Assembly: GCF_964355755.1 (NCBI RefSeq)
Contig: NC_092673.1
Coordinates: forward strand, 11,105,001 to 11,169,000
DNA: 64,000 nucleotides
Direction of reading: 5' to 3'
From: Antedon mediterranea
Taxonomy: Eukaryota; Echinodermata; Crinoidea; Comatulida; Antedonidae
Shown here: one piece after another, positions 1-64,000 of the stretch
How the letters are laid out: every line of letters begins with the position of its first letter
How positions within the stretch are numbered: position 1 is the stretch's first letter
Translations under genes and position numbers: made by a program
The notes under the pieces: generated by a model
Told to the model about the DNA's origin: nothing
Database searches by the model: none
What the model saw: the letters and a program-made list of their open reading frames with translations, nothing else

Positions 1-446
1 TGATTTTTTTTACCGCATTTTCAAATTTCTCCATATTTTTGGCCAAATTGATTTACGGTTACACCCAGGCTCAGCAACAATAGTCAATAACCAGACAAAA
101 GTGAGGCAGGATGTTGAAACAATGTCTATTCATGCAGTCTCCGTGGTCTATTATTGTATTTTTATTTGTATGCACTGCCCTTGTTAAACCGTAACAATAA
201 TATAAACATGCACGGTACTACACGACGGACGTAGAAAAAAAAGAAGCGTGCAACCAACCGTGACTCAATCACGTGGTAACCGGAATACGCGATTATCAAT
301 TTTGGGAGGATCCAAGTTTTAACTAAATAAACGCTTTGATTACACAGTGGTTGAGGCACATTTTTAATAGTTATTACATTTTTAAACACCCTCATAATTA
401 ATTAACTCTACCAATGTTGATCCGCTGCAAAGAACAACAGATCGCA
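1..446. other. No recognised feature (probable MAP2K7 intron)
   Basis: No gene, RNA or repeat could be supported here. By position it should be intronic or downstream sequence of the minus-strand MAP2K7-like gene, whose remaining exons are missing from the window. No HRD or DFG exon was found on the minus strand. Confidence 0.4.
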
Positions 447-948
447 CATAATAATAAGCTTTATTTAATCACGGATACTTAACTCATCTAAAAGTTGTTT
501 TTCAGTAAGACCGTGCTCAAAGGAAAACACCAACAAAAATAAATGTAAAAAGCAGATATCAAATCAAAAATAATAAAACAATTACAGAAGCAAAAAAACA
601 AAAGCAGATAATAAAACAATTACAATGAAATAAAACAAGGATACACTTACTAACTATAAAATTAAATAATAACACTACATTTAAATAAAGCTACATGAAA
701 TTAGCAGTTAACAGTTTCTTAAAAAGAGAGACAGAGTTCACATTTTTAATATCTTCATGTAGCTCATTCCAAACCTTGGCACCTCTATATGATAAGCTAC
801 GTTTTTTGTAGTTCGTGTTTGGTTTTGGTACTATTAAATTTGGCTTAGTTCTAATCGCACGAGGTTGTTGAGTCGGTGTTTTATTTGGTTTTACTGTACG
901 ATCCGATAATACGAACATGTAATGATTTAAAAAGCATGGATTCGCCAA
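447..948 (-). pseudogene. 5'-truncated CR1/L2-like LINE, 3' end only
   Basis: An 85-codon minus-strand reading frame (948-691) ends with a block containing YRGAKVWNELHEDIKN. This is the characteristic C-terminal tail of CR1/L2/Jockey-type reverse transcriptase ORFs; the LINE at 42.0-46.6 kb ends with the comparable YRGPKLWNQLIRNI. Downstream of the stop (lower coordinates) is an A+T-rich 3' UTR with an AATAAA-type signal and a short TTA-repeat tail near 447-458, a typical LINE 3' end. Endonuclease and polymerase domains are absent, so this is a dead, 5'-truncated copy. The exact 5' truncation point is uncertain because the frame simply opens near 948. Confidence 0.7.
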
Positions 949-2522
949 GCAAGTAGGCCTACGTTTAATAAAAATTTACCTAAGATTTTCGTAAGCTCTT
1001 TTGTTCAAACTTGTTATTTATATAGCAATAATCCACCCGTTCCGGCATGGGCATGCACGCTAGGCCTCTAGCCTAGGCCTACTCTTCGATCGATCGATCG
1101 ATGTCGCTGGTGGGGAATTTCCCAGCGATAAGAAATCAGCGAAATAGCTCATAAACGGCTACATTTTAATGTTATATCTTTAATGCCAGTGTAATTACGT
1201 ATGGATAAAACAACACAAAACTCAATGTTTTTCATGTGAAATAATATGTTAACTCGCGTAGTGTAGCATAAGACGGATTCGGAATAGTTATTTCGATTGT
1301 TTTTGGGTTTTAAAATGGTAGCTAGCTAGAGCCTAGAAGTAGAAGCCCTAGGCTAGGCCTAGGACTGTGCCTAAAAAAAATGAGTAAATTCTATTGGGCA
1401 ATACTATCATGTGTAAATATTGTACATTATGTACTAATTAAGTTAAATTATTTTATATAATGAATTTTAGTTAAAATACAGTATATATTTTTTTAATTCT
1501 TTTTTGTACTGAGGATGTGTCCATAAAAAAAATAAGAATGTAAAAATACTGATGGATAAACCTATGTAAAAATTTATGTGTAAATATTGTATATACTGTA
1601 TATGTAACATATTTAGTTAATTAAGAGACGTAAACGACACGCGTGTTGATTTTCGATTCCCCGCGCGTTGACTTTCGATTCCCCGAGCGTTGACTTTCGA
1701 CGCCCCGACGAATTGAATGTGGTTCACGACAAAATCTCCTGCGAATGGACTTTCCCAAGTTGGGACCTCTGCCTGTTCACTGAACACGCGTTACTACTGT
1801 ACTGCATTATACCACGTGCTGTCGATAAAAATGATTTGTTGAAAACTTCAAAACATTGTACAAATTGCTTTTGTTAGAGCTCCAAACATGGGAATTCTTC
1901 TGAATTGAAATCAGCGGAAACACATGTACCATAAAGCTTTCTGAATTATACCATCTGTATTACAAAATGTACTAACTGTTAACCGCATTTATTGTTTTTT
2001 ATTATTCAGTAAACGAAGCAAACAAATCCATAATCAACTCATGAATCTGCATGATGCAAAATGTTAGTAGCATTAGCACTCAATGCTTCATTGAACATGA
2101 AAAATAAATCTCATTAACGAATTGTAATACACAGAATAACAGTAAATGCTCCCACTTGTGGACTGTACCATTTATGGAGAGGGGTCTTCAATGAATTTTC
2201 TACTTTTCAAGTATATCTCACTCTTTGAAGAGAATAAGGCTATTGTAAGTTTATTCAGGTAAGCTAGGCACGAAATAGACAAACAAAATAAATGCTTCAC
2301 CATCGGCAAGTGGAGTTTTATTTTTGGACTTAATACTTTCGCAAAAATTATTTGATTACCTCTATTGTAAATTAATATGTAAATATGGCTAAAGCAGTCG
2401 TTTTATTTTTTGCCAATCTACACACATTTAGTCCAAATTAAGCTTTTCCTTTAGTAGATAACTCATATTGCTATCAAAGTAAATGTCTATTAAGCTGTGA
2501 ACATGTTTTCGAGTATACATAC
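949..2522. other. Intronic stretch with a 22-bp triple repeat
   Basis: This lies downstream of MAP2K7 exon 6 on the minus strand. A run of GATC units occurs near 1087-1103. At 1645-1710 a 22-bp unit beginning GTTGACTTTCGATTCCCCG is repeated three times with slight divergence. A short frame across it (1668-1877, plus) has no recognisable homology and looks accidental. No kinase exon was found on the minus strand. Confidence 0.5.
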
Positions 2523-2630
2523 CGCTACTACCATTTTTCCTATTATCTGTTCTGGTATAGGTTCCTTTAACCTTTTCATCAGCTTTTCTAAACAAGTTGC
2601 CATAAGTTCCATACATATCCATACTTCACT
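2523..2630 (-). CDS. MAP2K7: MAP2K7 exon 6: hinge and alpha-D
   Basis: The exon is 108 nt, 36 codons, acceptor CTATTGTAG, donor GTATGT. It encodes SEVWICMELMATCLEKLMKR and then LKEPIPEQIIGKMVVA. MELM is the hinge that contacts adenine, and IPExIxGKM matches MKK7. The next exon should begin with the segment leading to HRDVKPSN, and nothing like it exists in 1-2522. Confidence 0.93.
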
Positions 2631-5600
2631 CTACAATAGAAATAGGCCACAAAGAAAACAAAAATGTTTTTATGTTGTAAATTGAAATAAATTACCTCAC
2701 CATTTAACTACAAGATTTTTATTTTCATTTTAGACAAATGTCATGCAAGTTAATTTAGTTTAACATTAACATTTATTTCTACTCATATATTTGAAGTTGC
2801 TTTTATATTGTTTAACTAATCCTTGTACCCATTAAGAAAGTTGAAAAAATCTAGATTTTGATAAAGTTGACTAACTTACAATTGTTACTATAGCTCCTAG
2901 ACACTTCACTATATATGGACAATCATGACTTTTCAACACTACATCAAGATCCATTAGTATTCGCTTATTTTCCTCTTTGTTTGCAGACCGTCTCATTTGC
3001 TAAAAAAGCAGTAATGACATCAAAAAACCCTTCTATGTTGTTAATTCAATCATTGGTTTAAAAATTATTGTATACAGATTATGAAATACTGTCTATGTGG
3101 AAATGTTGGTGATATCTAATAATATACAGTAGTAAGAAAAAAAACTTGTCAAAGTCCCGTTTTTTAGATCTAGTTTAATGTAAAAATAATACTATATTGC
3201 TATAACTTTTTTCCTCTTTAAATGGTTAAAAATGTGAAAAACAAGTTGATTCTAATAATTTAAGGGGCCCGCACATAAATCACAACATGCATTGCGAGTG
3301 GACTGATATTTCAGTTTTTCTACTGTAATTCACCCACTTTCGATCGATCGTGAAGGCCAAAAACAAATGGAAAAATCGTAACTTTTCAGCAAAAATGTCG
3401 GGTTTCCCCCAATTTGTATTACTGGATATACTGGCAAAACAGAAAGACAATTAATGCAGCTACTAGACAACGTCAGGCCAGGCCTATAGCTTATGTACGA
3501 TGCTTTTTTAAAATTTTGTAGACTTGGGCTATAATAATCTGGCTTCTCACTCCAGTCTCTGTTCAAGAAATTCTTCATCTTAGATCGATCAAAAAGCGTG
3601 CTATACATGTAGAACTGATTGTCGTGTGGTCGATTGAACACTAAACTAGATAGGCCTACGCATGCTAATTAATTGTGTACAGAATTTCTCAGGTATATTT
3701 TTAATTCAACTCATTAATTTTTATTTGCTTAGTCAATCCTTAAAATCATTTAACAGGATGTCATGTGTTTCGAACGGCTGAACCACATGCTGCTTGTTTG
3801 CTGGGTATTTCTCAAAATAGATTGCACACACACGTTCAAACATCAACGTTTTGTTTTGACAGTCAAAAGACAATAGCTAGTCTTCTGTGTGACACAAACG
3901 TGTGTTAACACTCTAGACTTGTTTCAGAAGGCGTGTTGTGAAACGGTTCTCTAGCTTATGAATATTAATGAGGTGAAGTAATTAGAACATTGATTGTCAT
4001 TATAAAACATGTTTGAATGGTGGCAAAAATTTGTTGTTGTTTGAAATAATTTAACAAAGGCGCCTAAACATTAATTATAATAACAAAAACATAGTTTTAA
4101 ATGTGTTTTTGACATACCTTGACTGCTACAATACACGATGTTCTCTTATGTCTCATTTTTATCACATGACCACAGCTTCCAAATCCAATTTCTCCCAAAA
4201 GTTCAAGAGATTCTGTAGTCACTTGATATTTCTGGGGGAAAATGTATTAATTTATTACACATTGGTATTTTATCACTGATGTACAATGAGAGTAATAATA
4301 GAACTCATAAAAATAATAAAACACATCATCTAACTTGTCTTGATAATTTGCTCATGTTGTGAATAATATGCGCTCCTTCTTATTACACAGTGTTGACTGA
4401 TTTCGTTTGAAAATCAAACTGTGCCACCTAAAATTATTCTTTATATATATTTTTTTGAATAACAAAATATATGTCAGCATCTATATATAAATTATGGTTA
4501 ATTCTGACATAGGCGAGCACAATGCAAAAACTTCGGTTCAAATCTCCGCCTTGGATACCTACCTTATCTATCTCAGATGTACCGCGAAACGTGATTTGAT
4601 AACATTAGTTTTCACATCGACGCTATTATTCCATATTTCTATCTTAGGAAGATATTATAAAGGGTTTTATAAGAAATTTTCTGATTTCAATCGGTAAATT
4701 TTAATTTTAATTTCCGGGTTCACGGTAAGGTGTTGGTTTCAACCAGGGAGTTGTAAAACAACTACCTGTTTCAACTAAGTTGGCCGTTGGTGCTTTGGTG
4801 GCGATAGCCATTTTGGTTTTTTGTTTATTTTCCGACTGCGCGTGTGAAGGTATAGTAGTACATAAAGATCAAATCAAATACATTTATGAAACATAGGAGT
4901 AAATTGTGGGAAATAATTATATAAAATTACATTACATCGAGAGAATTGATGATGAGAGAATTGATGATAAGAGCTTTTGTTTTGAAATCGAATGAAACCC
5001 CGATAGCCGAGTTGTTGAGTAAGCTGCCAGGACTTTATGTAGGTCTATAATGTTGCAAGCCGTCTAAAACGTCTTCCTTCTTAGGCCACTGTGTCGCGGA
5101 ATAATGTATAATTATACCAATTAGGATGGTATTTATTTGAATAAATGCCCGGAACACCTCCCCAATAAAACATCAATTAAAATAATTACGCTACTCAAAC
5201 CACGACCCCCCCCCCCCCCCCCCCACCACACCCCAAATACATCTAATAAACGCCCATCCACATTTATACACACAATTTTATTATATTTATAACACAATTA
5301 TACTATTTTTAGTAGATTTCTTCGGACTGTTATCTACAATTTACCAAGCATTTGTAGTATTCTTTTTTACCACTTTTCATATCTACATTAAACACTATAC
5401 GCCTAAAACGCTAATTAATCATCTAAGACATTTAGGTTAGTGAGTACGTTTAGTATTACGAATATCAAAAGCATTTAAATAATGGTAAACCGACCGAAAT
5501 TGTCCTGGCCAGAATGTCCTTCTAAAACTTTTTATGTCCCGAGTCATTATCATTTCGAGAACCATCGTCTACACTTCCTAGAGGGGGAGCGAGCGAAGCG

Positions 5601-8600
5601 AGCTCACCCTCTAGTATTTCAAAATTCATGTAATCAGCCAAAATATGTCCAAATCAACTACAAATTGATTATCCTTGAAGCTTAAAAAAATTTCATTATT
5701 TATTTGAACTTCCAAAATTTAATTAAAATTATGAAAAAAGATAACAATTTATTTACGATCTACACTAAAATTTGGCGTAAATTCAAAAGTGGCTGAGTTT
5801 GAGACAGTTCGCTGCACAATGTTGAAAGGTCACACATCAAAATAAAGCTCATGTACTATTTGACATTCAAAATAAGTTTTAGGGCGGAGTTTTAAAAAGA
5901 AACCAATGAAAACTTTGATTTACTATGAGATGGCATAATTTCAGAAAATGTCTGTTTCTGGAACAGTGATCTGCATGTGTTGCTATGGCGCAACAAAGTT
6001 TATTGGTCAATGCGCTAGATGTTATACGCTCTATACGCGGAAATAAAAAGTTGTTTGTTTTATTTTACAGCATCGTAAATTAGAATAAAAACGATTTTAT
6101 AATACAGAACTGTTCTGTATTACTGTATTTGTTTATTCTGTAGTAAAATAGAAAATCAAAAACAATTCATGTCATAATCCAATTCTATTTATTTTATTAT
6201 TGTATATTTAGGCTAATCTATGATGTTGGCCTAACCCGTCAATAGAATAGTGGCTAAATTTAGTTATCCGCTTGGTAGAGCGGATAACTCCTGGTTATTG
6301 TATTGGATCAATATTTTTTTTCTGTATTGTTCTCGCTTTTTTGTGCATCGCGTTTCTCTAAAATGTGTAAACATAACATTTCATAACTTTGACAACATGC
6401 GGCCATTTACGTAAAGTTGTGCGCCTAACATTTTGAATGACATCAGAGTTGCGCAACATGAATTATGCGCGATTTTATGATTTTTAATGATTGATCATAG
6501 ATTAAACCCCAAGCTCTATTTTTTTTTTTACACAAGTCATATCAAGGTCAAACTTTCTATGGATTAAAAATGGCATGTTTCACAAGAAGTTACGGGTGCA
6601 CGCGCATTTAAAATTTCAAAATGCGCAAAATTAATTTCTAATCAACTTTCTACGCTGTAAAAAAAATTTTACGCGTAAGGTGCGCATGGAGTATGAAAAA
6701 CATGTTTTTTTCTCTTGAATTATATTTTTCAAGCCTTTCTTAGTAATTTTGAAAACAATCTAGACCTTTTCCAGTTTATATAACGCCATACAAACATGTT
6801 GATGTAGACAATTCGCGCGCGTTTTTATGAAAAAGCTTAAAAAATCGTCAAAATAATGTCTTTTTTTATTAACAGTCATAGTTTCTAAAGTAAACCGTGA
6901 ACCGGTTATTTTTATTACAAAATCTAGAAGTTGATAAGTTGTAGATATCGGATCATGCATTATTAAGGCTAGAAAAACATTGTGACGTCATCGTATGGCC
7001 ACACGAATGTAAAATATAGGATTTTTGTCTCTTTCGTTATTGCTCATCACATTCAATGGAGCGCATTTAGGTATTTCTTTTTCTCCGACATTTTAATATT
7101 GTCTACGTCAATCAACTATCTTTCGCATGAAATAAAAATATTTTAATTTTTATGACGTCATCATGCTTAAAAATTAAAATTACGTGGGTCATTAATTTCA
7201 TCTTTACAGTAAATTTTAATCTGTAATAGCTCGTAAGAATAAAATGTGATAATCATGATTAAAACGTTTTCTGGAAGCTATTGCCAGACATTTTGCCAAT
7301 CGGATGTTGTGATGTCATCATATGGCCACTTGACTTAAAAAAGTCGTATTTTCATCTTTTGCGTCATAGTTCATTACATTTAAAAGAGCGCGCATCAATA
7401 TTTCACGTATTCAAATTTCTTCTACACGTTAATATTTTGTTGCTGAGATAATTTCCTTCCGAAATTGCTACCTTCGCGTTTCATTTTGAAACCGTCAACA
7501 TGTTAAAAATTGGAATAAATAGCGAGTCCCATAATTTCACCTATTCTACACTGTATGTGATATGTATACAGATTATACTGTGTATACTATATGACAGAAA
7601 ATAACAGAAATCAGCAATAACAACATATCATATTCTTCAGTTCAGGTCATAATGCCATAATCTTTTTCTGTGTGCAATATTCCAACGTATATGACGTGCA
7701 CGTGGCGTTTGTCATGCGGATAACTAACTCGTCAAAGTGACGTCAAAGTAACGAGTTACATGTCTAGTTATCATTTATTATATTTCAACAATCGACTCCT
7801 AATTATTGATTTAATTTAATGTCCAGTTCTTCATATTACATTTTCTTTCAATCATCGGATTCAAGCCCAAGACATTATATCACAGCATTTATTCCATGTT
7901 ATAAATTATACAAATGCAATCGTCAATAAAACATTTACTAAATTAGGCCTATCATAAAAAGTTGACGTTATAATGCTGCTTTTCGAAAAGTGCATAATTC
8001 AAGGGAATAAATAGGTTAAAACAGCATTTGTGGCACATGCAAGGGAAATCAGACTCAGCAATTTTCAAAAATTAAGATTTTCACAAATATTGAAACTACA
8101 TAATCCAAAATTTAAAATGCTGAAAAGATATCTTGATGCCATGTCTACTTCAAGAGATATCACAGTCTGAAGTTTTGGCTGTTGCAATCAGTGTTTTGAG
8201 ACAAATGCTTTTAAAGCTCAGGTAGGCATGAATTTTAAAAATAATATCTGGTTAATTGTACATAAATCAAATATTTGTAACAAAAATCAAAACGAAAAAA
8301 CATGAATTTCTCTTGATATGGTCAAATACAAAATTTGGCAAAATTCTGCCATAAAAACCAAGACTTTTTATCAGTAAAATAGGTAGTTTAACCTAATGTA
8401 ATAACATGTCTGGTGACTCCCTAAAAAGTGAAAAAAGATGGTGGATATACGGTGGATAATTTTTGCTATAGCATGAAAATAAAAATCTGAAGTTGAATAA
8501 AAACCAGAAATGTAAAATTCAAGTTATATACCTATATTTAGTAATCTGATAACATTTTTTACCACACCATTTATTTTTCATAGCTTTTTAAAATGCCTCT

Positions 8601-11600
8601 CTATTTACAAAATTTGTGTACAAAAGAATAGAGATTTTACCATGTAATTTGATATATCCCCCACACTGATAAGAAAGTGCTTATTTTCAACAAGCTCATG
8701 TAACACAAATAAAATCCCAAAAAATTATGACACATAGGGGAAACTATAGATTGATAATTATTGGAATGTATGATCAATAGAAATTTTTTGTATTGTCCGA
8801 GATTTATGTTGTGTTGATTGGTGTTCCGGGTTCAAATCTTGGTTGGGAGGAATTTTTCTCATTCTCATGACTTAATTTGGAAAATTAATATAAAATAGTT
8901 GCGACAAACTTCTAATTTGTGTATTCTTTGAAACATTTACGATCCCCGATTTTTATTTATATTGTTTTTACAGGTGTAATTAAAACATTAACCCCTTGTT
9001 ATTTATTCTGAATTCTTTCCCAGAATTTTGTTGCACATGTATCTCTAATTTTTGTGGACATAACATTGTATAACTTTTTCAGAAGATTGACCTTAAACTG
9101 TATGTAGACGTTAGAGTCGAGCAGCGTAAGTTACGCGCGATTTTATGAAATTTTATGGTTGCTCAAAAAATTATTTTTCAACAAAACTTTATGAAATTGT
9201 ATTTCATAATATGGAGCAACTTTTGACATGATAAAAATGGCGTGATATGCAAAAAAATTACGCGAGTATGCGTATCTGAAATTTCAAAATGTGCAAAATT
9301 AATTTCAATTTCAGGTCATTTTGAGCATTTTAAAATTTGATTAATTTGTTTGCGTTTTGCGCACGCGCTTGTGCGCACAGCTCGTACAAAGCATAGAAAA
9401 ATGGTTTTTGCAATTTATTTTTGCTTTCATACCACCTGTACAGTAGTAGATTTCATTCATTTTGATTAACTTTAATCACAAAATAAAGACGCACGTGAAC
9501 GTTAAACTTTAATAATCGTGTGCTAAAGAATGGGTAATTTAATGCAAATTTGTGCAAAAATATACCTATTTTTAATCAGTTATAGCGCCTCAGGATGGCT
9601 GGTTACCCAAATTTTTTTTAATATATTATGGAAGCTGATGAGTGAGATAATAATTGATGTAAAATTTGTACCTACCGGATGTTCTGACGTGGCCATATGG
9701 CCACTCAAAATTTTTAAATATAATTTATTTCGCTTTAGTACAAGTCATTTCACCCTAGATTTGAATATGTTCTTTCACAATCAATTCTCTTTCACATGCG
9801 TTAAACAAATTTATCCTACATCCTATTAAAAAATTTGAATAACGTGACCTACTTAATTTCGTCTATACAGTATATTTCAATGTGTTATAGCTCCTCAGAA
9901 TGAAAAGTGACCCGCATGATTAAAACTTAATATGGAAGCTGTGAAATTCTAGATATGAATTCCTATAAAATGTTGTCTATTTGGTGTCATGACTTCATCA
10001 TATGGCCAGTTGAATTCAAAAAGAAAGATTTTCATATCTTTCGTAAAATTCCACCGCATTTAAAGTAGCAAGCATCTCGCTTTTTCCCCGTCTAAAATTC
10101 TTTAAACTTTCATTAATGTAATTATCATAGGATATGGCATAATAATTGTTTGCGCGGATAACCCAAACTCGTCAAAGTGACGAGTTCAAATCTAGTTTCT
10201 ATTAGCAATTTCTTTACTTTTCGTCGATATAATACATGAAACAACCAAATATCTTACCTCTCCATTAATTGATAGCTTTCCAGTTTGACACATTATTTTC
10301 TCTAATTTCTTATCAATTTCTGAACTACAAAAAACGATTCATTGTAGATTTAAGAAATCAATATTAACAACAAATTCTCTTTAAAATTGTACTTTTGATA
10401 ATTTGTAACCTGGTTTTAATAATTGGTTAAGACTAAAACTGTGTGTAGTACTCATGTGCTTTCATAAAGTAGGCCTAACTACAAAATAGAGAAACCAAAT
10501 TAATTGATCAAAATCGATTATAAAATTTCAATCAGTGAAGGACCCATGAACTCCTTAAGGAAAGTTTATTAAAAATGTACTACAAACCTAGTAATTGATG
10601 GACGATGTACTGGTGGACCAGGTCGAGGGAAGTCCACATGGTGCCTGGGTCGGTTTCTGGTTGGTGTTGAAGCCTCAGGTAAACGAAGAGCTAAAAAAGT
10701 GCAAAAATTCTATATTATTTTCTAATGCACATTAGACTAGGCAATAAATTGATTTCAAGAGCATTTCCTTCTCTTTGTTTCATTCTAAATCTACTGTAGG
10801 TAGCAACATTTAGGCTATGTTCAGACTCATGACGTTACTAGAGAGGTCACATTACAAACCATAGAGAAAAAAATGAGGTGTTCAGACCTCAGACCCACTC
10901 ATGCGCCTTGAGCACTCTTGAGTGGTATGTGCGCTATAAAAATCCTGTTATTATTATTATTATAGCGTACGATTATCGTTACAACGGAAGTGCGTCATTC
11001 AGGTTGTTTCTAGTTGCATATTCTTGTGCTCTTACCCACATGTTTCATCATTGTTTCCACTGTATATAGGCCTAGATCTTAGCCCTACAAAATCAGGACA
11101 AAATTTGCCGTAAATAATAAAACCTCAGCATTTATTTTGTTTAAATATAGTTTCTATTGTTTTTATTTTGTAATAAAAAACATTTCCCCAAGGCTCTAAT
11201 TGTGTTGTTACGAAAATCTGGCGAAAAAAAACAGGCCTCCTGATAGATTGTATTGTGTGTAAAGCACATGGAGGGAAATTGTGATTAGTCTGTTGAAAAT
11301 AACCCTAACTTGGGGTGTCACGAAACCTAAGACCACGAAAGCTAAGACCCCCTAAGACCTAAGATCACGAAAGCTAAGACCCAAGACCTAAGATTACAAA
11401 TATTTATCTTTCGCACCTGCCTTGTATTTTAACTCAACATTTATTCTGAATACCACACCTTAGAATTAGCACTTTATGAAAAAGAATCACATAAAAAGTA
11501 ACAAATACATTTTTAAATTGATGATTTTACAGACGTTTTTCTCGCACACATACTGTTTGCGAATTTCGCATGACTAGCCTACACTACGTACTACAGTAAT

Positions 11601-14600
11601 TGTAGTGTTCAATGTTTTTGTTTCTATGGAACGTCAAAAGAGCAAAAATGATATAGAGTGCTGAAAACTCTGTGGAGTCCATCTACAGTGTGGATGGAAC
11701 AATGTAAAATTAAAATTGTAATAATAATAGTATAATCATGCTAGTACGAAGAAATAAATACTCGCAAATAAATTTTAATTTAAAATCATGATAATAAGTT
11801 TTTTTGTTTCGTTTTCTTTCTGTTTTTATACTTGTACTATTATTGTTGCTCTTTTGGCGCTTCATAGAAACAAAAACATTGAGCATGAGGAGTTACAGTA
11901 TGTACAAAGAAACACGTCTGTAAAAACATCAATTTAAAGGATTTATTTATTTGTTTTTATGTGTTTTTCCTTCTGAAAGTTCTTATAAGTCCTAATTTTA
12001 AAGTGTGATATTCAGAATAAAGTCAGTTAACAAATTTGGAGTCAAAATACAAGAAAGGCAGGTGCGAAAGAAAAACATCCTCTGAACCAACACAATGGAG
12101 TAAATATATACCAACAAACAACCAGTCAAGTTTGTTTGTTGTAAAGAAAAAATATACATTTACTCAACGGACGAAAATAATGTGAGTTTATCTATGTTTT
12201 GCGGTAGTATTTAAGTATATTTATGGTAATAAATGAAACCTACTATGTTTAAAATTATGTATGGATAAACAAGTATTGTTTTTAAGCTGTAGTATATCTT
12301 AGAATTTGCAATCTTTAGGTCTTGGGTCTTAGCTTTCGTGATCTTAGGTCTTAGGGGGTCTTAGCTTTCGTGGTCTTAGGTTTCGTGACACCCCCCTAAC
12401 TTGCTAGTAAAAAAGATACAGCTCCCCTTGTTTACTGAATTTTTTAGGAGTTAAGGATTTTCAGCATTAAACTTGTCCAGTCTAGTCTGCCTTGTATACT
12501 GATTTATGAATGAGTGACTTGATGTCCCATCCTAGCTTTTAGCTTAAATGAATGCGTGAATGGCTCTAGCTAGGCTTAAAGATACAACGTTTAATTACAG
12601 TAGCGTAGTACGCTAAAACGGTACTATTAACCGTTTTCCACTACAACGCTACAAGCGTCGTACAACGCGTTGTACGCTAATCCCAAACTGTTCAGACACA
12701 CATTCTTTTAGCGTCGTAACCTAAAACGCCATGGGTCTGAACAGGGCCTAAAATAGTTTTAAATGTATTGCAATCTAACAATTTGTACTGACATACAGTA
12801 GATTTTTATACTTTTATACAATATAAAAGTAAACTATATTAATAAAAACAAATACTTGAAATATAAATCTGAAACAGACAAAGACACAAATTTTACACTC
12901 ATTGGCAAAATGTAAAATTCTGTGGCTGCATAGGAAAATAGGCAATTAGGTGACCAAAAATTAATTTTGCTTAATTAAAGGAAATTGTGTACAGCTATCA
13001 GAAATGTAATTACTCCCAGGATTTCCACTAAGGCCTCAAAGAGTAAAGGTCAAACAATTATTTTGGTATTTTGGTATTATAATTTTTAGTATAGAAAATA
13101 AAATTAAAAACATGATCTAACATAGCAATAAATTATTAATAACTACAGTATTTATCAGTAATGTTTACTGTAAATAATTATTTAGAGACAATTACATTAT
13201 CCTACAGTACATGCTAGTACCATACTGTATATTTTCATACTATTAAACCTAATTTACAAAATTCAAAAAATCCTATGGCACTCTTCAAAATGTAGGGACA
13301 CCGCCAAGATTACCTTCCAACTGTTAAATGATTATAAAAACTCACTGTAGTTTAGGGGTTTCTATCTTTAATTATAACATTTTTTTAAATTAAAAAAGCA
13401 ATTTAAAGACACCTTCCCTACGTTTTTAGATCTAATTTAAGATCACAAACTATATTTAATGTAAAAATAATACTATATGGTCGTATTGCGATAACTTTTT
13501 TCGTCTTTAAATGGTTAAAAATGTGAAAAATAAGTCGATTCTAATAATTATAGCGGCCCGCTATAAATCCCAAAATGCATTGCACACGGATTGATATTTT
13601 TGTTTTTCTTCTGTAATTCACCCACTTTTCGATCGATCGTGAGCCCAAAACAAATGGAAGACTTTTCAGCGAAAATACCGGGTTTTCCCCAATTTGTATC
13701 AACAGAGTCTGGAAAAAATAGAAAGACAATTAATGCAGCAACTATACAACGTCAGGCTAGGTATATACTGCTTACGTTACCGATATTTACCAGCTAGGCC
13801 TACAAAACTAACCCTAGCTAGGCTAGGCCTAACTAGCTAGGCCTAAAGACCATCCACGAGAGGTCAGCTGTCGCGAGCTACTTAGGTAGTGCTTTGTTTC
13901 TCACTTGACCTGGTTTAATGTTTTTAAAGTAATATATTTATGTATTATTTTTACAAAACTTCACAAATTGTAGGGAAGGTGTCTTTAAAAATGAGGTAAA
14001 ATAACAAGCTAAAAAACAAAATAAATTCCATTGTCAACAATGTCCAGCAGTCGAAACTAATTCACAGTTTTATTTGTTTGTTTATGTTCACCACCAACAG
14101 AATGTACACAAAACAGTAAGTAATGCTACACCAGGCATAGATGGCCTACAGTAGCATATAATTAGCTTTATAATATGTATAGTAAATTTAAAAAATATGT
14201 TTGGCGGTTTATGGAGGTAGCCAGACTGGTTTGACCATCACAAAATTAATACTTAATCCCATTGAAATACAAATATTTGTTTGTCATCAAGAAATAAAAT
14301 AATAGATGGTAATTATTCACATGTTTATCCATGTAATGTGAACCAATTATAGGCTATGTTCACACATAGCCACTAACCCTTAGCTTTATCCAGATACAAA
14401 CGGTCAGGGTGTTCGTTCATACACACATTCTCGATCTAGATACTGATGTCATTTTAGCAGAAGACACTTATTTTGTTGACCCAGAAGCGAACTCTGTGTA
14501 GTGTGTAGGCCTACAGTAGCTAATAATAGTAGAGATCTAGACACCATACTCTACGCTAGCATAGCTATTTGCAAAACTGGCGAAAATGAATTTCCATTCA

Positions 14601-17600
14601 AAAAGAAACATTTATTCGTCTAGGCCTAGCACTGATCTCCGTAAACCTCAACATCGCCACCTCAATCACAGGGGTGGCGCCAGGATCTTCCAGACGCGGG
14701 GGCTACATTCCCCGACGAGGGGGCTATGCAAGCGAAACGAGCATCACTAGGCTGGGGCCGGGGTGGCCCCCGGTGGGGGTCCAGGGGGCGAAGCCCCCGG
14801 AAGCAACGCGTTCTAGCGTCATTTGAGATCATTTTAATCAGATTTAGGGTAGCCATTTTTTCCATTTTTTATAATGCATAAATAAAATACTGCGCGCAAA
14901 AAAACAATGCGCGATGACTGTTTCAATCCATATTTTTCAATTTAAAAAATAAAAGTTCAAAGAAAATTTAGAAAAATAGAGTTGGAGGTCCCGGAAATTG
15001 AACTTATTATACTTCAAAACATGAAACAAATTATAAAGTCCCTATCATGGTTGTGACTGAGCTAAGAAATGTTTGAAAAATAGAGATGTTAGGAAAATGC
15101 ACTTCTTGTACTTCGAAATATGACCAGATTTATTGTTGGGGCTGAGCTAAGAAACTGTTTAAAACTAGAGCTGCAGGTCTTCAAAAAATTGCATTTTATA
15201 CTTTGGAAACATCAGGCCTAGAGGCTTAAAAAACGCAAGCGTAGACCTTTTTCAGTCGGGAAAATAAGTTTATTCCTCCCAAGTGTATGCGTGCGTACCA
15301 TCTGGACTTCCGAGTGGTGAGAAATTCATGACATACAGGACATTGAAAATGTAATAACTTAGCTATAATAAGATGTTGGCTAAGCGAAAATGGCATGTTT
15401 TTTTGTTTAGTAATGGATGAAAAATTTATTTTAGGTGCCCCACGGTACAGAAGGTTACTTGTAAATTAAAAAATTGGTGAACATACGAACAATTAACATA
15501 ATTCGTTTTTGCTGTAGTGTAGCGTACGTCGACGCAGTACACGACGTAACCGTCAGTAAACTTCGCCTGGAAAATAACTACAGTACACATTTTGGTCCCT
15601 GGATGGAACATGATATCACGCGTCTCGACCCAACGTTGAACGATTCGTACAAAGGGATACTGCCAGACAAGTGCGAACCTAGCTATTGTTTAGTAGTAAG
15701 TTAGATCGCTGCCAATAATGGATGCATATAAAGTGCATAATTCACTCTGACGTACTCTCACAGTCAATGAAACGTCGCGGTTTTCTAGGCGCTGAAGCTA
15801 GCTACGAAGTGAACGCGAACGCTTTTTACTGTATATTATATTCCCCGACAAAAAGTACCCGTGTTCCCTTCGGTAACCGTCGGTAAACTTCGCCTGGAAA
15901 ATAACTACATTACACATTTTGGTCCCTGGATGGAACTTGATATCACGCGTCTCGACCCGACGTTGAACGATTCGTACAAAGGGATACCGCCAGACAAGTG
16001 CGAACCTAGCTATTGTTTAGTAGTAAGTTAGATCGCTGGCAATAATGAATGCATATAAAGTGCATAATATCACTCTGACGTACTCTCACGATCAATGAAA
16101 CGTTGCGGTTTTCTAGGCGCTGAAGGTAGCTACGAAGTGAACGCGAACGCTTTTTACTGTATATTATATTCCCCGACAAAAAGTACCCATGTTCCCCGAC
16201 GGGGGGGCTAGGCTCCCCGACGAGGGGGCTAGGCTCCCCGTAGCCCTCCCGCTGGCGCCACCTCTGCTCAATCAAGTAGCGATTGCAATGTAGGCCTAGC
16301 TAGAGATATTGAGTGACTGTCAGCAGATCGACAACGTATTATTTGGCGTCACTTAAGTAAATTCCTGATACTGATAATAAAATGAAACAATGTAATAATT
16401 GGTTTGACCACAAATGTTTACAAAGTTTATATGGCATTCATAGATCTTAGATGTGCATTCGACTCTATTAGACATGATTTTCTCATATTTAACAAGCAGG
16501 TTTAGATGGCAAAATTATTAATATTATTATATCATTATCAATGTATAGTAAATTAACAGCACATGTTAAAATAGGATCAAATGTGCACGTGGTATCCAAC
16601 AGAGGTCACCATTATCATCGTTTTTGTTTAACGCTTTTCTTAAGGATTTAACTGAAGTATTACATATTGCTGAAAATAGAAATGAAATAAAATGCAAATA
16701 GGTGATGTAAATGTCAACCATTTGTTATACGCAGACGATCTGGTACTAATTAGTGACACAGTATAGGCCTTACAAGAATTGCTAAATAAGCTAGCACAAT
16801 ATTGTAATACATGGGGTTTGACAGGTTCATCAACAATTGATCACATGAATTCGATCCAACTCGGCCCTAAACCGTTTCGGCCAAAGTCAAGTCGGCCCAA
16901 TTCAAGTCGGCCCCAAGTCAACACAGCCCCACGTCAACTCGGCCTCAAGTCAACTCGGCCTCAAGTCAACTCGGCCTCACGTCAACTTGGCCAAAAACTA
17001 ATCTAATCACGGCGTCGATAAAATGTTGGTCGTCTGTTTGACGTTGTTTCAACGCCAAATATAAACGTTACTTCGACGTCCAGTCACGACGTCGATACAA
17101 TGTTGAAATGTACTTGGATTTGAAAGGTGAATCGACGTCGAGCAACGAAGTCATTACAAGTTGGATTAACGTTGTGTTCACGATTTCAACGTTGTATCGA
17201 CGTCAAATTTAAACCATTACACATAATAAAAATTATTCAATTTTTTTGGTTGAAAAACCAAGTAATATCGCTTTATTTCATAAACAAATTGCAGCAACTA
17301 TAAATAAAAAATTGTAATAACTAATAGTAATACAGCATAATTACAATATAAATCATATAAATAACTAAAGGGCCTAATCACATCATTTGCAACAGCTCTG
17401 AACGAATATCTGACTGGGGCTGTCTTCCAACAGGATTTAGCACCATTTTTCCAAAATGATATTCAGAAAATAAAAACCAAGAAGTAACACAAACATATTA
17501 CACTGTCCAACTTAGGTCAACCAGATTATATGATAAGGTGATGCTTCTAAAGGTGATGACAATGGTGTTTACTAACCCTACGAACCACCAGACGATCGAC

Positions 17601-20600
17601 ACAGGTAAATTATCATAACAATACATCATATTCATAGGCTACTAACAATACTTGTAGGCCACGTTCAGAGAACAGTGACCTACAATCTACCTATGCATAG
17701 GCTATGAAAGGTTACACGTAGATACGAAGCAGCAATTTCTTTCTATACTATAGTATCCTAGGCTCACTACTTTTCCTCTGCTACGTCAACGACATGTCTC
17801 CTGCAGTTGACTGGTCCAATTTCCAGACGATTCAGCTCTCATGGTTTCAAGCAATAGTCTTGAAGACATTGCCTTCGTACTACAAAGAAATCTTAAAGTT
17901 GTATTGTCCCCAAAACATGAAAAATAAAGATGAAAAAAATCAAATTTTGAATATACCATTTAGTAGTTATAATAAAGTTATTCACTTTCGCCGAAAAAAA
18001 ATCCGAAAAAAATATTGATTTCGTTTATAAAAAATCAAAATAAGTTTACCATATTTTCGAACTCATAAGCTCACCCTTTGCAAAAAAACCGTATACGAAC
18101 GTATACGATTTACATACGTTTCGTATATGTTTCGTATAGGAAGTCCACTTCGTATACGAAACGTATACGTCAATTCGGAAGTTCCTGCCCGCATAATAAA
18201 CATATACGAACCGTATACGATCATTTATAAACAATTTCCTAATTATATGCTCCGTATACGATCCGTATATGATCCGTATACGACGACGCGTGTATACAAA
18301 CTGCATCGTATTACCAAGCGAAAAGGGACTGTCCCTCTTTTTACAAGACGACGATAGCATACGTTTACGATCGCAGGAGCATCTTGACTTCGATAATTAG
18401 TGTACAATTTGGTTTTTTTTCATGAAAATTTGGTGCTGTATTTTACTAGACGTTGTTTTTCTAGCAAGCATAAAAACCCACCCAGGCTGTTCTGCCTTGT
18501 TTATCCCCTCTGCTATTTCTTTACCTTTTGTATGTTCCATTAATAAGTGAATCACACAAAATGTGCTGTTATTAATTTGAAAGTGCTTTAAATAATATTA
18601 ATGTACTTGGAAATAAATAAGTAAATATTAAATTGGGCCCGCAGTATATTAAATTTAAAACGAGTAAGTAAAATCCATAAATTACAATTTAATAAAAATG
18701 TAGAATACATGTGGCTCCCTATTATATATATGGAATGATCCAAATAAATTCGCCCAAAACGTGCCTGTGTTATGTGCGCTGCATGCATGCATCACATGGA
18801 TGGATCAGATTTCATTCATTTTCAATCATCATTGTTGATTTTTTGGCTACGGGTTTTGACTCACCATAAAATAAATAAAAAATGGGATGTAGGCCTAGTT
18901 ACAGTAGGCCCAGGTAGATAGTAAATTCGATGACTTCTAGCTAGCTAGGCTATAGGTGAAAATAAGCTAGCTAGCTTTCCACCATATATTAGATTTGGTT
19001 ATATTGTATTATCTTAATAACCTACTCTAGCTAGTAGAAGTATATCAACAACGGTGAAATGGAAATACGATGCATTATGGATATCATCGTTGCAGAGTTA
19101 GGGGGTGATAACAAAACATTCAACAGCCAGAAATACAAAAAAGAAGCTCCGACGTTTTTATTTAGAGCATTTTACTATTTTAGGCATACAGAACTAATTG
19201 CTGTAAATTTCCTAGAGTTGTCACTGATAAATACAATTTAACATTAAACCTACATATAACTTTAACAATCCAAATGATAAATTGTACGCGAACGCAGTAA
19301 AACCAACCAGTTAAATGTTTGTTAAATAATTATTTTACATCTCCCTGGTAAAATGGTACCCTATTTTTATGCCTCCATCATTGATAATCCCCCTCTGTAC
19401 ACACGTCTGCCGGCTATTTGTTTATCATTTTAATGAATGTAGTACGAGTCTAACTCCAAATAAAGATATAGAACACATTTTAAGAATTCAAAGTGTTGAT
19501 CTTTTTTAAGAATCTGATATATACCATGAATCATCTTTTTACATGATATACAGCATAAGCATGTACAATCTAATTTAATTGTCACACAATTGAATTAACA
19601 AAGGACAAGGATTTCAAATAAACTGTTACAAATAAACAATTATTAATGAAATAGTTGGGGTATTGTTGGGTCCATGGGAAATCAACAATGTTTAGTAGAC
19701 TTATTTAATTTGTTATTTAAAGTTGAGGGTAGTTATTTTTTAAACAATTATTGGAATACCATGAAAATAAAGAAAGATATGTTTTATGATTTCTTAATCT
19801 CCAAGCAGAAATAATGAAAGCAATTCAATCTGTTCGCTACCGGGAATAAATTGAGATTCGATATAATTGTATTTACTATCACCACTAATTGTGTTTTTTT
19901 TAATTCATATATAATTCATAATTCATACAATTTATATATATTCAAAATTCGAATGTATTCATCGTAAAATAATAATTATTATAATGACCTTACTTCTGTT
20001 TTGGGTCATGGTTTTCCTCTTCGGCATTGCCGAATTATTGTTACTCCATCTCCATTGCTACAACACACGTCGCGGAATAATATCGCTTAACATAACATGT
20101 AATTTGACCACCCAAAGCTCGCACGTGGCGTGACGAATTGAGAACGACGAACCCGATGATTCACCCGATGATATGCATGATTGGCCACCAGGGAGCCGAG
20201 TCGACCACGAGTTGGAACTGTAGGCAACCGAGCGACGCTCGGTCGTCGTCGGCGGCTGCACTTACTGACCTCTGTCATATTTTTATAAAGGAAAACTGCA
20301 AACAACATCGTCGATTTGTGAAAATGGCCCCTTGTTTTTTCTAGGCCTACCTAGTAGTATACCTGTTTAGCGTACTTTATTTACTTGCGAAAAACGTTGT
20401 TTGAATTTTATCGGTAGCCTAGGCTATCTAATAAATATAGAAATAAATATGATCTTATGTTCTAGCTCCTAGTCCTACTACTTATTAATAATTAATACTA
20501 GTAGACTAGGCCTATCTAATGGCTGGTGCTAGCTAGAGGCCTAGCCCTACTAGGCCAGAGCCTACGTACGTATTTGTTGTAATGACAATTTAAATGTTTT

Positions 20601-23600
20601 ATTTAGCTCTATTCTACTCATTACTATTATAATTTATAAAATGGCCTAGTTTGTTCGTATATGATTCGTATACGTCCCGTATACGATATTCTTATCAGGA
20701 ATAAACAACGTATACGTTACGTATGCTAAACGTATACGACGCCAACTCTTTGTGGAGCAACAGAGTGGAAATAATGTAAACAGTGAAATCGTATACGATC
20801 CGTATACGTCGTATACGTTTTCAGCGTATACGGATCGTATACGGCTTTTTTGCAAAGGGCAGAAATTCCTAAATATTTGATGGTTAGCTAACAACTCATA
20901 AATATGCATGATATGTTAATGAGCATCCAAACAGGGGAGATCCGATCTGTTATCTTCACCACATAAACAAGCATGTGCGACGAACAGATGATGTAAAAAG
21001 CTCTGCCGTTAATTTTCTGGTAAAGTATAATTTTATTTCAGATTAATGCCACATCCTCCTATAAAAGTTATATATCGCAAACTAGACGTTTTTTGGCGTA
21101 TAGTTATTTTCTTGGCTATCTACATGTAGACTAGGGCTATAATATAAGCCTACTAATACTATCACTAGGGCCTAGTTAGTAGTTTACTACTGTGTAGTGT
21201 AGCAGCTGTAGGCAGGTAGATAATCGGGTCAGAAAAGTAGACGGGAACCCACTTTGAGGCCTAGCTAGGTCCTATATATCGTACTCACCTAGCTAGGCTA
21301 TCACTCCACAACTAGCTACAGGAAATAGGCCTACTATTTTGCTGTACCATTAATATACATTTGGAGCTAGAATTAATTTTAAAGTCTAAAAAAAGACTAA
21401 CAATGATGACAAAAAACAAACATTTGGAAAATGATCAGGATACAGTACCCAAAGAAGTTGACGGTAGAATAGATTGCATTAGTAATTAGACTAGGCCTTT
21501 TTGAGGGAGGAGATGTACTTTTCAGGAATTCCTATACTGTACATTAGTACCCCAAATTGAAAACTTCAGATTCATGTACAGAAATAATAATTATATGTAT
21601 GCAATAAATTGTGAAATATTAACTTTTCTATTTGACTTTTGTATTTATACATCATTGTTTTTAAATTTATAGACTTAAGCTAATGAAGACTGGAACAGAG
21701 GTTACACCCATACTGCATAAAGGCAACTGGCAATAGACTCGGTAGTGGAACACAAGATAAATATTGGATAACTATCATAAAGCATTCGGCAAATGTGTTG
21801 GTTGTTTTCCAGCTTTTAAAATGTTGTATAGTTTTCATAATAAAAGCAATAAAATTTATATAAATTATTTTGCAAACATAGCAACAGCATTAAATAAATA
21901 AAAAATACTACTACAGTACATGAGATAAAATCTCCATAATTTTAATGTGTGAAGATTTACAGTACAGTACAGTAAAAAATGAGTTAATTACTAGTATATT
22001 TCATTGAATTTCTGCATTATTGTTGACAATTTATTTTCAACTATTAATTGATGTGTTGATTGTGGCATTACAGCAATAGCTTGTCTTCTGTGATTGTTCA
22101 TCCATTTTAAAGTGTCATAGTAACAAACGTTCAAATAAAAATTGTGAATGTTGCTACCACATTTTGTGTTGATTTCTTCACCATTTTTCACTACTTGCTC
22201 ATATTGTTCATTCAATTAGTGTGTTAATACCTATTTAAAAGAAAGACACTTTTATTAAAATATCTACATAAAAAGTTTAATTGTGTAAATGTTGGGTTGA
22301 ACGTTATTGCTTTGGAAGGAATTTTCAACATAACGGTACTAAAGTACTGTAAAGTACACATTCCAAAAAATATTTAACTTAGATGATTTGGTCATTTTCT
22401 CTAAATAATTACATTATTGGATATTGGATTATTTGATGTATAGTATAGGTGATATGAATAATGATAAAGGACTATTATTATAGTAGCCTATTATACCAGG
22501 GAGTTGTATACTAAAAATAAGATGAGGTGGTGGTGTCAAAATTCAGACTACTAAAACCTTATTTATTCTTTACTCCATGCTCACAGATAAATGTAATGTT
22601 GTAGGCCTAATCCTATTTAAAGTTAGGATGGCAATAACTATTAATAAGGCTTACAAGTTGTATCTATTAGTATTAGCTAGGCCTACTACTCACTCAGGCC
22701 TACAACTAGTACTACTAGGCTAGGCCTACTCTATGGTACTCCATGGGTAGGCCTAGCCCATCATAGATAGGTGATAGATTAGTACACTAGCCAGTACAGC
22801 TGTACTCTGGGCTAGCTAGGCTTCCTATACTAACTAACAAAGCTGCACAATAGAAACTACAGTTCTTAATCTTACTTACCAATCTGGTAGGGCCTAGCCA
22901 TAGTCTTTTCTTCAAGATAGGAATTGTTTTTTTGTTGTTAAACTACAGAACTTTCCCACATCGTCGTCTCGCCATAATTATTACGTCGTATTTTTTTTGC
23001 GATGACCTAGAGGTCACATACACGCGCAAGAATCATACAATATGCATAATTCATAAGCTAATTCAGGTCAAGGGTTAAATTAAACGGGAAGCCAGCTGGC
23101 TGCCAGCCAACTGACTTCCGGTTGACTATTTTTTACTTTAAATTACGATTTTCTCATGTAAATACAGTAATTTTTTTTTTTTATCCAATTCTTTTTCAAA
23201 GTGAATAACTTTTATGTATCATTAAAATGGTCTATTCAACAAAAATATTTTTAAACATTATTTGTTCAGGGGGACAATACATCTTTAAAGCTTGTGATAA
23301 CTGGCTTATAGATAACCAGAATTAATTGTTTTCGGAGTAAGGAAAGTAGTCAAAGCTACTAACGATTTTGAAATTATCACAGAAATCGATTACTTAATTA
23401 CGATTCATTTGTATCCCGTATGGCGCTGTGAGTACGTCGGTAGCTGTCGCCTTCTCCGTTTTTGTTTGGATTAACTTTGTTATGATTGTCGTACAATAGT
23501 TTGTGCTAATTTGTATCATATTTTGATGTTTGTTGTTTGTGGATAACCTAATTTTGTGCGAGGTTTTGTTTACTCTCCGGATGATAATTTGAACCTAGTA

Positions 23601-26600
23601 GGCGCCTATAGGCTATGTATAGGTAGCCCTGTTGTGTTGGGAATACGTACGTAGTGAGCCTGCAGGTGGTGTGCTTGTCGCGTCCGTTACGGTCAATTAA
23701 ATGGAGCTCATACTTGACCTTGCGTAGGCCTAACATAAATCGGTCATTTCAACCTGAACGATGATTTGCTATACTCGAAATGAAATTTTACTTCTTTCTT
23801 CTACATGCGAGAGTAAAATACTGAACGATTTTTGCTGTAAAACCCTAATAGAAAATGGAATATTTCGTAACGGAAACGAACCTATTATATGGCAAGGAAA
23901 AGGTGTCATAAAAAACCGTAGACGTCACCGAGGACGTCGCGGTGGCCGTAAAATGAGGAAAACAATTGATACTTTGATCACACACCGTTCAGTTAGACTA
24001 AATAAATCAAAAAGCGTCAATCAATCTAACCTGATTCCAATCTCTACCTCAGCTAATATTAATAAGATTAATAATAATAAAGTGACGAAATACCAGTTTC
24101 CCACTTTTCTATTTACGAATCCATGTTCTATTTGTAATAAAATGGAAGACCTTCAGGTAACACTCGAACATAATAACATCCAAGTTTGTACACTTGCGGA
24201 AACATGGTTTAATGGAGACTATATTTGCAAGGTCAGTAACTATAACATTTTCTATAAGAGCCGCACAAATACCAGAGGAGGAGGTGTAGCAACCTACGTC
24301 CACAACAGTATTCCTTCTGATCACGTTGATTTTATTACTGTTCCAGACGAACTAGAATGTGTTTGGGTCAAATTACAGCCTTATAAGCTTCCCCGTGAAG
24401 TTTCTGAAATATATGTGTGTACCATTTATTGTAGCCCCAGCCAAAACAAAGACCATCAACGTGACCTCTTAAACCATCTTAGAAATTCGATTGACACTAT
24501 CCGTTCAAGAAGAAATTTAGCAAAAGTCATTATTGCTGGGGATTTCAACAGTGTTGATATCTCCTCTCTAATTAAACATGTCGTTGATTTGCACCAAGTT
24601 GTTAAGGATAAAACCAGAGGAGACAAAATTCTTGATCTCATAATTTCGGACCTTAAAGATTTTTATATGACTCCTACAATTCAAGCCCCACTTGGAAAAA
24701 GTGATCACAATGTCATTATTTGGAAACCGCTGAACTCAATTAAGTGTAATGATAAAATGGTTACAAAGATTTTTAAGCCTTGTACTGATTCGTCGATGAG
24801 AAGTTTCGGAAACTGGATTACCAAATTTGACTGGTCACAGGTCTATAATATAAAAGATGTAGATGATAAAGTGAACATAATGAACGATACCCTCACCTCC
24901 GCGTACAACAAGTTTTTTCCTACCAAACATTTGCGAGTGTATTCTACCGATAGACCTTGGATCACTCCATACATTAAAAAACTTATCAGGTATAGACAAA
25001 CTGCTTTTAGGAAGAAAAAACATGAACGTTACAAAACACTTAGAAATAAGGTAATATGGGAAATAAAGAAAGCTAAGGAGAAGTACTATCGTTATAAAGT
25101 AAAAATGCTTGAAGTGAGCAATCCCCGAAAATGGTACGACAAAGTGAAGCAGATTTGTGGTAAACGTAAAGACAAACCAAGAATTACATTTGATAATCCC
25201 TTACCGATCCCAGATTCCGTTGCCTCTAAACAAATTAATGAACACCTCGCAAAAATTTGTCGTGAACTGGATCCTCTCAAACTTGACGAATTACCTACAT
25301 ACCTCCCAGCTGAGAGTCCACCGCCACAAATTTTATGCTTTGAAGTTAAACAACAACTATTAAAAGTGCAGATTAATAAATCAGTTCCACCTGGAGAAAT
25401 TCCACCAGTTACAGTACCGGACAGAATTATTGCAGATTTTGAACGCATTCAACGCATTGTTAAAGTGTTGACAACGCGTTGAAACTGCGTTGTCCGTTGG
25501 CGTTGAAAGTGTTGAGTTCGTTGAACTGTTTATTCAACCAACACAATGTGTTGCGTTGAGTTTGCGTTGAAATAACGAACAATCGGATTCGTATGGTATT
25601 TACAGATTGCCAGTGTGTATTAGTAGTAGTAGTAATAGTATAAAATACAGTATTACAAATATTTAAGAAAACAAACATAATGTGTATTTTTCCGCGGAAA
25701 CCTAGCTTAATATATTACACTAGGCTAGGCCTACTACTAACGAGTAGGCCCCGTGTGTATATGAGCCGCGTCTGCCATCGCAGTTAAAAGTAGTGGTCAT
25801 GTCCTCAATTACTGTGTGCCTATATTAACTGGAGTATTAAATACCAAAGTTAAGGCGGCGGTGAATCTTGGAGGCTAGGTCACATCGTAATTAATTATTT
25901 CCAAACTAAAAACTTCGCAGTACTGTACTACATTTTTCTCGATTATTTATAAAAACAACGTAGCCTACACCCGCCGCCATGGAAGGCAACAATACACCAC
26001 CAACATAACGATCCAGCATGGTCGTCGTCTTTTTCACGCATGCTTTTCGTGACGTGAGGGACGAACTGATCGAAAGGTGAAGAGTTCATTCATTATGAAA
26101 TAACGCGTAATTAAAAGGGAAAAAATCGTTTAGTTTTATTATTAATATCCATAAATATATCATTATCATGTATTATATTATAAATTAATTATTGTAATGC
26201 CTAACGTAACCCATGCAGAGAAAAGCGTTAAATATAATAACCAAGAAATAGGAATGACCAATTTGATGACAATAGGCAATGTTAGGCGTTTTCTTTAAAA
26301 TCAAAACCTGTGCCATACCAAATTATTCACGCCAAGGTGTAACCCACAAATATTTGAATAACCAAACAATTCAGAATAAAGAACCACTTTATTCTGATGC
26401 AAGACAATATATTATTACAGGCGAGGTTTAGGCGTTTTCTCTTTAACATACTATTGTTTTGTTTCTAATATAATTATATTGGCCTCCTCCTGAAACTGTA
26501 TGAATGGGATGGGAGTTGCGAGAATATGCGAGCGAACAGCCAAGATTTTAATCAGTTTACAGCGTGATGCTTTTCAAAACGCGCAACGTTTTCAACGCGT

Positions 26601-29600
26601 TCAACGCTATGGGATTCAATTGTTTAACGTCGTCAATGAACGGTCAACGGGTTCAACACATTCAACACGCTCTATTGTTAACGTATTCAAAACGCTTTTT
26701 GTACTTAAAAATGTAATGTTGTTCGATTTATAAAGATTTAAATTGGTTCATGGGTGTCGGACACGTCACATTTTTTAGTTCTTTCAAATTACATTACAAC
26801 AAACAATGGCACAATTATAAAATAAAAACCAAAATAGAGAAACAATATTTTAACTTTATCTCTTGAATCTCGAACAGCTAAAAAATGTAGGCCTAAATAA
26901 AATTAATTACTTCGTCGTCATTAACGATCGTTAAATACGTCATAACACACGTGGTGTTTTTCTTGAGGAAACCAGGGTGGCGGCCTCGTGTGTCGATGTC
27001 AGTAATTTCCACGTTGTTTGATTTTACGACGTGAGATCGTGTTTTCCCCCGGAAGGCCTACAGTACAGTGTTAACTGTTAGACTTGGCATCGACCTTATT
27101 ATTCGATGTTTTCCTTCACTAAACACTGGGAAATATCACTGTGTGTTTTATTTGGTAACTGTCCGTTCAATACTTAAAAATATATCTAAGCTTCATATAT
27201 ATTTTATTTATATTAAAATATCTGGTAGTGACTGCCGATAGGTATTTTGCCTGTTGTTGTTACTGATCGTTCAGGCGTGCAATCGGCCAGTCTAGTGCTG
27301 CAGCAGCTAGCGTTGAAATAACTAATTGTTTACTTGACATGCTGATAATGACTTTCGTTGAATAAACAACTAAACGTTGAAAGCCGTTCAACGCAACGCA
27401 AACACAACGCAACGACAACGTGTTGAATGCGTTGGGATTTTTGCAATAATTCTGTCCTGTACTGTATCATCAAAGAATTTGCACCCGAAATAGCAGAACC
27501 CCTAACGCATATATTTAATTCTTCTTTGAAAGAAGGTATTGTACCCAAAGCTTGGAAACAAGCTACCGTTATACCGATACCAAAGAAAAAAGGTACAGTC
27601 AGTATAGAACAGATTAGACCGATCTCGCTTACGCCACTGTTTATCCGAATCTTTGAACATTTTCTAACTAAATGGTTAAATGAAGACCTATCTACCATTA
27701 TAGATAAACAGCAGTTTGGTAATGTCAAAGGTATCAGCACGAGTCATTACCTTATTGGACTCTTACACTACCTTCTTTCTGGACTGGAAAAACCTGGTCA
27801 CAAAGCACGAATTCTTGCTGTAGATTTCAGCAAAGCTTTCGACCGTATTAGTCACCAGGTACTAATCAGTAAGATGATATCAATTGGTGTCAGGAAATCT
27901 ATCATCCCGTGGTTCTGTAGCTTCCTAACTTGTAGAGAACAAAGAGTGCTCTATGGTAGCGCTATTTCCAGTTGGACATCTATATTTTGCGGTGTTCCTC
28001 AAGGAACGAAATTTGGCCCAAGCCTTTTTCAAGTAATGGTCAATGACTCGGCATCAGATTGCATTACAAGGTGGAAATTTGTCGACGATCTAACCTTCGC
28101 TGATATCTCAAAAAATAACTGTCAGGACTCTATTCAATCGTACTTTAGTAATTTAGAGGAATGGTGTAAAATAAATAACATGTCCCTTAACCCTAATAAG
28201 TGTAAATCAGTGGAGATTAACTTTTGCAAAACTCCTGGTTACTATGATTTACTGACTAATAATGGAGTCCAAGTTGAGACTGTTAAACAATTGAAGCTTT
28301 TAGGTGTAACTATCCAAGATAACCTTAAGTGGGATACACACATTGGTGAGATCGTTAGCAAGGCCAATAAAGCCATGCATATTGTGTCGGTACTTAAAAG
28401 GTTTGGTGCACCAGAAGATCAGTTAATTAAGATTTATAAATCTTTCATACGCCCCATAATTGAATATGCTTGTCCAACCTGGCACTCCTCCCTGACTTCC
28501 GAATTAAGCTTTGACCTGGAATCGGTCCAGAAGAGGTTTTTAAGAATTTTACTAGGGAGGAGGTACTATTCGTACACTGCAGCCCTAAAGAAATTTTCTC
28601 TTGATAGGCTCTGTGACCGTCGTCTCCAGCTTGTTCTGAAGTTTGGGAGGAGTGTCCATGAAAAATTTAGTAATATTATCCCCAATACCCGTGCTGAAGC
28701 GACAGGTAGATCTCTCAGAAACGCAAACAAAATATCCCAAATTAAATGTAGAACAGAAAGATTTAAGAAATCCACACTCCCATTCCTGATTAACAATGAC
28801 CTTATAGTGCAATAATATATATATATGAAATTCTTAATTTTGATAGGCCTACGGATAATTAATAATTTTACTCGCAGTTTTTAAATTTGTAATTGTATAT
28901 TCTTTATTTTTTTTTTTTATGAATTTATGTGTATATATATATTTTTATATTAGATGGTTGTGTAATTTTGCTCGTTTTTGATATATATCTTTGTAAATTT
29001 GTAATTGTATATTCTTTATTTTTTTTTTAATGCATTTTGTATATATATATATATATATTTTTATATTGGATGTTTGTGTAAATCTTGCTCGTTTTTTATA
29101 TATTTTTTATGTTTATGTTACTGGACGCAATTCAGTTTTGTACTGCCATGTCTTTGTTTTTAATAAACCAGAATAAATAAATAAAAAACGATTAGAACTC
29201 GATCAGGAACTTAAAGGAGACCTTATTGTAAATGGAATAATACACAAAGTAAATAATAGATTAAAATTTGGATACCGACAAATGTGGTTTATAGATAAGG
29301 ATAGTAAGAAAATTATGTCTGCTTTTTTACAGTATGTCTTTTTTACTATGCTCTGACTAGCTGGTATTTGGGATTTCAAATAATTCTAAGTTAAGTTACA
29401 ACGCTCTCAAAATAAAATAATAAGATTCATCTTAGGAGTGAATAACAGATATCATCTTGATTTTGTTTCATTGGGTATTTTAAATATTAATCTACGTGCT
29501 CAACAACAATCACCCTAAAAATTCACATCAAGTAGCAAAAACATTTTACTACAATGGAATAAAAGTTTGGAATGAATTACAAAATAGTCAATATTTATAA

Positions 29601-30936
29601 TCGAATTAAAAAAATCATAACGTGTTTAAATATACTTTAAAAAAGCCACAACTATGAAATCTTAAATTTCTCATAAATTATTTAATATACCAACAACTTT
29701 GACATACTCAGTGGCGGATCTAGCGGGGGGCGTATGGGGCGTACGCCCCCCTATTTTTTAAAGATTTTTTATTTTTTTTTTTAAATTAAATAGATTTTAA
29801 AAACACGTATCGTTTCGACGGTCATCAATCACCGATGGTTTGCACATTTTCATAGTGAAAATAGTACGTCGGAGCACATCGTCAGCTTGATCGCATTCCA
29901 CCAAGCATGTACGTCGACATCCTTTGTGTACTATCAATCTCTAGCGTTACCAACGATCATTCACAGTTAAGTGTAAAAGGAGCAAGTTGATAAAAGCCAC
30001 GTGATGAGCTTGGTCGCGTTCCACTAAGCAGGTCTGCATCCTTTGTGATCGTCACTCCCGTATTGTAGAGTAGCGGTACCGATCAACAGAGTTGATGAAG
30101 CCACATGGACAGTGCTACTATACTACGCGCCCATTTATTAAGTACAATAAAAACAAAGGCTAGGACTGTATAGTGCCTATGAAAATTATCCCGTTAGGCC
30201 TACATTTTATTAAAACGTATTACTATTAAAATATTAACAATGCTGCAGCATTTCATGACCCTTGTTGTTTTATTTGCTTTCCCGTCGATGATTCTCATAA
30301 ACAGTTTGGTCCGGCCGGACAGGTTTTGGCAGCCATAAATGGTCCCCCGGACTGATTTTGGCAGCCAAAACTGGTCCGCTGGACCGATTTTGGCCCGGAC
30401 TGATTCTGCTGCGACACTACCAAGCCAAGTGAAAAAGTTAATTTGCAGTCCTGCTGGGGACCACATTTTTTGTGCTCGTCTTAGGCCGAATTGTCTGTCT
30501 GTGGTCCCGATAGTGTGACAACCATAATTTACATTTTATACTGGAAGGGCAATTATAGTTAGCCTACCTATATACCTACTACTACTACTCTAGCTTAGGC
30601 CGAATTTCGCCTAGGGCCTAGGCCTAGCCTCTAGTAGGCCTACTACTACACTAAGCGGGCGTTCTCTACTGGACCTGACCTGAACTGGAGTGAATGGCTC
30701 TTTTTAATCTTGATGTCACTCCGAAAGTAAACCAACAAAAACAAAGGCCCCTTTAGAAAACAGACTAAGATATTGTTTTAACCAAAGAAAATCTCACCTG
30801 GTCTTCGCTTCATGGTCCCGGGTGACTGCAGTTGTGGAACTATATTTGGTCCATCTTTCATATTATCATCGTTTTCTGCCCTTAGTTGTGCATCTAAAAC
30901 TCGTAATTTCTTCTCAATACAATCTAAACTCGACAT
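2523..30936 (-). CDS. MAP2K7: MAP2K7/MKK7-like dual-specificity kinase, 5' six exons (partial)
   Basis: Six minus-strand exons join in frame as 30936-30798, 10690-10588, 10324-10258, 4231-4118, 2999-2880 and 2630-2523: 651 nt, 217 codons. All junctions have AG acceptors and GT donors, and codon phase is kept across each. MKK7 is the MAP2K that phosphorylates JNK in the stress pathway. The product shows the N-terminal helix seen in MKK7 (SSLDCIEKKL), two JNK-docking-like motifs, the segment KIMCQTGKLSINGE, the Gly-rich loop GFGSCG, the AVK lysine, RILMDLDVVLKSHDCPYIV and MELMATCLEKL. These match MKK7 better than MKK4: MKK4 lacks the KIMxQTG segment and has a different helix after MELM. The HRD, DFG and activation-loop exons lie beyond position 1. 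Introns carry many transposons. Family assignment is from remembered MKK7 sequence. Confidence 0.93.
2880..2999 (-). CDS. MAP2K7: MAP2K7 exon 5: alpha-C region
   Basis: The exon is 120 nt, 40 codons, acceptor CTTTTTTAG, donor GTAAGT. It encodes QMRRSANKEENKRILMDLDV followed by VLKSHDCPYIVKCLGAIV. This block is nearly identical to MKK7 across animals. The alpha-C position usually holding Glu is Asp (MDLD), as in the MKK4/MKK7 branch generally. Confidence 0.95.
3130..3495 (+). repeat. Dispersed repeat, copy A (related to 13407-13984)
   Basis: About 340 bp here closely match 13430-13780 in the same orientation, including TTTAGATCTA, a run through TTTAAATGGTTAAAAATGTG, TTCACCCACTTTCGATCGAT and AGAAAGACAATTAATGCAGC. 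Copy A lacks the clear AGACACCTTCCC ends of the second copy, so it is probably truncated or a relative. It sits in MAP2K7 intron 4. Confidence 0.75.
4118..4231 (-). CDS. MAP2K7: MAP2K7 exon 4: Gly-rich loop and catalytic lysine
   Basis: The exon is 114 nt, 38 codons, phase 0 at both ends (acceptor CCCCCAG, donor GTATGT). It encodes the start of the kinase N-lobe: LELLGEIGFGSCGHVIKM with the GxGxxG nucleotide-binding loop, ending in IVAVK, whose lysine anchors ATP phosphates. The Phe and Cys inside the loop differ from the vertebrate GSGTCG but fit the motif. Confidence 0.93.
4232..6239. other. MAP2K7 intron 3, proximal part
   Basis: No exon was found. A 19-base C homopolymer lies at 5206-5224. 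At 5578-5614 a short perfect-ended hairpin (CTAGAGGG...CCCTCTAG) encloses GCGAGCGAAGCGAGC, a motif also found near hAT-type ends in this window, so it may be a tiny MITE relic. Small open frames in this stretch have no recognisable homology. Confidence 0.5.
6240..10200. repeat. Diverged segmental repeat with GATGTCATCATATGGCCA core
   Basis: The motif GACGTCATCRTATGGCCA or a close variant recurs at about 6985, 7308, 9688 and 9984. Each is followed by similar A+T-rich text and ATTACATTCAATGG-like blocks. The 6360-7740 and 9040-10190 parts look like two old copies of one unit, and each ends near a GCGGATAAC...ACTCGTCAAAGTGACG block (about 7715 and 10155). The ORF at 9530-9829 runs through this repeat and has no recognisable domain. 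Age and family are unknown. Confidence 0.5.
10258..10324 (-). CDS. MAP2K7: MAP2K7 exon 3
   Basis: This is a 67-nt exon after the acceptor TTTTTTGTAG and before a GTAAGA donor. It encodes SSEIDKKLEKIMCQTGKLSI and ends NGE in phase 0. The match to the MKK7 linker just before the kinase domain (KLQEIMKQTGYLTIGG) is the clearest evidence for MKK7 over MKK4. Confidence 0.92.
10588..10690 (-). CDS. MAP2K7: MAP2K7 exon 2
   Basis: The exon is 103 nt between a TTTTTTAG acceptor and a GTTTGT donor. It completes a split Ala codon, then encodes LRLPEASTPTRNRPRHHVDF and a proline-rich tail. RPRHHVDFP corresponds to the RPRHMLGLP docking site of vertebrate MKK7. This region tethers JNK rather than forming part of the kinase fold. 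Confidence 0.88.
10811..12750. mobile_element. Outer TIR element containing the nested MITE at 11312
   Basis: The left end TAGGCTATGTTCAGACTCAT (10811) is the imperfect inverted complement of the right end ATGGGTCTGAACAGGGCCTA (to 12750). Inside the right end are repeats of ACAACGC and GTACGCTAA type. The element holds an (ATT)n-tailed stretch at about 10880-10967 ending GCGCTATAAAAATCCTG, which resembles invertebrate SINE or LINE tails, and a complete inner element at 11312-12394. No transposase is visible, so it is non-autonomous. Target duplication could not be fixed. Confidence 0.55.
11312..12394. mobile_element. Foldback MITE with 8-bp target duplication
   Basis: The ends GGGGTGTCACGAAACCTAAG and its complement are nearly perfect inverted repeats extending about 85 bp, built from GACCACGAAAGCTAAGACC-like units. 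The whole 1083 bp folds back on itself: 11598-11650 pairs with 11838-11890, and 11400-11540 pairs with 11930-12075. It is flanked by an exact 8-bp direct repeat CCTAACTT (11304-11311 and 12395-12402), as expected for hAT-like or other 8-bp-TSD transposases. No coding capacity. Confidence 0.85.
12751..13406. other. Intronic A+T-rich sequence
   Basis: Part of MAP2K7 intron 1. I see no exon, RNA or bounded repeat, only A+T-rich sequence. Confidence 0.5.
13407..13984. mobile_element. TTAA-flanked MITE (copy B of dispersed repeat)
   Basis: The element starts AGACACCTTCCCTAC and ends with its exact complement GTAGGGAAGGTGTCT. It is flanked by TTAA on both sides (13403-13406 and 13985-13988). A TTAA target duplication is typical of piggyBac- and Kolobok-type elements. 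The interior matches 3130-3495. At 578 bp with no transposase it is non-autonomous. TAGGCCTA palindromes cluster in its right half. Confidence 0.75.
14669..16266. mobile_element. Non-autonomous hAT-like element, 8-bp TSD
   Basis: The left end CAGGGGTGGCGCCAGG and right end GCTGGCGCCACCTCTG are inverted repeats of the hAT CAGNGGNGG type. An exact 8-bp target duplication CTCAATCA flanks the element (14661-14668 and 16267-16274). G+C-rich stem sequence such as GGGGGCGAAGCCCCC follows the left end. The interior has a direct duplication (15551-15868 and 15881-16197). There is no transposase frame. Small ORFs overlapping it (14662, 15426, 15474, 16006) are shadows of this repeat. Confidence 0.85.
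15551..16197. repeat. 330-bp tandem duplication inside the hAT-like element
   Basis: Two copies offset by about 330 bp share long near-identical stretches, for example GGTCCCTGGATGGAAC, GAACGATTCGTACAAAGGGA and CAGACAAGTGCGAACCTAGC. A more diverged relative sits at 47615-47760 inside another CAGTGGCGG-ended insertion, which links the two elements to one family. Confidence 0.85.
16415..16835 (+). pseudogene. Decayed LINE reverse transcriptase fragment
   Basis: Broken plus-strand frames give MAFIDLRCAFDSIRHD (RT motif with the first catalytic Asp) near 16430-16480, and further on HLLYADDLVLISDT (YADD box) and LQELLNKLAQYCNTWGL near 16720-16820. Stops and frameshifts separate them and the middle RT motifs are eroded. 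This is an old, dead non-LTR retrotransposon piece, not closely similar to the two larger LINEs in the window. Confidence 0.8.
16850..16995. repeat. Minisatellite of CAAGTCAACTCGGCC units
   Basis: About eight to nine variants of a 14-16 bp unit (core TCAACTCGGCCTCAAG) follow one another directly after the RT relic. An open frame (16779-17006) through it gives a PQVNSA-type repeat peptide but starts in the RT relic and has no support as a gene. Confidence 0.8.
17000..17220. repeat. Repeat rich in ACGTCGATACAA / TTGTATCGACGT
   Basis: Short motifs such as GACGTCGATACAATGTTG, GAATCGACGTCGAGC and ACGTTGTATCGACGTC recur in both orientations over about 200 bp, suggesting the subterminal region of a MITE or an inverted minisatellite. 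No partner end was located with confidence. Confidence 0.5.
17221..18073. other. Intronic sequence, nothing recognised
   Basis: Part of MAP2K7 intron 1. The 74-codon frame at 17794-18018 has no recognisable domain and ends in a Lys-rich low-complexity tail. No exon is supported. Confidence 0.4.
18074..20859. mobile_element. TIR element with CGTATACG-rich ends
   Basis: The left end CCCTTTGCAAAAAAACCGTA is mirrored at the right by the complement of CCCTTTGCAAAAAAGCCGTA. Both ends then run through 200-270 bp dense in the palindrome CGTATACG and its variants CGTATATG and CCGTATACGA. The 2.8-kb interior has no recognisable transposase; the ORFs at 18046, 18127, 20058, 20087, 20138 and 20646 follow the repeat or lack homology. 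A convincing target duplication was not found (both sides show only CA), so two independent related elements remain an alternative. Confidence 0.6.
20860..21990. other. Intronic sequence rich in TAGGCCTA/CTAGCTAG
   Basis: No exon or bounded element is supported. Short palindromes TAGGCCTA and CTAGCTAG are dense around 21170-21330. Confidence 0.4.
21991..22901 (-). CDS. Candidate two-exon micro-gene, unknown function
   Basis: On the minus strand, an ATG at 22901 gives MARPYQI plus one base before a perfect donor GTAAGTAAG (exon 22901-22880). A matching-phase downstream exon could run 22190-21991 after a CAAGTAG acceptor, completing a 73-residue protein ending QKFNEIY. The second exon contains NFYLNVCYYDTLKWMNNHRR, which is not low complexity, but I recognise no family. 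The acceptor has a poor pyrimidine tract, and another AG lies upstream (TTTAAATAG) that would give a short product. The gene would lie within MAP2K7 intron 1 on the same strand. It could equally be an alternative transcript or chance. Confidence 0.25.
23761..25409 (+). pseudogene. LINE ORF, endonuclease half (interrupted)
   Basis: Codons 1-550 of the LINE protein. A basic N-terminal segment (KNRRRHRGRRGGRK, about residues 51-64) precedes an apurinic-type endonuclease domain with AETW (146-149), GDFN (260-263) and SDHN (314-317), the catalytic motifs of the EEP fold that nick target DNA. After residue 325 comes the linker with WITPYIKKLIRYRQ and KARYK-like helices, then the start of the RT domain (SVPPGEIPP). 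The open frame continues 23 codons into the inserted element and stops at 25482, so the protein as it stands is truncated. Confidence 0.85.
25412..27464. mobile_element. 2-kb TA-flanked TIR element inserted in the LINE ORF
   Basis: The left end CAGTACCGGACAGAATTATT is mirrored by the right end (complement CAGTACAGGACAGAATTATT), flanked by TA at 25410-25411 and 27465-27466. Next to both ends are 60-100 bp arrays rich in GTTGAA, AACGC and TTCAACG. A further such array lies at about 26560-26690. TA duplication fits Tc1/mariner-like mobilisation. No transposase is visible: the ORF at 26500-26733 crosses the repeat array and has no domain. Removing the element and one TA restores the LINE frame precisely. 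Confidence 0.85.
27466..28815 (+). pseudogene. LINE ORF, reverse transcriptase half (interrupted)
   Basis: This is the remaining 449 codons of the same protein; the apparent ATG at 27427 lies inside the inserted element. RT motifs in order: IKEFAPEIAEPLTHIFN, IRPISLTPLFIRIFE, AVDFSKAFDRISHQ (first catalytic Asp), GVPQGTKFGP, KFVDDLTFAD (catalytic FVDD in place of YADD/FADD), LLGVTIQDNLKWDTHI, and the C-terminal SLTSELSFDLESVQKRFLRI thumb region. The frame joins exactly to codon 550 of the first half across the TA target site. Few lesions suggest the LINE was intact until the insertion. Confidence 0.87.
29188..29707 (+). pseudogene. Decayed LINE C-terminal fragment
   Basis: After the LINE tail, broken plus-strand frames give SQNKIIRFILGVNNRYHLDF and then NGIKVWNELQNSQ, matching the C-terminal RT-tail signature of CR1/L2-type elements. 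The part at 29190-29340 (LKGDLIVNGIIHKVNNRLKF) may be another piece of a LINE protein. Many stops and shifts mark it as old. Confidence 0.6.
29709..29760 (+). mobile_element. Solo hAT-type terminus
   Basis: CAGTGGCGGATCTAGCGGGG at 29709 followed by a G/C stem (GGGGCGTACGCCCCC) is the same kind of end as at 47356 (CAGTGGCGGATCAAGACGGG). No matching right end (CCGCCACTG) appears before the next identified element, so this is a fragment or its other end has been lost. Confidence 0.6.
29761..30797. other. Intron 1 distal part, short GGTCCGG repeats
   Basis: This is the intron just downstream of MAP2K7 exon 1 on the minus strand. Around 30310-30420 short units such as TTTTGGCAGCCA and GGTCCG repeat several times. 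The minus-strand frame 30466-30200 runs through them and is not supported as a gene. TAGGCCTA and CCTAGG palindromes cluster near 30590-30650. Confidence 0.45.
30798..30936 (-). CDS. MAP2K7: MAP2K7 exon 1 (coding part)
   Basis: The ATG at 30936-30934 opens 46 codons plus one base before a GTGAGA donor. The translation begins MSSLDCIEKKLRVLDAQL, which aligns with the N-terminal amphipathic helix of MKK7. The exon ends KRRP, so the basic half of the second JNK-docking motif lies here and the hydrophobic half (LRLP) lies in exon 2. No in-frame upstream ATG was seen that would give a longer start. Confidence 0.88.
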
Positions 30937-31210
30937 CTCGAAAAATTACAAGACTTACGCATGCGTACTGACCTTTAGAGTTTGATGATTATATTTTTAA
31001 CAACATATCCTCTCTCTAGTAGATCTCCTCAATAATCTCTAATATAACAACATAAACGTAAATGTAAATCAGTTATTTGTTATTTCATATCCACAAATCA
31101 TTACACAGTTAATATTTAACAATCGATATTTTTGTTATAGTTAAAGATAAGAAATGAGTATCATTTATTTTTTATTAATTATTATTACTGAACACAATTG
31201 CGGTTTGCTG
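30937..31210 (-). promoter_or_regulatory. 5' flank of MAP2K7: probable 5' UTR and core promoter
   Basis: This is the short interval between the MAP2K7 start codon and the 9.4-kb element. By position it must hold the 5' UTR and perhaps the transcription start, unless a non-coding exon lies further upstream. No clear TATA box was seen. The assignment is positional. Confidence 0.35.
31204..31210. repeat. Left target-site duplication TTTGCTG
   Basis: Identical to 40653-40659 and directly adjacent to the terminal GAGGTAT of the element. Confidence 0.8.
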
Positions 31211-31319
31211 GAGGTATCAGAGCGTCATTTCGCTCCATTTCGACGATCGAGCATTCTCTACTTCTACGGAGCGCCATTTATGCCTTTATTTACTTATATA
31301 GAAATTGTACTACGGTAGC

Positions 31320-32150
31320 TGCTCCCAGTGGACCAAATTTAGCACTAGTGGAGCGCAGTGATATAAAATAGAAATAAGTCACTGAATTTTAATATCTTTT
31401 CGTATGTTAATACACTGTGCTCAAGTGAACCCAATTTGGATCCAGTGGAGCACAGTGATATAAAATAGAAATAAGTCACTAAATTTTAATATCTTTTCGT
31501 ATACACTGTGCTCAAGTGGACACAATTTGGAGCCAAGGGAGCACAGTGATATAAAATAGAAAAAAGTCACTGAATTTTAATATCTTTTCGTATGTTAATA
31601 CACTGTGCTCAAGTGGACCCAATTTGGAGCCAGTGGAGCACAGTGATATAAAATAGAAAAAAGTCACTGAATTTTAATATCATTTCGTATGTTAATACAC
31701 TGTGCTCAAGTGGACCCAATTTGGCGAAAGGAGAGCACAGTGATATAAAATATAGAAATAATTGTCATTGAATGTTAATATATTTTCGTATGTTAATACA
31801 CTGTGCTCAAGTGGACCTAATTTGGCGCCAGTGGAGCACAGTGATATAAAATATGGAAAAAGTCACTGAATTTTAATATCTTTTCGTATTTAATATACAC
31901 TATGCTCAAGTGGACCCGATTTGGAGCCAGGGGAGCACTGTGATATAAAATAGAAATAAGTCACTGAATTTTAATATCTTTTCGTATGTTAATACACTGT
32001 GCTTACGTGGACCCAATTTGGCGTGCGCGCCAGTGAGCACAGTAATATAAAATAGAAAAAAGTCACTAAATTTTAATATCTTTTCGTATGTTAATACACT
32101 GTGCTCAAGTGTGGACCCAATTTGGCACCAATGGGAGCACAGGGAAATAG
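31320..32150 (+). repeat. Left array of 97-bp hairpin units (about 8 copies)
   Basis: Each unit begins CACTGTGCTCAAGTGGACCC, continues AATTTGGAGCCAGTGGAGCA, then CAGTGATATAAAATAGAAA, a segment with AAGTCACTGAATTTTAATAT and CTTTTCGTATGTTAATA. Within every unit CACTGTGCTC...GAGCACAGTG form an inverted repeat of at least 10 bp around a short loop. Copies start near 31409, 31504, 31600, 31697, 31798, 31898, 31994 and 32096. The minus-strand ORF 32166-31906 is a shadow of the array. Confidence 0.93.
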
Positions 32151-35000
32151 TCACATACAAAAACATCGAGAAAAAATACTTCTGGAATTTAAAAATATTT
32201 CAAACTTGGTATATATGTTCAATATCGGTTACTCCATCCGTAAACCAAAAGAAAAAATAGTTTCAAGCCACAATTCGATTTTTTCCCTGTAAATTGAGCA
32301 ACTTAAATAAACAAGGCCAACAGCCATTAAGTCGCGTGCTACAATGCATAGTGATACCGGACCGACAGACAGACCGACAGACCGACAGACAGACCGACAG
32401 AAAGACCGACAGACCGACAGACCGACAGACAGACAGACAGACCGACCAACCGACATAGTGAACTATACTGACCGAAATTACTGAACATGTTTAAAAATGT
32501 TGAAATGTTTAAAAACATTTATATTTTTTTAATTTACACGTGCGTAGCCTGTCACTTTTGACGTGCTCGTATAACGTAATTTCGAGTTGAAAAGTAAGTC
32601 AAGAAAACAGAAATCGGGCAAAAAGAGTGCGCAATAACATTTAACGCACAGTGCGCGCGCAAAAATATGCGCACTCATGGCAATTTTGTAAACGCTTAAA
32701 ATTGCCTGAAACGTACTCTTATTTCATCGAAAATAAATTTTGACAATTTTAAGCGCGCGTACGCATGCGTTACATGCGCTACGCACGTAATTGTATTGCC
32801 ATATGATGATTTATGCCCTGAAATTTATGAGTACCAAATTTTATTTAATTGTGATTCATGGTTGTGAAGATATGATTACAAACGTGATTTCGTTAAATCG
32901 TGCGTAGACCGCGTAATTTTTTATTGCACACCGTGAAAAACATAACCACATTGATTCCTGGCCATAAGGAATATACTGTGAAAAATTGACCTAGCTAGAT
33001 TAAACTGATACCAAGATAAGGTCAGAAAGCGATAAAACGCATAGTGATACCGGACCGACAGACAGACAGACCGACCAACCGACCGACATAGTGAACTATA
33101 GAGTCGCTTCCACGCGACTAAAAATATACCAAGAAATATATATTGAAATCAAGGAGTATTTTTTTTTTTACAAAAGAAATGTTCGTATGTTAATACACTG
33201 TGCTCCAGTGGATCCAATTTGGCGCCAGTGGAGCACAGGGAAATAGTCACATACAAAAACTTCTAGAAAAAATATTTATCGAATTCAAAAATATTTCAAA
33301 CTTGGTATATAAGTTCAATATCGGTTACTCCATCCGTAATGCAAAAGAAAAATTAGTTTCAAGCCACATTAGTGATTTTAATAACTTGCGTTTGTCTAAG
33401 ATAAATACTTATGAAAGAACATACAATTCCAACACATTTTTTTAAACTTTAGCGATTAAAAAAAAGACATATGTTAAAAATATGAATTATGTAGTAACAT
33501 ATTGAACGTGTAGTAACCTATTGAACGTATACTACCAAATTTCAAATGTGTAGGACAATTATTTTATGACGATCAAAATTTAAAGTTTAAAAAATGTGTT
33601 GGAATTCTATGTTCTATCATAAATATACATTTTAAACGAACGAAAATTACTAAAATCACTGATATGGCTTGAAACTAATTTTTCTTTTGCATTACGGATG
33701 GAGTAACCGATATTGAACTTATATACCAAGTTTGAAATATTTTGGAAATCCAGAAGTATTTTTTCTTGATGTTTTTGTATGTGACTATTTCCCTGTGCTC
33801 CACTGGCGCCAAATTGGATCCACTGGAGCACAGTCATGTATTAACATACGAACATTTCTTTTGTAAAAAAAAATACTCCTTGATTTCAATATATATTTCT
33901 TGGTATATTTTTAATGTAAGTTGCTCAATTTACAGAGAAAAAATCGAATTCCTAACCGGTTTTTAGTCGCGTGGAAGCGAATCTATAGTTCACTATGTCG
34001 GTCGGTCGGTCTGTCGGTCTGTCGGTCCGGTATCACTATGCGTTTTATCGCTTTCTGACCTTATCTTGATATCAGTTTAATCTAGCTAGGTCAATTTTTC
34101 ACAGTATATTCCTTATGGCCAGGAATCGATGTGGTTATGTTTTCACGGTGCGCAATACAAAATTACGCGGTCTACGCACGATTTAACGAAATCACGTTTG
34201 TAATCATATCTTCACAACCATGAATCACAATTAAATAAAATTTGGCACTCATAAATTTCAGGGCATGAATCATCATATGGCAATACAATTACGTGCGTAG
34301 CGCATGTAACGCATGCGTACGCGCGCTTAAAATTTTCAAAATTTATTTTCTATGAAATAAGAGTACGTTTCAGGCAATTTTAAGCGTTTACAAAATTGCC
34401 ATGAGTGCGCATATTTTTGGGCGCGCACTGCGCGTTAAATGTTATTGCGCACTCTTTTTGCCCGATTTCTGTTTTCTTGACTTACTTTTCAACTTTCGAA
34501 ATTACGTTATACGAGCACGTCAAAAGTGACAGGCTACGCACGTGTAAATTAAAAAAATATAAATGTTTTTAAACATTTCAACATTTTTAAACATGTTCAG
34601 TAATTTCGGTCAGTATAGTTCACTATGTCGGTCGGTCGGTCTGTCTTTCTGTCGGTCTGTCTGTCGGTCTGTCGGTCTGTCTGTCGGTCCGGTATCACTA
34701 TGCATTGTAGCACGCGATTTAATGGCTGTTGGCCTTGTTTTTTGTAAAAATCATTATTAGAGTTTAACATATGTGTCGGAATTGTATGTTTTTTCGTAAG
34801 TAGTATCTTAAGCAAACGCAAGTTATTAAAATCACTGACGTGGCTTGAAACTATTTTTTCTTTTGGTTTACGGATGGAGTAACCGATATTGAACAAATAT
34901 ACCAAGTTTGAAATATTTTTAAATTCCAGAAGTATTTTTTCTCGATGTTTGTGTATGTGACTATTTCCCTGTGCTCCCATTGGTGCCAAATTGGGTCCAC
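32150..35000. mobile_element. 2.9-kb foldback (palindrome) inside the left TIR
   Basis: Sequence from about 32150 to 33480 recurs inverted from 35000 to 33590, with the centre near 33520. Matching blocks include GGAGCACAGGGAAATAGTCA/complement, GTTACTCCATCCGTAA, GACAGACCGACAGACCGACA runs (32360-32455 and 34620-34695; shorter at 33055 and 34000) and TTACATGCGCTACGCACGTA. Identity looks very high over long stretches, implying recent origin or gene conversion. ORFs at 32101, 32229, 33200, 33607, 33742, 34563 and 34597 all mirror this repeat and are not genes. The flanking 97-bp units switch orientation across it. Confidence 0.9.
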
Positions 35001-35210
35001 TTGAGCACAGTGTATTGAAATACGAAAAGATATTATAATTTAGTGACTTTTTTCTATTTTATACCACTGTGTGCTCACTGGCGCGCGCGCCAAATTGGGT
35101 CCACGTGAGACAGTGTATTAACATACGAAAAGATATTAAAATTCAGTGACTTATTTCTATTTTATATCACTGTGCTCCGCTGGCGCCAAATTAGGTCCAC
35201 TTTAGTCCAG
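35000..35210 (-). repeat. Inverted 97-bp units right of the foldback
   Basis: Two to three units run here in the orientation opposite to 31320-32150 (CACTTGAGCACAGTGTATT...CACTGTGCTC). This is the arrangement expected if the foldback arose by inverted duplication or inversion between hairpin units of the left arm. Confidence 0.85.
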
Positions 35211-35214
35211 TCAA

Positions 35215-35995
35215 TCTATGACAAAAAAGGGCGTAACCCAAAACAAATTGCAATAGTTTCCAAACCTTTTTTATTTGATTCTATAAGCATCTGGAAAGAT
35301 CATTTCCAAAATCTACCAAAATCGGTTCAGTGGAACATACTTTTTAAGGGGTTTTAAGGTCATAGGGGTCAAATTACACATTTTTCTATTTTGAAAACTA
35401 CTAGGCGTAGCATGTTGATTTTGGTGTCAAACTATTCAGAAGACCCATATTTATATGTACTCTAATGAAACCTTTTTACCAAAAATTACAGGAAAGCATG
35501 TTTTTGACCTTTGATCTATTTTATTGTATATTTTCGTATATTCGTATCTTAGTAACCAGTGGGCGTAGATGAGCGTTATTTGCGTCAAACTACTCAGAAG
35601 GTCAATGTTTATATTAGTTCTAATGGAAAAGATCCGTGTAAAATGACCGGAAGTCATTATTTTGACCTTTGACACATATTCATTATTTTAGATTTCTCAG
35701 TAAATACATTTTTTATATCTCAGTAACCACTAAGCACAACTTCGTCAATTTTGTGTCAAAAGATTCAGAAGACTCATATTTATATTCACTATAATGAAAA
35801 AGTTTTTTTTTAAATGGATAGAAATTATGTTTTTGACCTTTGACCTATTATACCAGTATATTTGTTTATATTTACTCAGACTAATGAAAACAAATGCAAA
35901 TGTACAATATAACCGAAAATCATTATTTTGACCGTTAACATTTTCTAGTCGTGTCATGAATAAACCTCGAGTCTCGAGTATAACATTTTAAATTT
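35215..35995. repeat. Inner part of the left TIR
   Basis: The sequence from AGTCCAGTCAATCTATGAC onward is the inverted counterpart of 39060-39930. Shared blocks include AACAAATTGCAATAGTTTCC, ACCAAAATCGGTTCAGTGGA and CAGAAGACCCATATTTATAT. It consists of about 150-bp half-repeats carrying TCTAATGAAA, TTTTGACCTTTGACC and GTAACCACTGGGCGTA. No gene; ORFs at 35172, 35451 and 35745 are shadows. Confidence 0.88.
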
Positions 35996-36584
35996 GACCA
36001 AATAATAAGTGCGGCGATCTGACAGACGTTGGGCTGGAATATCAACTGATCTTGCCATAGAACAGTGTCTTATGCGTAGCATAAAAACAAGAGGAGGTCT
36101 AACAAGAGGGCGAGGATTAACAGAAATTCAACGACTTGTCTGGGTGGGTCCTTTCAACTCCAGTCTGCGCCAAGATCAATCATTCAATGCAAGAGTTCAC
36201 TAACGTTTCGTATACTACCAGTGAACAACATAAAGAAACAACATATGCCAGAAAGATGAAGGACCTCAGTGATGTACAAGACATATCAAGGTATCTGACA
36301 CTGCGAAATCCATTCAATACAGACAGTACAAAATTACTGACAAACATTGCAACTGGAGTGACGGCACATATCAATGTAGACTGTCACAATGCCAAGCATG
36401 TAGGTCAACAAATTGTGCAATCAATGACAAACCAAAAGGTCGCCGACTACACATTTCGGAAAAAGAGCCAATCCATTACAATGAACTCTAAAAGCGCATT
36501 GAAGATAAAAGATGATGTGGTCAATGTAGATCCTTTACTTCTATTTGAACGACTTGTAACTGCCGGCACAAGATGCCATAATGT

Positions 36585-37821
36585 CAGGGGCGCAGCCAGT
36601 GCGGGGGTCACGGGGGTCCTGACCCCCCCTTTTTTTTAGAAAAAATAAATAAAAACATGAGACAACAATACAGATCAAATGATCCTGGAGATACTGTGGA
36701 AGATTACTACCGAGCAGTATTACCAAATCAACTTCTTGATCATTTACAAACCGAGTTAAAAACCCGTTTTTCTACCGATAACAGGCCATGCTTTAAAATA
36801 TTTGGCGTAGCACCCGAGTCTATCGTGAAGTGTAATGTTGAAGAAGTCTTCAAGGAACTTGAATTTGGTACGATGATCTGCCAAGACACGAACATCTTCA
36901 TTCCGAGCTTCAGTGATGGAAGCGACTGTGTAAAATTAGCGGATCCAGATGTGTTCCCGAATGTGCGTGCGCTTCTTCTAATCGCGTAGGCCTATGCCCG
37001 TAACGTCTGCTGAAGCTGAGCGGAGTTTTTCGACTTTGTGGAGAACGAAAACCTGTTTGCGAAATCACATGTCTTATGAGCAGCTTTCGGGATTGTGCCT
37101 CATGAACATACACTTTAACATGAACATTAATACAGAGAATGTCATTCGCGAATTCTGTCTCCAAGCCAAGAAGAATGTTCCAAACTTATGATGCATCACG
37201 CGATGTCTAGAGCGCCGTTATAGTAACTAACGTAAAATGTATGATAATAATTTAGAAGTTAGTTATTACAATTATGTATAAGCTATCACCTATACTATAC
37301 ATTCGAACAAAAAAGTTATATTTTTAAACAAAATATTGTATGTACTGGGTATGATAAGCGTCTCACATACACACACGGAGCCAAGATAGCTTCTTGGACT
37401 TGCACAGTGTATGAACTCTAACCTTACGGTTCTCATTTAATAATATCACTCCATGTTCAAATAATTCCTCCTCTGAGTTTACAGCCTCTCTACACAAATC
37501 AACAAACAAGCAAGAAAAAAAGTGTTTGTCTGTGGCAGCCTGGAATATAAAAATGTTCTGTAATGAAAATGAGAGTTGTTTTTTGTTTTCTTTGTTTCAG
37601 TTTATTAGTGTTAACATTGTCATATTTGTGTGTGCGTAAACCGATTCAAATGATCTAGATTGCGCTAGACCGCCAAAGCTTCCAGGGGCCTTCGCCCCCT
37701 GGACCCCAACCGGGGGCCCTTGGCGGCCCCCTGGCCCCCAGCCCATGGTTGCTCGCTTCGCTCGCAAAATACTCACATATTTGGTTGACCCTCCTTTAAT
37801 TCTTTGCTGGCTGCGTCCCTG
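36585..37821. mobile_element. hAT element inserted in the nuclease gene
   Basis: The left end CAGGGGCGCAGCCAGTGCGG and the right end GGCTGGCTGCGTCCCTG (complement CAGGGACGCAGCC) are terminal inverted repeats. TAATGT flanks both sides (36579-36584 and 37822-37827): 6 bp, shorter than the usual 8. The right end carries the G+C-rich GGGGGCC and GCTCGCTTCGCTCGC motifs typical of these elements. The interior holds the C-terminal end of a hAT transposase. It is 1.24 kb, so most of the transposase is deleted. Dropping it and one TAATGT restores the nuclease frame at this point (CHNV...SDIF). Confidence 0.88.
36657..37191 (+). pseudogene. hAT transposase C-terminal remnant (dimerisation domain)
   Basis: A first frame (36657-36989) ends with a segment containing FPNVRALLLIA, and a second frame (from 36994) opens with MPVTSAEAERSFSTLWRTKT and continues LRNHMSYEQLSGLCLMNIHF. 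The pattern PVTSAEAERSFSTL is the signature of the hAT C-terminal dimerisation region, which lies next to the last catalytic residue of the RNase H fold. A frameshift near 36985 separates the two halves, and the zinc finger and most of the catalytic domain are absent. Confidence 0.9.
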
Positions 37822-39059
37822 TAATGTATCAGATATATTTAGATTGTTTGAATCACCAGATATGATGAGGTCTGCAAATAAAGCTAAGTTTAGCTGATAG
37901 TTTGTGGTCAACAGCAATCGAGGTTGCTCCAGAACCTCCTGATCAAATGCAGTACGTCTTAGATGGAGGAGCACTACTTCATAAAATTCCATGGACAAGA
38001 GGGGCTTCATGGGGTGACATATGAGAGTATACACTAAATATGTTTCTCACAAATATGGAAAACCCATTGTTGTTTTTGATGGGTACGATAACTCACTAAG
38101 TACAAAAGACTGTACACATACAAGGAGAAGTGGTGGTGGTGGTGTAGCTGTACACTTTGACCAATCTATGACCTTACAAACCAAAAGAGAAGAATTTCTG
38201 TCAAACGTTCAAAACAAACAAAGATTCATTAAGATTTTGGAAAATAGTCTTGAAAAAGAAGGTTGTACTGTTCACCACGCAGAAGCTGACGCTGACTATC
38301 TTGTGTCGAAGATGGCTCTGTTCTGTGCAGAACAAATAGGCACGGTTGTCATCGCAGATGATACAGATATCCTGGTCCTCCTTATCCACCATGGTGGTCA
38401 CACCAAACATAATGTATGGTTCAAGCCAAACCAAAGGAAAGAAACTAAAAAGGTGCAACGATGTTGGAACATTGCAGCAACAAGACTTGACCTTGGCAGC
38501 GATGTTTGTAAATATATCCTATTTTGTCACGCGTTCCTTGGATGTGACACGACATCGCGATTTTTTGGTATTGGGAAAATCAAAGCAGTAACTAAAGTAA
38601 GAAGTGACTGTTTCTTTTCTGAACAAGCGAAAGTGTTTATGACTTTTAAAGCAAACAGACAGGAGGTAATTGCAGCGGGTAATAACGCCATTTTGTCTTT
38701 GTATGGTAGCAGTGATAATGAAAACCTAGATGAATTGAGGTTTCGTAAATTTCATGAAAAGACTAGATGCAGTACTAAAGCAGTTCATCCACGTTCTTTA
38801 CCCCCAACGGCATCAGCGGCAAAGTATCATAGTCTAAGGGTGTACCAACAAGTTCAAGTTTGGCTTGGAAATGAAGAAAATGTACCTCCAGATAAATATG
38901 GATGGAAGATCAGCCAAGGCAGGATGATACCATATTTGACGGACAACCCCCCAGCACCACAATCGGTCCTACAAATCATAAAATGCAAATGCAAAACAGG
39001 CTGCTATAATATGAAATGCAGCTGTAGGAACAATGGATTAGATTTTCTGTAAAAATAGT

Positions 39060-39930
39060 TTCATTAGAGTAAATAAATATGGTTCTTCTGAATTGTTTAA
39101 CACAAAAGTTACGCTTATTGGTCATCGCGATACAAAAAATATATTTAGTGAGATATGAAATAAAGAATATGTTAACGGTCAAAACGATGACTTCCGGTCA
39201 TAATACACAACACTTTTTCATTAGAGTGAATATAAACATAGACCTTTTGAATATTTTGACACAAAAAATGCTCATCTACGCCCATTGGTTACAAAGATAT
39301 GAATATACCAATATAATAGGTCAAAGGTCAAAAGAGTAGTTTCCGGTCATTTTTTTGTAAAAAGTTTTATTAGAGTGAATATAAATAAGGGTCTTCTGAA
39401 TTGATTAACACAAAAATTACGAAGTTACGCCTATTGGTCACCGAGATACAAAAAATTTAATTAGTGAAATAATATAAAATAATGAATATATGTCAAAGGT
39501 CAAAATGATGTCGTCTGGTCATAATACACAAAACGTTTTCATTAGAGTGAATATAAACATAGACCTTCTGGGTATTTTGACACCAAAAACGCTTGTTTAC
39601 GCCCAGTGGTTACCGAGATATGAATATGCCAAAATAATAGGTTAAAGGTCAAAAACATGGATTCCGGTCATTTTTTATAAAAAACTTTCATTAGAGTGAA
39701 TATAAATATGGGTCTTCTGAATTGTTTGACACCAAAATTACCAAGTTCGGCCAAGCGGTTACTGAGATATACAAATATAGAATTTGACCCTCATGACCTC
39801 TTGACCCCTTAAAAAAGTATGTTCCACTGAACCGATTTTGGTAGATTTTGGAAATGTTTCTTCCAGGAACATATAGAATCAAATAAAAAAGGTTCGGAAA
39901 CTATTGCAATTTGTTTTGGGTCTATCGGTA
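39060..39930. repeat. Inner part of the right TIR with tandem sub-repeats
   Basis: About five alternating sub-repeats of roughly 150 bp, each with TTTCATTAGAGTGAATATAA, CTTCTGAATT, a TTACGCCTATTGGTYACCGA-like block and GGTCAAAGGTCAAAA. Inverted relative to 35215-35995. The 86-codon ORF at 39079 lies within it and is not a gene. Confidence 0.85.
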
Positions 39931-39934
39931 GATT

Positions 39935-40545
39935 GACTGGACTACTTGAGCACAGTGTATTAACATACGAAAAGATGTTAACATTCAGTGACTAATATTT
40001 CTATTTTATATCACTGTGCTCCACTGGCTCCAAATTGGGTTCACTTGAGCACAGTGTATAAACATACGAAAAGATATTAAAATTCAGTGACTTTTTTCTA
40101 TTTTATATCACTGTCCTCCACTGGCTCCAAATTGGGTCCACTTGAGCACAGTGTATTAACATACGAAAAGATATTAAAATTCAGTGACTTTTTTCTATTT
40201 TATATCACTGTGCTCCCCTGGCTCCAAATTGGGTCCACTTGATCACAGTGTATTAACATACGAAAAGATATTCAAATTCAGTGACTTTTTTCTATTTTAT
40301 ATCACTGTGCTCCCCTGCCTCCAAATTGGGTCCACTTGAGCACAGTGTATTAACATACGAAAAGATACTAAAAATCATTGACTTATTTCTATTTTATATA
40401 AATGTGCTCTCCTGGCTCCAAATTGGGTCCACTTGAGCAGTGTTATTAACATACGAAAAGATATTAAAATTCAGTGACTTATTTCTATTTTATATCACTG
40501 TGCTCCACCGGTGCTAAGTTTGGTCCACTGGAGCAGTTACCGTAG
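39935..40545 (-). repeat. Right array of 97-bp hairpin units (6-7 copies)
   Basis: Units read CACTTGAGCACAGTGTATTA...CACTGTGCTCCACTGGCTCC in the orientation expected for the right inverted repeat. Copies repeat about every 97 bp from 39945 to 40530, followed by the unique terminal segment to 40652. Confidence 0.93.
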
Positions 40546-40652
40546 TACTATTTCTAATTCGGAAGTAAATAAAGGCATAAATGGCGCTCCGTAGAAGTAA
40601 ATAGTGAAGTTGAGAATGCTCGATCGTCGAAATGACGCTCTGAATATACCTC

Positions 40653-40659
40653 TTTGCTG
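40653..40659. repeat. Right target-site duplication TTTGCTG
   Basis: Directly follows the terminal ATACCTC of the 9.4-kb element and matches 31204-31210 exactly. Confidence 0.8.
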
Positions 40660-41560
40660 CAGCACGTCGCTGAGAGTATACATTATATTGTATTTGCCTT
40701 GAGGTACCTGTTACAAAAGATAGTATAGTAGACTAAAAGATTGAATCCATTTTAAACAAATTTGATTTGCAAATGTTTTTCAATATTGATTATTGTAATA
40801 AGTGGCTTTAATGGTTTTAAAGAAAAAAATATTATAGAAGATAACATAACATGGCTTAACAAGGCTCAAACTAAATCATCCTTAACAAATTACTAAATGA
40901 ACCTAAAATGGAAAAATACTTATTGGAAAAACGTAGCTACCATGCATCAAGTCTAAAATTCAAAGCTCGTTCTAACTCATTACCACTTGAAGGAAGAAAG
41001 GAAGCTTGGTCACCACAAAATTTAGGATCATGTTTGTTATGTAATTGTCGTGAAAAAGAAACAATTTATCACTTTGTATTCAATTGTACTAGATTAATTA
41101 ATATTAGAAACTCAATATTTAAACAACTTAAAGAAGATCTATACCACAATGATTTGCATAAAATATGGGACTATTCACGTCAAGCTCACCTGAACTTAAA
41201 TATCACCTTTTTTTTGACGACCTAGAAATTCATGAAGAATATCAAATCCAATGTATAAACAATATTAACTATGTTTAGCAAGTAACATCTTTGACAAATA
41301 TTGTAAATTATTTTTAACAACTTCATGGAAAGAACGCAACGAAATTTATAATATCCTTCCATAACACAATCTTTTTAAATGTATTGAATGAATGTTTATA
41401 ACCTAATGTTTATATACTTTTTAATGTAATAATTTATAATGTTTGTATTTGATTGTGTAGTAAGATAAGTCCATATTTATTTTTTTGTTGTTGCACATCT
41501 CTTGAGAATTGTGCCAGTCTGTTATTATTATTACACTACACTACTATCTTTGCTGTTAAA
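40660..41560 (+). pseudogene. LINE C-terminal zinc-binding fragment
   Basis: A 105-codon frame at 40908-41225 contains KARSNSLPLEGRKEAW followed by CLLCNCREKETIYHFVFNC. The spacing CxxC-x(9)-HxxxxC is the zinc-knuckle-like C-terminal module of many non-LTR retrotransposons. The rest of the element is not recognisable upstream, where the 9.4-kb element abuts. Downstream A+T-rich sequence is probably its 3' UTR. The frame ends in TTFFLTT, then stops, with further LINE-like text (RNEIYNILP) near 41335 in another frame. Confidence 0.65.
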
Positions 41561-42191
41561 GAATAGCACGGGCTATACCATTTTACTGTGGGTATTTGCG
41601 CTCAAATTTATAACAAAATAACGATTTCCTGATTGCTGCCCTCTATATATTTTATTCAATGGATTTTTAACTGTATTAAAAGATAGCGTCACTATCTATT
41701 TGCTGTATTGTATAAACATAACTCGTCTTTTCTTTTTTTTTACTCGGGGTACCCGAGTCTAGGACTTACTCATCTTCTCCTCTTTGTCCATCTGGACACT
41801 ATTGAGTAAAAAGTGCGATTTATAAAGTACTACTCCTCCCTTATTCGTTGTAATATTGAGCTGGGATTTGGCATGAATATACTACAGGGACATGTCCTCA
41901 AAGCTATAGAGCCATATTTTTAAATTTCAAACCGGATGCAGCCATATCACGTCTCAAAGATGGTACCGTATAGCCGTATTTGGTGGAGGTTATTGATGTG
42001 TATGTGACGTTACATCCCGTCATATGAAAGCAGAGGGCGCTATGTAATGAAGACGTACAGTTACTGAGCTCCGTCAAAGCTAAAACTTATCGAACTCCCA
42101 AAAGTAAGTTAAAGGATGAAATAAACTGAACGTAAGTTTTAAACAGCTTCTACAATCAAATAAAAGTAAAATAAGAATTCGATTGTAAAAA

Positions 42192-43007
42192 ATGAGTGCT
42201 ACTAGAGCGAAATCTAAACAAATATCTGAAACTACTGAGGCAACGCCTATGCCACGTCAGCTTAAAGTTCCCGCGACTACCGACTTGAGGACTGACACGT
42301 CATCTTCTGAAATAAAGGCCCTGCGAAAAGATCTAAAAGAGATGTTTGTTGATATTAATAAAAGAATCGAAGATGGAATATCGTCGATCAAATCCAATCA
42401 ACAAGTACTAATAGAAAGAATAACAAAAGTGGAAGAAACACAACGTATTATGGACCAGTCATTGGAATATTACACAACATCCACTACGGAAACCCAAGCG
42501 AGTGTAAGTAGATTAAATACACGTATTGACAACATTGAAACAGAACTGAAGGAGAAAAATAAGCAAATTAGTAACCTAGAAGTGGATATTCATAGAATGG
42601 AAAGATATTCAAGAGGATTTAATTTACGATTTGGAGGAATAAATGAAGATGAGAACGAAAATACACTAGATAAACTAAATACACTTATAAGCGATAAACT
42701 ACACTTGAAGGATATTAACATTGAAAACGCCCATAGAACCGGTAAACAGACCAGAGGAGACCAAAAACGTAGGCAAATAATTGCTAAATTTATCTATAGG
42801 CCAGAACGAAACGAGGTTCTTAAGAAGGTGAAGTCACTGAAAAATAAAGATTTTTATGCAATGGAGGACCTTACAGCATCAGATGCCAAGAAGAAACGTG
42901 AGTACCGAGACATAATGTTGAAAGCATACAATGAAGGAAGACATCCTGTATTTAGAAATGGATCATTATATATAGATGGGAGACTATACCGTGAACCTAC
43001 AAAGTGA
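42192..43007 (+). CDS. LINE ORF1 protein: coiled coil, RRM-like and C-terminal domain
   Basis: 271 codons, ATG at 42192, no internal stop. Residues about 40-135 are heptad-rich (KALRKDLKEMFVDINKRIED, then VSRLNTRIDNIETELKEKNK), a probable coiled coil for trimerisation. MERYSRGFNLRFGGI (about 135-150) opens an RRM-like domain, and RQIIAKFIYRPERNEVLKKV followed by MEDLT and KKREYRDIMLKAYNEGR resemble the C-terminal domain of L1-type ORF1p (Transposase_22 family). Such proteins bind LINE RNA as a nucleic-acid chaperone. It lies 340 bp upstream of ORF2 on the same strand. Domain calls rest on motif pattern only. Confidence 0.85.
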   Translation: MSATRAKSKQISETTEATPMPRQLKVPATTDLRTDTSSSEIKALRKDLKEMFVDINKRIEDGISSIKSNQQVLIERITKVEETQRIMDQSLEYYTTSTTETQASVSRLNTRIDNIETELKEKNKQISNLEVDIHRMERYSRGFNLRFGGINEDENENTLDKLNTLISDKLHLKDINIENAHRTGKQTRGDQKRRQIIAKFIYRPERNEVLKKVKSLKNKDFYAMEDLTASDAKKKREYRDIMLKAYNEGRHPVFRNGSLYIDGRLYREPTK

Positions 43008-43346
43008 CCAGACCACACTCTGTTAGTAAGCAACACACTTATTTAACATGAGATGGTATTTATGTAATTTGGACAAAATACTATCCATGTCTTGTTATTA
43101 TACACAGCCCCACATTGCTGTGAACTGTTGCATACAGTGCATTCATATAAGTTGGGGTTGTTTATAAAATTGTATATAAATTTGTATTACTACATTCATT
43201 AATAAGGGGTCACGGTAAAATAAAAAAAAATTTATGACGGGGAGCTAATGTACAGATATAGCAAATAAGGTTATATTTATTATCAAATATTTCTTTGTCA
43301 TTAGGCCCTATAATTAACTGATATTTATTTATATTAACGAAATTAT

Positions 43347-46270
43347 ATGTTTTCAATTCTAAATATTGATAATTTTAATTATGAAGACGAAAATACAACC
43401 GCATTTAACTATAAGGAAAACTATTACTTTAGTATTGATACATTTAAATCCACGTTCAGTCAAACTTCAACTAATAGTTTTTCTATGTTTGCATTAAACT
43501 GTAGAAGTATTGTTAACAAATTTGAAGAATTTAAAAATTATGTATCCTCTCTCGATTTTGAATTTAATGTAATAGGACTTACTGAAACTTGGCTTTCAAG
43601 CAAATATCACCTTGGTTTATATACACTTCAAAACTATACACCTATCTTTAAAAACAGAGAAACCCAGACAGGGGGATGTGTAGCATTGTACATACACTCA
43701 AATATATCATATCAAATAAGAAATGACTTGTCTGCTATGATAAACGAGGGAGAGTGCATTATAATTGAATTAAAAAATAATGATAAATCAATTATATGTG
43801 GAATAATTTACAGGCCCCCTAAAGCCCATATTCCAACATTTAATAATCAACTTAGTGAATTAATGCACATGATAAACAATGAAAATAAAAAGGCATACCT
43901 TATGGGTGACTTTAACCTAGATCTACAAAAATATAACTGTGACAATAATGTTCAAACTCACGTAGACAACATGCTAACAGAATCTTTCATTCCACTAGTT
44001 AATAAACCCACCCGAATCACAAAAGATACCGCAACAGTAATTGACAATATTTATACAAATTATCAGGAATTCCAAAATATTAACACAGGGATATTAGTTA
44101 ACGACATATCTGACCACTTTGCAGTTTTCTGCATGGATGATTCAGAAAATTATTCATTACCACGATCAGAAAAATTTATAATAAAAAGAAGCTATACTGA
44201 TCAACAAAAACGGCAATTTAGACTTGAATTACAGGGCTATGATTGGCAATATGTAACTAGCATTGAAAATTCGAATGAATCATATAAATGTTTCTCAGAT
44301 TCTTTAAAAACAATGATAGATAAGCATTTCCCACTAAAAAGAGTTAGATTAAAAGTAGATACAATTAAATCCCCGTGGATAACATATGGAATTCAAAAAT
44401 CTCTTTGTACCAAAAATAAATTATACATCAAATATAAACAGAAACCAACAGATATAAATAAATCTAAATATAAGAAATATAAGAATAAGTTAACATCAAT
44501 AATAAGAGAAAGGAAAACTATTTATTACAAAAATGAATTTGAAAAGCACAAGAGTAATATAAAGAAAACATTGGGTGTCATAAACTCATTATTAGGTAGG
44601 AAGAAATATCAAGACATGCCTCAAAAAATGAAAATCAACTCCCATCAACTTAATGACCCAACATCCATAGCCAATGCGTTTAACACATACTTTATAAATA
44701 TAGGTGACCAAATGACAGGTGATGATAACCGTAATAGTAACACCGAATATAAAATACAACATGACATTTTGAATTCAATGTTTTTTAGAGCTGTATCCGA
44801 GTCCGATATCATTAAATACATTAATGACTTAAATGTAAATAAGTCAAGTGGTTGTGATGACATTGGTACCATTTATATAAAAAATAACTCAGATATACTG
44901 GCTAAACCGTTATCTCATATAATCAATGTATCCCTTCAATCGGGTGTATTTCCTTGTCAACTAAAAATTGCTAAAACAATTCCTGTGTATAAAAAAGGAG
45001 CAAGAGAGAACATAGAAAATTATAGACCGATATCGATATTACCATGTATATCTAAGGTATTTGAAAGGGTCGTATATGACCAAACAATCGCTTTTTTGTG
45101 TAAATATGATATGTTACATGAATCTCAATATGGATTCAGGGCAGGTCATTCAACTAACCACGCCCTCCTACAAGTCCTTGATAAAATAACAACAGCCGTT
45201 GACAACAAGCAATTTATGATTGGCGTATTTTTGGATTTATCCAAGGCGTTCGATTCGATAGATCATGAATTATTGCTCACAAAATTGCCCCATTATGGAA
45301 TAAGAGGCGTGGTTCTTGATTGGTACCGAAGCTACCTTAGAGAAAGACAACAATTCATACAAATTGGGAAGTGTCAGTCTGTAACCAAAATAATAAAACA
45401 AGGCGTTCCACAAGGGTCAATCCTTGGACCCCTGCTGTTTTTGATTTTCATAAATGACATATGTTTTCTGTAAGTAATGTCGTTGATTTAATAATGTTTG
45501 CAGATGATACGAATATGTTTTTACAACACAATGATATCGTCACTGCCTTTACAATAATGACAAATGAACTAAATAAAATTGAGAAATGGTGTAAAACTAA
45601 TAGATTAACTATTAATACAACCAAGACTACGTATATGTTATTTAGTGGAAAGAATACCAACATTGACACATCCCAATTTGTACTTTCAATAAATAGAGTT
45701 TCAATAGATAGAGTACCATATACTAAATTTCTCGGTGTCATCATTGATGAGAAACTGAACTTTAGACACCATACAAATGCAGTTTCTTGTAAAGCATCCT
45801 CAATAATTGGTGCCATGTGTCATATAAAAAAATTAGTATCTACTGAAGTGTTACTTACCATATACAAGACACTTATATTACCAGTGTTGACATATGGTAT
45901 TATTGTATGGGGTGCGGGAAACAAAGACAATTTGGATCGCCTTCTATTGCTTCAGAAAAAAGCTCTTAGGATCATTTGTAAGGTAGACTTTCATCATCCC
46001 TCTTCTCAGCTCTTTGTGAAAACGGGCACATTTAATATATTTGATTTGTATAAAAACAGTGTTTTAAATTTTATGTTTAAATACCAAAAAGGACAACTTC
46101 CAAAATGTTTTAATTCTTTATTCAGTTTATTTGATAATTATCATACATATAACACTCGAAATAAAGACAATTATTGTATAAAATTAAAATCAACTAATAT
46201 GGGTCAGCAAAGTATAGCATATAGAGGACCTAAGCTATGGAATCAACTTATAAGAAATATAAGAGAGTGA
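43347..46270 (+). pseudogene. LINE ORF2: endonuclease-reverse transcriptase with one frameshift
   Basis: The first frame (43347-45473, 708 codons) has the endonuclease motifs LTETWL (about 78-83), GDFNLDL (192-198), PTRIT and DISDHF (258-263), then RT motifs GCDDIGT, YRPISILPCISKVFERVV, FLDLSKAFDSIDHELL and GVPQGSILGPLLFLIFIND. The frame stops just after NDICFL. The catalytic segment LIMFADDTNMF continues in another frame (45461-46270, 269 codons), with FLGVIIDEKLNF and the tail QSIAYRGPKLWNQLIRNI. A single-base indel near 45455-45473 explains the split. The combined length is about 975 codons, normal for L2/CR1 ORF2. The copy is dead only by this lesion unless others are hidden. Confidence 0.9.
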
Positions 46271-46771
46271 AAATATATCAATATTTAAAAAACTATTACT
46301 AAATAAATGCATTAATAGTTATAAAGAAACAATATATCTTTGCGAAAACAACATTTGTAAAATATGTCTAACTTTAACTTAATTAATTACATGTTCGTAT
46401 ATATTCTGAGACTGATGTATAGATATATATTATATTATAGTACGTTGTATTTTCCTTCATTTATTTACTACATGAAAACATTTTTGTAATATATTTGTAA
46501 ATTTATATTTTAAGTTAGGGTGCCACAGATTAAAAGCTTTGCTTGCTTGTGGTTATCCTGTTTTTCACACTTTATTGTACTTAATCTTTTATTTATATTT
46601 TTATGAATGTTGTGTGAAAAATAAAAGAATCAATCAATCAATCAATCAATTACAGCTTCTTTTGCTGCACCCCGAGTATCGCACATTCGTGCTTTTTTGT
46701 TAATTAATTAATTTGTTTAATTAAGAAGCCACAATGTGTGACACACACCACAGCGTTATGTAGTTATATGC

Positions 46772-46843
46772 GGCTTCTTGACGAAGTGGTTATCACGTCT
46801 GTTTAACTCGCAGAAGGTCCCCGGTTCGAGCACGGGCGAAACC
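46772..46843 (+). tRNA. Degenerate tRNA-Val(AAC)-like sequence
   Basis: The 72-nt stretch has an A-box-like AGTGGTTATCACG, an anticodon arm TCTGT-TTAACTC-GCAGA with anticodon AAC, and a B box GGTTCGAGCAC. It resembles animal tRNA-Val in the middle and T arm. The acceptor stem has mismatches (GGCTTCT against CGAAACC), the D stem pairs poorly and the T stem has one mismatch. A T7 run follows, as in Pol III terminators. I favour a tRNA pseudogene or tRNA-derived SINE head over a working tRNA. Confidence 0.55.
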
Positions 46844-47050
46844 TTTTTTTGAATAACTTTATGGTGAAAAGTACTGTATACGCAATATGATATAAAGTAT
46901 ATCTTATTTTTATTATTTTTTAAAATATTTATTTTGTGTAATCGGTAATTATCACTTTTACACATGTTTATCTTGCTTTGTGCTTATTACCATATTTATT
47001 TGTAATTTAAATGGATTAAAAAACTTTGTGTAACCCATATTTTTGGTGTA

Positions 47051-47082
47051 AGAAGGTCCCCGGTTCGAGCCCTGGCGATACC
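47051..47082 (+). repeat. Duplicated 3' half of the tRNA-like sequence
   Basis: AGAAGGTCCCCGGTTCGAGC followed by CCTGGCGATACC repeats the variable and T arms of the upstream tRNA-like sequence. Its downstream flank (ACTTTATGGTCAAATACAGT) also matches 46857-46875. This is a tandem duplication of the tRNA 3' part plus about 70 bp. Confidence 0.75.
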
Positions 47083-47826
47083 ATTTTTCTTAAACTTTAT
47101 GGTCAAATACAGTGTACTGTATACCTAATATGATATAAGTATATCTCGTTTTATTACTCGGGGTACCTGAGTCTAGGACTCTCTCATCTTTTCCTCTTCT
47201 TCTTCCATCCAGACACTATTTAGCAAAAAGTGCGATTTATCCTCCCTTATTCGTTGTAGTATTGAGCTGGGAATTTGGCATGAATATACTACAGGGACAT
47301 GTCCTCAAAGCTACAGAGCTGGATTTTTAAATTTCAAACCGGATGCAGCCATATCCAGTGGCGGATCAAGACGGGGGCGCACCCTCCGCATGCCCCCCCC
47401 CCCCTATAAATCTGGATTTAAAAAAATTATCCAACCATAAGGGAAAAAAAAATGGGAGAAAAAGCGTAAAAATAAAAAAGAGTAAAGTACTTTCACTTTT
47501 GATTAAAATACATTGTTTCAGCGCCGTGCTAATTTACTTCTTATTAGAGGTCACCATTGCCGTTGCTGTCTGTAAATTTCTAAAAGTTGCGAAATGAATT
47601 GCCTATTTTCACCTGAAACGCATTTTGGTCCCTGGATGTAACATGATATTGACGCGTGTATCGTACCCTCTCGGGGCACGAACGATTCGTACAAAGGACA
47701 CCGCCATACAACCGCGTAGGCCTACCTATTGTTTAGATCGCTGGCAGTCAGCAAGCATAAATAAAAGTGTATATACGTCAAAAATGGAACGCCGTACCGT
47801 GGTTACCTACAGATCATCATCATAGG

Positions 47827-49462
47827 TAGTCTGGGCTCCAGACGGAGTTTTGTCTTAATATTAGTAAAAATATAAATATTTTTGCACATATGGCGTTTCA
47901 TACGTGTATTACTTGAGTTTGGATACTCCGTCTGGGGAAACACGCACAAGTCACGTGGTTTGACACCAAGAATTCTTGGTGCATACGATTATCCGGTTGA
48001 CTAGTTTCAGCTGCATGCGATTGGCTACTCACTCGTACACTGTTTTAATATTCATATTTCAGAATTTCAAAGACTCAACATCTAAGACGATACGCATGCG
48101 CTATATTACGTTTAGACAATGTGTACTTGGGTACATTGATGAAAGTTTCTGAAAGCTAGAAATGATTTTATATGCCTAGTAGTCTGGTAAACATTTGATG
48201 GGATTTTTCCCAAGAACATGAAAACTCGTCTTGATATTTTAGGCTAGCTTCTCCGCAAATCAAACATTGAATGGATCATTTATTATGCGGAGGTAATTTA
48301 ATTTATTTCCCACCCATCCATACCCTGTCCTGTTCTTTGTGGTGGTGTAGCCCTGCCTGTTGTGTGCCGGTCGGTGGTGGTATGTACCTTATTGGCGATC
48401 TATTTGGCAGGTCATACGTACGAGTTGAGTATCCCTACGAAGGAGGCCTAGGCCAGGACTAAACAATTAATAAACAAAACAACTTGGCAACACGATTTTA
48501 TATTTCAACAGTTGTTCAGTCTCGATCGTACATTCAGCACTGGACGTACTCTATCTTTTTCATTTTGAAACAAAATGATCATTGGTTGATTCGAAATCCA
48601 TATTTACATACCGCCCGCCCCATATAGCCAAATACGGTATTATAACTAGTCTGGGTTCCAGACGGAGTTTTGTCTTAATATTAGTAAAAAGATAAATATT
48701 TTGGCACATATGGCGTTTCATACGTATACTACTTGAATTGGATACTCCGTCTGGGGAAACACGCACAAGTCACGTGGTTTGACACCAAGAATTCTTGGTG
48801 CATACGATTATCCGGTTGACTAGTTTCAGCTGCATGCGATTGGCTACTCACTCGTACACTGTTTTAATATTCTTTTTTCAGAATTTCAAAGACTCAACAA
48901 CTAAGATGATGCGCATGCGCTATGTTACGTTTAGACAATGTGTACTGGGTACATTTATGAAAGTTTCTGAAGGCTAGAAATTATTTTATATGCCTAGTAG
49001 TCTGGTAAACATTTGATGGGATTTTTCTCAAGAACATGAAAACTCGTGATATGATAGGCTAGCTTCTCCGCAAAGCAAACATTCGGAATGGATCATTTAT
49101 TACGCGGAGATAATTTTGATCTAATTTCCACCCAGACCCTGTCCTGTTCTGTGTGGTGGTGGTGTAGCCCTGTTGTTGTGTGCCGTCGGTGGTGGTATTT
49201 AGGCCTACTTTATTGGCGTTTTATTTGGCAGGTCATACGTGCGAATTGAGTAGGACCTACGAAAGAGGCCTAGACCAAGGACTAAAAAATTAATAAACAA
49301 AACAACTTGGCATTACGATTTTATATTTCAACAGTCTCGATCGTACATTCAGCACTGTACGTACTCGATCTTTTTCATTTTGAAACAAAATGATCATTGG
49401 TTGATTCGAAATCCATATTTACATACCTCCCGCCCCATATAGCCAAATACGGTATGATAAAC
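47827..49462. repeat. 820-bp tandem duplication
   Basis: Copy 1 (47827-48646) and copy 2 (48647-49462) begin TAGTCTGGGYTCCAGACGGA and run in parallel to CCATATAGCCAAATACGGTA, with scattered substitutions and small indels. Each copy opens with an inverted pair CCAGACGGAGT...ACTCCGTCTGG about 100 bp apart. Divergence is modest, so the duplication is fairly recent. Confidence 0.92.
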
Positions 49463-49716
49463 TACGTCATTCTTATCGGATGTTTGCGGTCTGCAAATCG
49501 ATTTCTATACGTGTTTCACAAGTCTGTATTTTCAGACAAAAATCGCGGTCGAAATAAAAACAAATAAATAAAAAAAAAGATAATACAGACTTGGCAAGTC
49601 TATATTATAACCTACGTCATTCTTATCGGATGTTTGCGGTCTGCAAATCGATTTCTATACGTGTTTCACAAGTCTGTATTTTCAGAGAAAAATCGCGGTC
49701 GAAATAAAAACAAACT
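49462..49716. repeat. 150-bp period duplication
   Basis: CTACGTCATTCTTATCGGAT and about 100 following bases recur at 49612 with almost no change, followed in both by AATCGCGGTCGAAATAAAAA. Confidence 0.9.
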
Positions 49717-49719
49717 AGA

Positions 49720-50312
49720 GGGTACTCCGAGAGTACAAACCTCCGCCTACTGTAAAATTCCCCTACATAAAATTCCCCCTGAATATTTTTTTTTTTACAT
49801 TTTTTTTTATTAGTTCTAAGTGTAAATATGTTAACTGCACACTACAAAGTTGTGGATGACAGTGTGGTGTAATGGTTATGTATCCAGCCTCTCACAGTTG
49901 AGATCGCTGGTTCAAATCCCACTGAGGGTTTTTTTTTTTATTATTTTTTAATTTTTTTTTTTTTTTTTTTGTGGACCTTGATCTTTGACCCTGACCCTTC
50001 AAAATTTAACCACAATTATATGATGTGTCATTGATCATTGTGGCTAAGTTTGGTGAGAATCGGATCAAAACTGTGGTCTCTAGGCAGTAAAATAGTTTTT
50101 TGTTAGTTGTGACCTTGACCTATGACCTTTCCCCCTCAAATTCGAACTCGTCCGAGCTTTTTGGGCATAGATCATTGTGTCCAAATTTGGTTAGAATCGG
50201 ATAAAAACTGTGGCCTCCAGGCTGTTCACAGACACACACACAAACACACACACAAACACACACACAAACATACAGGGGTGAAAACATAACCTCCTTGGCG
50301 CGGCGGAGGTAA
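49720..50312 (+). repeat. SINE-like repeat with tRNA-type promoter boxes
   Basis: GTGTGGTGTAATGGTTATGT (A-box-like, about 49870) and GCTGGTTCAAATCCCACTGA (B box, about 49910) form a Pol III-type promoter, followed by poly-T. The body repeats TGACCTTGACCTATGACCTT and AGAATCGGATCAAAACTGTG, a pattern known from widespread marine RTE/SINE 3' regions, and ends in an ACAC-rich microsatellite (50232-50272). GGTACTCCGAGAGTACAAAC at the left and CTTGGCGCGGCGGAGGT at the right are common flanking motifs of this repeat. Non-coding. Confidence 0.6.
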
Positions 50313-50730
50313 TAAATATAAAAAAAGACAATAAATACAGACTTGGGGAAAGTCTACATCATAGGATATGTTGTACAATAACTGTGGTAACTGTGTACTG
50401 TAGTATACATTATAGCAACCGATTTTTTTTCTAGGCCACCCACCCAACTGTATCAATACCTATTTATATTTCTTTATATTTAATTTCTTCAACAAATTGA
50501 TTTAAATAAATATTGAGCTATATTAAGCATTACATGTGCGCATTAAATTTGGGCTTCCCCTAGATGTACGTTCGCATTTGAACTTGAACGCAACGCAATC
50601 AAAACAAAATACTGAGTAAATGAAATCGGCAAAAAATGTTATATCTTCCTGTAATTAGTCACGTATTATATGATCGTTTTGGTTTTGCTCATTGGTAACA
50701 TGCTACATATGAGTGTCTTTTCCTGAAAAT

Positions 50731-51420
50731 TAGAGGTGCCATTTATCATGAATTTTATGTGCGAGCGTACCATTTCTTCCGGCCATCTGGGGAGTCATTT
50801 AACATTCGCCACAGGTCCTGTCAACGGCCCTGGACAAGCACCTTTTTCCGCCATGTACGTGCAAACGCCCTGTTGTGACACTTTTGCTCAAAATAGGCCT
50901 ATAGGGAAAATGTCACCCTTTAATGGGCTAGTACCTCAGTTTTCATATTTAAAATATCAATTTTAAATACATTTATTTAACGTGAGAGTGCCATTTCCGA
51001 CCGTCTAGCGGTGTTACATTTTCAAAATCGCCTCAACTCAGCCCCAACCATAGTGGGGCTGAGTTTGTTAGAGGTGCCATTTATCATGAATGTTATGTGC
51101 GAGAGTACCCTTTCTTCCCGCCATCTGGGGCGTCATTTAACAAAGGTCGTTTCGCCACAGTTCCTGTCGACGGCCCTGTACAAGCATCTTTTCCGCCATG
51201 TACGTGCAAACGCTGACTTGCGCGAAATGCCCTGTTGTGATGCTTTTACTCAAAATAGGCCTATAGGGAAAATGCCACCCTTTAATAGGCTAGTACCTCA
51301 GTTTTCATATTTAAAAAATCAATTTTTATTACATATTTAACGTCAGAGTGCCATTTCCGACCATGAGGTGTTACTTTTTAAAAATCGCCTCAACTCTGCC
51401 CCAACCATGGCGTGGGGCTG
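50731..51420. repeat. 337-bp tandem duplication
   Basis: The copies start near 50731 and 51068 with AGAGGTGCCATTTATCATGA and share CGCCATGTACGTGCAAACG, AATAGGCCTATAGGGAAAAT and CCATTTCCGACC. A further, inverted and partial copy lies at about 52140-52255. Confidence 0.88.
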
Positions 51421-51607
51421 AGTTGGTGTGGACTTTCTACAGTGGCGCCCCCCCCCCCCCCTTTCACAAAATCCTGGATCCGCCTCTGATATCACGTCTC
51501 GAAGATGGTACCGTATAGCCGTATTTGATGTGTATGTAACGTTACATCCGGTCTTATGACGTCATTACAGCTTCTTTGCTGTACCCTGAGTATCGCACAT
51601 TCGTGCT

Positions 51608-53160
51608 TGTTCTTCTTATTTCTACTTTGATAAATTACGGTGTATTTTGTAGTATGATTTAAGGTTTTTATTTCAATTGCTATATACAATATAAGAAATA
51701 ATACAAGGTCAAAACATGGAGATGTAAATCCAAAATGATCAAGGCGATTTTCCATCAAGAAAATACCCGGTAGGGTACGGATCATACTATACTGGATAAT
51801 CTTTAAAAAGCATAACATGGCACAGGCGTACCTGCAATAGTGTTTAAATTTCATATAAATATTATTTTGATGATTTGCATCTCTAAATATAATTATTAAG
51901 AATGTCGGTTTTAATTCAATTTAAGTTTCATCTTATTCAATAACAGATTCATCCTTTTAACATGCTCTTTTAAAGCTCTGTTTATTAAATTTTAGGTTTG
52001 TTATATTGGAACAAAAAGTTATTTTTAGGGCGAGTTTGTTTTGTTGTAGGCCTACTTGTTTGTAATAACAAACCAATTTAACGATGACCACCATACTTAC
52101 CAACATGAGAGATTTAAAATGCAGAACAGACTATTTTCAGCCCACTCCTCTTGGCGGCCTGCGACGGAAACAAATTTAGTTCACTGGCACTCCTGATGGC
52201 CGGAAATATTTTACTCTCGCACGTAAAATTCATGATGAATGGCACCTCTTGTATTCTGGTACGGTAATGCAAATATTATTTTATTTTTATTTAACATATT
52301 CATACAGGATTATATACACAATCAGATAGAAATATATTTATTTTGCATTGTGGTCCTTGATAAATTACCATTCCTAACATACAGTATCATAGTGTCTACA
52401 TTAACATTCTAGAATAAGAGTATGTTTAGATTTAAGAAACCATGCATGTATAATTATAAGAACATGTATGCTATTAATAGAAACTGTGACTAACGCGTGG
52501 TTATCGGCCCATCACGGCGAGCGACCACGGTAAAATTAATTGTACTTTTCCCCTGATTACGTATTTTATTGATGTGTGGTGTTATAATATGAATACTCGC
52601 ATAATGTTCTATACTTTTAAAATATACTAATTAATTTGAATGCATTTTCCTCTCAAATTGTGATAAAAAATGTTAACGCATCGCATGAAGGCCTACTTAG
52701 GCCTATGTGTTCAAAAGCGTGTTTCATTAAAAATCAATTGAAATGACGGTTGGTAACTATGGACCACATAAATAATTCTAAGTAGCCCTACCATTTTGTT
52801 TGTTGAAATTAATCGTATCGAAAATTACAAAGCCTTTGAATAATATGTTATGTCGTAGCTGTCACGAACTCTGTTACGTATGTTTCCGAGCGGTTGAAAA
52901 TACTTTAGGAACTCCCTTGTGACATAAAAGTATAAACACAAAATCCACAAAGTTGTAAAATTAATCAACTTGAACTTTCAACAATCCAGTAAGCACTTTA
53001 AACAACAGATTCACAATAAATTTTACAATCTAATATCCAACCTTCTTCAAAATAAATGCTTCAATCAAAAATCACTCTCCCTCCATACAATTGTCATAAT
53101 ATTTTTTAATTTATTTTGATTCATTGTTAAGTTAATCATTTTATGTATTCTTGTATGCTG
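51608..53160. other. Non-coding, A+T-rich, no gene seen
   Basis: Apart from the inverted fragment near 52140-52255, no bounded element or exon is supported. The minus-strand frame 51854-51492 spans the R2 end and has no domain. Confidence 0.45.
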
Positions 53161-53169
53161 TATTTTACA

Positions 53170-54290
53170 CAACATTTTTATTGAATGAAATTATTAGTGT
53201 TCATCACATGGAACTAAAGTAAACTCAAACAAGATAAAATCAAATATATTTATTAGCGATTGAATGATGCTGTTTATTAAAAAACACGCTCTCATGGAAA
53301 ATCACAGAAATTACGTAACTGTACCTTTATTTTATTGAATGGAATTATTAGTGTTCCATCACATGGAACTAAAGTAAAGTCAAACATAATTCTGATAAAT
53401 TCATGTGAAGTGCTTAAAATCAGCAAATATAACACATTTTAATATTATAACAAATGTTAGTGATGTTAATAAATTACAAAGTTAGTGATCATAAATAGAA
53501 TTCTTTTACATTTCTATAAAATGTTGTTATTATACAACATATAAATGTAAATTTTTCGAACCATTTCACAAAAACAACCATTTTACGGTCAATAGTTTTT
53601 GAGATTATAGAAATATGTACTACCAGTACAGGTCAAAGGTCAATAAAAATATTTCGGGTCATTTTCTTGAAAAAGTTCTTATTAGACTGAATAGAAACAT
53701 ATACCTTCAGATTAATTTGAGCCCTATTTAAAGTTTGTCCAACTATTAGTTACGGAGTTATATGATATGTAGGTCAAAGGTCAAATTTGTCAAAAATCAT
53801 ACTTCCAGCCATTTTTGGACAAACTTTTCCATTAGAACGAATATTAATATGCATCTTCCAAATAATTTGACACTAAAATTATTTCATTTAATCTAAACGT
53901 TGCAAAGATATGATCATTTTGTTTTCAATGGGTCAAAACAATCAAATTGAGGTCAGAGGTCAAAGATGAATTTTAGAAATTTGACAACATGGGTTTTTAT
54001 AACCAGCATGATTCAAATATTCATAAAACACAATGTTTACACTTTCCCCATGATCTGCACACGAAAATATATAGGGATCTGGACTATCAAGTCTATTGAA
54101 GCATTTGCTTGCTGTTTAATAAAAAAAAAACACGCTCTCGGTGAAAATCACAGAAATTACGTAACTGTGATCCTTTAGGCCTACATTTATTTTTATTGAA
54201 TGAAATAATGAATGCTTATCACATGGAACTAAAGTAAACTTACACAAGATAAAATCAAGTTTATTTGTAATTGAATGCTGTTTTATTAAA
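53170..54290. repeat. Three-copy direct repeat with AGGTCAAAGGTCA blocks between
   Basis: A segment containing CACATGGAACTAAAGTAAAC recurs near 53207, 53360 and 54221, and AACACGCTCTC...AAAATCACAGAAATTACGTAACTG recurs at 53283 and 54130. Between them (53560-53960) lie degenerate sub-repeats with AGGTCAAAGGTCA at 53630-53642 and 53771-53783 and TTATTAGACTGAATAGAAAC-like text, clearly related to the inner TIR of the 9.4-kb element. Confidence 0.8.
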
Positions 54291-54809
54291 TCACAATATT
54301 CTTCTCCAAACTCGTTTGATTTTCCTACGAGCTTATATTCGAAGTCGATTGACATTCAATTGTCAAAAAACTGGGTTTTACGTCTGCACAATCAAATAAA
54401 CTTGATTCAATCTGTTGTACGTTTTTACGACGAATGATCCGTAATGGTTATCGCCGAAATAAACACTTTAGATGATGAATCTTATAAACTGTATTACACC
54501 AACATCGACATCCACAATATATGTAAGAATGTGATATATCTACATTCATCAAAACCCAGCAACGAAATTATGCTGCACATCTGAATCTGATTAGATCATC
54601 CGATAATGATCGGATGACGAAAAAGCTATTCTTCTAAGATGCTCGAAGCGTGGTAGAAATACGAACACGTTATTCAAACAAGTTCTCAATAATGTTGGAA
54701 TGGATAGACAAGCCTTCATTAACAACTCGAAGGCCCGCTTATTTGAATCGGCATTTATTTATTACATGCCATCTAGAACAAGCAGAGAGATGTAATAAGC
54801 AGAAGGCTA

Positions 54810-57299
54810 GAGGGCGTACTCCAGACTGAAAGTGGTGGGGTTCGGAGCCATATACATATATATAAAGAGTTATGACATTGGATTATAGTCACGTGATATG
54901 CAGATCAAATTGTGTCAAACTTGTCTCCACCATTAAAGCATGTAAAGTATAGGAGCAACAAAATACTTTCAACTTTTTCTTATATTTAAAAAAATGTAAT
55001 TGCACATTTTACAGTGAAATATCGACGTGCACAGCGTACAGAAATACTTGCGACAAAAAATATTGCCCGCGCATGTGCTAGTAGGCCTACATTATAACGT
55101 TCGATTGATTGATTTTTGAACAAAACTTCCCATCACTAATAACAATTATGTAATATTTTCAATTCATAATACATGCTTTAATGACTAAATAAAATAATAA
55201 AGTGTCGTGGATATAAATATTAACAAATGTTAATATACTGAAAAGGGTATGAACAATATTTAAATAATAAAGGCAAATTATTACAAATTAAATGATGAAC
55301 GAGTCTCTGAATGGCGCAGTTTGTGTAAAAAACAGACAGAAAGCCATATACTGCATAAAAAGCTAAGAGGGGTGAATTTGTTTGTTTTTTGTATTGGTTT
55401 ATTCTTTGATGTATCCTAACTTGCATGTAGGCCCTAGCATTTATTTTTTTGTTATTATAAAAAATATATATATATTTTAACAAATCAATACCATTAATAA
55501 AATTAATTACTGAAATAAAAACGGAATATAAGCGTTATTTCATTGACAACAAAATCTAAAAATAATGCATGAACTATAGGAAAACGCTATACAAAAGAGA
55601 CGAGCGCGCCCTCAGCGTGCGAATTCTTTGACACAAAAATGGCTTCTAATCTTTAATGTCGTTACTCTTTATATAAACAAAGATCTTTATATTATAATAA
55701 ATAAATAATATGGCTCTGGCGCTATCGATATTTCACCGTAAAATGTGCAATAACATTTTTTTAAATATAAGAAAAAGTTTAAAGTATTTTCTTGCTCCTA
55801 TATTTAATACTTTACATGAATTAACGGAGACAAGTTTGACACAAATTGATCTGCATATCACGTGACTATAATCCAATGTCGTAACTCTTTATATAATATG
55901 GCTCTGGCCGGGCGGCGATTTTTTTTTTCGTACATAAGTTGGGGACCCCCTCATGAAACGTCACAAAATAAACATGAATAATTCATCAGTTAAATTTTCT
56001 TGTTCCGTGTGCACCCAAGCGTATAGCAACAACAAGAAGTGATTACAGTAGTTTACACAAGTGCGGTACGGATTCTAGGCCTATCTCCGCTGTGGTTGCC
56101 GCGTGCGATTTCATAATAGAATAGCGGCGTTTTGTGTGGATTGTCGAAATAATCAGCCTTTAGTTTATGGTGTGTTTAATATAATTTATTACTAAAGAAT
56201 TACGTGTTAAAATTATAGTTTCTATTGATACTATTAGGCCTAATTACTATTCTCTAAACCCATGTCTATTCTAGTAGTAGCTGTGTTGGTGTGTGTGACG
56301 TGTGTGTTAGAGTCAGCAAAATTAAACAATAAACATTACACAAAAATACATTTTTTATTCTCGTGGGTCTAACCTTCCCATCTCATGTGTTCATATACGC
56401 GCAGTTCCTTTGATTACATGCATATTGTTTGATAATAAAATAGCAGAATTAAAAAAATACAGTACACAAATTATACACATTCTTTATTCTTGTGGGTCTA
56501 AGCTTTCTTTGGGCTATGTCCAATGAATTACTACTTAGTGTAATGTCTTGCCTAGCTGTCGATTAGCCTCGACTCGACACATTTTGCATAGTGGTGTGTG
56601 TGTGTGAAAAAGAAGAGTGCGCGAAGGCAATCACGTGAATTGACTTAGAATCCTAGGCCTACACAACTGCGATACGATACTTTCTTTCTACAGTAGGCCT
56701 AGGATTCTAAGTCAATTCACGTGATTGCCTTCGCGCACTCTTCACACAAAATGTGTCGAGTCGAGGCTAATCGACAGCTAGGCAAGACATTAAACTAAGT
56801 AGTAATTCATTGGACATAGCCCAAAGAAAGCTTAGACCCACAAGAATAAAGAATGTGTATAATTTGTGCAATGTATTTTTTTAATTCTGCTATTTTATTA
56901 TCAAACAATATGCATGTACTCAAAGGAACTTTAAAAATGCGCGTATATGAACACATGAGATGGGAAGATTTGACTCACAGAATAAAAAATGTATTTTTCT
57001 GTAATGTTTATTGTTTAATTTTGCTGACTTATTACTCGGATTGTGTCATACCAAAGATAGTTTGGTCATATCTAACACACACACGTCACACACACCCACA
57101 CAGCTACTACTAGAATAGACATGGGTTTAGAGACTAATAATTAGGCCTAATAGTATTAATAGAAACTATAATTTTAATTTTAAATGATGAATTATTCATG
57201 TTTATTTTGTGACGTTTCATGAGGGGGTCCCCAACTTATGTACGAAAAAAAAAATCGCGGCCGGGCGCGCTGGCCAGAGCCATATAGAAACACGCCCTC
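54810..57299. mobile_element. Composite foldback element, TA-flanked ends
   Basis: The ends GAGGGCG and CGCCCTC sit inside TA dinucleotides (54808-54809 and 57300-57301). Two foldbacks fill it. The first pairs 54845-55030 with 55722-55905 (TCACGTGATATGCAGATCAA and its complement). The second is a large palindrome with arms of about 0.7 kb centred near 56675. The second shares its outer text TACATAAGTTGGGGACCCCC with 57219-57240. The ORFs at 55220 and 56853 are within it. The end assignment is tentative because the terminal repeats are short. Confidence 0.65.
55905..57290. repeat. Large near-perfect palindrome, centre near 56675
   Basis: The left arm from GGCTCTGGCCGGGCGGCG inward matches the right arm up to GGCCAGAGCC in reverse. 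Around the centre, GTGCGCGAAGGCAATCACGT and TTGACTTAGAATCCTAGGCC (56620-56660) are followed, after a loop of about 27 bases, by their exact complements. Small indels accumulate away from the centre. Confidence 0.93.
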
Positions 57300-57510
57300 T
57301 ACATAATATTGGTTGTCATGGTCAACTGGAACGCGTACGACGTAAACATGATAAATGCATCTGCTGTTTGTCTAGTCTTCCTTCTGCTGTTGGTGCGATC
57401 GGTCGACGACGCGGGGTGGTCTTTAACTTATTACATCAAAGATTGTTATAGGACAGCTAGCTTGGCCCTAAACTAGTTATTTATTTTAAATAAATTCCCA
57501 ACCACTAATA

Positions 57511-57567
57511 ATGAGTGTAGGAGTGTTTGATACTGATGTGTTATACGATAATCCACTTTTAAGAAAG
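57511..57567 (+). CDS. Candidate first coding exon of an unidentified gene
   Basis: The ATG at 57511 opens MSVGVFDTDVLYDNPLLRK, 19 codons, followed directly by a consensus donor AAG|GTAAGG. The peptide is not repeat-like. The 200 bp upstream are unique, include an inverted CCAAT motif (ATTGG near 57308) and could be a promoter and 5' UTR. I do not recognise the protein and found no convincing second exon in the remaining 6 kb, so it may lie beyond the window or the match may be chance. Confidence 0.35.
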
Positions 57568-57789
57568 GTAAGGGCAGAGTGACGCATCTATCCATTATCA
57601 TCATGTCATGATGGTCCATATAGCCTAGGCCTAGGCCTAGATAGATCCCAGATAGGCCTAGCCTAGATAGGAATCATGATCTAGGCCTAGCTAGGCTACA
57701 TGATCTACATTGTACTGTAGGCCTAGTAGTACTAAGTAGGCCAGGGCCTAGCTAGATGCCTAGGCCTACTCTGGCCGGCATATGACCGT
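57568..57789. other. Cluster of TAGGCCTA palindromes
   Basis: Over about 150 bp (57615-57765) the sequence is almost entirely made of TAGGCCTA, CTAGGCCTAG and TAGCTAGG words. It is the densest example of this motif in the window. Confidence 0.7.
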
Positions 57790-58687
57790 TTCGGCCACAG
57801 ACAGTTTCGGCCACAACATATTTCTATGGCGCGCCATTCACGCATTAGACCGTGCTATATTGTTTTTGCTATTAATAATTATTAGTTATCGCATCTCATG
57901 CTTTGTTGTATAGTATCTTTTATGACTATTACTACACATTACAGTGTTATCATTCTTAACGTTATTCCACTACAATTTGCATTTATTAGATTTGTTGTTT
58001 CCAGTTTAGTTGTATCATGGAGTAAATTGTATTTTATTAGTTTGCTTGACGTCTTGGCGAAAAACAAATTCAACTGTCAGTGACACAGTTAAATACTCTC
58101 TTAGTACAGACGTATTAATAGTTTGGCTATGAAAGAAGAAATTCTAAGAAAAAAAAAAAGAAATTTAATTAAAACGTTTTTCCTTCCATTGCTTAGGTGA
58201 CCTAAGGAACAAAGAGGAATATCAGGAAAAATGTACATGACGTTAATAATTCTTTACTGAAAACATTTAATTATCACTTTAGTAAATCTTTGTTTCTTAT
58301 ATTATAAATCATTTCTATTGTACCCTGGTGCATACAATTAGTATCACTTAGGCCTAATTCAATTCATTTCGTTTATTTGTAAAAACTATACATTTTAATT
58401 TTCACCGTATTGTATTTTTTGTACTCTGAAATATTCGTTTCTTATCTCATCATGCCACCTACTGTAGCTACAAAATACGTGTTCGTATTTTATTTCCATT
58501 ATTAATTTTTAATTGCCAAGTTTGTCCGTGTCCGTGTTTTCCTGTGTAAAAACTAAAGTAAAACACAATGAAATCGATAATCCTGTATTACATTGTCGTG
58601 TCTCATTTTTCCCCTATCAATGGCACTATGGGCGTTCCATAGATATGGTAGTATTATTGTCTGTGGCCGAAATTGTCTGTGGCCGAA
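57790..58687. mobile_element. TIR element with TTCGGCCACAGACA ends
   Basis: The left end TTCGGCCACAGACAGTTTCG (from 57790) mirrors the right end (complement TTCGGCCACAGACAATTTCG, to 58687). Inside both, the text continues to CTATGG near-matches (CATATTTCTATGGCGCGCC and CATATCTATGGAACGCCC). About 0.9 kb with no transposase. The frames at 57898 and 58513 have no recognisable domain. Target duplication not established. Confidence 0.7.
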
Positions 58688-58846
58688 GTTGGCCTAATCC
58701 CTCTGGCCTAGCTACTACTATAGTAGGCCCAGCTAGGCTAAGGACTTTTCACTTTATCTTTCAGTATTTGAATAATGTTCAGTTTGAAAGAGTAGGCTAC
58801 CTAGCTAACCTAGGCCTACCTACTAGGGCTAGGCCGACGGTGTATT

Positions 58847-60279
58847 GTCGAAGCGGCCGCCAACCAAAGCGGCCGCCAGTTTAATAATAATATCGTCATT
58901 TGTATGGAACGCTATGTGCGCTTTAATCTTTGATGTTGTCAACGCCATGGCCTATCTTTATATTTCTATTTCAGTTTGCCTGCCGATAAATCAATGTATA
59001 TTTTATTTGTAGTTTACTATTATAGCAATTTTAACTAATTTTTAGTCATTTGTAATACAATTCATTTCAGTCCTTGACTGTCGTTTTGTAATATATTTTT
59101 ATATACCGAATAAATAAATAAAATAAAATATTCACATACTATTGAATCATTAATAATTTACACGTTTGCATCATAATCTACGTACTATTGAACCTTTATA
59201 TCTCATTTACATACTATTGAATCTTTATATCTCTCTCTTTTTTTAAATATATTGGTAGTGAAGGGAAAAAATAACGTTGAACTGACCCGACGTTTCTCGA
59301 GAACTCTCCTATCGAATCAGTATTCACATTAATAGTTTACGTACAGTACTGTTGAATCTTGTTTACATACTATCAAATCTTTATACTACGGTGGCTGATT
59401 TCCGCCAAACAAAAAAATTATTTTATAATAATAATATATAATATATCTCGTTTACATACTATTGAATCTTTATACAGTATTGCATTAATAATTTACATAC
59501 AGTATTACCGAATATTTATATCATTTACATACTGTTCTATCGAATCTTGTTTTTTATTATTAGTAATACTTAATAGGGTGTGTTATACATTAAGTGTTAT
59601 TCCATTGTAATACATTGTTTGTGTTTTCAATAAAGCAATGTGGGACGCGCACCAAATACAGCAGCCCTATTGCTGGCCGCCAGTCGAGTTATTAGCAGAA
59701 ATTCGCGTAATTAATTACCGTACCATACAGACACTTGAATCTTATTTTAGTATTTAAAACTCATTTTAAATTGATCAATATTTATATATCTGAAGGTATA
59801 AAATAATGTAGGATATTAAATAAATAAATTGCTGTCATCATGTTATTGTAATTAAATTATGATTGCGAACACTACTACCTAGTTACTTTACCAATTAATT
59901 GATATACAATAACGAATATATATTTATATATTTTGATATATTTATTGAAAAAATATATATAAGTCTTAATAATTGGCTTATTATATAATTATAAATAATA
60001 TACTGTACAATACAAACACCACAATGTATTTTATTGACTTTATTAAACATATTATAATTTAGAACAGTTAAAATAAGTAATCATTGATTTGCCATTTCGT
60101 TTATTAAAGAACGTATCACATTCAATCTGTAAAAAAAGAGAATAAATTACATAATAATGTAGATTGTTATTTACGTCCAATCAAAGATTACAAAACAACG
60201 ACAATCAAAGCGCACACGGCGTTCCATACAGATTACCGTTATTGAACTAGCGGCTGCTTTGGTTGGCGGCCGCTTCGAC
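58847..60279. mobile_element. TIR element with GTCGAAGCGGCCGCC ends
   Basis: GTCGAAGCGGCCGCCAACCA at the left is repeated exactly in inverse at the right end. The inverted repeat extends about 90 bp (GTATGGAACGCYRTGTGCGC). The 1.4-kb interior is A+T-rich, with the phrase TACATACTATTGAATCTTTA repeated several times at 59130-59540. No transposase; the ORF at 59359 is low-complexity. Confidence 0.8.
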
Positions 60280-61630
60280 CGTAATCCGGCCAGACCTCGA
60301 CAGGTTACAGGGGAATTCGTTATTTACGTGTCTTTTTAAAAAGCATCACATAATATTTTTTGGTAGAGTTTTTAGTATTATATAAGTAGTAAATACAATG
60401 TGAATTTAATATCAAATAAATATTTATAATTAACAAACAATAATAAAAAATGTCAGGGATGTCAGTGTCACCACGGTGGTCGGCGATGGACAGCCCCGTC
60501 ACTCGGAATTTCCGACCACCATTTTCATGACTCTGACCACCACTTACGCATGTTGATCATAGCCCCGATCGTAGCCTATTTTTCGTAACTTACTACTACG
60601 ATACGATGTATTGTTATTATAATTATCAACGCGTCGATCGTAGGGTGGTTAATAAACGAATTTAGAAGGCTTAGGCCTACCTCCCAAACCTTTACTAGGC
60701 CCCCAGCCCGCGGAGTCGATCCACCACCCACCTACATGCGAGGCTCCGTTTTATGTGCATCCATCCAAGGACCAAAGCGATAATCAACAACTTGCTGCTC
60801 ATTGTCAAGTCAAAGTAAAATTATGGTGTTATATTAGGGATAACGATGTACATTCAAAAGTTTATATATCACGGTTTTTACTATTTAGTATAAATATTAT
60901 TAAATATTATTATAATTAAAGAAATAATTATGAAAATCTGGCTTGTAATTGTATATTCCAAAATATAATGCCAAAAATATCACCAAAAAGTGATCGTTTT
61001 TAGCCAAAAATGACAAAAACATGTTGCCCCTCAGTCGGCAGTTGTATGAACTAGGCCTACTCCATTTTTCGGTAAAATAATTACATAAAATCACGTTTTT
61101 TAGTAAATTATTTTGTGTATTAATATATGATATTAAAAGATTAGTAAATAAAAAATAATATTTATTTAACCTCATTCAAAGAATGTCAATACTCTATTAA
61201 TTAGTCCTGAGAGACAACGTGACTTTACGTGGTAGGCCTACACGCGAGAAAAATTATGGAGTGCACTGAATTTTTACCTCGAAAGATTAAAAACAATTAA
61301 ATTATTAAATATTATTATTACTACTTTCCTTTGCTGTGTTGTTATGGCGTTTCAAACCAACAAAATTGTAATATTTAATTATATATTATTTATTTTCATG
61401 ACACAATAAACCAAGACCATGAACTTATGTACTAGGACACCACCCTAATCACTTTGCGAAATGTCGTAAAAGACGCATGCACTAGGCGTTTCATAGAAAT
61501 CACTGGCGGCTCAACTTGGCGGCGGCCCAACCGGTCATATCCCGTTAGGTCTTGGGACTCCAGCGTTAGGGAATCCGACACTCTATTGCGCATGCCCAGT
61601 GTGAAGTAATCGGCGACTCTCTACTCTACT
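60280..61630. other. A+T-rich stretch, nothing recognised
   Basis: No exon, RNA or bounded element could be supported. The frames at 60320 and 60900 (minus) are A+T-rich and without domains. Confidence 0.4.
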
Positions 61631-62103
61631 ACCCCTTTTACACCAAAAGCAAAACTCCGGAGTTGACACCCCGTTGTTTTGGCGTGAAATGTAAAATCAA
61701 GCAACTCCGGAGTTGTAACTGCGGGGTTGAACAGCTGAACATTCTCCGGAGAGCGAACTGCGGGGACACCCCAGTGTTTTGGTGTGAAAATGCAATCCAG
61801 TCAAAAGAAAGAATAAATAAATAAAGGTACCAACGTCAAACTCCGGAGTTTTAGGTCAAAAGGTCATCCTCACATGATCACTCATTGCTTTAACAGTTTT
61901 ATTTCAAAATACTTTAAATATTTGTACAAGATATATAGCGGGTTAAAAAATATCAATAAAACATATTACTTCTAATTATTAAAAATATTATTAATTTTAA
62001 AATGATTCTAATGATCGTCGCTATGTAAACAAACAAAATACAGGGCAACATTTACCATTTTATTTTATAAACGCTGGTGTTGCTAGGTTGGTGTGAAAGG
62101 GGT
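61631..62103. mobile_element. TCCGGA-rich MITE, copy 1
   Basis: The ends ACCCCTTTTACACCAAAAGC and GGTTGGTGTGAAAGGGGT are inverted repeats. The interior has several ACTCCGGAGTT and CTCCGGAGAGCGAACTGCGG palindromic motifs. Copy 2 at 63512-63988 is closely similar throughout, in the same orientation. Non-coding, 473 bp. Confidence 0.88.
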
Positions 62104-62460
62104 ATACTAGACTAGCAGCGATGGATCATTCATCATGACATATAGCTACTCCACGGCGTAAATGGCTAACTACTACTACCAGCTAGATGTGACTAGTGGC
62201 CTATTTATTTCGTAATTTAAAAAGTGGTTGCTTTATTCATATATGAATTATAATTACATGAATAGTTTTATGATTTTTCAAGTACAAAATAATTAGATTT
62301 CATATAACGCATTATACTGTACATACAGCAATCGTATCAAGTTGGTTTGTTGACGACAGCTGATGAAAAAAAAAAAAAACTGTTCGGGGAGTCGGGATCG
62401 CAACGCTATTAAAAAAAATAGTACACAGTTCATTCCTTTCTACCTTGTAGTGTAGTGTGA

Positions 62461-62560
62461 ACCCTGGATGCAGCCCACGAATTTCACGTCGGCAATAGCT
62501 GAGCTTAAATTGTCAGAGGATGGCATTCTCTTGCCGACCTAGAAACTACTGTAGGCTAGA
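62461..62560 (+). other. Short stem-forming sequence of unknown type
   Basis: GTCGGCA (about 62490) and TGCCGAC (about 62533) can pair around a 36-nt loop. The same stretch also reads as a 24-codon frame MQPTNFTSAIAELKLSEDGI ending LPT. Neither an RNA family nor a protein family is recognised. It lies between the two TCCGGA MITE copies. Confidence 0.2.
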
Positions 62561-62792
62561 TCCGTCCTTTTAAGCCTCCTCCGCAACAACATAGTACTAT
62601 GGATCGTATCATTGAGACTTTAACACTAACAGGCATATTCACCACCATATGGTGTTTAGTTAACAAACCATGGAATTAAGATGATCCTTGAATTCACTCA
62701 ATCATTGCATCAAGCACTGCATGCTTTCTATCAAGCTGGCTGGGCACAGCGCGAGACCTATGGCATGTCAGGATGGACATAACTATGTTAAG

Positions 62793-63261
62793 TTGACCTC
62801 GCTCGTGTTATGTAGACATTGCTCGTGTTGAGTTTACACATCACTTGTGTTATGGAAATGTCGCTCGAGTTGAGTTTACACATCGCTCGTGTTGAGTTTA
62901 CACATCGCTCGTGTTATGTTGACATCGCTCGAGTTGAGTTTACACATCGCTCGTGTTGAGTTTACACATCGCTCGTGTTATGTTGACATCGCTCGTGTTG
63001 AGTTTACACATCACTCGTGTTATGTTGACATCGCTCGTGTTAAGTTTTTACACATCGCTCGTGTTATGTTGACATCGCTCGTGTTGAGTTTTTACACATC
63101 CCGCGTGTTGAGTTTATAAACATCGCGCATGTTGAGTTTTTACACTTCGCACGTGTTGAGTTTTTACACATCGCACGTGTTGAGTTTTTACACATCGCAC
63201 TATTGAGTTTATACACATTGCACGTGCTGAGTCTTTACACATCGCGCATGTTGAGTTTATA
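62793..63261. repeat. Minisatellite of about 22-25 bp units
   Basis: About twenty variants of TTTACACATCGCTCGTGTTG and TTGACATCGCTCGTGTTATG alternate head to tail. Units toward the right drift to TTTTTACACATCGCACGTGT. The frames 62889 (plus) and 63114 (minus) encode repeats of THRSCYVDIARVE and RCVKTQH type and are products of the array, not evidence of genes. Confidence 0.92.
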
Positions 63262-63511
63262 CCAGTGATAAAGCCGAAGGCCGGATGGCAATCTATAATG
63301 TTATCGCAGTTCAAAAAGTGATTCTCCATGGAGAGGGAACCAATAAGATGGCGACTGCAATCAAGTTTTTACGCATCTCTCAGATCATCATGCAGAGAAG
63401 GAGAGGAGGTGTGGTTAGAATGTCCCGTTCTCGTCCCTTCTTCTCTTGTCATCAGAGAGAGTAGAAATCAGAGTAGAATGAATACAATGAAGGAATGTTG
63501 CTACTTATTAT

Positions 63512-63988
63512 ACCCCTTTCACACCAAAAGCAAAACTCCGGAGACACCCCGGAGTTGACGCCCCGCAGTTTGGTGTGAAAGGTAAAATCAAGCAACTCCG
63601 GAGTTTAAAACTGCGGGGTTGAACAGCTGAACATTCTCCGGAGAGCGAACTGCGGGGACATCCCGGTGTTTTGGTGTGAAAGGTACCAACATCAAACTCC
63701 GGAGTGTTTCGGGTCAAAAGGTCATCCTCACACGATCACTCATTGCTTTAGTTTTATTTAAATACTTTAAATATTTGTACAAAATATATAGCGGGTTTAA
63801 AAAATAATAAGTAGTATCAATAAAATATTATATTACTTCTGAGACTTTTGAAAGTAATTATTAAATTAAAAATATTGTTAATTAAAATTATTCTAATGAT
63901 CGTTGTGATGTAAACAAACAAAATAGAGGTCGACATTTACAATTTTATTTTATAAACCCCGGTGTTGCTAGGTTGGTGTGAAAGGGGT
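63512..63988. mobile_element. TCCGGA-rich MITE, copy 2
   Basis: The ends ACCCCTTTCACACCAAAAGC and GGTTGGTGTGAAAGGGGT form inverted repeats; 477 bp. Closely similar to 61631-62103 with small indels. ACTCCGGAGTT recurs at 64000, just outside, suggesting another copy or a target preference at the window edge. Frames 63328 and 63508 overlap it and are not genes. Confidence 0.88.
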
Positions 63989-64000
63989 ATCTCCGGAGTT

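Follow-up and report, generated by a model that had tools for sequence, protein, structure and literature searches.

A nest of three DNA transposons in the crinoid genome

The window, a stretch of 64,000 nucleotides of the Antedon mediterranea genome (contig NC_092673.1, positions 11,105,001 to 11,169,000), holds the following features (positions are those of the window):

31204..31210, + strand: TTTGCTG, left 7-bp target duplication of the outer element
31211..33524, + strand: left arm of the outer element, with tip, 97-bp hairpin array and palindrome half
33525..35202, - strand: first part of the outer right arm, with array units at its end (34985-35202) and CTT last (35200-35202)
35203..39944, + strand: inner, internally deleted Academ-type element with ends TAGTCCAGTCAATC / GATTGACTGGACTA
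36009..39052, + strand: remnant of a transposase-nuclease gene, corresponding to about residues 859-1468 of the family protein P0239 (1,498 aa)
36585..37821, + strand: hAT remnant in the inner gene, CAGGG...CCCTG, with TAATGT on both sides
39945..40652, - strand: remainder of the outer right arm, continuing the units that end at 35202, with array units to 40535 and then the tip
40653..40659, + strand: TTTGCTG, right 7-bp target duplication of the outer element

The outer termini read GAGGTAT (31211) and ATACCTC (40652) and are flanked on both sides by an exact TTTGCTG, as the first-pass annotation had noted. Random pairs of 7-mers from the window were identical in 355 of 2,000,000 draws, and when both borders were given a slack of 5 bases, such a repeat was present at 301 of 20,000 random junctions. 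The left arm consists of the tip (31211-31326), an array of 8.4 copies of the 97-bp unit (31327-32149) and half of a palindrome; the second array (39944-40535) has 6.1 copies. All three array stretches tested fold into hairpins better than their shuffled counterparts (z -3.72, -3.51 and -2.60), and the tip shows no such advantage (z -0.55). The tips of the element read GAGGTATATTC. A 2.4-kb inverted repeat, 32306-34743 aligned against itself, has its approximate centre near 33525, which is the true middle of the outer element. Microsatellites of the GACA/GACC type occupy mirror positions in the palindrome (32360-32447, 33996-34027 and 34626-34689).

The right-hand array is broken. Its units at 34985-35202 resume at 39945-40535, and the intervening segment, 35203-39944, is bordered by a CTT duplication (35200-35202 and 39945-39947). 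Joining the two flanks with CTT kept once yields an array junction that is found intact at 34994, 40135 and 40329. Without the segment, the outer element measures about 4.7 kb and is a nearly symmetric inverted repeat. The segment has long inverted repeats of its own, 35236-35862 and 39302-39921, which are 79.7% identical. The 97-bp arrays described in the first-pass annotation are real, whereas the arms of about 1.6 kb in which it placed them are not the arms of one element.

Within the inner arms lies the decayed gene that had been reported, with its GCDTTS motif, in four pieces (36009-36146, 36145-36585, 37881-38021 and 38030-39043) carrying frameshifts and stops. What had been overlooked is a 1.24-kb remnant of a hAT within the gene, recognisable by a Dimer_Tnp_hAT domain (E=1e-7). 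The locus is thus a three-level nest, in which an outer foldback element contains an Academ-type element and this in turn contains a hAT, all of them known kinds. That positions 31211-40652 represent two nested transposons, a gene-less foldback and a non-autonomous Academ at 35203-39944, is very probable in our judgement. The borders first displayed for the gene-bearing element are not its own, which lie at 35203 and 39944.

Elsewhere in the window, diverged copies of the inner arm repeat (66–86% identical) occur outside the inner element at 53630-53881. Long frames at 23758-28815 and 42189-46270 resemble, by eye, the endonuclease/reverse-transcriptase of non-LTR retrotransposons.

The 7-bp ends belong to an apparently gene-less foldback family

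A search of the same genome with the outer left tip listed at least 41 matches (314 candidates, 40 scored), and 20 stretches around listed matches were taken for analysis (L009-L028). Facing tip pairs were present in 12 of them, and 11 of these pairs were scored for duplications, leaving aside L027 with its degenerate left terminus. The 7-bp duplication recurs: it is exact in six of the 11 scored copies (L010, L014, L015, L018, L025 and L026), among which L015 has one changed letter in its right terminus. The other five lack an exact 7-bp repeat. L017 matches at 6/7 positions, in L013 the 7-bp repeat is displaced by two additional bases on the left side, L009 matches at about 5/7 by eye, and no flanking duplication was found at L016 and L022. 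Irregular arrangements of the tips were also seen, back to back in L019 (about 190-430) and with a doubled tip start in L024 (about 9730-9900).

None of the 28 outer-tip loci (L001-L028) contains the family gene, as judged by tblastn with four family proteins, and among the 11 scored tip pairs frames of at least 150 aa are confined to L026. The 7-bp ends are thus a property of a family with no gene-bearing copy among the examined loci. The L026 copy has a 1,053-aa open frame from element position 3229 onward, by eye a retrotransposon insertion.

The anatomy of the outer element is reminiscent of Galileo and other foldback transposons, which have long inverted arms that contain tandem repeats and, in the case of Galileo, 7-bp duplications (PMC4168063). 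Repeat-bearing long arms and 7-bp duplications (6/11 copies and the window) are shared features. The outer copies examined carry no transposase gene and their tips read differently; the likeness is one of anatomy. A Mutator/Foldback family is also on record from nematodes (PMC3169594).

The gene travels with the inner ends

The nuclease search of the same genome gave 122 matches, and rows with at least 85% identity were grouped into 21 loci, including the window. Nine other gene copies, L030-L038, all run on into the inner right arm at 95–99% identity, and the outer array is absent from all nine in the 94–600 bases past the inner end. Wider flanks of three gene loci (C1, C10 and C8:19.5 Mb) also lack an outer tip. 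In these three and in the window the element starts with the left end and finishes with the right end given above, and each of the four two-ended copies has its own short duplication: CTT in the window, AAC at C1, TAT at C10 and TATA at C8:19.5 Mb. A single 3-bp duplication is weak evidence; the case rests on the four copies with differing duplications.

These loci bear directly on the first-pass annotation, which had read one 9.4-kb transposon with 7-bp duplications and an XPG/FEN gene. On that reading the element would be an Academ-like lineage with a novel duplication length. The window taken by itself favours such an element, since the gene lies between matching outer ends. A P-element-like DDE fold, as predicted for the family protein, would also suit it, given that the P superfamily includes Galileo with its 7-bp duplications and long arms (PMC4168063). 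Against it, the gene occurs in 0/28 outer-tip loci, the outer array in 0/9 other gene loci within the bases compared, and the inner ends bear duplications of their own. In the loci examined the gene is not tied to the outer inverted repeats, a condition that the first-pass annotation had itself named as refuting its reading, and for this subfamily a single element has, in our view, next to no chance of being the right explanation. The surprising combination arose because two nested elements were taken for one, and the misfit between 7 bp and the duplication length of Academ has the same cause. With the elements separated, the apparent 7-bp Academ disappears, and the locus no longer stands out as an exceptional transposon that combines an XPG nuclease with 7-bp duplications.

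Broken copies appear to move in trans

The inner left tip was found within 8 kb upstream in 19 of the 21 gene loci and was missing in two. Eight of the 19 have a compact form, with 1,546–1,590 bp between the tip and the nuclease start and no room for DDE coding; the distance is 2,815–2,816 bp in three (window, C1 and C10) and takes other values between 2,153 and 5,213 bp in the remaining eight. Sampled stretches of two longer copies, L049 and L050, show no DDE coding. In all five other loci in which the junction was covered (L032, L033, L035, L040 and L042) the left arm adjoins the gene at the truncated start seen in the window.

C1 and C10 carry the hAT of the window at 99.7–99.8% identity, and the nuclease region of the three copies is 100% identical in protein over 341 residues. 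Such near-identity could be expected of segmental duplications. However, the similarity ends at TAGTCC...GGACTA with no shared flank in the bases compared, and both the duplications (CTT, AAC and TAT) and the neighbouring bases differ from site to site, which makes segmental duplication very improbable and argues for transposition. Since this split copy recurs at two other loci, where the short duplications are different ones, the hAT split predates arrival of the inner element at this site. A copy that lacks both catalytic D residues and whose gene is split has nevertheless moved, and therefore did so in trans; the donor enzyme would be encoded elsewhere.

We propose that a gene-less foldback, about 4.7 kb long and with arms built from 97-bp hairpin units in tandem, would have inserted first, generating the 7-bp duplication. 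Its transposase would likewise have been supplied in trans from elsewhere. The non-autonomous Academ, already split by the hAT, would then have entered the array of the right arm, duplicating 3 bp. The locus offers a clear example of internally deleted copies mobilised in trans. Four of the inner copies (L036, L037, L038 and L050) share another insertion in the gene, 97–98% alike among L036-L038 and matched by 66 bases of L050, which we regard as a further sign of broken copies moving.

A DDE-type domain and an XPG/FEN-like nuclease in one protein

Three points retain some interest: what the GCDTTS proteins are, their P-like DDE fold, and a nuclease-only subfamily that has been amplified. The window gene retains the C-terminal part only, namely the last catalytic E, the XPG/FEN-like nuclease and the CXC tail; apart from the E segment, the DDE core is missing. 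Family proteins are far longer, with 79 of the 105 that exceed 1,200 aa measuring 1,450–1,550 aa. Full-length relatives join an upstream P-element-like DDE domain, the XPG/FEN-like nuclease and the CXC tail in one protein, which bears out the earlier proposal that the GCDTTS proteins of invertebrates are products of a DNA transposon. Unlike FEN1, EXO1 and XPG, the family nuclease is part of a protein encoded by a transposon and followed by a cysteine-rich tail of the CXC type.

The predicted fold of the DDE half matches several DDE transposases; by Foldseek alone, RAG1 rather than the P element ranked first for this part (E=0.015). Candidate D, D, D and E residues are present in 88/88 aligned rows. 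Residues 629-925 of the family protein P0256, in the DDE half, score 26.4 bits against Pfam DUF6589 (PF20231), for which the cut-off is 27; this near-threshold match hints that DUF6589 may be a transposase domain of related elements. Pfam gave nothing above cut-off for the gene pieces of the window, NCBIfam gave no match for three family proteins, and viral and prokaryotic contigs scanned for protein or DNA words gave none either. The terms 'GCDTTS' and 'DUF6589' were found in no paper in our literature search.

A 1,247-aa relative in the same genome aligns with residues 353-1473 of P0239 at 26% identity. Its two copies are near-identical over the stretches compared, with ends TAGGCCATCGGG (TAG...CTA) and the duplications CCA and ACA.

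We also considered the P superfamily for the gene-bearing element, on account of Galileo-like anatomy and a P-like fold, and dropped it because those 7-bp ends are the ends of the outer element. P-superfamily duplications are 7–8 bp, whereas those of the inner element are 3–4 bp, and the family protein, in contrast to that of the P element, ends in a C-terminal nuclease. The C/DxxH signature described between the second D and E of the P superfamily (PMC9587614) is not fixed in the family: CxxH occurs in 24/80 aligned rows, SxxH in 31/80 and DxxH in 0/80, and a second set has CxxH in 22/88.

The inner element is likely an AcademX

Academ elements encode a nuclease of the XPG type. Kojima's IS481EU paper gives duplications of 3 or 4 bp for AcademX and 9 or 10 bp for AcademH, and ties the two groups to an encoded nuclease and helicase, respectively (PMC10045372); a duplication of 3 bp is stated for Academ in another account (PMC5199201). 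The inner element agrees with AcademX in its duplications of 3–4 bp (4/4 copies), as does the full-length relative (CCA and ACA, 2/2). A transposase and a nuclease are likewise common to both, here fused in one protein in the full-length relatives. It differs in its long inverted repeats of about 650–740 bp and in that the DDE half is missing from the window copy and from close relatives of this copy. By the published description the inner element is likely an Academ of the AcademX group, with the duplication seen on the element itself and the rest supplied by full-length relatives. Academ, which the first-pass annotation offered as a loosely fitting lead, accommodates both the duplications and the nuclease.

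Alternatively, the inner element could represent a separate, undescribed superfamily with a P-like DDE domain and a flap nuclease. The nuclease and the 3–4 bp duplications instead fit the AcademX description (PMC10045372), and the 100 curated Academ families of a bivalve survey, with a mean length of 5,565 bp (PMC10294476), suit the abundance of these proteins in molluscs. We consider a separate superfamily improbable. With assignment to Academ, common but unnamed invertebrate proteins labelled 'Tesmin/TSO1-like CXC' or '5'-3' exonuclease' gain a likely identity. For this little-studied superfamily the predicted fold provides a structural hypothesis, in which an Academ protein would combine a P-like DDE transposase and an attached flap nuclease. 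In a full-length element the DDE domain would cut and join the ends, with a stagger of 3–4 bp, and the flap/junction-type nuclease fused to it might handle DNA structures at ends or gaps.

The amplified inner subfamily could also be a stable nuclease-only Academ, whose XPG/FEN frame has been retained because it is useful. We regard this as unlikely compared with mere amplification of a deletion copy; if true, such an element might process ends while being itself mobilised in trans. The copy at C8:19505180 has a 613-aa open frame in which the nuclease is kept. In ten copies, the nuclease region has a pooled pN/pS of 0.46, with changes too few to separate present from ancestral constraint; pairwise values in this set range from 0.18 to 1.06 outside the near-identical trio of the window, L030 and L031.
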